Source: Bacteroidota bacterium (GTDB lineage: Bacteria; Bacteroidota; JABWAT01). Taken from it: 48,130 nt of DNA. The DNA is taken from assembly GCA_017303995.1 (NCBI GenBank), contig JAFLBE010000033.1, positions 1 through 48,130 on the forward strand, written 5' to 3'. Of the stretch, positions 1-48,130 are shown piece by piece. Below the pieces are notes generated by a model, which was not told the DNA's origin, did no database searches, and worked only from the letters and a program-made list of their open reading frames with translations. A program made the position numbers and the translations under genes. Positions within the stretch are counted from its first letter, which is position 1. Every line of letters starts with the position of its first letter.

Positions 1-106
1 ATGGAATCAAGTTCATTTTTATCCTTTTCACATGATTGTAGAATAAAAAATGATAAAGTGACGAAAAAGGCAATTACAATTTTCATTTGGTCCTCTTTTA
101 ATTTAA
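1..106. other. Partial integron cassette at the left edge
   Basis: This sequence lies on the far side of the outermost attC site, so it should be the proximal part of a fifth cassette that continues out of the window. I see no convincing coding frame in it. It shows that the cassette array does not end at the window edge. Confidence 0.5.
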
Positions 107-226
107 TCTAACGCCTAGCTTCTGGTGCGAACTCGTGAACTTTCCGAAGCCGAAAACCTTTCAAAATGTGTTGAAAACTAAAGAAACCAAGCCGCGAGTT
201 CGTCAGCCAGGAAGCGATAGTTAGAT
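107..226 (-). repeat. attC site 4 (outermost seen)
   Basis: On the minus strand the site opens with a core of the RYYYAAC type followed by TATCGCTTCCTGGC, and closes with GAAGCTAGGC followed by a GTTRRRY-type core. The two ends pair with each other, and the central part (GCGAGTT against AACTCGT) is also self-complementary, as expected for a recombination site that folds as a single-strand hairpin. Its ends match the other three sites almost base for base, while the central arm differs, in step with the arm pairing. Confidence 0.88.
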
Positions 227-561
227 TTGCACGATCTCGGACAAAAACGCGGTTTCTAACATAAAACGCTTTAAAACGAGGACAAAGTAGGGAATTGAGA
301 TTTTTAAACCAAAAGCAAAAGGGCAACAAAAGAGCATTCTGACTTATGGGAAGAAATTTAATTTTTGTAACTGAGAAAAACTGGCAAGAAACCTGAAATC
401 TTAAAACCCAAAAAACATAAAAAGGAAAAACGCCCGCTCTTTCATTTTGCAAAACCGGAAGAAACAAAGTTGACCTCTAGGATTTGATCTAAAACGAAGA
501 GCGCTTGGAACGTGCAAAATTTCAAAGAACTAGAAATCTAAAAGAAACTGAGCAAACCAAA
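227..561. other. Integron cassette 4, no convincing gene
   Basis: About 335 bp between two attC sites. A minus-strand frame from 467 runs through it and on to the end of the attC site (stop at 108), but the product is rich in Phe, Leu and Arg with no domain-like pattern, and its last 40 residues are translated attC. I regard it as a non-coding or regulatory cassette, or one with a very poor gene. Cassettes without a gene are known in chromosomal integrons. Confidence 0.5.
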
Positions 562-681
562 TCTAACGCCTAGCTTCTGGTGCCGGCACATGAAACAACC
601 CGAAGCGAAAAAACTTTCAAAATGTTTGAAAACTTGAAGAACCCAGCCGCGTGCCGGTCAGCCAGGAAGCGATAGTTAGAT
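562..681 (-). repeat. attC site 3
   Basis: It has the same outer core and stem sequences as the other sites (CTAACGCCTAGCTTC on the left, GGAAGCGATAGTTAG on the right, plus strand). The central arm reads TGCCGGCAC against GTGCCGGTCA, complementary across the hairpin. The differing arm with conserved ends is the hallmark of attC rather than of a simple dispersed repeat. Confidence 0.88.
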
Positions 682-709
682 TTTATTGTTGTCGGAAATT
701 TCTGCTCTT

Positions 710-1324
710 TCATTTTGTGTTAATTGAATCTGGAAACATGACAGGAAACTTCATAACTGGGAAAGGATGTCTTTTGTTCTGATACAATTCATATAAGGAA
801 AATACATTATTCCATGTTTTTTCATCTAAGGCATTTTTCTCATATTTATGAACGCTAAAATATTTTCTGCGATTTAATAAACCTGTTTTGTCTGTTTCAT
901 GATATTCTACTAAATCATATAAATCATTTATCAAATAATATTTTGAATATCCTTCGAAATAACCTTCCAGCAGATATTGATTTTTACTTTTGTTGAATTG
1001 ACGAAAATAAAAATGTTGGTACGAAGTAGAGTCATTGTACCCAATACTATCAATTTTCAAGGTTGTCCATTCAAGCGCCCCATTCTTAGGCTCGTAATCA
1101 AATGAGTTTGCCTGAATTGAACCATTGGCAAATTTCAAATTGCCAATTTCATCAAAGTATACATAACCTTCTTTGTTACTTTTGTCAGAAAAGATTGAAC
1201 TTGCAATCCAAACTGAATCCTTTGTTTCCATGTCACGAAGTAAATAAATAGCATCAATCCTCAAATGATCAGAATTGAAAAATGACATAAAAACAAAAGT
1301 AAAAATATATGCCATAGTCTTCAT
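710..1324 (-). CDS. Cassette protein, exported, unknown function (204 aa)
   Basis: Third gene from the integrase in the cassette array. The product begins with a short basic stretch and a hydrophobic segment (about residues 4-16), so a Sec signal peptide is likely, followed by a soluble domain rich in Tyr, Asn and acidic residues. I do not recognise the family. The start codon lies 5 bp inside the attC boundary at 1329, which is the usual layout of a cassette gene, and the stop lies 28 bp before the next attC. Expression would depend on read-through from the integron promoter or on a promoter within an upstream cassette. Sure as a gene, unknown as to role. Confidence 0.75.
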   Translation of the reverse strand: MKTMAYIFTFVFMSFFNSDHLRIDAIYLLRDMETKDSVWIASSIFSDKSNKEGYVYFDEIGNLKFANGSIQANSFDYEPKNGALEWTTLKIDSIGYNDSTSYQHFYFRQFNKSKNQYLLEGYFEGYSKYYLINDLYDLVEYHETDKTGLLNRRKYFSVHKYEKNALDEKTWNNVFSLYELYQNKRHPFPVMKFPVMFPDSINTK

Positions 1325-1328
1325 AAAA

Positions 1329-1446
1329 TCTAACGCCTAGCTTCTGTGGTTTGCACGTGAACTTCCCGAAGCCAAAAACCTTTCAAAATGTGTAAAACTA
1401 TCGGAAACCCAGCCGCGTGCAAATCCGCAGGAAGCGATAGTTAGGT
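1329..1446 (-). repeat. attC site 2
   Basis: Outer core and stem sequences are as in the other sites. The central arm reads TGGTTTGCACGTG against GCGTGCAAATCCGCA, again complementary. Site 1 carries nearly the same arm, so sites 1 and 2 form a closer pair than sites 3 and 4. Confidence 0.88.
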
Positions 1447-1484
1447 ATAATTATTTCAAGTTGTATTTTGAATTTCGTTATTTT

Positions 1485-2027
1485 TCATTTGGTAGTTTTC
1501 CTTTGTAAGGAACTTGAGGATAAACCTATTCCACCCCAATACTTTTCAGTAGAGACTTTGTTCCAATTCATACCAATATACTCAAATCTTGTAGAAATTA
1601 TTTCCTGATCAATGAGTATTCTTGAAGAGTCTATAATTGCTTGTGGCAACCCAACGTCAATAACACAAATATTCTTTTCTTGTCTAATGCTAATATCAAT
1701 AAATAAATTTGCAGAATCTTTTAAGATATTGGGAGTGAATGGTTTAATTTCATATTTACCTAAATGAGTTGGAATAATAGAAGGTAATAACTGTTTGTTT
1801 TCAAAATCGTTCAATTCCATGAATGGTTTAATTCTAACATAGATTGTGTCACTTTTAACCAAAATATTTGATTTGGAATGTTTTGCAAGTTCAATAGATT
1901 CATGTAATGCTTCAGCAACAAGGAAATTCCAGTTTGGAACTTCAGGCTTTTCGCATCCTAGAATGAAAACAATTGAGACAAGAAGACCAAATATTGCTGT
2001 TCGCTTGTACACTGTTGTTATGCTCAA
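1485..2027 (-). CDS. Cassette lipoprotein, unknown function (180 aa)
   Basis: The N-terminus (residues 1-25) has Lys-Arg, a hydrophobic run and the lipobox ILGC with Cys25, so this is predicted to be a lipoprotein anchored in a membrane after signal peptidase II cleavage. The mature part of about 155 residues has alternating beta-type patterns and no motif I recognise. It is the second cassette gene; its start is 44 bp inside the cassette boundary and its stop 39 bp before the attC. An opposite-strand frame of 67 residues over the same bases is a shadow. Confidence 0.75.
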   Translation of the reverse strand: MSITTVYKRTAIFGLLVSIVFILGCEKPEVPNWNFLVAEALHESIELAKHSKSNILVKSDTIYVRIKPFMELNDFENKQLLPSIIPTHLGKYEIKPFTPNILKDSANLFIDISIRQEKNICVIDVGLPQAIIDSSRILIDQEIISTRFEYIGMNWNKVSTEKYWGGIGLSSSSLQRKTTK

Positions 2028-2070
2028 GTTAAATAATGAAAGGCCGTGAAAAATGTCTCATGAAATTATA

Positions 2071-2189
2071 CCTAACGCCTAGCTTCTGTGGTTTGCACGT
2101 GAACTCGCCGAAGCCAAAGACTTTTCAAAATTTGTTAAAACTATCGGAAACCCAGTCGCGTGCAAATCCGCAGGAAGCGATAGTTAGGC
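2071..2189 (-). repeat. attC site 1 (integrase-proximal)
   Basis: First attC from the integrase. On the minus strand it starts GCCTAAC and ends GTTAGGT, both fitting the R''/R' core consensus, with recombination expected between G and T of the latter. Inner stem boxes and the central arm are complementary. It closes the first cassette. Confidence 0.88.
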
Positions 2190-2263
2190 AGCTTTTCATT
2201 ATATTTCAAACTAAGATTGTATTGAAAAATGTCAAAGTAGTGAAACTGAAATTCAAAATGGAC

Positions 2264-2821
2264 TCATTTTTCAATTATCTTCTTTTCTTCTTCGATTTGC
2301 CTGACCAATGTTATTACTTCTTGTGCCTGATAAAATAGTTCTGAAAATTCAGATTTTCCATTGCCAAGAGTTTCTTCCTTTTCTTCAAAAGTGAAAACGC
2401 CTGAGTTTGTTCTAAAGTAGAATTTCGTATAGCCAACTTTCGGCAATTCATATGTTTTTGTCAGTCTCGCCTTTGTGAGAAATGAATTGGACATTTCGAT
2501 TAACTTCATTCCAGCTTTACGGGCTAAAGCGTGTTCACCAATGCCAATAAATCCGCCACCATTTGTAAAATAAATACTAATTGTTCCCTCACCCAAACAT
2601 CGTAAACTAAATGCAGCTTCTGGATAGCCTGTTTCCATAAATACCGCAAAAACTATTTTTTTATCCTCAATTTGCAATTGTAAATCTTGAGGTGAAACTG
2701 AAAAAGCCATTTCCCTTAAATCTGTGAAAACCTGTTCAACTTTATAAGGAGATTTAGATTGACCAAATCCAAAAATGCTCAGAGATGAAAGCAATGATAA
2801 AATCATAACAACCCTTTTCAT
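2264..2821 (-). CDS. First-cassette exported protein, unknown function (185 aa)
   Basis: This is the cassette next to attI and so the one best placed to be expressed from the integron promoter. Residues 1-20 form a clear signal peptide (Lys-Arg, hydrophobic core, Gly-Gln-Ser cleavage region). The mature protein has a mixed alpha/beta pattern, a Gly-rich stretch (GGGFIGIGEH, about residues 88-97) and a charged C-terminal helix. I do not recognise the family. The gene starts about 45 bp from the attI core candidates and ends 74 bp before its attC. Confidence 0.75.
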   Translation of the reverse strand: MKRVVMILSLLSSLSIFGFGQSKSPYKVEQVFTDLREMAFSVSPQDLQLQIEDKKIVFAVFMETGYPEAAFSLRCLGEGTISIYFTNGGGFIGIGEHALARKAGMKLIEMSNSFLTKARLTKTYELPKVGYTKFYFRTNSGVFTFEEKEETLGNGKSEFSELFYQAQEVITLVRQIEEEKKIIEK

Positions 2822-2849
2822 AATTTACCACATATATATATTGTGAACA

Positions 2850-2950
2850 ATTAACTGACTATCCTAACTGCCTAACTAGACTTAGATTTGATTCTGTAAC
2901 TGCAATCCATAAAAAATGGATTATTTATAATAACTCGGTTCATATAAAAT
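2850..2950 (-). other. attI region of the integron
   Basis: Between the first cassette gene and intI there is no attC-like palindrome, but two core-like motifs (CCTAAC at 2863-2868 and GCCTAAC at 2870-2876, plus strand) are candidates for the attI crossover point, which should be G followed by TT on the minus strand. The position, next to the first cassette and about 340 bp from the intI start, fits attI. Which of the two cores is used cannot be told from sequence alone. Confidence 0.55.
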
Positions 2951-2975
2951 TATCAACTTTCATCTAATTCTGATG

Positions 2976-3005
2976 TAATTACGATAAAGTTATCCTAATT
3001 GTCAA
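2976..3005 (-). promoter_or_regulatory. Candidate cassette promoter Pc
   Basis: On the minus strand a perfect TTGACA (3005-3000) faces the cassettes, with TAATTA 18 bp downstream as a poor -10. The position between intI and attI is where Pc sits in many integrons. The weak -10 keeps this tentative. Confidence 0.25.
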
Positions 3006-3211
3006 TCGCTGACTTCGAAATTATCACGCAACACCTGTTTTTATTGGTTATGGAGAGTGTTTGGTGTTTTTCTTTCTTCTCGATTGATTGATGCCTGAGT
3101 TGCCTCGATTATTAAATAAAAAATATTGTAATATCAGAAAAATGTTGAATCTAATGTTACGTTTTCTGGATTATTGTGTATCTTTACTGCACATAATGAC
3201 AGGAGTATCCC

Positions 3212-4180
3212 GTGGCGAAATCGTCATCCCCATTTATGAATCAGGTAATCGAAGCAATCAGAATCAGACACTTAAGTCTAAGAACTGAAGAAGCTTATGT
3301 CCATTGGATAATGGATTATATCAAGTACCACCAAAAAACGCACCCAAATGATATGGGTCCGAATGAGATAACACAGTTCCTAAATCACCTTGCAGTTGAC
3401 AGGGATGTGGCTGCGTCAACGCAAAACCAGGCATTGAGCGCACTTCTGTTTCTGTACCGTAATGTGTTGAAGAGGGAAATCAGTCCGCTGGAAGAGTTTG
3501 TATGGGCGAAAAGGTCATACCGGATTCCCGTTGTGTTTACCCCGGAAGAAGTAAAAAAGGTGCTGCAGTTTTTGCAGGGCGATTATTTTCTAATTGCTTC
3601 TATATTATATGGTTCAGGCTTGAGATTGCTTGAAGCACTCAGACTTAGAGTGATGGATCTCGATTTTGGATATCAGCAAATCACCGTCCATGCCGGAAAA
3701 GGAAATAAAGACCGGAGGACGATGCTTCCACAGGCACTCATCCAACCGCTGAAAGAACAGATGGAAAGGGTGAAAAAAATTCATGAAATGGATCTGGCTG
3801 AAGGATTTGGAGAAGCCAATCTGAATTCAGCACAACACCTTGCGCTAGGTTCAAACCTCAAAGAATGGCGTTGGCAGTATATTTTCCCCATGAGAAGCCG
3901 GTCAGAGGATCCCAAAACCGGAAAAATTCACCGGCATCACCTCCTTCCGTCAAAAATGCAAATGGAAACCCATAAAGCGATCCTGGCTGCCGGAATTATG
4001 AAAAAAGCGAGTTGTCACACTTTCAGACACTCGTTCGCAACCCATCTGCTCGCAAACGGTTACGACATCAGAACCGTTCAGGAATTGTTGGGTCATGCTG
4101 ATGTGAGAACAACCATGATTTACACTCACGTTCTAAACAAAGGTGCAGGCGGGGTTAGAAGTCCGTTGGATTTTACATGA
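3212..4180 (+). CDS. intI: Integron integrase (tyrosine recombinase)
   Basis: Catalyses insertion and excision of gene cassettes by recombining attI with single-stranded attC hairpins. At 322 residues it has the usual IntI length. An N-terminal SAM-like core-binding domain (about 5-90) is followed by the catalytic domain. Visible catalytic signatures are [13 protein letters not shown] (first Arg), [12 protein letters not shown] (His and Arg of the HxxR box), [16 protein letters not shown] (second His and the nucleophile Tyr) and the C-terminal GVRSPLD typical of IntI. The insert between the second and third boxes (about 190-245, with WRWQYIFP) corresponds to the IntI-specific patch that binds extrahelical attC bases. 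The start is GTG at 3212 with AGGAG six bases upstream, the best ribosome site in the region. It is transcribed away from the cassettes, as in most integrons, and overlaps the next gene by 4 bp. Confidence 0.95.
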
Positions 4181-5820
4181 GTAAGCCAATTTTCACTGTC
4201 GTCGATCTTGAAACGACGGGAATGGGGCCGTCAGCCAGAATCATTGAAATTGCCTGCGTCAGGGTTGAAGATGGCAGAATCACTGAACGAAAAAATTCGC
4301 TGATTAATCCGGGGATTCATATTCCGGGATTTATCACTGATTTAACCGGAATAACTGACCGTATGGTTTGGGATGCTCCCTCCTTTGAACAGGTAATCCC
4401 TGAATTCCTGGCGTTTATGTCGGGGACGATTGTGGTTGCACATAATGCTCATTTTGATGTATCCATGCTGAATCAGGAACTTGCACGCCTTGGGAAAGCC
4501 GGACTCGAAGGCCAGGCTTTGTGTACCGTCAGGTTGTCGAGAAGACTGAACAGATCATTAAAGTCACATTCACTTGGGAATCTGGTTAAAGCCTTGGGAA
4601 TCAGGCTTGTAAACGCTCACCGGGCAGCCGGAGATGCAGAGGCTACGGCTCTTTTGCTGATCAGGATGCTGGCACAGCTTGAAGCAGACGAAAGCCGCAC
4701 ATCCGCAGAAGAAATAATGGCATTTCAATATTCACCGGTTAAATCAGCGAAAATGAACCTTGCCAGAGTGAAAAAGCTGCGGGAGCTGGTAGTTGAATCC
4801 TTTCCGGAACGGCCAGGAATATATCAATTTATCGGAAAAAATGAATTGGTCTTGTATGTCGGGAAGTCATCAAATCTGAAGGAAAGGGTGCTGACTTATT
4901 TCTCAGGATTTCACGCCAAAGGTAAAAAATGGCAAAAAATGCTTCAACAAACCTCAGAAATCCGATTTCTCGAAACCGGAGATGAACTTCATGCGCTTGT
5001 CATTGAATCCCGACTGATCAAAAGGTTCAAACCAGAGTTTAACACGATGCAACTCCGGCTCAGACAATTTCCATTCATTAGAATGAACCTGAACCATCCG
5101 TATCCAACCCTATCCACACTTAAAGAAATAAAAGAAGATGGGGCTGATTATTTTGGTCCGTTTAACGGAAAAGCAGTATCGTCACTTTTGGTTGAAGTTG
5201 CAGAGGAATCCGGTTTAATAAGGCCGTGTGATGATGTAACGTTTTCACGCGGAAAGTTGTGCAGCTTTTATAGTATGAAGAAATGTTCGGGACCCTGTGC
5301 CGGTGAAATTTCGAAAGAAGAGTATCAGCAGGGGATTGAACTGATCAGGCGATTGCTTTCTGGCAGAGGAAAAGAATTACTCAGCTTCATGGAAGGCAAA
5401 ATGGCTCAATTTGCCGAGCATGAACAATTTGAGCAAGCTGCAAAATTGAGAGACAAGCTCAGGGAAATTGAGAAATTAACGTTTAAACATGTTACCTCGG
5501 GTGGAAGTCTGAATGAAAACACGTTTTTGATGGTTCGGCGGAAGGAAACTGAAACCGATTATTATCTGGTCAGGTTTGGGATGCTGGTAACTCATGGCGT
5601 TATTCCAAATGATGGAAACAGGACAACGTTCATAGAAGATGTGACTTCATTCTTTGAAATGAGCAGCTCCGGAAATAAAATGCCGTGGATCAGGACGGAT
5701 GCCGTTGATGAAATCAGAATCGTTCTGAACTGGACGTATAAAAACCGGAAAAACCTGGAATTTTATTTTCCGGCCGGATATGGAAGCAGGGAAGAGTGGA
5801 TCCGGACAGTGGTGGGTTGA
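4177..5820 (+). CDS. DnaQ exonuclease-GIY-YIG (UvrC/Cho-like) nuclease fusion
   Basis: The N-terminal domain (about 5-165) is a DEDDh 3'-5' exonuclease: DLETTG (Exo I), HNAHFD (Exo II) and [10 protein letters not shown] (Exo III) are all present. A GIY-YIG endonuclease domain (about 205-290) follows, with PGIYQF, LYVGKS and the metal-binding Glu in [10 protein letters not shown]. Then come a Cys-bearing segment ([13 protein letters not shown]) and a UVR-like helix pair ([19 protein letters not shown]). The architecture matches the epsilon-like/UvrC-like fusions related to Cho, thought to act in DNA damage processing. There are no C-terminal RNase H-like or HhH domains of full UvrC. The ATG overlaps the intI stop (ATGA), so the two are probably co-translated, which is unusual for intI. 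Confidence 0.9.
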
Positions 5821-5862
5821 AGAAAAAATGGTCCAACTTGTTGAAAATAATGAAGGTGGGTC

Positions 5863-5891
5863 TTGACAGGGATGATATTCTGCCGTATCTT
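5863..5891 (+). promoter_or_regulatory. Promoter of tRNA-Phe
   Basis: TTGACA at 5863-5868 and TATCTT at 5886-5891 are separated by 17 bp, a near-ideal sigma-70 spacing. The -10 ends 27 bp before the mature tRNA 5' end, leaving a short 5' leader for RNase P. Confidence 0.7.
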
Positions 5892-5918
5892 CGTGTCTCG
5901 ATTTTTTGATTGAGTGCC

Positions 5919-5991
<73 letters not shown>

Positions 5992-5995
5992 CAAG

Positions 5996-6036
5996 AAAAG
6001 GCTTTTCCAATACTGGGAAGGCCTTTTTTGTTTTTT
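5996..6036 (+). terminator. Rho-independent terminator after tRNA-Phe
   Basis: AAAAGGCTTTTCC and GGGAAGGCCTTTT form an imperfect stem with a short loop, followed by a run of T residues (TTTTTTGTTTTTT). It begins a few bases after the tRNA. Confidence 0.8.
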
Positions 6037-6060
6037 AGGTAACAACATAGGTAACAACAT
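6037..6060. repeat. Two tandem copies of a 12-bp repeat (AGGTAACAACAT)
   Basis: Two exact copies of AGGTAACAACAT lie end to end directly after the tRNA terminator. They might be remains of an attachment-site core or a protein-binding site at the island border. No recombinase gene is near on this side. Confidence 0.6.
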
Positions 6061-6619
6061 TTTCGTTTTGCCTCCTTTCACCTGCCACGTGGCAGGTGCA
6101 TCCAGCCCTCCGTTTTCCCTCAATTTCCAATCAGGTTGCAACTACTTACAACCCATTTCTTTCCCGCTTCTTGCAGATTTTTCTTTCAGTTTCTGTCCTG
6201 CTTGAAGTTCTTATCAAAAAAAATCAGGTCTTCGCTACTTTTGGAACCCACTTGTAAATTTCTTTGGATGGGTCAGCCGATTCTCAGTAATTAATTATTA
6301 TCACACAAAAGTTGCCTATTGTGGTTGTTCATTTGGGGAAATGACTCAATAGTTAATATCATAAGTGTAATATAAATAATAGTATATGACGATACTTGCC
6401 GTGTTGCTCCTATTTGTATCCCTGAATACAAATAGTTCTGATGCAGTATTTAGTTGAGTATGTGAGTAAATTAGTTAAGTATATAATAAACAATGATATA
6501 CATCATTTATTATTAGATTCCGCATACGGGTTTTATGGCATGAGTAGCCTGAAGACTTGTAACTTCAAGTTGTTTGGTACTTTCGTCCAACATTTATTAG
6601 ATAATCCATTCTTAAAAGC
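6061..6619. other. Non-coding stretch at the island border
   Basis: AT-rich DNA with no frame that has codon-like composition. It contains a perfect inverted motif GCCACGTGGC near 6082, which could be a protein site. A 60-residue plus-strand frame (6441-6623) has no domain-like pattern and I do not accept it. Confidence 0.4.
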
Positions 6620-6802
6620 TTAAATAAAATTTGGATCAATCCTGGTCAGCTTCTTTCCAGGATTAGCAATCAACGGGTAGGCCACCACTCTTTTTTGAAT
6701 CTGACCCAATCCTTTATCTTCTTCCGATAAAACAATCTCAATCTCATCTATTGCAGAGAGGATTGTTATAAAATTACCTATATTTGTCAATATCTGGCAA
6801 CT
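6620..6802 (-). pseudogene. Remnant of a gene 3' end (about 60 codons)
   Basis: The minus strand holds an open frame without a usable start, preceded by a stop within the BREX promoter region. Its product, ending in VAYPLIANPGKKLTRIDPNFI, reads like a real protein C-terminus (balanced charge, good codon use), unlike the flanking DNA. I cannot name the family. It probably was left when the BREX operon or another insertion truncated an older gene. Confidence 0.35.
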
Positions 6803-6816
6803 CTATTTAGGTGAGT

Positions 6817-7128
6817 ATGAATCAATTCGGTGAACAAATCAGACTGCTCAGAGAGCAATGTGGATTGTTACAGAGACAGGTAGCATCCCAGGTTGAAATG
6901 GATATACCCATGCTAAGTAAAATTGAGCGTGGTGAACGAAACGCCAAAAGAGAACAAGTAACAACATTCAGTAAGATCTTTAATTTCCCTGAAGATGAAT
7001 TGCTTTCACTTTGGCTGGCTGACAAAGTTTTTGAGGTCATAAAAAATGAAGATGTGGCTTTGAAGGCTTTATCTGTAACAGAGAACGAGTTAAGGAAAAT
7101 GAAAATGCTATCTGAAAACTCACATTAA
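6817..7128 (+). CDS. XRE-family transcriptional regulator of the BREX operon
   Basis: A 103-residue protein with an N-terminal Cro/C1-type helix-turn-helix (residues 1-62: FGEQIRLLREQ, LLQRQVASQVEMDIPMLSKIERGERNAKREQV). The 40-residue C-terminal tail is charged and probably helical. It is 9 bp upstream of brxA and the first gene of the operon, so it most likely controls BREX expression, perhaps by autoregulation. ATG at 6817 is preferred; a GTG two codons upstream (6811) is the alternative. A Bacteroidota-like -7 box, TATATTTG, lies at 6779-6786, but no well-spaced -33 TTG is seen. Confidence 0.85.
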   Translation: MNQFGEQIRLLREQCGLLQRQVASQVEMDIPMLSKIERGERNAKREQVTTFSKIFNFPEDELLSLWLADKVFEVIKNEDVALKALSVTENELRKMKMLSENSH

Positions 7129-7137
7129 TAATGGAAA

Positions 7138-7776
7138 ATGGTACAAACAACTAAATATATTTTTTCCTTTACTGGTGCCTCTGCCCTGATTCCTGAATCT
7201 TTAATTGTTGTGGAAGAATTTATTAGGCTAAAAGACTGGGATGCTGTTGAAACCTCACTGATAGACAAGAATCTGTTAAATAAGGTAAAACATGCAACCT
7301 TTAAAAGAGAATTCAGGGAAATCAAGCGGAGATTGGTTTTACTTACCGATGATCAATTGTATTTTTTGAACCTTAGCAGTTCAGACGATACAAGGGCTAT
7401 TATTCTTTTGGCATTGGTAAAAAGCTATTCCTATTTAAGAGACTTTATAGTTGATGTTATCAGGAGTAAGTACTTATTATTTGAAACTGTATTAACTGAT
7501 GCCGATTACAATAGGTTTTTTAATTCAAAATGTCTTACCCATCCTGAATTAACTGCACTTGCTGACGTAACGGCCAAAAAGGTAAAGCAACTGATTTTCA
7601 AGTTACTTGAACAGGTTAGATTGCTTTCTCAAGTGAAGGACGGCACTATAATCAGACTCATGTTAAGTGATAGTGTGGTTGAATTGATTATAAAAGATGA
7701 TCCAACACTCCTAACTGTTTTTCTTTACTCAAACGAAGAAATAAAAATGATTCTTAAAAAGTATAATTATGTCTAA
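7138..7776 (+). CDS. brxA: BREX protein BrxA (DUF1819)
   Basis: At 212 residues it has the family length (about 200) and position. The N-terminal pattern (KYIFSFTGASALIPESLIVVEEFI), the central LVLLTDDQLYFLN and the run of helices after it match BrxA, a small DNA-binding protein of BREX with a NusB-like fold whose precise job is not settled. It overlaps brxB by 8 bp, so the two are co-translated. Confidence 0.9.
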   Translation: MVQTTKYIFSFTGASALIPESLIVVEEFIRLKDWDAVETSLIDKNLLNKVKHATFKREFREIKRRLVLLTDDQLYFLNLSSSDDTRAIILLALVKSYSYLRDFIVDVIRSKYLLFETVLTDADYNRFFNSKCLTHPELTALADVTAKKVKQLIFKLLEQVRLLSQVKDGTIIRLMLSDSVVELIIKDDPTLLTVFLYSNEEIKMILKKYNYV

Positions 7777-8362
7777 CCAGCAAACCTATAATGTGCCAAA
7801 TCATTTTGAGAGTTTGTTTAAAATACTTTCAAGCTCCAGGTTTTTAAATAAGGAGGGTTTGGGTGGAGAACTTCCGTTTTTTATACACTCCTATCCGGTT
7901 AACAAACATGCAGAAGTTGAGACAAATGTTCATTCATTGGTCAAGCGCCTTGAAAATGAAGGTATTGAAATTTTAGAAATTCAACTTTATCAATTATGCA
8001 TTGACCTTTTAAAAAAGGAAAATCTGTTTGATCAGATTCTTCAACAGGAAACCAGATTACCTAAACAACGACTGTTGCGTGTACTAAATGGTCCATTGAA
8101 TATAGACAATGTTATCATTCCAGAAATCCATAAAAGACTTGCTGAAAATCCGGCCAAAATACTTTTTCTTACCGGAATTGGTTCGGTATTTCCTGTTATT
8201 CGTTCACATACTATTTTGAACAACCTGCAAACCCTCGTTGGGGATATACCAGTGGTTATGTTTTTTCCCGGAACCTACAACAATAAATCATTAACGCTTT
8301 TTGACCTGCTTAAAGACGAAAACTATTATCGTGCCCACAACCTCAATGATTACAGAACCTGA
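7769..8362 (+). CDS. brxB: BREX protein BrxB (DUF1788)
   Basis: A 197-residue protein of the DUF1788 family: conserved FFIHSYPV near residue 35, then a Walker-less alpha/beta core with ILFLTGIGSVFPVIRSH and VVMFFPGTYNN, the family signature. Role within BREX is unknown; it is needed for defence in characterised type 1 systems. It starts inside the brxA 3' end and ends next to brxC. Confidence 0.9.
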   Translation: MSNQQTYNVPNHFESLFKILSSSRFLNKEGLGGELPFFIHSYPVNKHAEVETNVHSLVKRLENEGIEILEIQLYQLCIDLLKKENLFDQILQQETRLPKQRLLRVLNGPLNIDNVIIPEIHKRLAENPAKILFLTGIGSVFPVIRSHTILNNLQTLVGDIPVVMFFPGTYNNKSLTLFDLLKDENYYRAHNLNDYRT

Positions 8363-8363
8363 A

Positions 8364-11300
8364 ATGAAACAAAAAGAACTCTATCTCAAAGATATTTACC
8401 GACCCATCGAAGGTGTAATAAAAGCCAATGATGAAAGACATCTTTTACAGGAGTTGGAAGAATATGTTCTTACCAATGAACTGTTAGGCATTTCAAACAG
8501 AAATAAGATGTTGCCTGGTTTGTTTGAGGAGTTGACCAAAAACAATTTCAACAGCAGTATTTGGATTTCTGGCTATTTCGGTTCCGGTAAGTCCCACTTA
8601 CTCAAAATGCTTTCTTTAGTGTTGGAGAACAAAGAAATCAACGGAGTGAAGTGTGCTGATATTTTCGCTAAAAAAGCTTCGGACGATTTTGAGCTTGAAA
8701 GGAACATCAGGAAGGTAGCCACAATTCCGACCCAATCGATCCTATTTAATATTGCAGCAAAATCGGATGGTATAACAAGCCTTGGCTCTTCAATTGATCC
8801 TGTGCTGAGTATTTTTCTAAAGGTGTTTAATGAATTGTTAGGTTACGATCCGCTGAATCCGGAAATAGCTGAAGTTGAAAGACACCTTGCAAGTATTCAA
8901 AAATATGATTTCTTTAAAAGTGAATATCAGAAACGATTCAATAAAAGCTGGGAAAAGGGAAGAGAAGCCATTTTCTTAAACCAGCATGAACTTTCTGAGA
9001 TTTATGCTGAGATAAAATCAATAAGTACTGAAGAAGCCAATAGATTTATTGATAATGTGATAAACAACTACAAGCTGGACATTGAAGGTTTTGGAGAATT
9101 GGTTACCAAGTACATCCGGTCAAATCAACCGGGATTCCGTCTTGTGTTTTGTGTTGATGAAGTAGGTCAATTCATTGCAGAAAATGTTCGGTTAATGTTA
9201 AGCCTCCAAACCATTGCTGAAACACTCTCTTTTAAAACACAGGGACAATCGTTCCTGATAGTAACTTCACAGAATGACTTAAATGCAACCATTGGTGATC
9301 TGAATGCGAGACAGGCTCATGATTTTTCACGAATTCAGGGCCGTTTTGCTATTAAACTTCCACTTACAAGCGCAAATGCTGATGAAGTCATTCAAAAACG
9401 GTTGCTGCTTAAAAATGACGATTCAAATCAGCTGCTTTCAGACTTTTATTTGAAAGAAAAGAATAATGTAAAAACCCTGTTAAGGTTCAGTGATGGTTCA
9501 AGAGATTATCAAACCTACAGAGATAAAGAACATTTTGTAAATACCTATCCGTTTATTCCTTATCAGTTTGATTTATTCCAGGCTGCTATAAAGGCTCTTT
9601 CTGATCACAATGCATTTATTGGAAGCCAGCAATCTGTGGGTGAACGTTCAATGCTGGGCGTATTTCAACAGGTTGCGAAAACGTATGCAGAAAAGGACAT
9701 TTACAGCATTGTTTCATTTTCACGGATGTATGAAGGAATCCGGGATGTATTGCAGAGCAACATTCAAAGTGATATTCTGCAGGCAGACAAAAGTATAGAT
9801 TCAGAGCTTGCCAAAGATGTATTAAAGGCTCTTTTTTTAGTTAAATATGTTAAAGGTTTTCACGCCAGTTCCGGAAATATATCAATTCTTCTGTTACCAA
9901 AATTTGATGTTGATCTGGCAGTTTTTCACAAGCAGATTCAGGAAGCTTTAAACTTATTGGAAAGCCAAACTTACATTCAGCGCTCAGCCGGTGACCTGTA
10001 TGAATACCTTACCAATCAGGAAAAAGATGTCGAAAATGAAATCAAAAGTACTGATATCGACCCAACTGCTCCTGGAGAATTACTCTCAGGCTATTTGTTT
10101 GATGAAATAATCCGTGATTCAAAGGTTAGGTTGGAAACAAACAATCAACCTTACGAGTTTGGGAAAAAACTGGATGATAATTTGATTGGTCGCGACAAAG
10201 ATTTTTATGTCAATTTTATTACTCCATTAAATGCCAATTCAATTTCTACAGCAAACATCAATATGTGGTCTGCAGGAAGACCGACCGACCTGATTATTTT
10301 TTTAACTGAAGACAAAAGACTTTTCGATGAATTGCGATTGATAAAGAAAACTGAAAAATATATTCAAACAACCAATTCACCTTCTTTGGATGCCACAAGG
10401 CAACGCATCCTTTCAGAAAGGGCTCAGCAGAATCTTGATCGGAAAAGAGCAGTTCTCAACCAACTGAAGGAAAGTATTGGTGATGCCAAAATGTACCTGA
10501 ATGGCTCTGAACTAACAGATATTGGCAGTAAAGATCCAAAAACAAAAATTACTCAGGGTGTTCAGCAGTTAATCAAAACCATTTATACCAACCTGAAAAT
10601 GCTTACGATTGATTTTACTGAAACTCATTTGCAGAAAATTGTTCAAACCCAGGACGATGTATTGTTTAAAGATACTCTTCATGAAATTGAAGTGGAGGTT
10701 TTGAACCGGATCCAGCGAAACAAAGCCGGCCATGAAAGAACGACCATTAAAAATTTGATTGATAACTTCTATTCAAGACCCTACGGATGGTATCAAACTG
10801 CGGTATTATGCATTGTTGCTAAACTTTACAAACGAAATAAAATAAGTTTAAAACAAGATGGCAACAATCTTGATGACAGGGCTGTTTTGGAAGCTCTCCA
10901 AAAAAATAACCAGTATGGCAATACCATTGTTGAACTTGAAGAGGAAATACAGAATACTCAGATTCAGAAACTGAAAAACTTCTATCAGGATTATTTTAAC
11001 GAACCCAATCTTGGCAATGAGCCAAAAGAAATATCCCGGCTATTTAAAATGCGTCTGGAAAGGGAGGTTAAAGATGTTACAGAAATGTATATGCAACGAA
11101 GCCGGTTTAAGTTTCTTGAGAATCTTGGTGAACCCCTAAACAGGTTACGACTTGTCGCAGAAAAAGAACATCCGTACTTCTTTACTGCATTTGATCAGTA
11201 CAGTGATGATTTGCTGGATGACAAAGAGGGAATCCTGGAAGCCGTAAAAAAGTTCATGAACGGAAATCAAAAATCTATTTTTGAAAATGTGTTATACTAC

Positions 11301-11885
11301 CTTGAAAGTAATAAAGCCAACTTTGAATATATAGGTACAGAAAGTCTCGAAACTTTGTACCTGGTTGCCCAAAGTACAGTACCCTATCAGGGGTCAATTA
11401 TGCAGGATGCCAAAACTGCCCTGGATAGCATCCAGAAAGAAATAACGGATCAACAAAAAGTTGAACGTGAGCAAGCCACCGAAACGATAGTTGAATTCAT
11501 ATCGAAATTAAAATCGTTTGAAGACTTTGATAGACTTGATGCCAGGCAAAAAGAAGAAATCGTTCTCCCTTTCACAAGGGTAATAAAGGAAATTGAGCTG
11601 GAACGATATATTGGCAATATAAAAACCAAGGTCAATTTTGTCATAACAGATTTATACCAGAAACAAATTGAGGTGATGAGCCAATGGGCAAATCCCCAAA
11701 AACCTGAAGAGCCAGGGAAACATGATCTTCCAAAACCCAAAGTGCTTTTTGTAAGGAAGGATACGGTAAAAATATATTTTAAAAAACCGGCTCTTGAAAA
11801 CCAAAAAGATGTTGAAGACTACCTTGATTTGTTGAAAAAAGAATATTTGAAAATAATCAATGAAAACAAACGAATATCATTATAA
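8364..11885 (+). CDS. brxC: BREX ATPase BrxC
   Basis: A large P-loop ATPase of about 1170 residues, the usual BrxC size. Walker A is YFGSGKSH (residues 71-78); FCVDEVGQF near 255 is the Walker B, and SFLIVTSQNDL follows as sensor-like strand. The rest is mostly helical with coiled-coil stretches. BrxC belongs to the STAND/ORC-like branch of AAA+ ATPases and is essential for BREX immunity and host methylation in studied systems. I chose ATG 8364 (MKQKELYLKDIYRP), one base after the brxB stop; ATG 8346, inside brxB, would add six residues. Confidence 0.92.
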   Translation: MKQKELYLKDIYRPIEGVIKANDERHLLQELEEYVLTNELLGISNRNKMLPGLFEELTKNNFNSSIWISGYFGSGKSHLLKMLSLVLENKEINGVKCADIFAKKASDDFELERNIRKVATIPTQSILFNIAAKSDGITSLGSSIDPVLSIFLKVFNELLGYDPLNPEIAEVERHLASIQKYDFFKSEYQKRFNKSWEKGREAIFLNQHELSEIYAEIKSISTEEANRFIDNVINNYKLDIEGFGELVTKYIRSNQPGFRLVFCVDEVGQFIAENVRLMLSLQTIAETLSFKTQGQSFLIVTSQNDLNATIGDLNARQAHDFSRIQGRFAIKLPLTSANADEVIQKRLLLKNDDSNQLLSDFYLKEKNNVKTLLRFSDGSRDYQTYRDKEHFVNTYPFIPYQFDLFQAAIKALSDHNAFIGSQQSVGERSMLGVFQQVAKTYAEKDIYSIVSFSRMYEGIRDVLQSNIQSDILQADKSIDSELAKDVLKALFLVKYVKGFHASSGNISILLLPKFDVDLAVFHKQIQEALNLLESQTYIQRSAGDLYEYLTNQEKDVENEIKSTDIDPTAPGELLSGYLFDEIIRDSKVRLETNNQPYEFGKKLDDNLIGRDKDFYVNFITPLNANSISTANINMWSAGRPTDLIIFLTEDKRLFDELRLIKKTEKYIQTTNSPSLDATRQRILSERAQQNLDRKRAVLNQLKESIGDAKMYLNGSELTDIGSKDPKTKITQGVQQLIKTIYTNLKMLTIDFTETHLQKIVQTQDDVLFKDTLHEIEVEVLNRIQRNKAGHERTTIKNLIDNFYSRPYGWYQTAVLCIVAKLYKRNKISLKQDGNNLDDRAVLEALQKNNQYGNTIVELEEEIQNTQIQKLKNFYQDYFNEPNLGNEPKEISRLFKMRLEREVKDVTEMYMQRSRFKFLENLGEPLNRLRLVAEKEHPYFFTAFDQYSDDLLDDKEGILEAVKKFMNGNQKSIFENVLYYLESNKANFEYIGTESLETLYLVAQSTVPYQGSIMQDAKTALDSIQKEITDQQKVEREQATETIVEFISKLKSFEDFDRLDARQKEEIVLPFTRVIKEIELERYIGNIKTKVNFVITDLYQKQIEVMSQWANPQKPEEPGKHDLPKPKVLFVRKDTVKIYFKKPALENQKDVEDYLDLLKKEYLKIINENKRISL

Positions 11886-11886
11886 T

Positions 11887-13167
11887 ATGAAAAAGATAAT
11901 ACTCAGAAATTACCGCTGTTTTGAAAATCTTCCTCTGGAATTTTCAAATAAAGTTAACCTTTTGATTGGGGATAATGCCAGTGGTAAAACAACCATAATC
12001 AGAGCCATAAGTACTGCACTAAGCTCTTTTTTTGCAGGGTTCAGTGATGAAAACACACGTTTCACTGGCCTCGAAAAGGAAGATTTCAGAATAGTACGTG
12101 CTGAAGAATCATTGGCTAACGAATCACCCATTCATGTGAATTTTGAATGGCTTGGCAAAAAGGGTGAATTAGTTCTCAACTCGGCAAAAGGAAGAACATT
12201 ACAAGATCCTTTAAAAGAACTAAAAAAGCTCGGTTCAGAATTGTATAAAGGCATGTTTCAAGAAGGCAAGCAAATTAAAGCTCTTCCTATGTTTACAAGC
12301 TTTTCAACTGCTGATATTCACAAACCCAGAAGATTTGGAAGCGAAATTTTCAAGAAGTACGAACATAAGCCATCTTTTGGCTACTTCGAATGTTTTCAAG
12401 GGGATGGTTTTATGAAGTATTGGACTCTCCGTTTATTGGTTTTACGTGAAGGCAGAACCGGTGAACTGGAGGTTGAAGGTGTATTGAATTCCCTGAAGAA
12501 AGCGCTTGGACCTGAAGGTTGTAACATTGTTACAGATGTAGCGATCCGACCTATTCAAGGAAAGATTTATTACATATTATCAGATAACAGGGAAACGGAT
12601 ACCGATAATTTATCAGATGGATACAGAAGGCTCATTAATATAGTACTTGACCTCGCATTCCGTTGTATGCTTTTGAACAAGGGTATTTATGGTTTGGAGG
12701 CTTGTGCAAAAACAGAGGGTACCGTTTTAATTGATGAAATAGATCTTCACTTACACCCGACTCTTCAAGCAGTTGTAATGAAAGGGCTTCAACATGCATT
12801 TCCTAAACTCCAATTCATTATTACCTCTCATGCACCAATGATTATGACGGGTATTCCAATGGATGATAACAATAAAATTATTAAACTCGGATATAATAAA
12901 GAAAAGGGCTATTCTGCCAAAGAAATTGAAACATATGGTCTGGATGCTTCAACAATCATACAGGCTGTTTTGGGAGTTACGCCTCGTTCTCAGGATGTGG
13001 AAAACAGGTTAAAGACACTTTTTGCATTTATCGATAATGAACAATATGAAAACGCAATTGTAAAGTTGAAAGAAATGCGTTCCGAATTTGGTAACTACCT
13101 GCCTGAGTTAGCAAAAGCTGAAGCAATGTTGAACTTTTTAACTGATAAGCCCAATGATTCAAATTAA
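11887..13167 (+). CDS. PtuA-like SMC/ABC-type ATPase (Septu-like pair, part 1)
   Basis: 426 residues. Walker A GDNASGKT at 28-35 in the context IILRNYRCFENL...NLLIGDN, the N-terminal style of RecF/OLD-type ATPases; signature-like LSDGYRRL near 245; Walker B TVLIDEIDLHLHP near 280 and a His switch in ITSHAP. The next gene is an HNH nuclease overlapping by 14 bp, so the pair has the make-up of the Septu system (PtuA ATPase, PtuB nuclease), also used as effector in some retrons. It is embedded in the BREX operon with 1 bp to brxC. A frame nine codons longer starts at 11860 but would overlap brxC. Confidence 0.8.
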   Translation: MKKIILRNYRCFENLPLEFSNKVNLLIGDNASGKTTIIRAISTALSSFFAGFSDENTRFTGLEKEDFRIVRAEESLANESPIHVNFEWLGKKGELVLNSAKGRTLQDPLKELKKLGSELYKGMFQEGKQIKALPMFTSFSTADIHKPRRFGSEIFKKYEHKPSFGYFECFQGDGFMKYWTLRLLVLREGRTGELEVEGVLNSLKKALGPEGCNIVTDVAIRPIQGKIYYILSDNRETDTDNLSDGYRRLINIVLDLAFRCMLLNKGIYGLEACAKTEGTVLIDEIDLHLHPTLQAVVMKGLQHAFPKLQFIITSHAPMIMTGIPMDDNNKIIKLGYNKEKGYSAKEIETYGLDASTIIQAVLGVTPRSQDVENRLKTLFAFIDNEQYENAIVKLKEMRSEFGNYLPELAKAEAMLNFLTDKPNDSN

Positions 13168-13765
13168 AAAAAGATTGGAACCGGTTGAGTGGACAGCTAA
13201 AAAGGCAACACCTGGTTTTACCGAATATGAAGCAATAACTGAACTTCGAGAAGCCTTACTGGAAGAACAAGGATATATCTGTGCTTATTGCATGAGAAGA
13301 ATCCCTGCGAAGGATGTGAAAGTAGATGCGACATCTAAGATTGAACATATAAAATCGCAGGAAAGCAGGCCAGATTTACAATTAAGCTATGCTAATATGG
13401 CTATTTGCTGTCCGGGTAACCTGAACGATGAGGCGCATTGCGATAAATCAAAAGGTGGCAATAATGTTAGCTTCAATTTGCATACGGCTGCTTTACAACA
13501 ATCTATTACCTATACATCTTTTGATGGCTCTATTAGTTCCACCAATACAACCTGGAACAATGAGATGAACGATTTGCTCAATCTTAATCATGAGCTGTTA
13601 AAGGCGAATAGAAAAGAAGCGCTATCGGGCATAATAGAAATTCTGAACGCTGTTGGATGGTCCAAACATACAATTAATACTAAATTGAATCTGTGGAGAC
13701 AACGGAATACAGAAGGAAAGTATTATCAGTTCTGTGGAATCATCATTTGGTACCTTGAAAAATAA
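13154..13765 (+). CDS. PtuB-like HNH endonuclease (Septu-like pair, part 2)
   Basis: 203 residues of the TIGR02646/retron-type HNH family. The zinc-knuckle Cys pair CAYC (about 45-48), the catalytic IEHIKSQ (His about 70) and the second pair around CCPGNLNDEAHCDKSKGG are visible, in the order typical of this family. The start overlaps the ATPase gene, suggesting translational coupling and equal expression. Known homologues cut DNA or tRNA when released by their ATPase partner; the target here is unknown. Confidence 0.82.
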   Translation: MIQIKKRLEPVEWTAKKATPGFTEYEAITELREALLEEQGYICAYCMRRIPAKDVKVDATSKIEHIKSQESRPDLQLSYANMAICCPGNLNDEAHCDKSKGGNNVSFNLHTAALQQSITYTSFDGSISSTNTTWNNEMNDLLNLNHELLKANRKEALSGIIEILNAVGWSKHTINTKLNLWRQRNTEGKYYQFCGIIIWYLEK

Positions 13766-13776
13766 TTAAGAGTAGC

Positions 13777-16700
13777 ATGAACACCAACAACTTAAAACGA
13801 TTTGCTAAAGAAGCCCGAATTAAATTACTCGATCAGGTGGGTCGTAAGCTGGAGTTTGTTTTAACTCACGATACAGCAGAGTTGCGGGGTAAACAGAAAG
13901 AAGTAGAGCAACTCAAAAAGAAAATAACGGAGCACACCAAAGAACAAGTGGTTGAAATGGTGGCTTACACCTGGTTTAACCGCTTGATGGCGTTGCGTTT
14001 TATGGATGCAAATGGGTACACGATACCCAAAGTTGTTACCCCATTACCCGGGATGACCAACCCTGAGGTTTTACAAAATGCTTTGGCTGGTAACATAGAG
14101 CCCGAATTGAAACTCGACCGCCAACGGCTCAATGATTTACTTGACGGTAAAACTGCTGCCACAGATGCCCATACCCAAGCCTACAAAATGTTGTTGGTTG
14201 CTTCCTGTAACCAATGGCACACTGCAATGCCGTTTATGTTTGAACGGATCAGTGATTATTCAGAATTGTTATTACCAGATGATCTGCTTAGTGATTATAG
14301 TATTGTAGCCGATATTCGAAATGGGATGAGCGATGAAGACTGCCAGCAGGAAGAGTTAATTGGCTGGCTATACCAGTTTTACATCTCTGATAAAAAAGAT
14401 GACGTTTTCGATAAGCTGAAAAAGAATATTAAAATTACAGCTGAAAACATACCTGCAGCTACCCAGCTTTTCACGCCACGCTGGATTGTACGCTATATGG
14501 TTGAAAATACATTGGGAAAACTCTGGCTTACTTTAAAACCCAACAGCAAATTGCGCGACCACATGCCTTATTATATAGAAGCACCTGAAGGCAACACGCC
14601 AGCCCCGGTACCTGAAGATCTTCTGACAACGAACAACAACCAACTGGCAACTAAACTTACTTTTCTTGACCCTTGCCAGGGCAGCGGACACGTCTTGGTA
14701 TATGCATTTGACCTTTACACTAAGATCTATGAAGAAGAAGGCTACAATACTAATGAAATACCGGCACTTATTCTGACGCACAATCTTTTTGGTATCGATA
14801 TTGATGAACGGGCAGCACAGTTAGCTGCCTTTGCTCTGACCATGAAAGCCCGCAGCTATTACCCCCGCTTTTTACGAAAACCAGTGCAACCACATGTTAT
14901 TGCCCTGGAAAACGTAAATGAAGAAACCATTAAACAAACGGTGAAATTACCGGTTACGGTAAAGGGTAAGGTGAAATTCAGATATGAGGATTTAAGTCTG
15001 AATTTGCTTACACAGGCAGACAATTTTGGATCCCTGATTCAGATTGAACCGGATGAAGCGAAAGTTATTCAAATACAGGAAGGCAGCATCTGGCAGGAGC
15101 AACAACAGAAATTGAAAGACCAATCTGAATATCTGAGCAGACAATATCATTGTGTGGTGACGAATCCTCCATACTTGGGGCAAAAAGGAATGAATTCTTT
15201 GCTGAAGGTTTTTATTGAAAAAGAATATTTGAAAAGCAAGTATGATTTGATGGCCTGTTTTATGGAAAGATGCCTTGAATTTAATTCTATAAATGGTAAG
15301 TCGGCTCTTATAAACCAGCATAGCTGGATGTTTTTAAGTAGTTATGACGAATTAAGACTGCAATTTATTCGGAATGTTCAATTTGAAAACATGCTCCACC
15401 TGGGATCAAGAACATTTCCAGAAATTGGAGGTGAAGTTGTTCAAAATACGGCATTTACTTTTTGCAAATGTATGCCTCATATGAATTGTAAATTCATACG
15501 ATTGACTGATTTTGGGAATTCACAGATTAAGGACGATAAAACGAAACTCGCGATTCAAGATAATAATTGTAGTTGGTTTTTTACTGCAAATCAATATGAT
15601 TTTGGAAAAATTCCAGGGAGTCCTTTTGGTTATTGGATTAGCAAAACAACAATAAACAATTTTACAACAGGTAAAAGCTTAGGAGAAATAGCTGATCCAA
15701 GATTGGGAATGTCCACCAACGATAATGGTAGATTTCTACGTTTTTGGCATGAGGTCAATAAAAATAATATTTCATACAATTCAATTTCATTAGAAGCTGC
15801 TAAAAACTCAAACTGTAAATGGTTTCCTTATAATAAAGGTGGAGGGTTTAAAAAGTGGTATGGGAATTTTGAAAATGTTATCAATTATGAAAATGACGGC
15901 AAAGAGGTCAAAGAATATGCAGCTTACCTTTATAAATCATTTTCAAGAACAGTCAAAAATATACCCTATTTTTTTAGAGGCGGCTTAACATGGTCTCTTA
16001 TTTGTTCTGGTAAATTCACTTGTCGGAAATTAGATGATGGTTTTGTAATTGGTGATGCAGGACCAACTTGTTACCCCAAAACTTCTGACTATTTGTATGT
16101 ACTGGGCTTACTAAATACTAAACCTGCGGATGAAATATTAAAACTATTAAATCCGACAATGAATTATAGTCCTGGAGTTTTAAAACTATTTCCAGTTATT
16201 TCAATAAATGAGATGAATGTAATAGATGGAATTGTTGAAATTGCCTTGGCAATTTCAAAAGAGGACTGGTTCAGTAGAGAAACATCATGGGATTTCACAA
16301 AAAATGAGATTATTAAGCAAAAAGAGGAAGAAATAGCATCAGCATTTAAAAAGTATTCAAATGATTGGTCCGAAAAATTTATTATTCTACATATAAAGGA
16401 AGAAGAACTCAACAAACAATTTATCGAAATATACGGTTTAGAGAATGAATTAACACCAAATGTCCCATTAGAAGAAATAACGATTCTTCAGGAAGAATCA
16501 AAGATTGTCAAAGGTGAATTATTTATAGACCCTATCCCTGTATTATTGCAACTGTTGAGCTATTCTGTCGGCTGTTTATTTGGTCGCTACAGCCTTGACA
16601 AACCCGGTCTAATCTTAGCCAACCAAGGCGAAACTTTACAAGAATTCCTAAAGCAAGTTCCTAACCCCTCTTTCATGCCCGATGATGACAATATTATCCC

Positions 16701-17268
16701 GGTATTGGAGGGAGAATGGTTTACCGATGATATTGTAGGGAGATTCAAAGTATTCTTAAAGGCAGCTTTTAGTGAGGAGCATTTTGAAGAAAACCTCAAC
16801 TACATCGAAGATACAATTGGCAAAGACATTAGAAGGTACTTTGTAAAAGACTTTTATTATGACCACATCAAGCGGTATAAAAAGCGCCCTATTTACTGGA
16901 TGTTCAGCAGTCCCAAAGGTCATTTCAAAGCGCTCATATACATGCACCGTTACCAACCTGATTTGTGCAGCAAACTGCTCAATGATTACCTGCAAGCATT
17001 CATCAGTAAACTCGAAGCTGCAAAGCAAACCCAAACCATGCTGAGTTTGCGGGAAGATATTTCTGTCCGTGAAAAAACGTTGGCTATTAAAGAGATCGAT
17101 AAGTTTGAAGCCATGATCAAGGATTGCCGTGAATATGAAAAAACATTGTTCACTATTGCCACTCAAAAAATTACTATTGATCTGGATGATGGGGTAAAAG
17201 TGAACTACCAGAAATTTAAAGAAGTGGTAGTGCCTATTAAAGGTTTGGAAAAAGACGAGGAAGAATAG
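13777..17268 (+). CDS. pglX: BREX-1 adenine-specific methyltransferase PglX
   Basis: 1163 residues, matching BREX type 1 PglX. The N-terminal helical part has TPRWIVRYMVENTLGKLW (about 230-250); motif I is LDPCQGSGH (about 299), motif IV is NPPY in CVVTNPPYLGQKG (about 465), so this is an N6-adenine methyltransferase of the gamma class. The downstream half (about 500-900) should be the target-recognition region, and the last 150 residues are charged and helical. It marks host DNA at an asymmetric site so that BREX spares it. Gap to the HNH gene is 11 bp. Confidence 0.93.
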   Translation: MNTNNLKRFAKEARIKLLDQVGRKLEFVLTHDTAELRGKQKEVEQLKKKITEHTKEQVVEMVAYTWFNRLMALRFMDANGYTIPKVVTPLPGMTNPEVLQNALAGNIEPELKLDRQRLNDLLDGKTAATDAHTQAYKMLLVASCNQWHTAMPFMFERISDYSELLLPDDLLSDYSIVADIRNGMSDEDCQQEELIGWLYQFYISDKKDDVFDKLKKNIKITAENIPAATQLFTPRWIVRYMVENTLGKLWLTLKPNSKLRDHMPYYIEAPEGNTPAPVPEDLLTTNNNQLATKLTFLDPCQGSGHVLVYAFDLYTKIYEEEGYNTNEIPALILTHNLFGIDIDERAAQLAAFALTMKARSYYPRFLRKPVQPHVIALENVNEETIKQTVKLPVTVKGKVKFRYEDLSLNLLTQADNFGSLIQIEPDEAKVIQIQEGSIWQEQQQKLKDQSEYLSRQYHCVVTNPPYLGQKGMNSLLKVFIEKEYLKSKYDLMACFMERCLEFNSINGKSALINQHSWMFLSSYDELRLQFIRNVQFENMLHLGSRTFPEIGGEVVQNTAFTFCKCMPHMNCKFIRLTDFGNSQIKDDKTKLAIQDNNCSWFFTANQYDFGKIPGSPFGYWISKTTINNFTTGKSLGEIADPRLGMSTNDNGRFLRFWHEVNKNNISYNSISLEAAKNSNCKWFPYNKGGGFKKWYGNFENVINYENDGKEVKEYAAYLYKSFSRTVKNIPYFFRGGLTWSLICSGKFTCRKLDDGFVIGDAGPTCYPKTSDYLYVLGLLNTKPADEILKLLNPTMNYSPGVLKLFPVISINEMNVIDGIVEIALAISKEDWFSRETSWDFTKNEIIKQKEEEIASAFKKYSNDWSEKFIILHIKEEELNKQFIEIYGLENELTPNVPLEEITILQEESKIVKGELFIDPIPVLLQLLSYSVGCLFGRYSLDKPGLILANQGETLQEFLKQVPNPSFMPDDDNIIPVLEGEWFTDDIVGRFKVFLKAAFSEEHFEENLNYIEDTIGKDIRRYFVKDFYYDHIKRYKKRPIYWMFSSPKGHFKALIYMHRYQPDLCSKLLNDYLQAFISKLEAAKQTQTMLSLREDISVREKTLAIKEIDKFEAMIKDCREYEKTLFTIATQKITIDLDDGVKVNYQKFKEVVVPIKGLEKDEEE

Positions 17269-17301
17269 TTGGTGGTTGATGGTTGTTGGTTGTTGGTCGG
17301 T
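17268..17301. repeat. Left low-complexity arm (GGTTGTTGGTTG type)
   Basis: A GTTG-rich tract directly after the pglX stop. Its reverse complement resembles the tract at 17686-17722, so the two form loose inverted arms around the four-helix-bundle gene. Confidence 0.6.
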
Positions 17302-17328
17302 AGGAAATACAGCAAGAGAAAACTAAAA

Positions 17329-17685
17329 ATGAAAAATTACACTGATTTGGATGTTTGGATAAAGGCAAGAGAACTTGCTTCGCTTTGCTATGATTTAACT
17401 AAATCATTTCCTAAAGAAGAGTTGTATGGATTAACTTCTCAATTGAGGCGGTCTGCAGTTTCCATTCCTTCAAACATTGCTGAGGGATGCGGAAGAAGTA
17501 CTTCAAAAGATACCATTCAGTTTCTTTTTATAGCCAGAGGTTCTGCTTATGAATTGGAAACTCAGTTTTATGTTTCCTTCGATTTGAGATACATTTCAGA
17601 CGATCAGCTTAAATCAGTCCTTGAAAAAATCACCGAATGTAAAAAGTTACTCAACGGTTTCATCAATTATTACCAAACCCTATAA
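17329..17685 (+). CDS. Four-helix bundle protein (S23/23S-IVS type)
   Basis: 118 residues of the four-helix-bundle family first known from intervening sequences in 23S rRNA: opening YTDLDVWIKARELA, then LTSQLRRSAVSIPSNIAEG, the family's most conserved segment, and a closing Tyr/Leu helix. Function is not known; relatives bind nucleic acid. It is not a BREX core gene. The flanking inverted GTTG/CAAC tracts recall the paired ends of 23S IVS elements. The start ATG 17329 is favoured because the longer frame would translate the repeat. Confidence 0.85.
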   Translation: MKNYTDLDVWIKARELASLCYDLTKSFPKEELYGLTSQLRRSAVSIPSNIAEGCGRSTSKDTIQFLFIARGSAYELETQFYVSFDLRYISDDQLKSVLEKITECKKLLNGFINYYQTL

Positions 17686-17722
17686 ACGAACAACCATCAA
17701 CGATCAACCATCAACGATCAAC
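17686..17722. repeat. Right low-complexity arm (CAACCATCAACGATCAAC type)
   Basis: Two to three copies of an 18-bp unit, CAACCATCAACGATCAAC, directly after the four-helix-bundle stop, complementary in character to the arm at 17268-17301. Confidence 0.6.
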
Positions 17723-17735
17723 TTACAACTCAATC

Positions 17736-19121
17736 ATGATTACTTCCGACGATATTAAATTATTAATTGCCAGTGGCGAAGGATATAATGCCGAATTCAA
17801 GGTGTCCGTTCCGGCCAAAGTCAGAGAATTGTCAGAAGAAATATGTGCCTTTGCCAATGCAGCAGGCGGGGTTTTGTTACTTGGTGTGAATGATTCGAAC
17901 CAAATCGTTGGGGTAAGCATTGATAACGCAAAGCGCTCTGCTATTCAAAACAGTTTGGGTGAAATCACCCCTCATTTACCCTGTTCTCTTTCCTTATTAG
18001 AGGTCGATGGTTTTACGGTTGGTGTGATTGAGGTGCCTTCCGGTCAGCAAAAGCCCTATGTTTTATCTGGGGCAATATTTGTTCGTATTGGTCCGAATAC
18101 CCAAAAACTCACCACTGCTGAGCAAATGCGTGATTTTTTTCAGCAGTCTGATCGGATTTATTTTGATGAAGCGCCTTGTGAGGGATTTTCCTGGGTCACC
18201 ATGGTAGATCAAGATTTCCTTCCAATTTTTAATTCAGAAGCACATATCAGTTCTGGTGTTCCCCGTGAACAACTGTTTGATAATTTAAAACTATTCGGTT
18301 CAAGACGAACCTTCAAAAATGGTGCTGTTTTGTTTTTCGGGAAAAATCCTGAACAGGTATTCGATAAGGCCATAGTAAGGTGTCTTGCTTTTCAGGGAAC
18401 AGACAAACGATATATTAGTGACGATAAATCGTTCGGTGGAAATCTTTACCACCAATACCAGCAGGCTATGCAATGGCTGAAGGGTAAACTCAACATCCGT
18501 TATGATATTGAAGGTCAGGGTTCAGGTCCCAGAAAAGAAATTTGGGAAATACCTGAAACCATTTTTAAAGAAACCATCATTAATTCACTTTCTCACCGCG
18601 ATTATTATGACAAAGGCGGCGTCATTCATATTGAAGTATTTGATGACCGGGTTGAAATTTCTAACCCGGGTGGTTTGGTAAGCGCCATCCCTGAAGCGGA
18701 GTTTGGCAAAAGAAGCCATTCGAGAAACCCATTGGTTTTTGGTCTTTTTGCCCGGATGCACCTTGTTGAACAAGTTGGTTCAGGTATTGGTCGTATAAAG
18801 GATTTGATGAAGGAAGCTGGCCTGCCTGATCCCGAATTCCGGAAAGAGGGAATTTTCGCAGTTATCCTTAACCGTCCCTCCAAAAGTGCGGAGAAAGGTA
18901 AGGAGAAAAGTGTGGAGAAAGGTAAGGAGAAAAGTGCGGAGAAGATCCTTGAAATGATCAAGTCGAATAAGAATATTACAACAAAAGAGCTGGCAGAAAA
19001 GATTGGATTATCACCAAGTGCGATCGAAAAGCAAATCAAGAAATTAAAAGAGAGTGATTTAATCGAACGTGTTGGCGCTGATAAAGGCGGATATTGGAAA
19101 ATCCTAAAAAAAGAAACTTGA
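17736..19121 (+). CDS. AlbA_2/RecG-like regulator with C-terminal winged helix
   Basis: 461 residues. The N-terminal Schlafen AlbA_2 domain (about 5-130) shows EFKVSVP, EICAFANAAGGVLLLGVND and VRIGPNTQ. A central ATP-binding region (about 270-375) has ETIINSLSHRDYY, DRVEISNPGGL and the closing GSGIGRIKDLM. A Lys/Glu repeat linker (about 383-403) joins a winged helix (ILEMIKSNKNITTKELAEKIGLSPSAIEKQIKKLKE). Proteins of this kind are common beside BREX and restriction genes and are taken as regulators. It stops 4 bp before pglZ. Confidence 0.85.
   Translation: MITSDDIKLLIASGEGYNAEFKVSVPAKVRELSEEICAFANAAGGVLLLGVNDSNQIVGVSIDNAKRSAIQNSLGEITPHLPCSLSLLEVDGFTVGVIEVPSGQQKPYVLSGAIFVRIGPNTQKLTTAEQMRDFFQQSDRIYFDEAPCEGFSWVTMVDQDFLPIFNSEAHISSGVPREQLFDNLKLFGSRRTFKNGAVLFFGKNPEQVFDKAIVRCLAFQGTDKRYISDDKSFGGNLYHQYQQAMQWLKGKLNIRYDIEGQGSGPRKEIWEIPETIFKETIINSLSHRDYYDKGGVIHIEVFDDRVEISNPGGLVSAIPEAEFGKRSHSRNPLVFGLFARMHLVEQVGSGIGRIKDLMKEAGLPDPEFRKEGIFAVILNRPSKSAEKGKEKSVEKGKEKSAEKILEMIKSNKNITTKELAEKIGLSPSAIEKQIKKLKESDLIERVGADKGGYWKILKKET
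18882..18944 (+). repeat. 24-bp in-frame tandem repeat in the AlbA_2 gene
   Basis: About 2.6 copies of a 24-bp unit beginning AAAAGTGCGGAGAAAGG, encoding eight-residue units KSAEKGKE. The copies differ by one or two bases. Being a multiple of three, changes in copy number would alter the linker length without breaking the frame. Confidence 0.85.
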
Positions 19122-19125
19122 ATTG

Positions 19126-21639
19126 ATGAATAATTTATCGACAATAAATCAAAAAGTACAAGCTGCATTGGAAAAACTATTCAAACAGCACCGGCTTGTT
19201 TTTTGGTATGATGAAAAAGCGGAAATGACAGATTTATTCGATAGTCTTCATTTTCCGGACGCAGAAAAAATAACTATTGAAAATAATGAGTTTACATTAA
19301 AGCATAAACTGTTGATTGAACAGCCGGTACAGCGCTTTTTACTGTATCAGGCAAAACCAAAGCCACTTGATCATGAAAATTGGTTGTTGGATTTATTACT
19401 CTCCAACTATGAATTTCATACAGAGGCTTCTTCACTCTACCTTCAAGACCTTGAGCTGCCCCCTGAATTCAAGTCGTTGGTTCAGCAGCATGAAGAGTTT
19501 TTTGCCAATGAAAAACGAATCAATGATTTAAAAACTTTACTTGAGCCTGGTGACCGGGAAACCAGAATCAGATTAAAAATGCTGTCCATTCTTTGTTCGG
19601 TTGAACCAGAATGGGAGAAAGTTTTGTATGCCTTGTTTGCCGAGATACAAAAGAACAAACAGGATAAATACAAGGCTATCGAAAAGTTTGGGCTCTCAAC
19701 CTTTCTCTGGGAAACTATAGAGAAGAAGTATGGATACAAATCATCGGCATCAACGCTGAAAGACCTGTTATTGCATCTGGTTCAGGATAATTTCGAAAGA
19801 AGCCTTTCAGCGGGCAAACCAAAGCTGAACAAGGAAGCCTATCTATTTGTAAATCGCTGGAAGGAAAATAGTAAAGCCAGGCAAATTTATTGCGACTGGA
19901 GCCTGCAGTTAGAAAGCGACCTGGGTGTTGAAGGTTCCATTCAGAATATGCAAACTGAACACTTATTGGATTCTGATACTTATGCTGTGATTGACAAGAA
20001 AATCATCATTGGCATCAGAGATCACATTGTAAACAACACATCATCCAATTACATTCTGCAGGAATGGATTGAAAAGAGACGGGTGAAATTCTTCTTTGCT
20101 GACTTTTCACAGATTTATGAAGCATTGAGCAATGCAGCTACTTTACTGGATGAAATCAGGAAGGTGAATTTAAGCATACAAAGTCCGGACGATGGGTTTA
20201 AAAAGTATGAAAAACAGTGGTATAAAATTGACCGGTTGTACAGAAAATACATTTTTTCAAGTGAACAGGCTGAGCATCAAAATATTTTAAAGGATCTAAC
20301 CTTACAGATTGAAAAAGCATACGGAAATTCGTTTCTGCTCAAATTAAGTGATAACTGGCAACATGCAATCGATGACATGAAAGTTTGGCATATTGACCAC
20401 ATCATTAACCAGAAAAGCTTTTATCAGAATTGGGTTTCTCCTTATCTGAGAACAGAAAATCGGGTTTTTGTAATTATTTCTGATGCCTTGCGATATGAGT
20501 CAGCAACTGAATTAAAAGATTTGATTGTAAAGGAAGACAAATACACGGCAACATTAACTGCTGTTCTTGGATCGCTTCCATCGTACACGCAACTGGGAAT
20601 GGCATCTTTATTACCCCATTCTTCATTAACCTTCGATGAACAAAATGACATTGTGTATGCTGATGGAATAAGTACACAAGGCACACCTAATCGCACCAAG
20701 GTTTTGCAAAAGAGCTATCCTGGCAGCATAGCCATTGGTGCTGAAGATTTTCTGAAAATGAAATCAACCACCGAAGGCAGAGAGTTTATCAAGCCTTACA
20801 ATGTCATTTACATTTACAGCAATCATATTGATAAAATCGGCGATGATAAAACCTCAGAAGGAAAAGTGTTTGAAGCAACTGAAACCGAGTTTGAATATCT
20901 ATTACGGATGCTGAAACACATCAACAATATGAACGGTTACAATATGATTATTACAGCCGATCATGGTTACCTGTACCAGCATAACCGGTTAGATGAATCT
21001 GATTTCACAGAATTTACACCTTCAGGTTCGGTTTTTAAAACCAGCAGAAGATTTGTGTTGGGGAAAAATTTAGTGTCGAGCTCATCTGCTCAAAAATGGG
21101 AAGGAAAGGCGTTGGGATTCGCAGATCAAACCGAAGCTCAGATTCCAAAATCAATTAACCGCATCAGAATTCAGGGCGCAGGCAGTCGTTTTGTACACGG
21201 GGGAGCAAGCTTGCAGGAAATAGTTGTTCCCGTTTTAGAAATAAATAAAGCCAGAAAAAGTGATGTCGAACAGGTAGAAATTGATATCATCAGCGGATCT
21301 TCAAATATTACGAGCAATGCATTTGCAGTAAGTTTCTATCAAAAACAGCCGATTACTGATAAAATTCAGCCACGCCAATTAAAAGCATCATTTTATACCC
21401 GTTCGGGTTCATTAATTTCAGATGTTAATACCTTGTTGTTTAACAGCACTGAAAAAGATTCAATGGCAAGAGAGAAAAGACAGGTTTTTCTTTTTACTTC
21501 AGAAGCATCAAAGCAAAATGGGGAGGACGTCCATTTGAAACTTGAAGAACAAATTGAAGGCACCAATCAGTACAAATTATATAAAATGATCACTTACAGA
21601 ATGCTTATCGCATTTAGTAGTGAATTTGACGAATTTTAA
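19126..21639 (+). CDS. pglZ: BREX-1 phosphatase-superfamily protein PglZ
   Basis: 837 residues, usual for BREX type 1 PglZ. The alkaline-phosphatase-like core carries metal-binding motifs: VIISDALRYE (Asp, about 449) and IITADHGYLY (Asp-His, about 610), followed by GSRFVHGGASLQEIVVPVLE with another conserved His. The N-terminal half is helical. PglZ is a BREX core protein with metal-dependent nuclease/phosphatase-type activity shown for some homologues. ATG 19126 is preferred over TTG 19123. Confidence 0.92.
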   Translation: MNNLSTINQKVQAALEKLFKQHRLVFWYDEKAEMTDLFDSLHFPDAEKITIENNEFTLKHKLLIEQPVQRFLLYQAKPKPLDHENWLLDLLLSNYEFHTEASSLYLQDLELPPEFKSLVQQHEEFFANEKRINDLKTLLEPGDRETRIRLKMLSILCSVEPEWEKVLYALFAEIQKNKQDKYKAIEKFGLSTFLWETIEKKYGYKSSASTLKDLLLHLVQDNFERSLSAGKPKLNKEAYLFVNRWKENSKARQIYCDWSLQLESDLGVEGSIQNMQTEHLLDSDTYAVIDKKIIIGIRDHIVNNTSSNYILQEWIEKRRVKFFFADFSQIYEALSNAATLLDEIRKVNLSIQSPDDGFKKYEKQWYKIDRLYRKYIFSSEQAEHQNILKDLTLQIEKAYGNSFLLKLSDNWQHAIDDMKVWHIDHIINQKSFYQNWVSPYLRTENRVFVIISDALRYESATELKDLIVKEDKYTATLTAVLGSLPSYTQLGMASLLPHSSLTFDEQNDIVYADGISTQGTPNRTKVLQKSYPGSIAIGAEDFLKMKSTTEGREFIKPYNVIYIYSNHIDKIGDDKTSEGKVFEATETEFEYLLRMLKHINNMNGYNMIITADHGYLYQHNRLDESDFTEFTPSGSVFKTSRRFVLGKNLVSSSSAQKWEGKALGFADQTEAQIPKSINRIRIQGAGSRFVHGGASLQEIVVPVLEINKARKSDVEQVEIDIISGSSNITSNAFAVSFYQKQPITDKIQPRQLKASFYTRSGSLISDVNTLLFNSTEKDSMAREKRQVFLFTSEASKQNGEDVHLKLEEQIEGTNQYKLYKMITYRMLIAFSSEFDEF

Positions 21640-21644
21640 CTTAA

Positions 21645-21817
21645 TAGTTTTTAGTTGGTGGTTGGTCGTTGTTGGTTGCTCATTAAGAGTAAGCCCAAAG
21701 CTAACCTCTAAAAGTCAGCAACTAACAAATAAAATCTTTAAACAGTCAACTAAAAAACCAAAAGCTAACCTCCATCAACAAACAACTAACAACAAACAAC
21801 TAACAACAAACAACTAA
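21645..21817. repeat. Inverted GTTG/CAAC arms around a 93-bp core without a gene
   Basis: The pglZ-brxL gap starts with a GTTG-rich tract (21645-21679) and ends with tandem CAACAAACAACTAA units (21773-21817), which pair loosely as inverted arms. Inside, AAGCTAACCTC occurs twice. The arms resemble those around the four-helix-bundle gene. It could be an emptied or decayed copy of the same element, and in RNA it would form a hairpin between the two genes. Confidence 0.6.
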
Positions 21818-21819
21818 AC

Positions 21820-23847
21820 ATGGATGCATTAGATACAAAACTTAATCAATCCTTTGCCGGTAAGGTTGTCCGTAAGGATTTAACCAAGCAGATTAAAGAA
21901 GGTGCAAATGTGCCTGTGTATGTATTGGAATACTTACTGGGCATGTATTGTGCAACTGATGATGAAGCAACTATTCGGGATGGGGTTTTAAAAGTTAAAC
22001 AGATTTTGTCTGAAAACTACGTCAGACCTGATGAATCTGAAAAAATAAAAGCAAAGATCAAGGAAAAAGGCCGGTTTAAAATCATTGACCGTGTTACCGC
22101 AAAATTGAATGAAAAAGAAGACCGATATGAAGGTCAGCTTTCAAATATCAACATCAGAAACGTAATTGTTGATGATAGTTACATCAGAAAGTACGAAAAG
22201 TTATTGGCTGGCGGAATTTGGTCAATTTTGACACTTGAATATTGGTTTGATGAAAATTCGAATGATTCGCCATTCAAGATTGTTGACTTGAAACCCATAC
22301 AGATGCCTGAGACTGACATTTCTGATTTTATTAAACACAGACAGGATTTTTCACTGGAAGAATGGATTGATATCATTTGCCGAAGTGTGGGGATGGAGCC
22401 AATTAATCTTGATGAAAGAACAAAGTGGCACCTGGTTGCAAGAATGATTCCATTTGTTGAAAAAAACTTCAATATCTGTGAATTAGGTCCGAGAGGAACC
22501 GGCAAGTCTTATGTTTATGATGAAATATCACCTTATTCAATTTTGATTTCTGGCGGACAAACAACGGTTCCTAATCTATTTTACAACATGAGCACCCGGA
22601 CTGTTGGTTTAGTCGGAATGTGGGATGTTGTGGCATTTGATGAAGTTGCCGGAATAAACATGAAGGATAAAGATGGCATTCAGATCATGAAAGGATTCAT
22701 GGCCAATGGGTCTTTCAGCAGAGGTAAAGAAAGCGTAAATGCTGATGCCTCAATGGTCTTTGTTGGGAACATTAATGGGTCTATTGAGAATCTTGTAAAA
22801 ACCAGCCACTTACTTTCACCATTCCCAAAAGAAATGATTGACACCGCATTTTTCGATCGTTTCCATCATTACCTTCCGGGATGGGAAATACCAAAAATGC
22901 GTCCTGAGTTTTTTACAAATGGGTACGGATTCATTTCAGATTATTATTCTGAATGTTTGAGAGAAATGCGAAAATATAATTTTTCTGATACAATCGGGCA
23001 GTTTTTCAGGTTAGGAAAAGATTTAAACCAACGGGATACAATTGCAGTAAAACGAACTGTGAGCGGGTTGGTAAAACTATTATTTCCGGATGGTAAGTTC
23101 ACTAAAAATGATATTCGTAAATGTATTGAATATGCTTTAGTGGGTAGGCGGAGAGTAAAAGAGCAATTGAAAAAAATAGGTGGAATGGAGTTTTACGATG
23201 TCCATTTTAGCTATATCGATCTTGAAGATAATGAAGAACATTTCGTAGGTGTTCCTGAAAGTGGAGGAAATACACTTATACCTGAGGGTGATTTGCCTGC
23301 AGGAACCGTTTATGCGGTAGGAAAAAATTCTGAGTCAGGACATAAAGGTCTATTCCGGTTAGATATCCAGAAAATGCCGGGTAACGGCAAAATAAGTGAT
23401 ACCGGTTTTGGTGGTGGTACTGCAATTCGGGAGGAATTAAAGGAAGCCGTAAATTTTGTCCGTTCCAATCTGAACAGGATTACCCAATCGGCAAAATTCG
23501 GTGAATATGAATTTCATCTTAAAGCCACAGATTTGAATGGCATCGGAAATTCTAAAGGTCTTGAACTTGCAATGTTCCTCTCAGTTGTTTCATCAATCAC
23601 AGAGCGACCCTTACAATCCCAAATGGTTATTTTAGGTTCAATGAGTATTGGCGGTGCAATAATCGGGTCAGACAACTTAGCCGAATTTCTTCAGGTTTCC
23701 GCAGATAGTGGGGCAAAGAAGGTTTTAATACCAGCAGCTGATATGGCACAACTTGCAAAAGTACCGCCTGATCTCATTTCAAAATTCAGTTTGATCATTT
23801 ATTCAGATCCTGTAGAAGCTGCATTTAAGGCGATGGGACTTGGATGA
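21820..23847 (+). CDS. brxL: BREX ATPase BrxL (Lon-like C-terminal fold)
   Basis: 675 residues, as expected of BrxL. AAA+ signatures: Walker A LGPRGTGKSY (about 221-230) and Walker B VVAFDEVAGI (about 271), then sensor FVGNINGS. The C-terminal part (about 560-675) follows the Lon proteolytic fold: KGLELAMFLSVVSSITERPL, GSMSIGGAIIGS and KKVLIPAAD. By eye the Lon catalytic Ser aligns with Gly of SKG and the Lys position with Phe/Glu of NLAEF, so peptidase activity is doubtful. BrxL forms DNA-loaded ring assemblies in studied systems. It completes the type 1 gene set. Confidence 0.93.
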   Translation: MDALDTKLNQSFAGKVVRKDLTKQIKEGANVPVYVLEYLLGMYCATDDEATIRDGVLKVKQILSENYVRPDESEKIKAKIKEKGRFKIIDRVTAKLNEKEDRYEGQLSNINIRNVIVDDSYIRKYEKLLAGGIWSILTLEYWFDENSNDSPFKIVDLKPIQMPETDISDFIKHRQDFSLEEWIDIICRSVGMEPINLDERTKWHLVARMIPFVEKNFNICELGPRGTGKSYVYDEISPYSILISGGQTTVPNLFYNMSTRTVGLVGMWDVVAFDEVAGINMKDKDGIQIMKGFMANGSFSRGKESVNADASMVFVGNINGSIENLVKTSHLLSPFPKEMIDTAFFDRFHHYLPGWEIPKMRPEFFTNGYGFISDYYSECLREMRKYNFSDTIGQFFRLGKDLNQRDTIAVKRTVSGLVKLLFPDGKFTKNDIRKCIEYALVGRRRVKEQLKKIGGMEFYDVHFSYIDLEDNEEHFVGVPESGGNTLIPEGDLPAGTVYAVGKNSESGHKGLFRLDIQKMPGNGKISDTGFGGGTAIREELKEAVNFVRSNLNRITQSAKFGEYEFHLKATDLNGIGNSKGLELAMFLSVVSSITERPLQSQMVILGSMSIGGAIIGSDNLAEFLQVSADSGAKKVLIPAADMAQLAKVPPDLISKFSLIIYSDPVEAAFKAMGLG

Positions 23848-23989
23848 ACAAATTGAAAAACTGTTCCTTTCAAATGGAATTGAAGTCCATGAAAATGTTG
23901 AACAGGAAAATTTAGTGAACCGGGAAAAAGAATTCATTCAGAGACTTATTACTCATTTACAATCAGAGACATCAATCGGTTCAGTCTAA
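23840..23989 (+). CDS. Small reading frame overlapping the brxL stop (49 aa)
   Basis: A different frame, opening with TTG at 23840, runs over the brxL stop to 23989. Its product (LDEQIEKLFLSNGIEVHENV and onward) is acidic, amphipathic and protein-like, with no stop for 49 codons. It has no ATG. It could be a coupled small protein, a brxL C-terminal extension reached by frameshift, or the remnant of a lost gene. Standard BrxL ends near AAFKALG, so a required extension is unlikely. Confidence 0.35.
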   Translation: MDEQIEKLFLSNGIEVHENVEQENLVNREKEFIQRLITHLQSETSIGSV

Positions 23990-24046
23990 AAAACTAAAAA
24001 GCTATAAAACAGAAAGTATTTTCAATTCAGGTCGTGGTCTACTCCA

Positions 24047-25846
24047 ATGATTAAAAAAATTGCTCTGAAAAATTTCAAATCCTTTGGGAAAAAACAAGAG
24101 ATAGAACTGAAACCGATAACCCTGCTTTTTGGGCCGAACAGCGCAGGGAAAAGCTCCATTTGGCAAAGTATTGTTTATCTGGAAGGATTTTTGCGTTCTC
24201 AGAATCCGGATGTTTATCAAACTGCAAAAACATTTGGTTTTATCAATTTTAATGGCCTTAAATCCATTTTGAATCGAAATTCCACAGATCATATCATCGA
24301 TCTTAGTTTTGTGACTGAGCATTTTATCAATGGTCCCACTACTTATCCATATAAAATTATATCAAAGCGCTACGTTAGTGGCGCATGGCATTATATTATT
24401 GAGAAAAAGTGTACTTTACCTTCTTTTAATCTTGAAGTTAATTTAAAATTTGATACAATAAATAATAAGGTAATTCATTTAGAAATAACTTTTATTGGAT
24501 TTGCCTACCCAATTATGGAATGGTTAGTAGTTGATGTAAGGCATCCTGAGAATATTCCAAATAATCCTCTCATTGATTGGAGTTTTGATCCCAAACTTCA
24601 AAGATATTTTATTGGCTCTAAAACTGATGAATATGCAATCCGGGTACCATTGGTAAAAATCAGTGATTGTGGCATCCCGTATCTCGCCTACTTTGATGCC
24701 TATCTGATGGATCTTCTATTTGGTTTAAAACAGGATAAAAAGAACAACTATAACCCAGATAAGCTATTGAAAGGCATGAAAAAGAATTGCGGCAATTTTG
24801 TGTCGAAAGTGACCCTTGAAAATTACACAATTCCCTTTAAGGAAATGGATCCTGAAACAGCAAAATGGATGATGAATGATCCTATTTTTAACGGACAGTA
24901 TTTGGATGTTTTGTCAATGGAACTTCCTGAGGAATTTATTGAACTGGTAAAAACAAAATATAATTATTCTGATGAACAAATAGATGATCTGCAGAATTAT
25001 TTTGGGTCATTGTTTCATCTGACTCAGGACTGTAACTTTAATCTGAAATCCTTCTTTCATCAGGATAAGGTCCTGGCAAATAAAGTTCAGATTACCAATG
25101 AACCGTGGGGTAGCCCCGCCTTGGGTTTTGATGATAATTTAGCCTACAAAAACCTGAACTTTCAACTGGATAATATTGAATATCTGGGTTATTTCAGAAG
25201 TGTGCCAGATTTGAATCAACTACGAATTGAATATGAAAGCCCTGTAAACCGATCATGGAAACGGGTGTTTGAACCCAGGTTTATTAAAGAAATCAATCAG
25301 TATTTAGAGGAACATTTCCCTGATATTTCCTATCTGTTCAGAATCAATGGCGAAACAGGGGAGTATGAAATCATTGATCGAAAAACCGGAGTAAATGTTC
25401 ATCCAAAATCAATCGGGATTGGGATCAGTCAGTTGATGCCGATCATCAGTTCCGCAGTTACAAATCAGTACCAACTTCATATTGTCGAACAGCCGGAGCT
25501 TCATCTTCACCCGTCACTTCAGGCACGGGTTCCAGGTATATTTATCGATTCGTTTATGAAAAATGAGAATACCTATATTATAGAAACCCATAGTGAACAT
25601 ATTATCAGATCCTTTCAGTTGGAAGTTGCCAAATTCAAGGTTTCAAATAAAATGAAAGGTATTAATCCGGATTTCCTTGCCATTTATTACGTTACGAAGG
25701 ATGCTGACGGCAATTCAATCATCAAAAAGATGGAACTGAATGAAAATGGTGATTTTACTGAACCCTGGCCGGATGACTTTTTTGATTCTGCAACCGATTT
25801 AACCATGGAACGCCTTAAAATCCTTTCCGGATCCCAAAGTAACTGA
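24047..25846 (+). CDS. ABC/AAA-type ATPase, DUF3696-like
   Basis: 599 residues. N-terminal ALKNFKSFGKKQEIELKP leads to Walker A GPNSAGKSS (29-37). Far downstream are IGIGISQLMPI (signature-like), VEQPELHLHPSLQA (Walker B with HLHP) and YIIETHSEHIIRSFQ (His switch). The roughly 400-residue insertion between Walker A and B, with VEQPELHLHP and ETHSEH, fits the DUF3696-type ATPases often found in defence islands. The partner gene starts within its stop codon (TGATG). Likely sensor or regulator of the next gene's product. Confidence 0.82.
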   Translation: MIKKIALKNFKSFGKKQEIELKPITLLFGPNSAGKSSIWQSIVYLEGFLRSQNPDVYQTAKTFGFINFNGLKSILNRNSTDHIIDLSFVTEHFINGPTTYPYKIISKRYVSGAWHYIIEKKCTLPSFNLEVNLKFDTINNKVIHLEITFIGFAYPIMEWLVVDVRHPENIPNNPLIDWSFDPKLQRYFIGSKTDEYAIRVPLVKISDCGIPYLAYFDAYLMDLLFGLKQDKKNNYNPDKLLKGMKKNCGNFVSKVTLENYTIPFKEMDPETAKWMMNDPIFNGQYLDVLSMELPEEFIELVKTKYNYSDEQIDDLQNYFGSLFHLTQDCNFNLKSFFHQDKVLANKVQITNEPWGSPALGFDDNLAYKNLNFQLDNIEYLGYFRSVPDLNQLRIEYESPVNRSWKRVFEPRFIKEINQYLEEHFPDISYLFRINGETGEYEIIDRKTGVNVHPKSIGIGISQLMPIISSAVTNQYQLHIVEQPELHLHPSLQARVPGIFIDSFMKNENTYIIETHSEHIIRSFQLEVAKFKVSNKMKGINPDFLAIYYVTKDADGNSIIKKMELNENGDFTEPWPDDFFDSATDLTMERLKILSGSQSN

Positions 25847-26796
25847 TGGAACGGATTTATTCTTCTAACGGATTGGTCGATGAATTTATTGCCGGGTTGA
25901 ATCCGTTCAACGGAAATCCGACGATTTATGCTTTAAACGAATCAGTCAGAAAAAATAAAGTGACCGTTTCATTTCCGCAACGGTTGATTCCTTATTTGGA
26001 AAAAAAAAGAAAGAATACCACAGATCAGATTCAAAAAGCAATACTTGAAGGGTTCCTCAATCATTTGCAATCAGGCAGAATTCAGGTTGTACTGAACCCA
26101 AAGCCACTAAAAGCAAAGCTGACAATTAGAAAATCCATTTTGGAAGATATCAATTATGCAACGGGGACGTCACTTGTTATTGAAACAAGGTTAACCCAAA
26201 AGGATCCCGTCAATGATCTGATTAAACTTCTTGGATGCCACCTGTTTACCGAGTTAAATTTACCGTTACACTTGCTTTCTGGTTTGTTTTCATCACACAC
26301 ACTGCCAACTATTTCTCAGGGAACAGATTTTTCATGGCAGTCCTACCTTCGGGATTTCGTTGTATTCACAAATGAAATAACAATTGTAGATTCCTATATA
26401 CTCAAAAACCCCGAGTCTTTTGCCAATCTGGTTCAAATAGTTTCTCTTTTTGCCTGTCTTCCGTTCAATCATAAAATATCCCTTCGGATTATTACAAAGA
26501 ACCTTTCGATTCCACTCTCAGAAATCCAGGAAAAACTTTCCAAATGGATAAATGAGGTCAGGATTTATAAGCCGAGACCAACAGCAGAATTTTCATTTCA
26601 TGACCGTTGGCTGATTACCGACCAATGGATTTTAAATTCTCCGGCAGGATTTAATTTGATTAAAAGTAATGGAAAATCCACACATGAAACTACACCTGTA
26701 CTCTATGGCAGATATTCGTATTCGGATGATATCTGGATTCAGAATACAGGGAAATTGGAAAGTTTAATTCAGGATCAATGTGAATTGGTAAAGTAG
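25846..26796 (+). CDS. Unrecognised partner of the DUF3696-like ATPase (316 aa)
   Basis: I do not recognise a family. The protein is soluble, without signal or membrane segment. The C-terminal third contains FHDRWLIT, a pair of bases apart from WILNSPAGFNLIKSNGKST: an HDR-type motif followed by a Gly-Phe-Asn stretch is reminiscent of degenerate phospholipase-D-like nucleases, but the HxK motif is absent. Its start overlaps the ATPase stop by one base, so it is translated with it and is probably the effector or adaptor of a two-gene module. Confidence 0.75.
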   Translation: MERIYSSNGLVDEFIAGLNPFNGNPTIYALNESVRKNKVTVSFPQRLIPYLEKKRKNTTDQIQKAILEGFLNHLQSGRIQVVLNPKPLKAKLTIRKSILEDINYATGTSLVIETRLTQKDPVNDLIKLLGCHLFTELNLPLHLLSGLFSSHTLPTISQGTDFSWQSYLRDFVVFTNEITIVDSYILKNPESFANLVQIVSLFACLPFNHKISLRIITKNLSIPLSEIQEKLSKWINEVRIYKPRPTAEFSFHDRWLITDQWILNSPAGFNLIKSNGKSTHETTPVLYGRYSYSDDIWIQNTGKLESLIQDQCELVK

Positions 26797-26820
26797 GGAA
26801 TCAGGGGAATTGGTGAATTC

Positions 26821-26973
26821 TTACTTCTTTGATTTTCCGAACAGGTAGCCAATCACAAAGAATATCCCTGTCAATAAAACCGGCGAGCTGGTTTCTCTTT
26901 TATTTTCTGACGGGTTTTTTGTCACTGACCTGAGAATTAACAGGACTGCGAGGGCTACAAGGATATAGATCAT
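26821..26973 (-). CDS. Small two-helix membrane protein (50 aa)
   Basis: The product starts MIYILVALAVLLIL, has a short polar loop with Asn-Lys-Arg-Glu-Thr, then a second hydrophobic stretch LLTGIFFVIGYLFG and ends KSKK. That gives two transmembrane helices as a hairpin with a basic tail. It lies outside the left inverted repeat and 150 bp downstream of the leftward operon, in the same direction. Function unknown; toxins, holins and small regulators share this plan. Confidence 0.55.
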   Translation of the reverse strand: MIYILVALAVLLILRSVTKNPSENKRETSSPVLLTGIFFVIGYLFGKSKK

Positions 26974-27034
26974 AGTTGTTCCAATTTTTGTTTTATTTAG
27001 TAATGGTCACCACTAAAAACCTTCTTATTTTCCT

Positions 27035-27112
27035 TATAATGGATGAGCTTCGCAGAACTTCGTTAGCCCAATCAAGTTGAGGATGACATTGTTTAGGTTT
27101 TTAGAGGTGCCC
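27035..27112 (+). repeat. Left copy of an inverted repeat bounding the 9-kb island
   Basis: TTATAATGGATGAGCTTCGC and AACTTCGTTAGCCCAA, then GAGGATGACAT and GTTTAGGTTTTTAGAG, occur in the same order in the reverse complement of 35844-35967, which carries about 45 extra bases in the middle. The matched parts are about 90% identical. Confidence 0.75.
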
Positions 27113-27126
27113 TTTATGTTTTGTTT

Positions 27127-27528
27127 TTACCCGAAAATTTTACGCCATTTCACATGCTTAAACTGGACTGTTTTTTTAACCGATCCATCGGGTAGTTTTG
27201 TTTCTTCATTAATTCGTTCTGTGGTCGATTGCAGGCAGATCATGCCGGAATCACGTCCCATTAAGTTCATGTGAATGGTAGCAGTCTGATCACCTACTGC
27301 AAGAAGATAGTGTCCCGAAGGATTGCCATTGGTACCCTCTGAAATGGTCTGAAAAATATCTTCACACAATGTTAAAATCTGTGGAAGTATAAAGTCAGGC
27401 GGAATAGCTGACCATCTCAATTGAAGTGGCTTGGGAAGATATTGAAATTGGGTTATCCCGAATTCCTCTTCAAGAGAATGAATTTGATCTTCTGTAAGTT
27501 TATGAGAAAAAACCAGAAACACAGTCAT
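27127..27528 (-). CDS. Csx20-like protein (candidate ring nuclease)
   Basis: 133 residues from ATG 27528, which overlaps the stop of the gene before (ATGA). Features that recall Csx20, an ancillary protein of type III CRISPR systems reported to act on cyclic oligoadenylates: the opening TVFLVFSHKLTEDQ, then FQYLPKPLQLRWSAIPP, a GHYLLAVGDQTATI strand and the closing DGSVKKTVQFKHVKWRK. This is recognition from memory of the family pattern, not from an alignment. If right, the operon is tied to cyclic-nucleotide signalling although no polymerase gene is here. A longer frame from 27588 would lie inside the previous gene. Confidence 0.5.
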   Translation of the reverse strand: MTVFLVFSHKLTEDQIHSLEEEFGITQFQYLPKPLQLRWSAIPPDFILPQILTLCEDIFQTISEGTNGNPSGHYLLAVGDQTATIHMNLMGRDSGMICLQSTTERINEETKLPDGSVKKTVQFKHVKWRKIFG

Positions 27529-28178
27529 GAGCTTTTCCTTAGTAAGTTGTGTTGCTGTTCTGCTGATTTTACCAACCTGTTTAGCCAATTCCGGTCATAA
27601 TCAGCCATCAATTTACATCTGAGCTGATTGGTATCTGGTTGGTTGATACCGGCCTCATTACTCAATATTGTGATGTTGCAGTTAACTAAATTTTGCCTGA
27701 ACAGAAAAATGGATTTTTGGTTTGCCAGTAAAAACATCCAGATATCCCCGGCAATCTGAAGAAAAAGTTTTTGTTTTGTATTCTGATCCATAAACCCGGT
27801 TTGAGATATTTTATCAGCAATCCACAAACGCAGGTCGTCAGCAATCTCAATCAACCGGGTACGGGTCATAATCCAAACCCCGTAATGTTGAAAAAGCATA
27901 GCCAATAATAAATCCGGATTTAACCCCCTTGAATAGGCAGGAAAACAAACTTTTGCTGTCGAAAAACCTTGAGTAAAAATAAACTGTTTTCCTGAATAAA
28001 GCTGGACATAAAATTCAGTTTTCTGAATCCATAAGGAATCAGAAAGCAAACTCGGAATGAGTTTTTCAGAATCGGAAACTACGGTCTTGAATCCTTTGAG
28101 CAGAAAAGTCAGATACTCTACTTCAGAATTAAAACCTGGCGGATTCTGGCTTTTTTGAATAATGCCAGGCAATTTCAT
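27525..28178 (-). CDS. Unknown protein of the leftward operon (217 aa)
   Basis: Mostly helical soluble protein with many Trp, Phe and Leu residues, e.g. LLLAMLFQHYGVWIMTRTR and DIWMFLLANQKSIFLF; no signal peptide or known motif. The start codon follows the stop of the vWA gene without a gap (TAAATG) and its stop overlaps the start of the Csx20-like gene, so all three are translated together. Function unknown. Confidence 0.75.
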   Translation of the reverse strand: MKLPGIIQKSQNPPGFNSEVEYLTFLLKGFKTVVSDSEKLIPSLLSDSLWIQKTEFYVQLYSGKQFIFTQGFSTAKVCFPAYSRGLNPDLLLAMLFQHYGVWIMTRTRLIEIADDLRLWIADKISQTGFMDQNTKQKLFLQIAGDIWMFLLANQKSIFLFRQNLVNCNITILSNEAGINQPDTNQLRCKLMADYDRNWLNRLVKSAEQQHNLLRKSS

Positions 28179-29114
28179 TTATTGTCTTTCCTGGGCAAAG
28201 CTATCACCCTTTTTGTTTAAAAAGTTTGTAACCTGACGGCTCGCTGATTGTATTGACCCCTCACCGGGAATCATCTCAAATCGTTGAACTTTACTACTTT
28301 TCATCCAGTTCGTCCAGTAGTCCTCCAGAATTTGGCGCTCTGATGGATTTAATTGGTTTTTCTGCCGGAATTCAGCAACGATAACCTCCCATTTCTGATC
28401 CTTCAGATTAACTGGAATAAGCCCGGATTCGCCATTTGCGATTTGAGCTTTCAACCGGGGATCCCGAATTACCTTTTCAGCCGACATCCAGGATTGAAAA
28501 TGTTCATCTGCAGGCCTGCCAGCCAGAAATCTGGATTCAAACTGGATATAGCCATCTGTTAGTATAATCAGAATATTTCTAACCTTAACAGTTGGAGAGG
28601 AGGGCACAAAATATCGGGTTAAGTCAAAAGCCATAAACCTCCAGATATCTGCGCCTGCAAAAGTGGGTTCAGAAACCGCACTTTGGTATAAACTATTGGT
28701 TGAAGGCCTGAAACCGGCAAAAAAACGATCAGTTTCCCGCTTTTTCTGAACTGCCGGTACAGATGAAAGATCCAGATCCAACTGATCAAGATTAGCGGAA
28801 AGCGCATTCTCATTGCCGGTAGGTTGTGGAGCAACCAATATCCGGAACTGATCAGCGGAATTCAGGTAAAGTTCTGATTTTACCTTTTCCCTGAAATACT
28901 TCCCGATCACTGAAATCATTGCTGTATCCCGTGTCCACTGATCAGGGTGTTCTGCCGGACTAATCCGGTCAGAAAGATCCAGCAAGAGGGTCAGATTAAT
29001 GGCTTCCCGGACTACCGGTGCAGGCTCAGTTTCTTCGCCACCAGATACCGAGATGGTGATCAGAACACCTGCAGCAAATAAAAACCCTAAAGTGATGAGA
29101 AGTGTTTTTGACAT
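28179..29114 (-). CDS. Membrane-anchored von Willebrand factor A-like protein
   Basis: 311 residues. An N-terminal hydrophobic segment (4-24) acts as signal anchor or signal peptide. The following domain opens with the strand LTLLLDLSDRIS: Asp46, Ser48 and the next acidic residue form a DxSx-type MIDAS, and ILIILTDGYI (Asp187) supplies the last MIDAS Asp. Extracytoplasmic placement is likely. vWA domains bind partners through a metal. It is 3 bp downstream of the four-helix membrane protein, its natural partner. Confidence 0.8.
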   Translation of the reverse strand: MSKTLLITLGFLFAAGVLITISVSGGEETEPAPVVREAINLTLLLDLSDRISPAEHPDQWTRDTAMISVIGKYFREKVKSELYLNSADQFRILVAPQPTGNENALSANLDQLDLDLSSVPAVQKKRETDRFFAGFRPSTNSLYQSAVSEPTFAGADIWRFMAFDLTRYFVPSSPTVKVRNILIILTDGYIQFESRFLAGRPADEHFQSWMSAEKVIRDPRLKAQIANGESGLIPVNLKDQKWEVIVAEFRQKNQLNPSERQILEDYWTNWMKSSKVQRFEMIPGEGSIQSASRQVTNFLNKKGDSFAQERQ

Positions 29115-29117
29115 GAG

Positions 29118-30449
29118 TTACTCCATAATTGTATTTGAGAGAGGGGAATTGTCAACAGAACCCAGATACATAGCCTTAAACCGGTCGAGTTCGATATTGG
29201 ACTGAAGACTGATTTCACGGGCTTTATCAGGCTGACCAAGGCTTGAAAAGTGGCGGTTAACCCATTCCTGCCATCCTGCCAAAAAGGTATTCAGAACAGA
29301 GAACAGTTCATCTCTGCGAATGAAAACGCCGGTCAGTGATTTCTCATAGCTGTCGATGGTTTCTTCCAACCCCTTCATCCGGGTTTCAAGTTCAGCTTTT
29401 GTCCGGTTTAGTCCTTCCAGCTCTTTTTCCAGTTCATCACGAAGGTTTTTACGGTTATTCCAGAGGTTCTTGGCAAACTCCCGGTTTTTTTCTTCCATCA
29501 TGAATTCTGAAAGTAATTTTCCCCAGGCAAAGTAGGCGACGAAACCGAGGATAAAGACCAGATAAAATCGAGGATCGATAAACAACGCACCAAAAGTCCA
29601 GGGTTCTGTTTTAATACCCATCACAAATTCCATGTTATAGCCTTGATAGGTAATCATGAAGGCAAGAACGAAATCAACGATTAACCCTAAAATGATGTAT
29701 ACCGGGCTAATGTATGGTTCTGTGTTTGCACTTTCTGTTTTTAACCCTTTTCTGAAAGGATGGGCCAGGTAACCAAGTCCAAGGATGAAAAACCCACCCA
29801 AAATGATTACCAAAATTGGGGCGCCGGCACGCCATGCCAGTTTGAATGAATTGGGATCAAAAACGGAGTTTAGCAGGTTATGCTGGTTTGATGAAGTAAT
29901 CGTACTGAAATCAATGGTTTTAAACATTGCCATGTACAAGGCAGAACTATAAAACAGAATGAGATAGAGGGTAATGGCAGCAAGGGTGACCGCAAGAAAA
30001 ATATAATTCAGACGGTTGAACGGTGATTCAATTTTAAATTTCTGAGGATCTGTATTGATCTCATCCATCTCACGGGAAAGTAAACTGATTTTGCTTTTCA
30101 CAGGCTCAATTTTTAATTCAGTTAAATTGAGAATATCCTGACCCAGTTGCTGTTTTTCAGGACGAAGTCTCGACAGCACCTGAAGGGCAGAATCCGCAAC
30201 TGACTTGCATGACTTTTTAAATTCACTGTAAACAATAGAAAGGCAATCGGTGATGCTGTTCGGATTGCATTGATGCCGGATCGCAAGTTCCATTCCAAGC
30301 TCATACCACCTGTGATTTTGATTTCCCATTGGAGTTGGTTCTGTATTCGGATGGGTCTGCACGATGCCGGGAAGTTCGTGGGGAACCGGACGTGAACTCT
30401 TTTCTGACTGATGATTGCCATTCATTGTTTGTGTTTTTTCGGGTGTCAT
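29118..30449 (-). CDS. Four-helix membrane protein with coiled coil
   Basis: 443 residues from ATG 30449. The N-terminal 145 residues are soluble with a helical region; transmembrane helices are near 149-169, 208-228, 248-268 and 293-313; a long coiled coil (about 320-372) follows, with LRDELEKELEGLNRTKAELETR. The ends should be cytoplasmic. I do not recognise a family. The longer frame from 30590 would add 47 residues without conserved look and would take up the divergent promoter. First gene of the leftward operon. Confidence 0.8.
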   Translation of the reverse strand: MTPEKTQTMNGNHQSEKSSRPVPHELPGIVQTHPNTEPTPMGNQNHRWYELGMELAIRHQCNPNSITDCLSIVYSEFKKSCKSVADSALQVLSRLRPEKQQLGQDILNLTELKIEPVKSKISLLSREMDEINTDPQKFKIESPFNRLNYIFLAVTLAAITLYLILFYSSALYMAMFKTIDFSTITSSNQHNLLNSVFDPNSFKLAWRAGAPILVIILGGFFILGLGYLAHPFRKGLKTESANTEPYISPVYIILGLIVDFVLAFMITYQGYNMEFVMGIKTEPWTFGALFIDPRFYLVFILGFVAYFAWGKLLSEFMMEEKNREFAKNLWNNRKNLRDELEKELEGLNRTKAELETRMKGLEETIDSYEKSLTGVFIRRDELFSVLNTFLAGWQEWVNRHFSSLGQPDKAREISLQSNIELDRFKAMYLGSVDNSPLSNTIME

Positions 30450-30699
30450 GGGAGCCTCTGTTTGGTTTTGTATTTTGGGATTCGGGAGTCTATACCACAA
30501 CAGAGTGTTTTTGTCGGGGAAATTTAAAATATAACAAAAAAAACTTTCCACAGGACAAGATTTAATACTTTGTGTTCGGAAATCCAACATGAGTTAATTG
30601 ACCAGGGTTAGAAGATCTTTTCACAAGACAACCTGATTTATGAATTTGCCTTTACTTTGGAATTCTGATATTTTAACAATCAAATAGTGAAAGGCACTT
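30450..30699. promoter_or_regulatory. Divergent promoter region of the island
   Basis: About 250 bp between two start codons in opposite directions (30449 leftward, 30700 rightward). It must hold the promoters of both operons, so the two are probably controlled together. I see AT-rich stretches (AATATAACAAAAAAAACTTT near 30530) but no clear -35/-10 pair. AAAGGCA lies 6 bp before the rightward start. Confidence 0.5.
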
Positions 30700-31197
30700 A
30701 TGCCAAGAATATTTGATCCCGAAGCCTATTTTGACTCTTTTGTCAAAATGACATCAAAAATTCATGAGAAACCCAGACAGGATGAATTTGACCCTCAGTG
30801 GGACAAACAAAAGTTCGGAACAAAATGGTATTTACCGGATCGGCTCGTCAAATTCAGTGAGCTGCATGAAGCCCCTGCGTCACGCAATATTAAATCCTCG
30901 AATCGCCCGGGGGTAGTAGTTTTAGAACCTTTCAAGGGGAAAAATCCAAAAACCCTATGGTGTCCAATGTCCCATCAGCTTCATGGTGAAAACACAAAGG
31001 TTATTATTTATGGATGCCCCTCTGATGACGCTGAATTTGGTTGGATATATGTTTTATTTTCTCAATGGGTAAAACCTGGAAGGCTAAATGGACCCGGGTT
31101 AAAGTTGCCTGAAGCTACTTACCAAAAATTTCTTGATGTTTATAACAAATGGATGATTGAACAAGAGCCAAAACTCAATTCACAGGCGAAATTATGA
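30700..31197 (+). CDS. Unknown protein, first of the rightward operon (165 aa)
   Basis: Soluble protein with many Trp, Pro and Lys residues. Notable parts are FGTKWYLPDRLVKFSELHEAP, LWCPMSHQLHGENTKV (Cys and two His) and AEFGWIYVLFSQWVKPGRLNGPG. The Cys/His content could bind a metal but has no CxxC pair. Not recognised. It overlaps the next gene by 4 bp (ATGA). Confidence 0.7.
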   Translation: MPRIFDPEAYFDSFVKMTSKIHEKPRQDEFDPQWDKQKFGTKWYLPDRLVKFSELHEAPASRNIKSSNRPGVVVLEPFKGKNPKTLWCPMSHQLHGENTKVIIYGCPSDDAEFGWIYVLFSQWVKPGRLNGPGLKLPEATYQKFLDVYNKWMIEQEPKLNSQAKL

Positions 31198-32387
31198 CTG
31201 ATAAAGGAATACAACAGGAACTGGATCTTCGCCGGAACTTTGAAATTCTTGGAAATCCAAGTGGGATCCCAAATAAGACTGTTGAGAAAGCATGGAATGA
31301 TATTTTTGGCACGATTTCAAAAATGTTGAATTCATTTCCTCAATGGCGCGAATTAATCAGGAAAGACCCGGATTGGATTAATACGGAATATGATTTTTGT
31401 CTTAAAATTTATGAGAAATTTAGTGAGAGATTAAAAAGGAATTCAATCGATGAATATGGTGCTTATCTCCTTACCATTTCTAAAAATGAATTATTCAACA
31501 AGGACAATAAAATAAAACCGACCATTAAGGGTTTTCGTAAAGTTTTTAATGAATTGATCAAGGATTTAAAAATAAACGGAATTATATACTCTGTAAGCAT
31601 TGAGCTTGATATAGTAAAGTCGAAAATTGTATTTGACAAAACGAAAACCGTTCTACCTGCTGTTTCTTTTGAAGAAATTTCACATATAGCACTAAACAGC
31701 CTTTCTGAAATTAGTTTCAATTTCAAAAAAGAACCTTTTAATGATAACTATAAAGAACATCTAAAAATACTTGTCATTGAAGTATTGAAAGAAAGTCAAT
31801 CTCCTGTCTGGATTGGAGACCTTAGGGTAGCTCTAATTGAAGCGTTAAACCTCGACCCGGAAATTGAAATCAAGGACGATGAAACTGATGCCGATTCAGA
31901 TGACTTTCATTCTGAAAAAACAGAACATGAAAAATGGATTGGTTCAGGAGAACTGGATACTGGACAGATTGCAACACTATCTGCTTTTGCAAAGGACGTC
32001 TACTTTAAGCGCTTTTCAATTTTTTTAAAACAATCAGGGTCTAAAGTTGATATTTGGAGATATGTGCTTTATCACAAAATAGGGGAAGACTGGAAGGGAA
32101 TTCATGTTGTTGAAGCAATAAACCTTTATTTTGGTTCCTCAGTTATCAGTAGTGCAACCTTAACACAATGGTTGTCTGGCAGACTAAATCTGGATGATGC
32201 AGATAAAAATATCAATGAAGCTATCATGATGGTTATCGGATCAAATGTTCAGCTTGCTTCGGCTGCATTTAATTTATCCGAATCAATTAAAATCGAAACC
32301 GCAAGGGAATTGGGTTTGAAATTGCCGGACACAATTTGTGCCGTCATCCAGAATAAAATTAATAAAAATACCGGGTTGAAGAACTAA
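31194..32387 (+). CDS. Unknown protein, second of the rightward operon (397 aa)
   Basis: Mostly helical. A central acidic linker (about 224-245: KDDETDADSDDF and so on) divides the protein into an N-terminal half of about 220 residues and a C-terminal half containing VDIWRYVLYHKIGEDWKGIHVVEAINLYFG, which might be a helical repeat or a DNA-binding-like domain. No motif recognised. It lies between two other operon genes with a 4-bp overlap upstream and 22 bp downstream. Confidence 0.72.
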   Translation: MTDKGIQQELDLRRNFEILGNPSGIPNKTVEKAWNDIFGTISKMLNSFPQWRELIRKDPDWINTEYDFCLKIYEKFSERLKRNSIDEYGAYLLTISKNELFNKDNKIKPTIKGFRKVFNELIKDLKINGIIYSVSIELDIVKSKIVFDKTKTVLPAVSFEEISHIALNSLSEISFNFKKEPFNDNYKEHLKILVIEVLKESQSPVWIGDLRVALIEALNLDPEIEIKDDETDADSDDFHSEKTEHEKWIGSGELDTGQIATLSAFAKDVYFKRFSIFLKQSGSKVDIWRYVLYHKIGEDWKGIHVVEAINLYFGSSVISSATLTQWLSGRLNLDDADKNINEAIMMVIGSNVQLASAAFNLSESIKIETARELGLKLPDTICAVIQNKINKNTGLKN

Positions 32388-32409
32388 CCTGAAGTGAAAT
32401 GGAATTATT

Positions 32410-33528
32410 ATGATAATCAAAAATCCCGATCGACTTATTTCAATTCTTAATATAGAGCTTCCCCTTGAAGAAAGAAAACGAGTTTTAGAGCTTTTTAAAG
32501 CTGAGAACCCTGATTTTAGTGTTTTACAGGACATGACACTTAGTGAAGAACCCTTTATAACCCATAGTCCTGATTTTGGTTCCATTGCTATGGAAATCTT
32601 TTCGGGTAAACCACCCAAAGCAGGTGAAATCTGGAATTTGGAAAATGTTAAAGCGTTCCAGATTCTATTAACGACCCAAATTCAAATTAATGATGATACC
32701 TCCATTTGGAGAGGGCTCCCTGTTTTTTCAGATTCAGATATGGTAAGTGACTCATGTTTTGTTGGAAAGGGTACAGAATTTTTTCCTGAGAAAACCTGGA
32801 TCATCGACTTCAGGGAAACCATTATCTGTGAAAATAGCAAACTGAAACGATTGGTAGACCGGACACCAGCTACATGGTCTTCTGTTTTATTTCATGCAGA
32901 ATGGAATCATATCACCTGGCTGTCTGACTCAAAATTTGAAACAGGTTCAGGCATAGAGGTTTTACTTCCTGAAGGATTACTTCACGGAAGTGAACAGGCC
33001 GATGAAGATGATGCCGATCATCGTGAATTTATGATGAATAAATACCGTCATTGGTGGGAAGTATTTTTAAAATACCCTGCGGAATTATTATTCACTCCGG
33101 TTGAAGAAGAACAGAAACCAGTAATTTTAATTTTAAGTCGACCAGATTTTGCCTATCAGCACCGTCTTGCTGCCTCAACTTCAAGTGCGGTTCCTTCATT
33201 TTATGATGAAGGCGTTAGTTTACTTTATACGTCTGATGATCTTGAAATTAAACTGGTTTTCGATTCTGAGTTTTTGTACATCGGTGTTTTTCAGTTAAAT
33301 GATGATAAACTGCCGTTGAAATTATATCTCGAACTTTCTGGTCTTTCATTGCTTCCATTTCATGCTGACAGTGACCAGAACCTGAACCGTGCAATTTTTA
33401 AAATTCCTGCAGATAGCAATTTAGAAGCAATACTGAAAAGTGAATTTACACTTTCAATCAGGGATGAATCGGATGGGTATCTTTTCGAACAAGACTTCCT
33501 GATCGAATTTAGACCAGGAAGTAAATAA
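32410..33528 (+). CDS. Unknown protein, third of the rightward operon (372 aa)
   Basis: An acidic protein with a helical start (1-30), a beta-rich middle and an Asp/Glu patch EQADEDDADHRE (about 196-207) followed by WWEVFLKYP. The last 110 residues alternate in a beta-sandwich manner (LEIKLVFDSEFLYIGVFQLND, LKLYLELSGLSLLPF). Not recognised. Its stop and the next start share a base (TAATG), so it is coupled to the Lon-like gene and may be its substrate, sensor or scaffold. Confidence 0.72.
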   Translation: MIIKNPDRLISILNIELPLEERKRVLELFKAENPDFSVLQDMTLSEEPFITHSPDFGSIAMEIFSGKPPKAGEIWNLENVKAFQILLTTQIQINDDTSIWRGLPVFSDSDMVSDSCFVGKGTEFFPEKTWIIDFRETIICENSKLKRLVDRTPATWSSVLFHAEWNHITWLSDSKFETGSGIEVLLPEGLLHGSEQADEDDADHREFMMNKYRHWWEVFLKYPAELLFTPVEEEQKPVILILSRPDFAYQHRLAASTSSAVPSFYDEGVSLLYTSDDLEIKLVFDSEFLYIGVFQLNDDKLPLKLYLELSGLSLLPFHADSDQNLNRAIFKIPADSNLEAILKSEFTLSIRDESDGYLFEQDFLIEFRPGSK

Positions 33529-34700
33529 TGGATAACTGGCATTTACTCGCTGATAACGTTAATCTTGCCGTTTTAGATTTTGTTGAAAACAATAAAACAA
33601 AAAAGGATTATAAACAACGATTTGAAGATTTCCTTGTTTCAAAAATAGGTGAAGACCGTTATTATCTTCTTAACCCTGCATCACGGAATTTAATTGAGAA
33701 ATCAGATATAAGAAGTTCGATTAGCAGGGGAAATTATAATTTACCATCTCCTGAAATCGGGGAAGCCTACCTTCTCACTGTTGACCAATCTAATAAGGGC
33801 GTAATACTAAAAATTAAACAGGAAAAAGGGAATATCGATGGCGCAACCCGGATTGCTGAAATGGACAACTTTTTATTTAAACTCCATCAATTTCTAAGAG
33901 GGGAATTAAAGGAAAAACTTTGGCCAAATAAACAATTTTTTTACTATGATTTTTACCAGACTAAAAATTCCCCCGAGATAACCACACTATTGGGAAATAA
34001 AATATCAGATGGAAAAAACATATACGGACGATCCCTTGAACTTCCTCTTTTTCTATCGTGGATATCTCTCCTGATTGGAAAATCAATTCCAAAAAATATA
34101 GCAGCAACCGGTAGTCTTAAAATTGAAGGCAGGCAAATTGGTGTAAAATGGGTGAATGGAGTTGATTACAAAATCGATTCCCTCGGATATGAAATTCCTG
34201 GAATAACCCGCTGTTTTATACCAGTTGATTGCCCGGCACCGGAAAAAAGAGAAGGTATCTCTGTCATTCCGGTTTCTGATGTAAATGAGGTTTTAAAAGA
34301 AGTTTTTGGGCAATCACTAATTGAAATAATTGATTACCTGATTTCTCAACAGGATTATCTTGGTAGTATTGAATCAGTCTGGGTGAAAATTGAAAGTGAA
34401 TTTGGTAGAAAAAAACCAGTTAACTCCCTCAAATATAAATTCAATGATGCACCCAAATATAAAGTACGCGATCAGTATAACCCTCTGTTACTTAATGATA
34501 TTACAATTGATTTGCCAAAACCAACACCTCCGTCAATCGTGTTCGATAACTTTAGACCTGCCTGGTTGGTTGCAAGTCTAAGTATGCCGCTTTTTAATCA
34601 TGGGATTATTGGAACCTATAATGATGTTCAAAAAAACATTACTATAATTGGCTCCGACGATACTGATTTTGAAATTGGAACAACCTGCAAGGAAATCTGA
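33528..34700 (+). CDS. Lon-like (S16) protease-domain protein
   Basis: 390 residues without an AAA+ domain. Residues about 80-262 follow the Lon protease fold: YGRSLELPLFLSWISLLIG (Ser169), AATGSLKIEG, NGVDYKID (Lys215), CFIPVDCP and VSDVNEVLKEVFG. Ser169 and Lys215 sit where Lon has its catalytic dyad, 46 residues apart against 43 in E. coli Lon, with a three-residue insertion between. BrxL in this window has lost these residues. A peptidase without its own ATPase suggests use on a defined substrate. Residues 270-390 are unknown. A second frame carries on well past the stop, so the C-terminus may be frameshifted. Confidence 0.7.
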   Translation: MDNWHLLADNVNLAVLDFVENNKTKKDYKQRFEDFLVSKIGEDRYYLLNPASRNLIEKSDIRSSISRGNYNLPSPEIGEAYLLTVDQSNKGVILKIKQEKGNIDGATRIAEMDNFLFKLHQFLRGELKEKLWPNKQFFYYDFYQTKNSPEITTLLGNKISDGKNIYGRSLELPLFLSWISLLIGKSIPKNIAATGSLKIEGRQIGVKWVNGVDYKIDSLGYEIPGITRCFIPVDCPAPEKREGISVIPVSDVNEVLKEVFGQSLIEIIDYLISQQDYLGSIESVWVKIESEFGRKKPVNSLKYKFNDAPKYKVRDQYNPLLLNDITIDLPKPTPPSIVFDNFRPAWLVASLSMPLFNHGIIGTYNDVQKNITIIGSDDTDFEIGTTCKEI

Positions 34701-34743
34701 AACAGGGGAACAATATTATTTTTAAGTCAATTGACGGTAGTTT

Positions 34744-35646
34744 TCAAATTGAAATTAATCTGCCTATGACTTCGCAGAACCGGTTTGCATTTTCCTCAAC
34801 TGTAGTGAGAGATAACCGGCACTTTTCATTTTCTTTCTTGCGGTAAATTTCTCTTGCCCCTAATTCTGCTATTAAGGCAACATAGTCATCAACTTCCTTT
34901 TTTCTGTCGGGCAGGTATTTTTGAAGCTTAATTTGTGACGGAAAATAAACGTCCAGACTTCCTCCTGTTCTGTTCATCAGACTGAGTCCATTCGAACCCG
35001 TTTCCGGAGAAAATATTCTCAATGAAAACCCATTTTCTCCCATTGTATTGAACATGATTTTGTTTCTTTTAACCGAAGTATTCTCGAGAATTCGTGTTTC
35101 ACCGAAAAACGTATAAAAATGGCTGACTAACCGGCTCTTTTTCATTTTATCAGAAAGTGAAACCGATTTCTGGTTATTTCCTTTTCCTTGGATCACATAA
35201 TAATCCAAAAGGGAAGTCAGCAGTTTTATACTTTGAGACGTCTGAGTTCCCTCGAAATCGGATCCAACTTTTTCCAAATGATGGAAAATCTCTTCAAGTG
35301 AAAGATCGCAAGAACCAAAACCCCGTTTTCCAATGATGGAATAAACTGGCAAAGGCTGACCTGTCCTGTAGTTTCTGAGTTGTTTTTCATCCTCATGGCC
35401 CAATTCAACTTCAATATACCCCCATTTCTCCGTTCCTTTTTTAATAACAAAGTCAGGCCGGCCTACGGCATCAAATTCTTCAGTAGTCAGGTTGGGAGAT
35501 GGATAAATGACACAGTCTGTAGGGATATTCAGTTTTGAAAAAACAAAATCTCTTATTTCCTTAACCATCAACAGATGAAATAAACTGATATTGACTCTGT
35601 TCTCAGGTTTGGCTGTATCTTCTTTGAAGTGGATTTCTTTTGTCAT
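34744..35646 (-). CDS. Nuclease-like protein of PD-(D/E)XK type (300 aa)
   Basis: The N-terminal half has GRPDFVIKK (Asp65), then a strand WGYIEVELGHED with Glu79-Val-Glu81, a D...ExE variant of the PD-(D/E)XK nuclease core, and RNYRTGQPLPVYSIIGKRGFG as following strands. The C-terminal half (about 170-300) has no match. It runs toward the Lon-like gene, 43 bp apart, and inside the right inverted repeat. The missing Lys of ExK leaves activity open. Confidence 0.65.
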   Translation of the reverse strand: MTKEIHFKEDTAKPENRVNISLFHLLMVKEIRDFVFSKLNIPTDCVIYPSPNLTTEEFDAVGRPDFVIKKGTEKWGYIEVELGHEDEKQLRNYRTGQPLPVYSIIGKRGFGSCDLSLEEIFHHLEKVGSDFEGTQTSQSIKLLTSLLDYYVIQGKGNNQKSVSLSDKMKKSRLVSHFYTFFGETRILENTSVKRNKIMFNTMGENGFSLRIFSPETGSNGLSLMNRTGGSLDVYFPSQIKLQKYLPDRKKEVDDYVALIAELGAREIYRKKENEKCRLSLTTVEENANRFCEVIGRLISI

Positions 35647-35712
35647 GGTAGTTTTTGTGTTTGTGAAGGAGAATTGTTGAAAACATTTAGAATGTTAGAC
35701 TGAACTTAGTCA

Positions 35713-35732
35713 GTCCCGAACACAATCGGGGA
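35713..35732. other. Perfect-stem hairpin upstream of the nuclease-like gene
   Basis: TCCCGA and TCGGGGA form a short GC stem around ACACAA. No T run follows in either direction, so it is more likely a protein site or an RNA leader hairpin of the leftward nuclease gene than a terminator. Confidence 0.45.
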
Positions 35733-35843
35733 TACCGTATTCTATGTTTGTAAATCAAGTCAGTTGTCATTAGTTAACTTGAAATTTTGGGTTCGATCTG
35801 ATCTGGTCACTTATTTTTCAAAGTCATTTGAGTTTATTCTATT

Positions 35844-35967
35844 GGGCTTCTCTAAAAACCTCAACAAATGTCATCCTCTTCAAGGTTCGTTTACAAACTG
35901 CGGATCCGGTGAAAATTGGAAACGTGTTTGGGCTAACGAAGTTTTGCGAAGCTCATCAATTATAAAG
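35844..35967 (-). repeat. Right copy of the inverted repeat bounding the 9-kb island
   Basis: Reverse-complement partner of 27035-27112. The parts CTCTAAAAACCTCAAC, ATGTCATCCTC, TTGGGCTAACGAAGTT and GCGAAGCTCATCAATTATAA match, with about 45 bp extra between the inner and outer parts. Confidence 0.75.
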
Positions 35968-36023
35968 TGATAAATAATGTTTTTAGAAATGCCCCAAAAA
36001 GGAGATTAATCCTGAGTGTTTAG

Positions 36024-36131
36024 TTACAATCTGGAAACAACCCAAAGTGCAGTGAGCACAAAAACAACAAGGAAATATTCCCAGGTCTTATCCCATACCT
36101 TGGTAAAAAAATCCTTTATTCGTTTTAACAT
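36024..36131 (-). CDS. Small single-helix membrane protein (35 aa)
   Basis: The product starts MLKRIKDFFTKVWDKTWEY, a basic amphipathic helix, and ends with a transmembrane stretch FLVVFVLTALWVVSRL. It lies outside the right inverted repeat. The plan of a basic amphipathic helix joined to one membrane helix fits small toxins and small regulators. No family recognised. The rest of 35647-36420 shows no other gene. Confidence 0.45.
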   Translation of the reverse strand: MLKRIKDFFTKVWDKTWEYFLVVFVLTALWVVSRL

Positions 36132-36420
36132 ATTTTGACCTTTTGAAAAAATAATATTTCAGCCCTTAAAGCAATTGATTAATAATCTGGAATGTAATGG
36201 TCACTATTGTTAATTTTCAACCTTAATTGTTGTTTTGGCAAATACCATCGTTTGGAACTTGAAAACAAAAGCTAAAATCACAGATTGTTCTCTCAAATTA
36301 CTATCAAAAATTGTGATGGCCAGAAAATATTTGAATCATATTTTTGGCCATGAAAGTGTTTCTATGGTTAGTAGGATCCTGGAGGGGACCTTGGTTTCAT
36401 TACAACCGCTGCCTTCTGTA

Positions 36421-36457
36421 TTGTAAATAATTTTTCGAGTTATGATTCCGAGTAAGA
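36421..36457 (-). repeat. Possible decayed CRISPR repeat
   Basis: Aligned without gaps to the 37-bp repeat of the array at 46.7 kb, about 24 of 37 positions match, with TTTCGAGT and GAGTAA kept. Alone this would be weak; it lies at the 3' border of the helicase module, where the pattern of the region predicts one. Confidence 0.35.
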
Positions 36458-36466
36458 AAATAGCAG

Positions 36467-36631
36467 CTAAAGGTTTAAGGCTTGGCGTAGTGGAGGATTT
36501 TTAGATCTAAACTTCAATCGAAAAACTGCACTTGAACTTTGCACATAACTGTCATACGAAGCATTGAACTCTCCATTGGGCAAAACCGCTGTTACCGGTT
36601 TTGGCTTCTTTTCTGTCGTCATTTTCTCCAT
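36467..36631 (-). CDS. Small reading frame coupled to the helicase stop (54 aa)
   Basis: ATGGAGAAAATGA places this start inside the last codons of the helicase gene. The product (MEKMTTEKKPKPVTAVLPNG, later FRLKFRSKNPPLRQALNL) has natural composition at first; the last 25 residues come from a sequence that I recall as a dispersed repeat in Bacteroidota. It may be a real small protein or the cut-off start of a lost gene. Confidence 0.3.
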   Translation of the reverse strand: MEKMTTEKKPKPVTAVLPNGEFNASYDSYVQSSSAVFRLKFRSKNPPLRQALNL

Positions 36632-39327
36632 GTTTTTCCTGTTCGATCGAAATTGTCCGAGATAAAATTTAGGTCGCTGTTTAGTTCTTCTTTAACAGTC
36701 AGTCCCAAGTAAAATGTTGCCCGTGATAAACCGACATATAGATATTTTAGAAGCAAGTCACTCGATAAGTTTTGGTTTTGAAGTTCGTCAAGATTGTGGA
36801 AGAAAACAGCTTCAAATTCCAACCCTTTTATTTTGTCAATTGAAAATATTCTAACTGTGTTTTTAACACCCAAAACTTCACCATTTCTGCAAGCTTTAAC
36901 AAGGATACCAACGTCTGCTAATGTGTCAAGATTGCCAAGTTGAATGGCAAACCCTTCAAGCTGACTTTCGTTAGGTAAAAAAATTGCGATTGAAGGAATT
37001 GAATCACCATAAGCTTTATAAATTTCAATTATTCTTTCTGCTATCCAATTAAGTTTTTCATCTTCATCGTCAGAGACAAGAATTAACGGTTTAGGTTCAT
37101 CTTCGTCTTTTTCAATGTAGGATTTATAATTAGCCTTGTTTCCTGTTGATTTTTCATAAATGGATTGTGCTAATGAAAGTAAAGTAGGACTTTGACGATA
37201 TGATACTTCCAAATCTTTTCTCTCTGTTCCCGAAACAACACTTGAAAAATCTTCCCAAGAAGTCAAACCGTCATTGGTCATTCTTTGCATAATATCACCC
37301 GATAGTGTTACAGATGATAATTGTGGATGCCTAAAACTGTTTATTGCCAAAAGGTCAATTATCGAAAAGTCAGTTGCTTCATCAATTCCAATAACTGGTT
37401 TACAATTATTTTTAAAGGCTGTTAAATATGGATGATTTAAGCTGTTGAATTGTCTTTGAAAACCTTTTGATAAGCAGAAACAAACACTATTTGTAAAATG
37501 GAGAAGAAGAGCCTGTTCATCCGAATGGATTCTGCTATTCTTGTCTTTTATTAACAATTCATTCAAAATCTCCAAATCCCAATTCTTGTTCTTAGAAGCT
37601 AATTGGTCTCGTCTGTGTTTTTTGTAAATCATCGGTATTTCTCTCAAAACATTAGCTAAAACACCTTTGATTACTCTTTCAAAGAATTTTTTGAAGAATG
37701 CCGTTTGACCAATTTGTTCGTATTCGTTTTGTATTTCAACTTCCGGAATTAGCTTTAATAGTTCACGGTCACGTTTACTGTATTTAGTGTTTTTATCAAA
37801 TATTTTCAATGCTTGCTTACGGCAAAGTGATTTCAACTTAGTAAAAAGTTCTCTTTCAAAATCAAACGCTGTTTTTTCTTCTTTTTCTTCAAAATCTTCC
37901 AACTCAATTTCTGTATCATCATCATCATCATCTTCTTCTATATCTTGGTTGGTATTCTTCCACTGATTCAAAATATCAGAAAGGGCGGTAGCTCTTTCTG
38001 AATCCTTTGTAATTATTACTTGAATCCTGCCAGCAACTTGTTTGATAAGTGTAGAATATTCTTCTGCGATTGTGTCCGATTTAACTTTGTATGTTTCGTT
38101 AAGATTTAAAAATAGTCGGATTAATTCATCAATATTTTTGACGTTTTTCTTATCAATGAGATATTTTTGGATTGATAGGCCGGTATTCTTCCATTTGAAT
38201 GATGATACATCTATTTCGGCAACCTTATTTAGCTTGTCCTTTTGAAAGTCGATATAAAATTTATTTAGCCCTGAAACAATTTCTTGAATGTTCTTGGGTT
38301 TATTTACAAAAAGGCTTTTTCCGTGTGACTTAGTATAAATCAAGAAAGGTCTTTTTGTAGTTGTATCAACAAGTTTGTAAGCTTTTACAAGTTCATTTTT
38401 ATGTGAACCCCACACCTTAACTCTTTCCGTGTCGGCATTCAGTTCTTCCATTTTCATACTGTTACGAAGGAAAAGTGCAAGCAATTCATTTGGAGAATAA
38501 AAAATCCAACTTGTTTTTTGATTAAATAGAATGTCTTTCTGGCTTTGATTTAGGGTTGTGTATTCTTCAATTGACGGAGAAATAAGAAACTTAATTCTTT
38601 GTATAAGAGAAGTGGTTTTTCCAGTTCCTGGTCCACCGTTTATAATTAGTGAGCCGTCAAATATTTTAGAACGTTTTATGGAATCCTGAATAGGGTCAAG
38701 AATTGGCTGATAACGTAATTCTGCATATTTCCTGATGAAACCTTGGGCTTTATCAAGATATGTTTTCATTTCTGCTTCTTTGTCGGCAATGCGCCGAATC
38801 AATTGTTGAGCTTCTTGGTCAGTCGCATGCTCTAATTTTTCTTTTTCTTTTTCTATCTCAACTTGTAAAGATAGAATTTTTGAGATGTTCTTAAATGAAT
38901 GAGTTCTGCTGTCTCCCGAAAGTTTGATTAGTATGTCGGTGGCATATTCTCCATCATAATTACTCGGATTGTAGCCTACTCGGTTAAATATTTCAATTGT
39001 AATTTCTCCCCGGGGCGTTTGATACTTGTGTTTGCCTTCGTGGAATTGAATCAATAGCCCACCCAATTTAGAGTCTCTTGGAACTGGGAAGCCGTCACCT
39101 TTGTATGTTGTGGCTTCTGTAAAGCCTGTTTCAGGAATAATGTTACCGTGCAGGTCTCTTTGAAATTGAACGACTGTCGCTTGCTTGTTAATAAGCCAAA
39201 ACTGGTGTTCTTCTTTGTGGTACATTGTCATTGAACGGCCAACTGCATTGTTTGTCGCTCCCACAGAAATTTCCAAGTCTCTGTGTCGTTTTATGCTTTT
39301 CGCTATATCCTCAATTTTTTCCTTCAT
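36619..39327 (-). CDS. UvrD/HelD-like superfamily 1 helicase (902 aa)
   Basis: Walker A GGPGTGKTTSL (about 228-238), Walker B region VIGIDEATDFSIID (about 650), motif III SGDIMQR, and the C-terminal motifs KGLEFEAVFF and LYVGLSRATF are those of SF1A helicases. The N-terminal 225 residues include a coiled coil (about 150-200) as in HelD-type proteins. A run of Asp (about 464-470) sits in an inserted region between the motor parts. It could act on DNA or on stalled RNA polymerase; the large N-terminal part favours a dedicated role. It is the only large gene of its module and starts 84 bp from a CRISPR-repeat relic. Confidence 0.8.
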   Translation of the reverse strand: MKEKIEDIAKSIKRHRDLEISVGATNNAVGRSMTMYHKEEHQFWLINKQATVVQFQRDLHGNIIPETGFTEATTYKGDGFPVPRDSKLGGLLIQFHEGKHKYQTPRGEITIEIFNRVGYNPSNYDGEYATDILIKLSGDSRTHSFKNISKILSLQVEIEKEKEKLEHATDQEAQQLIRRIADKEAEMKTYLDKAQGFIRKYAELRYQPILDPIQDSIKRSKIFDGSLIINGGPGTGKTTSLIQRIKFLISPSIEEYTTLNQSQKDILFNQKTSWIFYSPNELLALFLRNSMKMEELNADTERVKVWGSHKNELVKAYKLVDTTTKRPFLIYTKSHGKSLFVNKPKNIQEIVSGLNKFYIDFQKDKLNKVAEIDVSSFKWKNTGLSIQKYLIDKKNVKNIDELIRLFLNLNETYKVKSDTIAEEYSTLIKQVAGRIQVIITKDSERATALSDILNQWKNTNQDIEEDDDDDDTEIELEDFEEKEEKTAFDFERELFTKLKSLCRKQALKIFDKNTKYSKRDRELLKLIPEVEIQNEYEQIGQTAFFKKFFERVIKGVLANVLREIPMIYKKHRRDQLASKNKNWDLEILNELLIKDKNSRIHSDEQALLLHFTNSVCFCLSKGFQRQFNSLNHPYLTAFKNNCKPVIGIDEATDFSIIDLLAINSFRHPQLSSVTLSGDIMQRMTNDGLTSWEDFSSVVSGTERKDLEVSYRQSPTLLSLAQSIYEKSTGNKANYKSYIEKDEDEPKPLILVSDDEDEKLNWIAERIIEIYKAYGDSIPSIAIFLPNESQLEGFAIQLGNLDTLADVGILVKACRNGEVLGVKNTVRIFSIDKIKGLEFEAVFFHNLDELQNQNLSSDLLLKYLYVGLSRATFYLGLTVKEELNSDLNFISDNFDRTGKTWRK

Positions 39328-39411
39328 CTACTCTTTTTATTTCTGTTTTTGGTTGTTGTATCGTGTTTTAACATTACCGGTAACTCAAATATTTACTCAT
39401 AGCCTACTTTA

Positions 39412-39631
39412 GTTTCAATACTCTTTCGATTCAAAGTCCTGTTTGTGTATGGTTACTGGTCACATATGACAGGTAACGGGTTAAATACATGGAATATCAC
39501 AAGTAAAGTTACTTATATCTCAATTGCTTTGTTAAAATACGCTTGGGAAGGGAATTCGAAATAATTCGACTTCTGTCTTCCAACTTCTTACTTCTGTATT
39601 TCAAATACTCTTGCGAGTCAATGTCATCGGT
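39412..39631 (-). repeat. Module-border element A with two CRISPR-repeat relics
   Basis: Starts with a repeat relic at 39412-39448 (GTTTCAATACTCTTTCGATT and on, 8-bp handle kept) and ends with another at about 39596-39631 (AAATACTCTTGCGAGTCAAT kept). Between them are about 147 bp including CACATATGACAGGTAACGGG. The whole element recurs at 44892-45108. It fills the gap between the helicase start (39327) and the next gene (39681). Confidence 0.75.
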
Positions 39632-39680
39632 CTTCTTTCCTGCAAACCAATGTCAACAGTTTGCTATTGTCTGGTTTCCT

Positions 39681-40448
39681 TCAAGGTAAGGAGTCAGTTT
39701 TATTCTTTCTTCTGTGAATTTGCAAGAATTCAAATTTGCTTTTTTCTACTTTTGAATGCTTTCCTTTTTCTCCTGATCGATATAAAAAGTCACCAAAGTA
39801 TTCTACATTTTCTGATATTCTTTCGTACTGCTCAATATCCCCAATGCTATACAGATGGCCAAGTACATATTCAGGTAGTGTGTCTTTCTTTTCTTTAACC
39901 GTTAACCTTAAACCACCATCTTCTGATAAAAGCTCGCAAATTGCCTTGGGCATCATGCCATTTCTTATATAGAGGTCTCTGTATGTTCGAGTGTTGTCAT
40001 GATTTATATACAAAACACTATATAATTTATCTTCCATATTCCAAAAACTAATTTCACAATTTTGAAATTCTGAGTTGTAATCAATTGACCAACGACTATC
40101 CTTTATTCCAAGGAACCGTTTACTCAAGTTAAATTTTTGAATTTCTACTAACCCTTGTTGATTTAATCTGTCCTTCATTTTTACAAGAATGCCATTAAAT
40201 TTATTTTCAATACCTTCAATTGAAGTATAAAGATATAAGTCGCACAGTATGTAGGAGTATATAATATCCTTGAATGCAACAATTGGTGTAATATCTGCCC
40301 CCGCAGACAAGTAAAAACAACTATCTGTAAGTATATCTTTGATCCGGATTTGAACCATATCCATTGTAAAATGCTCAAGTTGTCCGAATTTGAGGTGATG
40401 ATTGGCTCTTTCTAACCAACTTGGGATTTTATCAGTAGAGTTGTTCAT
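39681..40448 (-). CDS. Unknown protein (255 aa)
   Basis: No signal peptide, no membrane helix and no motif I recognise. The first 110 residues are helical (with ITPIVAFKDIIYSYILCDLYLY), the middle is beta-rich (RWSIDYNSEFQNCEISFW) and the C-terminus is strongly basic (SGEKGKHSKVEKSKFEFL). The gene ends 50 bp from border element A and starts 78 bp from a weak CRISPR-repeat relic. Real by length and composition; function unknown. Confidence 0.65.
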   Translation of the reverse strand: MNNSTDKIPSWLERANHHLKFGQLEHFTMDMVQIRIKDILTDSCFYLSAGADITPIVAFKDIIYSYILCDLYLYTSIEGIENKFNGILVKMKDRLNQQGLVEIQKFNLSKRFLGIKDSRWSIDYNSEFQNCEISFWNMEDKLYSVLYINHDNTRTYRDLYIRNGMMPKAICELLSEDGGLRLTVKEKKDTLPEYVLGHLYSIGDIEQYERISENVEYFGDFLYRSGEKGKHSKVEKSKFEFLQIHRRKNKTDSLP

Positions 40449-40526
40449 TTAATATAAACTCGTTGTAAAGTAGGATTTCATTTTAAAATAGATGATAACT
40501 CAACCCAAAGAAAAAGGGGAACGACA

Positions 40527-40563
40527 TTGCTCAAACGATTTCGGGTCAAAGATCATCGTCAAT
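40527..40563 (-). repeat. Weak CRISPR-repeat relic
   Basis: About 22 of 37 positions match the array repeat without gaps; TTTCGGGTCAAAG is the best-kept part. The position, 78 bp upstream of a module gene start, fits the other relics. Low confidence taken alone. Confidence 0.3.
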
Positions 40564-40634
40564 ATTTCTGGTTACAATTCCCGGAAATTCATTTGATTTC
40601 CTTTCGAAGAACCAAAATAAAGGGTTGGATGCCA

Positions 40635-41300
40635 TCACTTGAGTAAATTACCCCTTGGGGAAGTTTTATCTTTTAATTCAATCAACCATTTGTTCTTTTT
40701 CTTACATTCATCAATTATTATTTCTTTTACCCAATTCAGTTCTTCATCATCAATGCTTTCGATAATACCAATACAGGTCTCAAAGTCCCCTAAATTTCTA
40801 TTTATTTCCGCCAGCATTATTCTTTGGTTACTATCTGATTGATCAAATAAGGGTTTTAATTTTGAAATATTCTCTGCCCAACGTTGTTCATCACTTTCAT
40901 CCTTAAAAAGTTTCTTACCACTTCGCAGGTTGTCATTATAGCCCCACCAAATTTGTTGCCTAATATAAAGTTCTTCCTTTTTATTTTTAGCTATTCCTTT
41001 ATCAATTGCGTTAAAATAATCGTCAATCTCTAAAAACTGTGCTTTGTCTGCAAAAACCCACTCAATATTTTTAATCTCACTCCAATAAAACGTTCCAATT
41101 GGTTTTAAATTACTGAGCCAAAATAGTGAATTGCATTTTTTACATTTGGTTAGTTTTGGAAACTCAGGAAGCATTGGGGAAATACTCTTTCCATCTGAAA
41201 ATATTTTTGAACCAAAATTATTCCCACTCATTAAACTTCCCCTTGTAATAACGTTTCCACAAGTTGGACAACTGTAAACAAAAACAGGTCCTGGTATCAT
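40635..41300 (-). CDS. Zinc-ribbon protein, unknown function (221 aa)
   Basis: Two Cys pairs, CPTC (11-14) and CKKC (about 53-56), with a 40-residue gap make an N-terminal zinc ribbon. The rest is helical with many acidic and Lys residues (FNAIDKGIAKNKKEELYIRQQIWWGYND, then a TPR-like stretch ending in EINRNLGDFETCIGIIES). It reads like a small regulator or adaptor. A repeat relic lies 55 bp upstream of its start. Confidence 0.7.
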   Translation of the reverse strand: MIPGPVFVYSCPTCGNVITRGSLMSGNNFGSKIFSDGKSISPMLPEFPKLTKCKKCNSLFWLSNLKPIGTFYWSEIKNIEWVFADKAQFLEIDDYFNAIDKGIAKNKKEELYIRQQIWWGYNDNLRSGKKLFKDESDEQRWAENISKLKPLFDQSDSNQRIMLAEINRNLGDFETCIGIIESIDDEELNWVKEIIIDECKKKNKWLIELKDKTSPRGNLLK

Positions 41301-41355
41301 ATTCTCCTTTTGTTTTTATTGGCTTATAAGTTAAATGAAGGCAAAGTCGAGTATT

Positions 41356-41392
41356 GTTTCGATATTCTTCCGATTCAAAGTTATGGGTAAAT
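41356..41392 (-). repeat. Decayed CRISPR repeat, full length
   Basis: A 37-bp match without gaps (GTTTCGATATTCTTCCGATT to GGGTAAAT) with about 28 of 37 positions equal to the array repeat. It shares the GATTC change with the relic at 39412. It lies between the zinc-ribbon gene and the nuclease-like gene. Confidence 0.6.
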
Positions 41393-41526
41393 AACTGGCG
41401 GCTTACGGTTTCTGACTTGGCTAAGGTGGAGAGTTATAAACCTGCGGTGAACTTTATTGGGAGCAAAATGATCCCAATTTGCACGTCATCCCGTCTAATG
41501 CAAAACCCGTTTTGTGGTTCGTCTTT

Positions 41527-42540
41527 TTATTCCCACGTCTTTGTTTTTAATTGTTCAGCAATCATTTTTATGTCGTCAGGAACTTTACCTATTTCATTTT
41601 CAAGATTAAAAAATCTTACTCTAAAAATTCCTCCTGGACTTGTCTTTTTAAAGTCCGTGTCGGTGAAATTTGAAAGTAAAAAAAATCGGTGGCCAGTTTC
41701 AATTTCCCAATTTTCGTTAACGGATTCCTTTATTGCTTCTAATAATTTTTGTTCTTGTTCTTTTGTTACTGGATGTTTTGAGTTCTTTATTTTTAAACCG
41801 GTTTTCTCGTCCAAATCTGCTTCTATCATATTCTCAACAAGTCCGATGTGCCTAACAGATTTCCATTTGTAAATACCTAAATATTTAAAATCACTATATC
41901 CACGTGAAGCCAAGTCAAAGTAGAACTGATGCTTAACATTTAAATCGTAGGATTGTCCGCACGCCATAGCTCTTAATACGTTGTTGTTTCTTGGCATTAG
42001 TCCCATACCTAAGCAATAGCTCTCAAAATGTTCATTAAGTCTTTGCAAGTAATGTTCGTATTGATAATTGTTTGCAAGTTCTTTTAACTGGTCAACTAAG
42101 TCTTGGTATGTTATTGAGTGAAAATTTACTTTTCCAAGTTCTTCATTCTCACTTAGTATAGTATCAATTTTTTCTATTTCACTCTCTGGGTATCTTGTCG
42201 AACTAAGATGGATTAGCAATTTATATTCATTTGGGTCAAAACTTTGTGAATACTTAACGAGCTTTGTTATCCACTCCAATCCGTGAAGTTTTGTTTCAAT
42301 AATGATTTTTGATGCTTTGATTTGAATATGTCCATCTATTATTCCGTTTCTACGATTTCCAATTTGCTGTCTAAAGGTCGGAATCACTTCGTATTGGTCA
42401 GACTCTTCTGTTAACCCCTTAATATATTCTTCGTAATACTTTGGATTTATTTCATACAAATTTGATAACATCAACAATACGTTATTTGTCACCGTATTCT
42501 CGCCTTGGGAGTAATGTTGAAACTGGTTTAATACTGCCAT
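41527..42540 (-). CDS. PD-(D/E)XK nuclease-like protein (337 aa)
   Basis: RNGIIDGHIQ (Asp69) followed by the strand KIIIETKLHG (Glu82, Lys84) forms a D...ExK nuclease core, with LLIHLSSTRYP as the next strand. The N-terminal QGENTVTNNVLLMLSNLY is of the type seen in nucleases that recognise DNA ends or restriction subunits. The C-terminal 150 residues are unknown. A restriction or effector nuclease is the best guess. Confidence 0.65.
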   Translation of the reverse strand: MAVLNQFQHYSQGENTVTNNVLLMLSNLYEINPKYYEEYIKGLTEESDQYEVIPTFRQQIGNRRNGIIDGHIQIKASKIIIETKLHGLEWITKLVKYSQSFDPNEYKLLIHLSSTRYPESEIEKIDTILSENEELGKVNFHSITYQDLVDQLKELANNYQYEHYLQRLNEHFESYCLGMGLMPRNNNVLRAMACGQSYDLNVKHQFYFDLASRGYSDFKYLGIYKWKSVRHIGLVENMIEADLDEKTGLKIKNSKHPVTKEQEQKLLEAIKESVNENWEIETGHRFFLLSNFTDTDFKKTSPGGIFRVRFFNLENEIGKVPDDIKMIAEQLKTKTWE

Positions 42541-42883
42541 TTTAATTCTTTGTTTGTCTGTTTCGTTGTTATATAATGCTGACTGTTAACGTTTTGGGAG
42601 TATTTTTAGTTACCGATTCCTAAGCACTTTTTTATCACGTTACAACAACTTTTGATACGAGTTGTGCCACTCTAATACGCACTGAACCAGCAATTAACTT
42701 TACCTCTTGTTATTGCTGCACTTCGTTATTTCTTTTTTACTGTCTGATTTGGATTCAATTGTTTGCCACAATTCCCTTTATTTTGTGAATTTAATTTATT
42801 CGTTCCACTTGTCCGTTTGTTAGAGTTTTATTGGTTAGATTGATTCAGTTGTGGTGAAATTTTCTTTGTCTTAATTGTTGAAT
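42541..42883. other. Non-coding gap between nuclease-like and chelatase-partner-like genes
   Basis: AT-rich, T-rich on the plus strand, without an open frame of protein-like composition. A short CGAGT-containing stretch near 42660 resembles the CRISPR repeat core but too few positions match. It may hold the promoter of the nuclease-like gene. Confidence 0.4.
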
Positions 42884-43681
42884 TTAACTTGTTGATAAAT
42901 CTACTCCAAGTTTTTTAAGTTCTGTAAGAACCCAAGTTATTGCCTTATCATCTGTAACTTCGCCGCTAAATACTTCTTGAATGTAAATGTCTCCTTTATT
43001 TGTTGCGGTTGCAGGATAGCCGTATTGACGAGCAAAATCAGACCACCCTTCAACTTCTGCGATAGAAAACATAATTTTTCTTAGCATTGATGGATGCGCT
43101 AAACAAAATGCAAGTTCAATCATTTCTAATGGCTGGTCAGCTTTTTTAATTGTAACATCAACTTCAAACCAACCATATTCTTTATCATTTCCGTCTCTGT
43201 AATATCTTGGCTCTTCTCTCGAAACCGCCCAATTGCAAATCACTTCTGCTCTATGTCCAGCATATTCAATTGCATCAATAAGTGCACAAATCATTGCTCC
43301 TCGTTGAATTATTGTTTCAGGTGTTATTGCTGATGAGAATGATATTGAGCAAACTATTGTAAATATTTTTCCGGGGTAATTTTGCTCTTCGTAGACTCTT
43401 GAAATAAAACATTCAGGGTCATTTGCTAAAAAGCAACCAACATCAACATTGTAACCGGAAACTCCAAAAACTTGCTGGTGTCTTAAAACTTTTTCTGCAA
43501 TAAATGGACTTATTTTAGCTTGATATTTTTCAACTTCTTTTAATCCTTCTTTCCATCCTTTTAAAGCTAAACTTTTTGCTTCATTCCAAGTCAAGCCGCC
43601 TGACCAACGGTCGGCTGTTTCCCTTGAACTTTTTACATATGCTTTGCTTTCTTTCATTGCATACTTCCAAAAGCGGTGCAA
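42884..43681 (-). CDS. Partner of the MoxR-like ATPase (265 aa)
   Basis: Start and composition suggest a real soluble protein. The segment GGLTWNEAKSLALKGWKEGLKEV recalls the DUF7192-type proteins of phages, which pair with AAA+ ATPases; the middle (GAMICALIDAIEYAGHRAEVICNW) resembles a Rossmann or vWA-like strand-helix pair as in chelatase partners, but without a clear MIDAS. It follows the MoxR-like gene by 22 bp, so the two probably form a chelatase-like ATPase/adaptor pair. Confidence 0.65.
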   Translation of the reverse strand: MHRFWKYAMKESKAYVKSSRETADRWSGGLTWNEAKSLALKGWKEGLKEVEKYQAKISPFIAEKVLRHQQVFGVSGYNVDVGCFLANDPECFISRVYEEQNYPGKIFTIVCSISFSSAITPETIIQRGAMICALIDAIEYAGHRAEVICNWAVSREEPRYYRDGNDKEYGWFEVDVTIKKADQPLEMIELAFCLAHPSMLRKIMFSIAEVEGWSDFARQYGYPATATNKGDIYIQEVFSGEVTDDKAITWVLTELKKLGVDLSTS

Positions 43682-43703
43682 GTCTTCAAAAATAATATGT
43701 TTG

Positions 43704-44810
43704 TTAATTGTAATCTTCGTCCTCTTCTGGGTTGTATTCGTAGTTTTCTAAATTTTCTAAAATCGTACTAATCGTAGAAGTGTCCAAACCTTTCCAAATC
43801 ACAGATTTTTCAATTGTTTTTCTGTCTATTCCTTTGGCTAAAAGCTTAGAACCAAATATCGATGCTCTTGGACTTACAACATGCCGGATTTTTAAATTTG
43901 AAATTGCTTTTCTAACCTCTTGAACAAAGTCAACCCATTCATCATTGCCTGCTAATTCTCTTTCCAAATTCTCATCAAATTTCCAGTCAATGAAAACGAA
44001 CCTGTCAAGTGAAGCTGCATCAAGTTGATTTCTTCCTACGTATTGTCTGTCGGCACCTTGGCCAAAGGTATTGGCAGCTGCAATGCAATAAAAATCTTTG
44101 TGCCTTGGAATTCGCTTGTCTGGAAAATCCATGTAATCATTTGCAAGTGCAGCATTAAAAGCTAAAACGGCCTGAGGATAACTTGCATCAATTTCATCAA
44201 AAAGAAAAAGTCCACCTTTCTCGTATGCTTGCCGAAATTCAGTTAATACTATTTGGCCCTGTGCGTTCATAAAACCAGTCAACTTAAACTCACTTGCAAT
44301 TGCGCCCGTAAAATGAAATGGAATTTCAAGGGCCATTGCACAATTAATTGCTGCTGTAGTCTTGCCAGAGCCAGCAGGACCAACTAAATACACATTTAAT
44401 TTTGAAGATAAGATTTGAAGCAATGTTGGGAATTGAAAATGTTGTGTTCCTATGTCATTTGTTTTTTTATTGTCAACTTTTACAATTACATCTAATGGTT
44501 TTCTTTTTTTAATATTTTCAATTTCTTGTTTTATTTTTTTAAGTTCATCGGTCAAGTTTCCTTCATTACTTCCAAGCCGTTTTTCAATTGATGAAACTTT
44601 CACCTCGATTGATTCAATATTTTCTATAATCTGATTGTCAATTTCAGTCAGCTCTTCTTTAAGTTCTTCGTCAGCTTTTTCCCATTCTTCATTTTCAACT
44701 TCAATTTCAAAAGTTGGTACTACACGATGTATAATGTCATAAACATTTTTTTCCAAAGGATTTTCTGGAAAATTGGGATTTCTTGGTTTAATTAATCGAC
44801 CTTTACTCAT
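43704..44810 (-). CDS. MoxR/CobS-like AAA+ ATPase (368 aa)
   Basis: An N-terminal coiled coil (about 45-105) leads to the AAA+ core: Walker A GPAGSGKTT (144-152), LTGFMNAQGQ, Walker B GGLFLFDEIDA (about 205-215), CIAAANTFGQGADRQYVGRN (sensor 1) and LDAASLDRFVFIDW (Arg finger region). This is the CobS/MoxR style, which remodels partner proteins. It is the first gene of its module; the repeat relic of border element B starts 81 bp upstream. Confidence 0.85.
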   Translation of the reverse strand: MSKGRLIKPRNPNFPENPLEKNVYDIIHRVVPTFEIEVENEEWEKADEELKEELTEIDNQIIENIESIEVKVSSIEKRLGSNEGNLTDELKKIKQEIENIKKRKPLDVIVKVDNKKTNDIGTQHFQFPTLLQILSSKLNVYLVGPAGSGKTTAAINCAMALEIPFHFTGAIASEFKLTGFMNAQGQIVLTEFRQAYEKGGLFLFDEIDASYPQAVLAFNAALANDYMDFPDKRIPRHKDFYCIAAANTFGQGADRQYVGRNQLDAASLDRFVFIDWKFDENLERELAGNDEWVDFVQEVRKAISNLKIRHVVSPRASIFGSKLLAKGIDRKTIEKSVIWKGLDTSTISTILENLENYEYNPEEDEDYN

Positions 44811-44891
44811 ATGTTTTTGTATTTTTCTTTTTGTTGCAGTGTCTTGCTAATGGTTGCCTGTAATTAAAATATGTACGCATTGTGTAATACA

Positions 44892-45108
44892 GTTTCAATA
44901 CTTTTTCGATTTAAAGTCCTGTTTGTAAAGTTACGGGTCACATATGACGGGTAACGGGTTAAATACATGAAATTTCACAAATAAAGTTACTGATATTTCA
45001 ATTGATTTGTCAAAAAAAGCTTGGGAAAGGAATTCGAAAAAATTCGACTTCTGTCTTCTGTTTTCAGACTTCTGGTTTTCAACCACTCTTTCGAGTCATC
45101 CCGTGATT
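44892..45108 (-). repeat. Module-border element B with two CRISPR-repeat relics
   Basis: Second copy of element A (39412-39631), about 80-85% identical by eye. The first relic is at 44892-44928 (GTTTCAATACTTTTTCGATT and on), the second at about 45075-45108 (ACTCTTTCGAGTCAT kept). The 146 bp between include CACATATGACGGGTAACGGG. It lies between the MoxR-like gene and the DUF2130 gene. Confidence 0.75.
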
Positions 45109-45203
45109 AATTAAGTTTCAATTTGCAAATTACATTTTTGCTGAGTAAAACGCCTCGATTGCTTACCAAATGGCCAATAACAATTGCCCGATTATGAAAA
45201 TCC

Positions 45204-46469
45204 TCAATCCTCAAGCTCATCCATCGTTGGTTCTGGTAATTCCAATATTTGAATTGACTGAATAGCTGAACCTGCAATTCCTTTAATCGAGTTGTACATG
45301 TGATTTGTATTTAGCAGCACTTTCTGAATTTGTTTTTCTCTCTTTTTCCAATGTCCCATTATTGAACGCTTTTCTGCATTAAGGTCGCTTTGCATTTGGG
45401 TAAATCCTTCAACAATTGCTTCCACCTGGAGCCTGAATTCATTGCTCGTCAGAAAATCATAGAGCATGACCATTTTTTCGCCTTTATTTTCTTGTGCAGA
45501 AACAACCGAATTTAATTGAATTATACTCTCACGCAAAACAACACATAGACCTTTGAATTCATCATAAGTACATACCCAAATTCCGTCAACAAGCCCCATC
45601 CTTTCCATCCCTTTGGGTAGTACATCTGTAACCAGAACACCGATGTGGGCACTTTTTTCCCGGATATCGTCTCTTAACTTTTCCAGCCAGTTGGTTTTGA
45701 AATCTTTTGTCCGTTTACTTTCGTAATAAATTGTTCCGCAATTTTGCCTTGACCGGGTATGGACAATCTGCAGACAATCAGCACCCCGTTCACCCTTTTT
45801 GATTTCAGTAATGGTATCCAATGGAAAATTGTCTGATAACCATTCCTCAATGCCCAATTCCTGAACTTCACCCTGCAATTGCATCGACCCTTGTTCCTGC
45901 TTTCGCTTCATTTCCTCGGTTAGCTTTTTCTGGTCATCCAGCTGTTTTTGGAGTTCTTTGATGACGAGTTCGTTTTTGTCCTGCTCAATTTTGCGAATGC
46001 GATCTTTTTCCTCTGAGATTTGTTGATTCAACTTTTTTGCGTTTTCAGCTTCAAGGGTTTCTTTAAGTTCTTCTTTTTCCCTTTTTATTTTCTCAACTTC
46101 AGCTTTGGTTCTATGCAGTTCCTTCACCTGTTCAGACTTTTCCTGAAGCTCTTTCTCAATCAGTTCAATTCTTTCAGACTGTTCATTTTGAATTTTTTGT
46201 TTAAGTTCTCTTTCAAGCGTTACTTTCTCATTTTTAATTTGGGTACTTACTTTCTCAGCAACTAAAATATCTTGTTCACTTTTCAGCTTTTCTAAGTTTT
46301 GTTTTTGCTGTTCAAGTTTGCCTAACTCCTCTTGATATTTTTTCTTTTCTTCGGAAAGTTGAGCATTAAATTTTTTCTTGTATTCTTCATCAAGCTGGTG
46401 AGCAATTACATTGTTCACATCAATTTCCTGTCCGCAATTCGGACAAGCTATTTTTGTTTCGTTTGTCAT
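45204..46469 (-). CDS. DUF2130 coiled-coil protein with PD-(D/E)XK-like domain
   Basis: 421 residues. A zinc-ribbon-like start ACPNCGQEIDV leads into a coiled coil of about 170 residues (30-200), then the DUF2130 domain: EWLSDNFPLDTITEIKKGERGADCLQIV, GTIYYESKRTK (a nuclease-like D...ExK core) and IGVLVTDVLPKGMERMG. Function not established; DUF2130 genes are common near defence genes. Its start is 189 bp from the first CRISPR repeat, on the same strand as the likely array transcript. Confidence 0.88.
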   Translation of the reverse strand: MTNETKIACPNCGQEIDVNNVIAHQLDEEYKKKFNAQLSEEKKKYQEELGKLEQQKQNLEKLKSEQDILVAEKVSTQIKNEKVTLERELKQKIQNEQSERIELIEKELQEKSEQVKELHRTKAEVEKIKREKEELKETLEAENAKKLNQQISEEKDRIRKIEQDKNELVIKELQKQLDDQKKLTEEMKRKQEQGSMQLQGEVQELGIEEWLSDNFPLDTITEIKKGERGADCLQIVHTRSRQNCGTIYYESKRTKDFKTNWLEKLRDDIREKSAHIGVLVTDVLPKGMERMGLVDGIWVCTYDEFKGLCVVLRESIIQLNSVVSAQENKGEKMVMLYDFLTSNEFRLQVEAIVEGFTQMQSDLNAEKRSIMGHWKKREKQIQKVLLNTNHMYNSIKGIAGSAIQSIQILELPEPTMDELED

Positions 46470-46658
46470 AATGTTATTGAATTAATATTTGAATGAAAGT
46501 ATTTTTTAATGACGTATGAATATCGGAATGAAAAGTTTCGGGATCCACAGAGGGAGCAATTTTACTGACAAACAACCTGAAGGATTTGCCAGTGTGAAAA
46601 ATTGAGTTTTTGTGATTTCTGAAAATATAACGATGGAATGCTGTAAAACCCGTTTCAA

Positions 46659-48055
46659 ATTTCAATACTCTTGCGAGTCAAAGTCCTGAGTAAATGCAGG
46701 GAACGAACTTTCCTGGACGGCAGTAGCCGTATGTTGGATTATGTTTCAATACTCTTGCGAGTCAAAGTCCTTAGTAAATATATGAAATTTGGTACAAGTA
46801 CGAAAAGAGAGACAATGGGTTTCAATACTCTTTCGAGTCAATGTCCTGAGTAAATTTCAACATTCAACCTCATACCCATACTACCAGAGAAAAGGTTTCA
46901 ATACTCTTGCGAGTCAAAGTCCTGAGTAAATAATTGAGATATGAACCAGAACCAGAACCACTACCATTTTAAAAGTTTCAATACTCTTACGAGTCAAAAT
47001 CCTGAGTAAATCTAAAAGAATTTAATATTCTTATTAATGCAGGATTGCAAACGTTTCAATACTCTTACGAGTCAATATCCTGAGTAAATGTCGGGACAAA
47101 TGGTTGATCAACCGAAGAGTGGGCGGAACCGTTTCAAATACTCTTACGAGTCAATATCCTGAGTAAATCACAGATCATTGAAACTGATTTAGCTGATGGA
47201 CAAGTAGTCGTTTCAATACTCTTACGAGTCAATATCCTGAGTAAATATCCCACTTATGCCGAAAAAATCAAACAGCTCGTTGACTACTGGAACAGTTTCA
47301 ATACTCTTACGAGTCAATGTCCTGAGTAAATGTAGCTACAGCTGCCTTCTTCATCGGCCGTTCGGTCGGTGTGAAAGTTTCAATACTCTTGCGAGTCAAA
47401 GTCCTGAGTAAATAATTCATTGATTCAACAGGCTGAAGTACTTTTCTACAAAGACGGGTTTCAATACTCTTTCGAGTCAATGTCCTGAGTAAATATTAAA
47501 ACGCAATGAACAGTATAACCAAGTTCCAACACTTGTTTCAATACTCTTACGAGTCAATATCCTGAGTAAATGGTGAACTTGTACTTGTTGAAGTTGAAAC
47601 TGATAAAGGTTTGTTTCAATACTCTTACGAGTCAATATCCTGAGTAAATAGGATAATAAACTTATAAACATATTTAAAGACAATGAGAAAAGGTGTTTCA
47701 ATACTCTTACGAGTCAATATCCTGAGTAAATTTGATCATATCAACTACATGTTAGCTGATGGTCGTATGCAAGTCGTTTCAATACTCTTACGAGTCAATA
47801 TCCTGAGTAAATTGCTCGTGAACAACGAACGTGCGAAAATTGAAAATGCTCCCCCACAGAAGTTTCAATACTCTTGCGAGTCAATGTCCTGAGTAAATCC
47901 AGCTTCATAGAGTATCTGTCCACTGTTGGCGTCGATGTCAGCGTTTCAATACTCTTGCGAGTCAATATCCTGAGTAAATTCGACACACTCGAGATCACTG
48001 AAAAGACGATGATGGTTAACATCATGTTTCAATACTCTTGCGAGTCAATGTCCTG
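46659..48055 (-). CRISPR. CRISPR array, 18 repeats, 17 spacers
   Basis: Repeats of 37 bp start (plus strand) GTTTCAATACTCTT and end TCCTGAGTAAAT. They begin at 46659, 46743, 46819, 46895, 46975, 47053, 47131 (38 bp, one extra A), 47210, 47295, 47377, 47458, 47535, 47613, 47695, 47776, 47862, 47943 and 48026 (cut after 30 bp by the junction). Spacers are 39-49 nt, all different. ACTC and GAGT inside the repeat form a small hairpin. Three positions vary between repeats. On the minus strand repeats end in ATTGAAAC, the common crRNA handle, and the left end is the degenerate one, so transcription is leftward with the leader at the lost right end. No cas genes are here; the handle suits type I-B or III. 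Confidence 0.98.
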
Positions 48056-48130
48056 GCAACCCGGTCGCACAGCCCCATCACCAGTTTGACATCATGCTCG
48101 ATGAGCAGGACCGTCACACCGTCGCGACGA
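48056..48130 (-). CDS. Foreign fragment: LivG-like ABC transporter ATPase
   Basis: GC-rich, unlike everything before it. The minus strand encodes RRDGVTVLLIEHDVKLVMGL and CDRVA, the D-loop/H-loop region of branched-chain amino acid transporter ATPases (LivG), in a style typical of Proteobacteria. It starts exactly where the last CRISPR repeat breaks off, so it is most likely a chimeric join. Confidence 0.8.

What the first reader, a model, noticed from the sequence alone, without database searches (positions are those of the whole stretch)
27127..27528. Csx20-like protein outside a cas operon
Pattern similarity to Csx20 (opening FSHKLTEDQ, YLPKPLQ, W..IPP, closing DGSVKK...FKHV) in an operon with membrane and vWA proteins. 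Csx20 is otherwise known with type III CRISPR. If true, the operon's signal could be a cyclic oligoadenylate made by a type III complex or by another cyclase.
Basis: partly seen in the sequence, partly recalled or inferred. Interest (0 to 1): 0.6.

Follow-up and report, generated by a model that had tools for sequence, protein, structure and literature searches.

The report
Ring nuclease beside CRISPR-linked membrane module
A small enzyme family known for switching off a CRISPR alarm molecule sits here in an operon with a membrane protein and an outward-facing protein, a pair that related bacteria carry inside CRISPR loci, so the pair may be an unstudied way of turning that alarm into an effect at the cell envelope.

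Summary
It is last in a tight four-gene operon: four-helix membrane/coiled-coil protein (TM), vWA protein (fold confirmed), an orphan 217-aa protein, csx20. No other cas gene was found in the 19 window proteins scanned, but "outside CRISPR" is too strong. The window ends in an 18-repeat CRISPR array whose repeat recurs only on the contig carrying a type III-D operon with a GGDD Cas10 and a CARF nuclease; the two contigs probably abut inside one array. TM and vWA are an obligate pair (80 of 80 loci). Elsewhere the pair lies inside or beside type III loci in Bacteroidota and beside cas1-cas2 in a Geobacteraceae MAG, and is fused into one protein within a type III-B locus on a Runella plasmid. 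Besides the window, Csx20 accompanies it in four loci. Reading: an undescribed type III accessory membrane module with a cA4 ring nuclease as off-switch. Csx20 and the association are shown; cA4 control of the membrane pair is inferred.

The parts
27127..27528 (-). csx20, 133 aa, ring-nuclease family
   Evidence: NF040559 88.9 bits, cut-off 70; PADLOC Csx20 1.6e-23; keeps the six columns invariant in a 9-member Csx20 alignment
27525..28178 (-). 217-aa orphan protein, overlaps the csx20 start by 4 nt
   Evidence: no family in NCBIfam, Pfam or PADLOC; 0 of 388 other phylum genomes
28179..29114 (-). vWA-domain protein, 311 aa, N-terminal membrane anchor
   Evidence: AlphaFold2 pLDDT 86.6, pTM 0.84; VIA-align Z 13.2 to the vWA subunit of TFIIH and 12.6 to an integrin I domain; hydrophobic segment 5-23
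29118..30590 (-). membrane protein, up to 490 aa: four hydrophobic helices between two long coiled coils; true start may be a later ATG (residue 48, 56 or 88)
   Evidence: hydropathy and alternative starts; AlphaFold2 model pLDDT 74.4, residues 1-88 below pLDDT 50
46660..48062 (+). CRISPR array, 18 repeats of about 37 nt (the last one cut short), runs into the contig end
   Evidence: same repeat only on this contig and on the type III-D contig C74
39413..39440 (+). solitary degenerate CRISPR repeat
   Evidence: 1 mismatch to the repeat pattern

Best explanation
The operon is an accessory module of this genome's type III-D CRISPR system. When Cas10 senses target RNA it makes a cyclic oligoadenylate, most likely cA4. 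Besides the CARF nuclease in the cas operon, a membrane complex made of the TM/coiled-coil protein and the vWA protein responds. Its long coiled coils are predicted to face the cytosol and its vWA domain the outside, so the alarm would be turned into an effect at the envelope (permeability, or activity of an outside partner). Csx20 cleaves cA4 and resets the module. Shown here: Csx20 identity, the tight operon, the cyclase-competent type III-D system, the CRISPR array on the same contig, the vWA fold, the obligate TM-vWA pairing and its recurrence in type III loci with ring nucleases. Inferred: that the TM-vWA pair is cA4-controlled, which protein senses cA4 (no CARF was found; either the TM protein itself, as Csx23 senses without CARF, or the 217-aa orphan), the topology and the envelope effect.
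For: Csx20 profile hits. Cas10, Csx10-like Cas5, Cas7, Csx19, a TIGR03986 RAMP and Cas6 next to a CARF-PDDEXK protein on contig C74; GGDD motif. The repeat is found only on the window contig and C74, both breaking inside the array. In one search ten of 99 genomes have a csx20 match; these ten are exactly the ones of 12 tested with a Cas10 match over cut-off. TM-vWA adjacent on one strand in 80 of 80 loci, plus a natural fusion. TM-vWA with type III genes or csx20 in 8 of 105 loci: window, L051, L052, L071 (cas1-cas2 and array only), L192, L193, L194, L198. Ring nucleases beside the pair in all six of these other than the window and the short L071 contig: Csx20 in L051, L193, L194, L198, TIGR02584 over its cut-off in L052, L192, L193, L194. 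Cas10 in 4 of 5 phylum genomes with the non-TerB form against 0 of 14 with the TerB form, baseline 72 of 389.
Against: No cOA-binding domain was recognised in TM, vWA or the 217-aa protein. 95 of the 105 TM-vWA loci have none of the tested CRISPR genes in the held flank (two more have only a cas1), most in Flavobacteria-type contexts with a TerB-like gene, so the module also works without CRISPR. L195 and L196, close relatives of the type III-linked L192-194, lie in non-CRISPR contexts. Csx20 is 19 kb from the array and on the far side of it from the cas operon, and the C55-C74 junction is not sequenced. The CRISPR-linked pairs do not form one clade. The 5-versus-14 split was drawn after seeing the data.
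Confidence: 0.5

Rival explanations
1. Csx20 works in trans for the CARF nuclease of the type III-D operon; its place behind TM-vWA is chance clustering in a defence island (BREX genes lie upstream) and the pair has nothing to do with cOA.
For: The III-D operon has its own CARF-PDDEXK protein and no Csx20 of its own; a defence island surrounds the operon: BrxA, BrxC, an Eco57I methylase, PglZ, BrxL. Published Csx20 is an extrinsic ring nuclease that can act on any cA4 (PMC12409355, passages).
Against: Translational coupling of csx20 to the operon; Csx20 beside TM-vWA again in G010, G876, G837 and the Runella plasmid.
Confidence: 0.2
2. TM-vWA is a general Ter-like envelope-stress module that is co-located with, or co-regulated by, type III CRISPR without sensing cyclic oligoadenylate; Csx20 is independent of it.
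For: In the Flavobacteria-type form a TerB-like gene precedes the pair in 13 of 14 sampled loci; 95 of 105 loci lack the tested CRISPR genes; no CARF in the pair.
Against: TerB is absent from the window operon, and the non-TerB form tracks Cas10 (4 of 5 against 0 of 14); fusion and placement inside a type III-B locus.
Confidence: 0.22
3. The operon answers a non-CRISPR cyclase (CBASS-like) and Csx20 ends that signal.
For: Csx20 also cleaves cA3 at high enzyme concentration (PMC12409355, passages), a signal shared with CBASS.
Against: A cyclase-competent Cas10 and a CRISPR array on the same contig give a simpler source. No CBASS search was run.
Confidence: 0.05

Closest known systems
Csx20 ring nuclease (NF040559; PMC12409355)
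   Same: Profile over the curated cut-off; conserved Gly, Thr-x-x-Arg and C-terminal Arg columns; genome with a type III-D system
   Different: Not in the cas operon; last gene of a TM-vWA operon about 19 kb from the array
Membrane effectors of type III CRISPR: Cam1, Csx23, Cap1, CorA (PMC11229360 passages; PMC10808066, PMC11014256 and PMC12642688 abstract openings in search listings)
   Same: Integral membrane protein in a type III context; Csx23 also senses cA4 through a dedicated soluble domain
   Different: Two separate chains, one predicted to be extracytoplasmic; long coiled coils; no recognised sensor domain; no sequence or fold match found
vWA-related systems near CRISPR loci (UAS list in PMC10910872, passages)
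   Same: That survey names vWA-related systems associated with CRISPR, some alongside transmembrane proteins; this module may be among them
   Different: The named MoxR-vWA-VMAP systems have a MoxR ATPase; none is in this operon. The supplement could not be read
Ter-type stress genes (TerB, Pfam PF05099)
   Same: The Flavobacteria-type pair has a TerB-like neighbour
   Different: No TerB beside the window pair; vWA predicted outside the cytosol

Membership tests
Csx20 | score over the curated NF040559 cut-off | tested here: met
   88.9 bits against 70
Csx20 | conserved residues of the family | tested here: met
   Q15, G79, T102, R105, F123, R129 invariant in 9 members including the window
Csx20 | genome has a cyclase-competent type III system | tested here: met
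   C74 operon, GGDD
Csx20 | encoded inside the type III locus | tested here: inconclusive
   not in the cas operon; array with the same repeat on the same contig; junction with C74 inferred
Csx20 | CARF-like derived Rossmann fold | not tested
Csx20 | cleaves cA4 | not testable with these tools
   needs an assay
vWA domain | vWA Rossmann fold | tested here: met
   Z 13.2, rmsd 3.0, 176 aligned; no Pfam vWA hit by sequence
vWA domain | intact DxSxS metal site | tested here: not met
   D46-L-S-D-R replaces DxSxS, a motif recalled and from no call; TDG at 186-188 kept
Known type III membrane effectors (Cam1, CARF-TM) | CARF fused to transmembrane helices | tested here: not met
   no CARF hit in the operon proteins other than Csx20
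Csx23 | relatedness to Csx23 | tested here: inconclusive
   no hit in PADLOC, NCBIfam or Foldseek-PDB; whether each library holds a Csx23 model was not checked
Ter module | TerB neighbour | tested here: not met
   none in the window operon; present in the Flavobacteria type

The most novel reading that the evidence does not exclude
TM-vWA is a new, CARF-less, two-chain type III CRISPR effector that carries a cytosolic cyclic-oligoadenylate alarm across the membrane to an extracytoplasmic vWA domain: outward signalling or envelope remodelling rather than nucleic-acid damage, with Csx20 or a TIGR02584-type ring nuclease as its off-switch. It was recruited more than once from a general envelope module that Flavobacteria keep with TerB.
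Probability: 0.3. Interest if true: 0.75.

Novelty: new variant of a known kind. Interest (0 to 1): 0.52.

Why it matters
Most known type III effectors cut nucleic acids, and the few membrane effectors known carry their own sensor domain. A paired membrane/outer vWA module that travels with ring nucleases would add an envelope-directed output to type III immunity and pose a testable question: how a cytosolic cyclic nucleotide is read without a recognised sensor domain. It also shows that a ring nuclease in an operon outside the cas genes can point to an unrecognised partner of the system.

Tried and rejected
Rejected: 'Csx20 with no CRISPR in sight'; the same contig ends in a CRISPR array and Cas10 is in the genome. 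Rejected: the 217-aa gene as a widespread sensor; no homologue in 388 other phylum genomes. Led nowhere: PDB sequence searches with Csx20, vWA and TM (only chance or coiled-coil matches); Foldseek and VIA-align of the TM model (long-helix look-alikes only, none at E<=0.001); A3 in 297 genomes of the Geobacteraceae MAG's phylum (that genome only) and in 98 genomes of G136's class (G136 plus one partial hit, E 4.9e-5); vWA in plasmids (one record, the Runella one) and viral contigs (one contig). A CBASS search and a Csx20 fold were not done. The Cas10 profile PF22335 also rings in E. coli, so matches near 25 bits (G001, G002, G000:C37) were read as GGDEF-type and not counted as Cas10; G394's match was 26.2 bits (27.4 with its neighbours), but its GGDD and operon order support it. 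In one search two further partial hits (G829, G870) were dropped as TM-vWA: G829's stretch showed no TM or vWA match, G870 was not fetched. Papers: two earlier surveys of type III accessory genes are not held; supplements could not be read.

Full report
1. NCBIfam names it CAS_Csx20 with 88.9 bits over a curated cut-off of 70 (E 3.3e-25); PADLOC's Csx20 models agree (1.6e-23). In a nine-member Csx20 alignment the window protein keeps all six invariant columns; it is closest to the annotated Csx20 of an Arcobacter plasmid (30 per cent), then to those of a Persicobacter and a Runella plasmid (28 per cent each), all three of which lie in type III cas loci. Csx20 was reported to cleave cA4, and cA3 at higher enzyme concentration (PMC12409355; passages and the Discussion section read).

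2. The operon. Four genes run leftwards: a membrane protein (29118-30590), a 311-aa protein (28179-29114), a 217-aa protein (27525-28178) and csx20. Gaps are 3, 0 and -4 nt, so they are probably co-transcribed. The membrane protein has four hydrophobic segments at about 197-215, 257-275, 297-315 and 333-351, with long charged regions on both sides; its model (pLDDT 74.4) shows helices 110-180 and 340-420 as very long helices, read as coiled coils. The 311-aa protein has a hydrophobic N-terminus and a vWA fold: model pLDDT 86.6; VIA-align Z 13.2 to the TFIIH vWA subunit and 12.6 to an integrin I domain. Its metal-site motif is degenerate (DLSDR). Four of the other seven vWA N-termini tested fit a lipobox pattern and two more (G876, G833) have a Cys at the end of the hydrophobic stretch, while the window and Geobacteraceae proteins have none, so an extracytoplasmic vWA is likely but inferred. 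The 217-aa protein matches no library and no other genome of 389 searched, own included.

3. CRISPR in the same genome. The Cas10 palm-domain search found contig C74. Around it lie a CARF-PDDEXK protein, a 509-aa Cas10 with GGDD, a Csx10-type Cas5, a Cas7 protein, Csx19, a TIGR03986 RAMP and Cas6: type III-D. The window itself ends in an 18-repeat CRISPR array. Searched with up to two mismatches, this repeat gives 36 matches in the genome, 19 on the window contig (18 in the array and one solitary copy at 39413) and 17 at the end of C74, none elsewhere; the pattern read backwards gives 0. Both contigs break inside the array and the orientations fit a head-on join, so the two contigs are most simply neighbours. 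Csx20 then lies about 19 kb from the array on one side and the cas operon about 4 kb from it on the other. The join is inferred.

4. Csx20 in relatives. Ten of 99 genomes (own included) match the Csx20 profile at E<=0.001, one over the cut-off (the window). All ten have a Cas10 match over cut-off, whereas G001 and G002, tested beside them and without csx20, do not. In seven of the ten, csx20 and Cas10 lie on one contig 4 to 19 kb apart. The exceptions are G021 (its csx20 is on a 4-kb contig), G010 and the window. G010 and the window are the two that have TM-vWA beside csx20.

5. The TM-vWA pair. The vWA protein has relatives in 19 of 394 phylum genomes. A scan of genome contigs found 393 relatives and kept 80 loci; in 80 of 80 the TM gene is adjacent on the same strand. 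With the unnamed-genome loci, the window and the plasmid, 105 loci (some held twice from two collections) were searched for cas1, cas10, CARF, csx1, csx20 and RAMP genes: 8 have type III genes or csx20 (L071 only cas1-cas2 and an array, seen), 2 more only a distant cas1. The eight are the window; L051 (G010: csx20-TM-vWA); L052 (G136: TM-vWA next to a CARF-PDDEXK protein, a TIGR02584 ring nuclease and cas1, with a type III Cas10 operon about 16 kb away); L071 (Geobacteraceae MAG, genome with GGDD Cas10); L192, L193 and L194 (cas2-cas1-vWA-TM-TIGR02584-CARF nuclease, csx20 in two of them, then Csm or Cmr genes); and L198, Runella sp. SP2 plasmid pSP2_2, where TM and vWA are one 704-aa protein between a WYL gene and cas2-cas1 of a type III-B locus with its own Csx20. 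L195 and L196 are close relatives outside CRISPR loci.

6. Two forms. In the Flavobacteria-type form a TerB-like gene precedes the pair in 13 of 14 sampled loci (of three TerB-like proteins tested, two pass Pfam's cut-off). None of the 14 genomes with that form has Cas10; 4 of 5 with the other form do (G252 does not), against 72 of 389 in the phylum. Fisher p = 0.0013 for the split and binomial p = 0.005 for 4 of 5, but the split was made after looking at the data and the numbers are small. Outside the phylum sample, G394 and G395 have Cas10 and the L072 genome, a MAG, does not. A 32-member tree pairs the window with G136 (support 0.94); the CRISPR-linked lineages do not form one clade, which fits repeated recruitment.

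7. Mechanism. Cas10 in this genome can make cyclic oligoadenylate, judged by its GGDD motif; Csx20 would remove cA4. That Csx20 is coupled to TM-vWA, and that ring nucleases stand beside the pair in six of six other loci with enough flank (L051, L052, L192, L193, L194, L198), suggests that the pair is, or belongs to, a cA4-driven output. No sensor domain was recognised, so the sensor may be the TM protein or another subunit. The direction of the effect, at or outside the membrane, rests on predicted topology. This is inference, and rivals are given.

8. Novelty. Csx20 is a known family, here a new member. For TM-vWA with type III CRISPR no description was found in five searches of the held library; passages of PMC11229360 and PMC12669027 name no vWA protein. 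PMC10910872 (passages) lists vWA-related systems near CRISPR, some with transmembrane proteins, and may already contain this pair in its unread supplement. Two older surveys of type III accessory genes are not held.

Noticed in passing
window 27000-27112: A dispersed intergenic repeat lies just past the csx20 stop; a query holding it gives 42 matches (one of them the query itself) across the genome.
   Followed up: no
window 48056-48130: After a truncated last CRISPR repeat the contig ends in sequence that looks foreign (reads like an ABC-transporter ATPase on the other strand, recalled): probably a chimeric assembly end.
   Followed up: no
window 39413-39440: A single degenerate CRISPR repeat 7 kb from the array: a relic of an older array or of a deletion.
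   Followed up: no
window 7138-23847: A BREX-like island (BrxA, BrxC, Eco57I-type methylase, PglZ, BrxL) with an AAA ATPase/HNH-like pair inside (pair named from sequence, not searched).
   Followed up: partly
L202:866-8789: A viral-collection contig carries a TM-vWA pair with a small gene between them, behind a 1455-aa DEAD helicase like DpdF: the pair may serve other defence systems too.
   Followed up: partly
phage records MW202458.1 28300-28641 and PV175345.1 69069-69386: Weak Csx20-like matches (E 9e-3 and 6e-3) in two phage records, possibly phage ring nucleases.
   Followed up: no
L052:5108-6001: The 297-aa gene behind the G136 vWA has no family hit; its DHH and DGD motifs recall DHH phosphoesterases (motif recalled), a possible further signal-degrading enzyme.
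   Followed up: partly
L051:2573-2740: A run of N with a duplicated csx20 5' end just before csx20 in G010: scaffold gap or withheld stretch.
   Followed up: no

Follow-up and report, generated by a model that had tools for sequence, protein, structure and literature searches.

A predicted Lon-Csx3 protease in a type III CRISPR-linked operon, probably of the CalpL/CalpT/CalpS kind

The four-gene operon and its Lon-like protease

The window analysed here, a stretch of 48,130 nucleotides from a Bacteroidota bacterium (contig JAFLBE010000033.1), holds a run of four tightly coupled genes on the forward strand with a gene pair divergent from them. These genes, the domains of the last of them, and the basis for each assignment are:

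28179-29114, reverse strand: 311-aa vWA-like protein, candidate output gene and partner of the 490-aa protein (homologue in genome G481, 5e-88; vWA motif by eye)
29118-30590, reverse strand: 490-aa membrane/coiled-coil protein, candidate output gene (divergent from the operon; modules of G215 and G481 adjoined by a like pair)
30700-31197, forward strand: 165-aa MazF-like protein (family profile against MazF structures in the PDB, E=1e-8; column check)
31194-32387, forward strand: 397-aa sigma-factor-like protein, in the place of CalpS (family alignment; Sigma70 matches in relatives)
32410-33528, forward strand: 372-aa protein, candidate anti-sigma factor and protease substrate, standing where CalpT would (15 co-conserved genes aligned; weak MazF-like stretch)
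33528-34700, forward strand: Lon-Csx3 fusion protease gene, last of the operon, 390 aa (16-member family alignment)
33762-34313, forward strand: S16 (Lon) protease domain, residues 79-262 (AlphaFold2 and Foldseek; family profile against the PDB)
34032-34034, forward strand: codon of the predicted catalytic Ser169, in a G-x-S motif (invariant in 16 members; aligned with the Ser of A. fulgidus Lon)
34170-34172, forward strand: codon of the predicted catalytic Lys215 (invariant in 16 members)
34380-34697, forward strand: Csx3/Crn3-like domain, residues ~285-390, proposed sensor of cyclic oligoadenylate (cOA) (hhalign, PF09620, PDB by family profile, residue count)

The open reading frame of the last gene begins with ATG and overlaps the preceding gene by one base. 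Taken alone, its product is a weak match to the Pfam Lon_C model (E=0.02, under the cut-off), and reaches the LonB-type models of NCBIfam at E ~1e-5 and the LonB protease domains of A. fulgidus in the PDB at 2e-4; in the latter alignment Ser169 pairs with the catalytic Ser of A. fulgidus Lon. An initial search of 198 genomes gave four further matches to the window protein: three short proteins, each with a gene of ~330-380 aa immediately upstream, and one true, long Lon. Profile searches then widened the set of genomes carrying the module to 16. Viral contigs and plasmids gave nothing specific when searched singly with the window protein and with two of its relatives, and a scan of genome contigs with a single protein returned only the G010 record itself.

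With the 16-member family profile, Lon protease-domain structures in the PDB are matched at 2.5e-20 over residues 79-261 and CalpL at 6.6e-6, whilst Lon_C is detected in 14 of the 16 members (best 5e-10). The AlphaFold2 model of the protease domain is confident (blocks of 86-95 over residues 171-270), and a Foldseek search with it finds Lon proteolytic domains (E=1e-8, target TM 0.65). A first-pass annotation, made from the letters of the window, had proposed a Lon-like domain at about residues 80-262 and had named structure prediction as the check to be made; both the placement and the S16 fold are borne out.

That annotation had also put Ser169 and Lys215 at the dyad positions of Lon, and here the alignment is in full agreement: only six of its columns are invariant (Met1, Ser169, Ser180, Gly195, Lys215 and Glu222), and as the other members share just 15-24% identity with the window protein, the dyad is under strong selection. 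No AAA match, such as the AAA+ ATPase domain of classical Lon would give, was found in the 390-aa protein or in its family. Taken together, the sequences support an ATPase-free S16 protease with predicted activity. The BrxL protein encoded in the same window also has a distant S16-like domain, but one in which the dyad has been lost and to which an AAA+ ATPase is joined; as first remarked from the sequence, Gly stands in for the Ser, and no Lys pairs with Lys215, the alignment being gapped there, within the stretch NLAEFLQ.

Two other readings of the gene were considered and rejected: an inactive, BrxL-like pseudo-protease, by the invariance of the dyad, and a fragment of LonB, by the retention across the family of the length, the operon and the C-terminal domain.

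The C-terminal Csx3-family domain

The idea of a ‘free-standing’ peptidase in a coupled operon survives only in part. The ATPase-free S16 protease and the tight coupling both stand, but the protease domain does not occur alone; the protein carries a C-terminal Csx3-family domain (residues ~285-390), likely serving as its signal input. The last ~100 residues have in common a motif reminiscent of Csx3, DNxRPxW...N...AI...G. In direct searches, two of the 16 members are matched by PF09620 (Cas_csx3), at best with 0.0014; against the G215 relative, whose Lon-Csx3 gene is split across two contig ends with an identical overlap of 46 aa, the model scores 20.9 bits, or 22.2 in frame context, with a cut-off of 21. 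When the family was compared by hhalign with Csx3 sequences from other genomes, a probability of 97% was obtained, and it remained at 96-97% after the most Csx3-like members had been dropped. Among the controls, none of 20 column shuffles exceeded 0.2%, the reversed alignment reached 0.6%, and other families gave 0.3%. The 16-member profile also reaches the solved Csx3 structures of AF_1864 (6yud, 3wzi and 6vjg) at ~9e-4. By contrast with the family, the domain of the window protein by itself gives 0.5% with hhalign and is unrecognisable, so that its assignment to Csx3 rests on family membership.

Csx3 proper is a cA4 ring nuclease with catalytic residues H60, D69, R71 and H80 (PMC7371418). 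At the equivalent positions the window protein has N, N, V and S. Counted over the 16 members, and in A. fulgidus Csx3 numbering, H57 is kept in none, H60 in three (with Asn in eight), D69 in six, R71 in one and H80 in two; P48 and W50 are kept in ten and nine, respectively. It might be argued, from the homology to Csx3/Crn3, that the protein is mainly a Crn3-type ring nuclease that degrades cA4, with an inert Lon domain attached. We consider this very improbable, as the five residues from H57 to H80 are mostly missing, the Lon dyad is invariant, and a separate ring nuclease, Csx20, accompanies the module in half of the genomes. Efficient ring nuclease activity of the Csx3-like domain is thus unlikely on its residues, and with the catalytic set mostly lost the domain probably senses, rather than degrades, its ligand. 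We note that few of the cA4-contact residues are kept in the window domain either, which counts against a cOA model.

No description of a Csx3-Lon fusion was found in the openly accessible papers on Csx3 and Lon consulted here, although subscription papers and supplements may mention one. For the Csx3/Crn3 family, the accessible part of a ring-nuclease survey mentions the Crn3-AAA-ATPase fusion only (PMC12409355), and the fusion was likewise not found in the accessible parts of an effector survey and of a terascale CRISPR survey.

Association with type III CRISPR loci

The distribution of the four-gene operon follows that of type III CRISPR. In a set of 344 genomes, 12 of the 14 that carry the module have Cas10, as against 57 of the 330 that do not carry it (odds ratio 29, Fisher p=1.2e-7, with kinship between genomes ignored). 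The linkage can also be seen directly in several genomes. In a Melioribacter MAG (G010) the operon lies co-oriented and directly upstream of cas10-csm2-csm3-csm4-csm5 and two CARF genes; in G003, whose family is that of the window's genome, it comes behind a CRISPR array (~35 repeats), cas1 and cas2, and upstream of the module there are a III-A locus and Csx20. The cmr genes of G401 are immediately downstream of the module, and csm/cmr-type genes, a CARF gene and Csx20 are near it in G545. In G584 there are an RT-cas1, a 26-repeat array and Csx20, with a cmr-type locus encoding a GGDD Cas10 upstream, and in G417 a 19-repeat array and Csx20. The Cas10 genes of G065 and G215 are on other contigs than the module. 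In addition to the four-gene module, G494 encodes a second, divergent Lon-Csx3-like protein (L095:4319-5149, reverse strand), which keeps the G-D-S motif and the Lys, and adjoins a GGDD cas10 and csm2-csm3. In all, a Csx20 gene occurs near the module or in the CRISPR locus in eight of the 16 genomes; in the accessible part of the same ring-nuclease survey, the Csx20 family is given as a confirmed cA4 ring nuclease (PMC12409355).

Searches with TIGR02578 and TIGR02577 had at first suggested that the window's own genome lacks Cas10, but the more inclusive PF22335 corrected this and brought up a type III-D locus on another contig (C74), with a Cas10d (E=2e-113) in which GGDD is intact, together with Csx10, Csx19, a TIGR03986 RAMP protein, a CARF-PD-(D/E)xK nuclease and a CARF-RelA fusion. 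The module itself belongs to a defence island, and the contig that carries it is not the one with this CRISPR locus; this again counts against the cOA model.

These observations bear on a further possibility, that the operon is a protease/anti-sigma/sigma stress module answering to some signal other than cOA, whether a protein or a different nucleotide, and that it retains its Csx3-like domain for oligomerisation only. Two genomes, G183 and G372, carry the module and gave no Cas10 when this was searched for, and the poor retention of ligand residues in the window protein points the same way; the strong enrichment of Cas10, the embedding of the module in type III operons and the several modules adjoined by Csx20 argue against it, and on balance we regard such a non-cOA module as quite unlikely.

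Some further features of these genomes are worth recording. The modules of G183 and G372 (L006 and L043) sit among housekeeping genes, with genes for seryl-tRNA synthetase and a PriA-like helicase nearby. The CARF-RelA fusion of contig C74 (L093:17945-19309, forward strand) combines a CARF domain of Csx1/Csx14/Crn1-like type with a (p)ppGpp synthetase domain of RelA/SpoT type (PF04607, 4e-22); CARF-linked RelA systems have been named UAS-50 (PMC10910872). In G453, a protein of Csx3-AAA type (L097:751-1683, forward strand), in which a P-loop NTPase-like region comes after a Csx3 domain (PF09620, 3e-17), adjoins a vWA/TM pair and type III-D genes.

Operon partners and a proposed pathway

The order small MazF-like, sigma-like, larger MazF-like and Lon-Csx3 is kept in the 13 genomes in which it was measured, with overlaps or short gaps between the genes; G215 has the same genes but with that for Lon-Csx3 first. 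The 165-aa protein is, by its sequence, a MazF homologue with the predicted catalytic residues retained, all 13 aligned members having the catalytic-site Arg69 and Ser/Thr91. The members of the 397-aa family differ widely from one another. The G494 relative of the 397-aa protein shows Sigma70_r2 and then r4_2, in the right order, and the G215 relative Sigma70 r4_2, in both cases under the curated cut-offs; such matches are confined to a minority of members. The structure model of the 397-aa protein is poor, and Foldseek gave nothing significant with it, though bacterial sigma factors were among the named matches. For the 372-aa family there is a PemK_toxin match in one relative (E=9.6e-4) and a weak profile similarity to the 165-aa MazF-like protein; by size and position the 372-aa protein would fit CalpT, this being the less secure side of the assignment.

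The closest parallel is with the CalpL/CalpT/CalpS system of Sulfurihydrogenibium, in which CalpL, a Lon-SAVED protease, oligomerises upon binding cA4 and cuts the anti-sigma factor CalpT, bound to the ECF sigma factor CalpS (PMC11417357), with a CalpT fragment that resembles MazF (PMC9704534). Common to both are a Lon domain that lacks an ATPase and is followed by a nucleotide sensor (in Lon-Csx3, a predicted one), a single operon and an association with type III systems, and the window operon has candidate counterparts of the MazF-like and the sigma-like partner (PMC11417357, PMC9704534). They differ in the sensor, which in Lon-Csx3 is a Csx3-family domain and not SAVED, in the additional small MazF-like gene of the window operon, and in that the Lon-Csx3 family matches archaeal LonB structures much better than it does CalpL. 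The PADLOC models for SAVED-Lon match the Lon part of the G183 relative and nothing beyond it; as we looked for SAVED and did not find it, we place the module with the CalpL/CalpT/CalpS kind without calling the protein a CalpL. Csx3/Crn3, with which the C-terminal domain is grouped by profile, differs from Lon-Csx3 in having no fused protease, and in the ring-nuclease residues that are mostly replaced here. CARF-Lon fusions predicted near type III loci (review PMC9704534) are also type III-linked sensor-Lon proteins, set apart by description through their CARF sensor. An activated protease acting on a sigma-linked partner, as we propose for Lon-Csx3, has a further counterpart in Craspase. This comprises the TPR-CHAT protease Csx29, Csx30 and a sigma factor; its protease differs from Lon-Csx3 in being caspase-like and switched on directly by the effector complex itself, with no second messenger.

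We therefore think it likely that the operon at 30700-34700 is a type III CRISPR-linked proteolytic module resembling CalpL/CalpT/CalpS, in which a Csx3-family sensor stands in for SAVED. Such a substitution is mechanistically sensible, as Csx3 dimers stack head-to-tail around cA4, in cA4-sandwiching filaments (PMC7371418), and SAVED-Lon forms filaments on binding cA4 (PMC12751052). In the proposed pathway, Cas10 of the type III-D locus on the other contig would detect foreign RNA and produce a cyclic oligoadenylate, most likely cA4; the messenger would sit between the Csx3-like domains of adjacent Lon-Csx3 molecules, drawing them into a head-to-tail assembly like those of Csx3 and SAVED-Lon with cA4; and assembly would turn on the Ser169/Lys215 site, leading to cleavage of the 372-aa protein, in the place of CalpT, and hence to release of the sigma-like 397-aa protein, which would retarget RNA polymerase, perhaps towards the divergent pair of membrane and vWA genes. 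The first-pass annotation had suggested signal-triggered cleavage of a specific partner, possibly the 372- or the 397-residue protein. A signal-triggered, specific protease of the CalpL sort is indeed the most plausible reading; by analogy with CalpT we favour the 372-aa protein as its proposed target, with the 397-aa protein as the sigma-like partner.

Alternatively, a messenger-activated Lon-Csx3 might cut an operon partner so as to release the 165-aa MazF-like protein as an mRNA interferase, the outcome being abortive arrest and not a change in transcription. An early reading of the CalpL system was of this kind (PMC9704534), and the homology of the 165-aa protein to MazF, with its invariant catalytic-site residues, would suit it; set against this are the sigma-like gene in every fully read member of the module, the later work in which CalpT is an anti-sigma factor (PMC11417357), and the failure to identify an antitoxin-like gene. 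We regard release of a toxin as unlikely.

Our best guess for the output genes of the preferred pathway, which ends in transcription, is the membrane/vWA pair at 28179-30590. The 490-aa protein has four TM segments and a coiled-coil; relatives of the vWA-like protein gave no Pfam match, and its G481 homologue came up in a search with a profile built from the genes of the window and of G215. A homologous pair adjoins the module in G215 (L042) and G481 (L072), and candidate pairs in G453 (L071) and G613 (L069) were judged by reading only. No promoter motif common to the operon and the vWA/membrane genes rose above shuffles. A separate, CRISPR-linked effector is an alternative candidate role for the vWA/TM pair. 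We also record that a similar pair adjoins the type III-D cas genes of G453 (L097).

Put together in full, the proposal is that Csx3, known as a ring nuclease, has here become a catalytically dead cOA sensor whose head-to-tail assembly activates Lon, releases the sigma-like factor and switches on the membrane/vWA operon, and that this constitutes an undescribed class of CRISPR effector, with G183 and G372 having recruited the switch without Cas10; we put this complete version forward tentatively, as possible but with the odds somewhat against it. More generally, the Lon-Csx3 operon probably represents a new form of the switch by which a nucleotide that signals virus attack alters gene expression. 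Should this be true, the CRISPR-to-transcription protease pathway, represented so far by SAVED-Lon, would be modular, with the same protease/MazF-like/sigma logic served by a different nucleotide sensor, and Csx3 would gain a second role, as a sensor and not a remover of the signal. The family supplies 17 testable members, several in or beside type III loci, and, for the CRISPR-to-transcription pathway, a candidate regulon.

Two further gene pairs in the window can be mentioned. The pair at 24047-26796 (forward strand), adjoining BrxL, is a defence system of Menshen-like type, matching PADLOC NsnB (3.5e-44) and, weakly, NsnC (4e-4); its second protein is also a weak match to the C-terminal part of a BrxL model (0.0012). 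Directly after the module, at 34744-39327 (reverse strand), a 300-aa protein of no known family is encoded with a 902-aa UvrD-like helicase, and these two may possibly form another defence pair.
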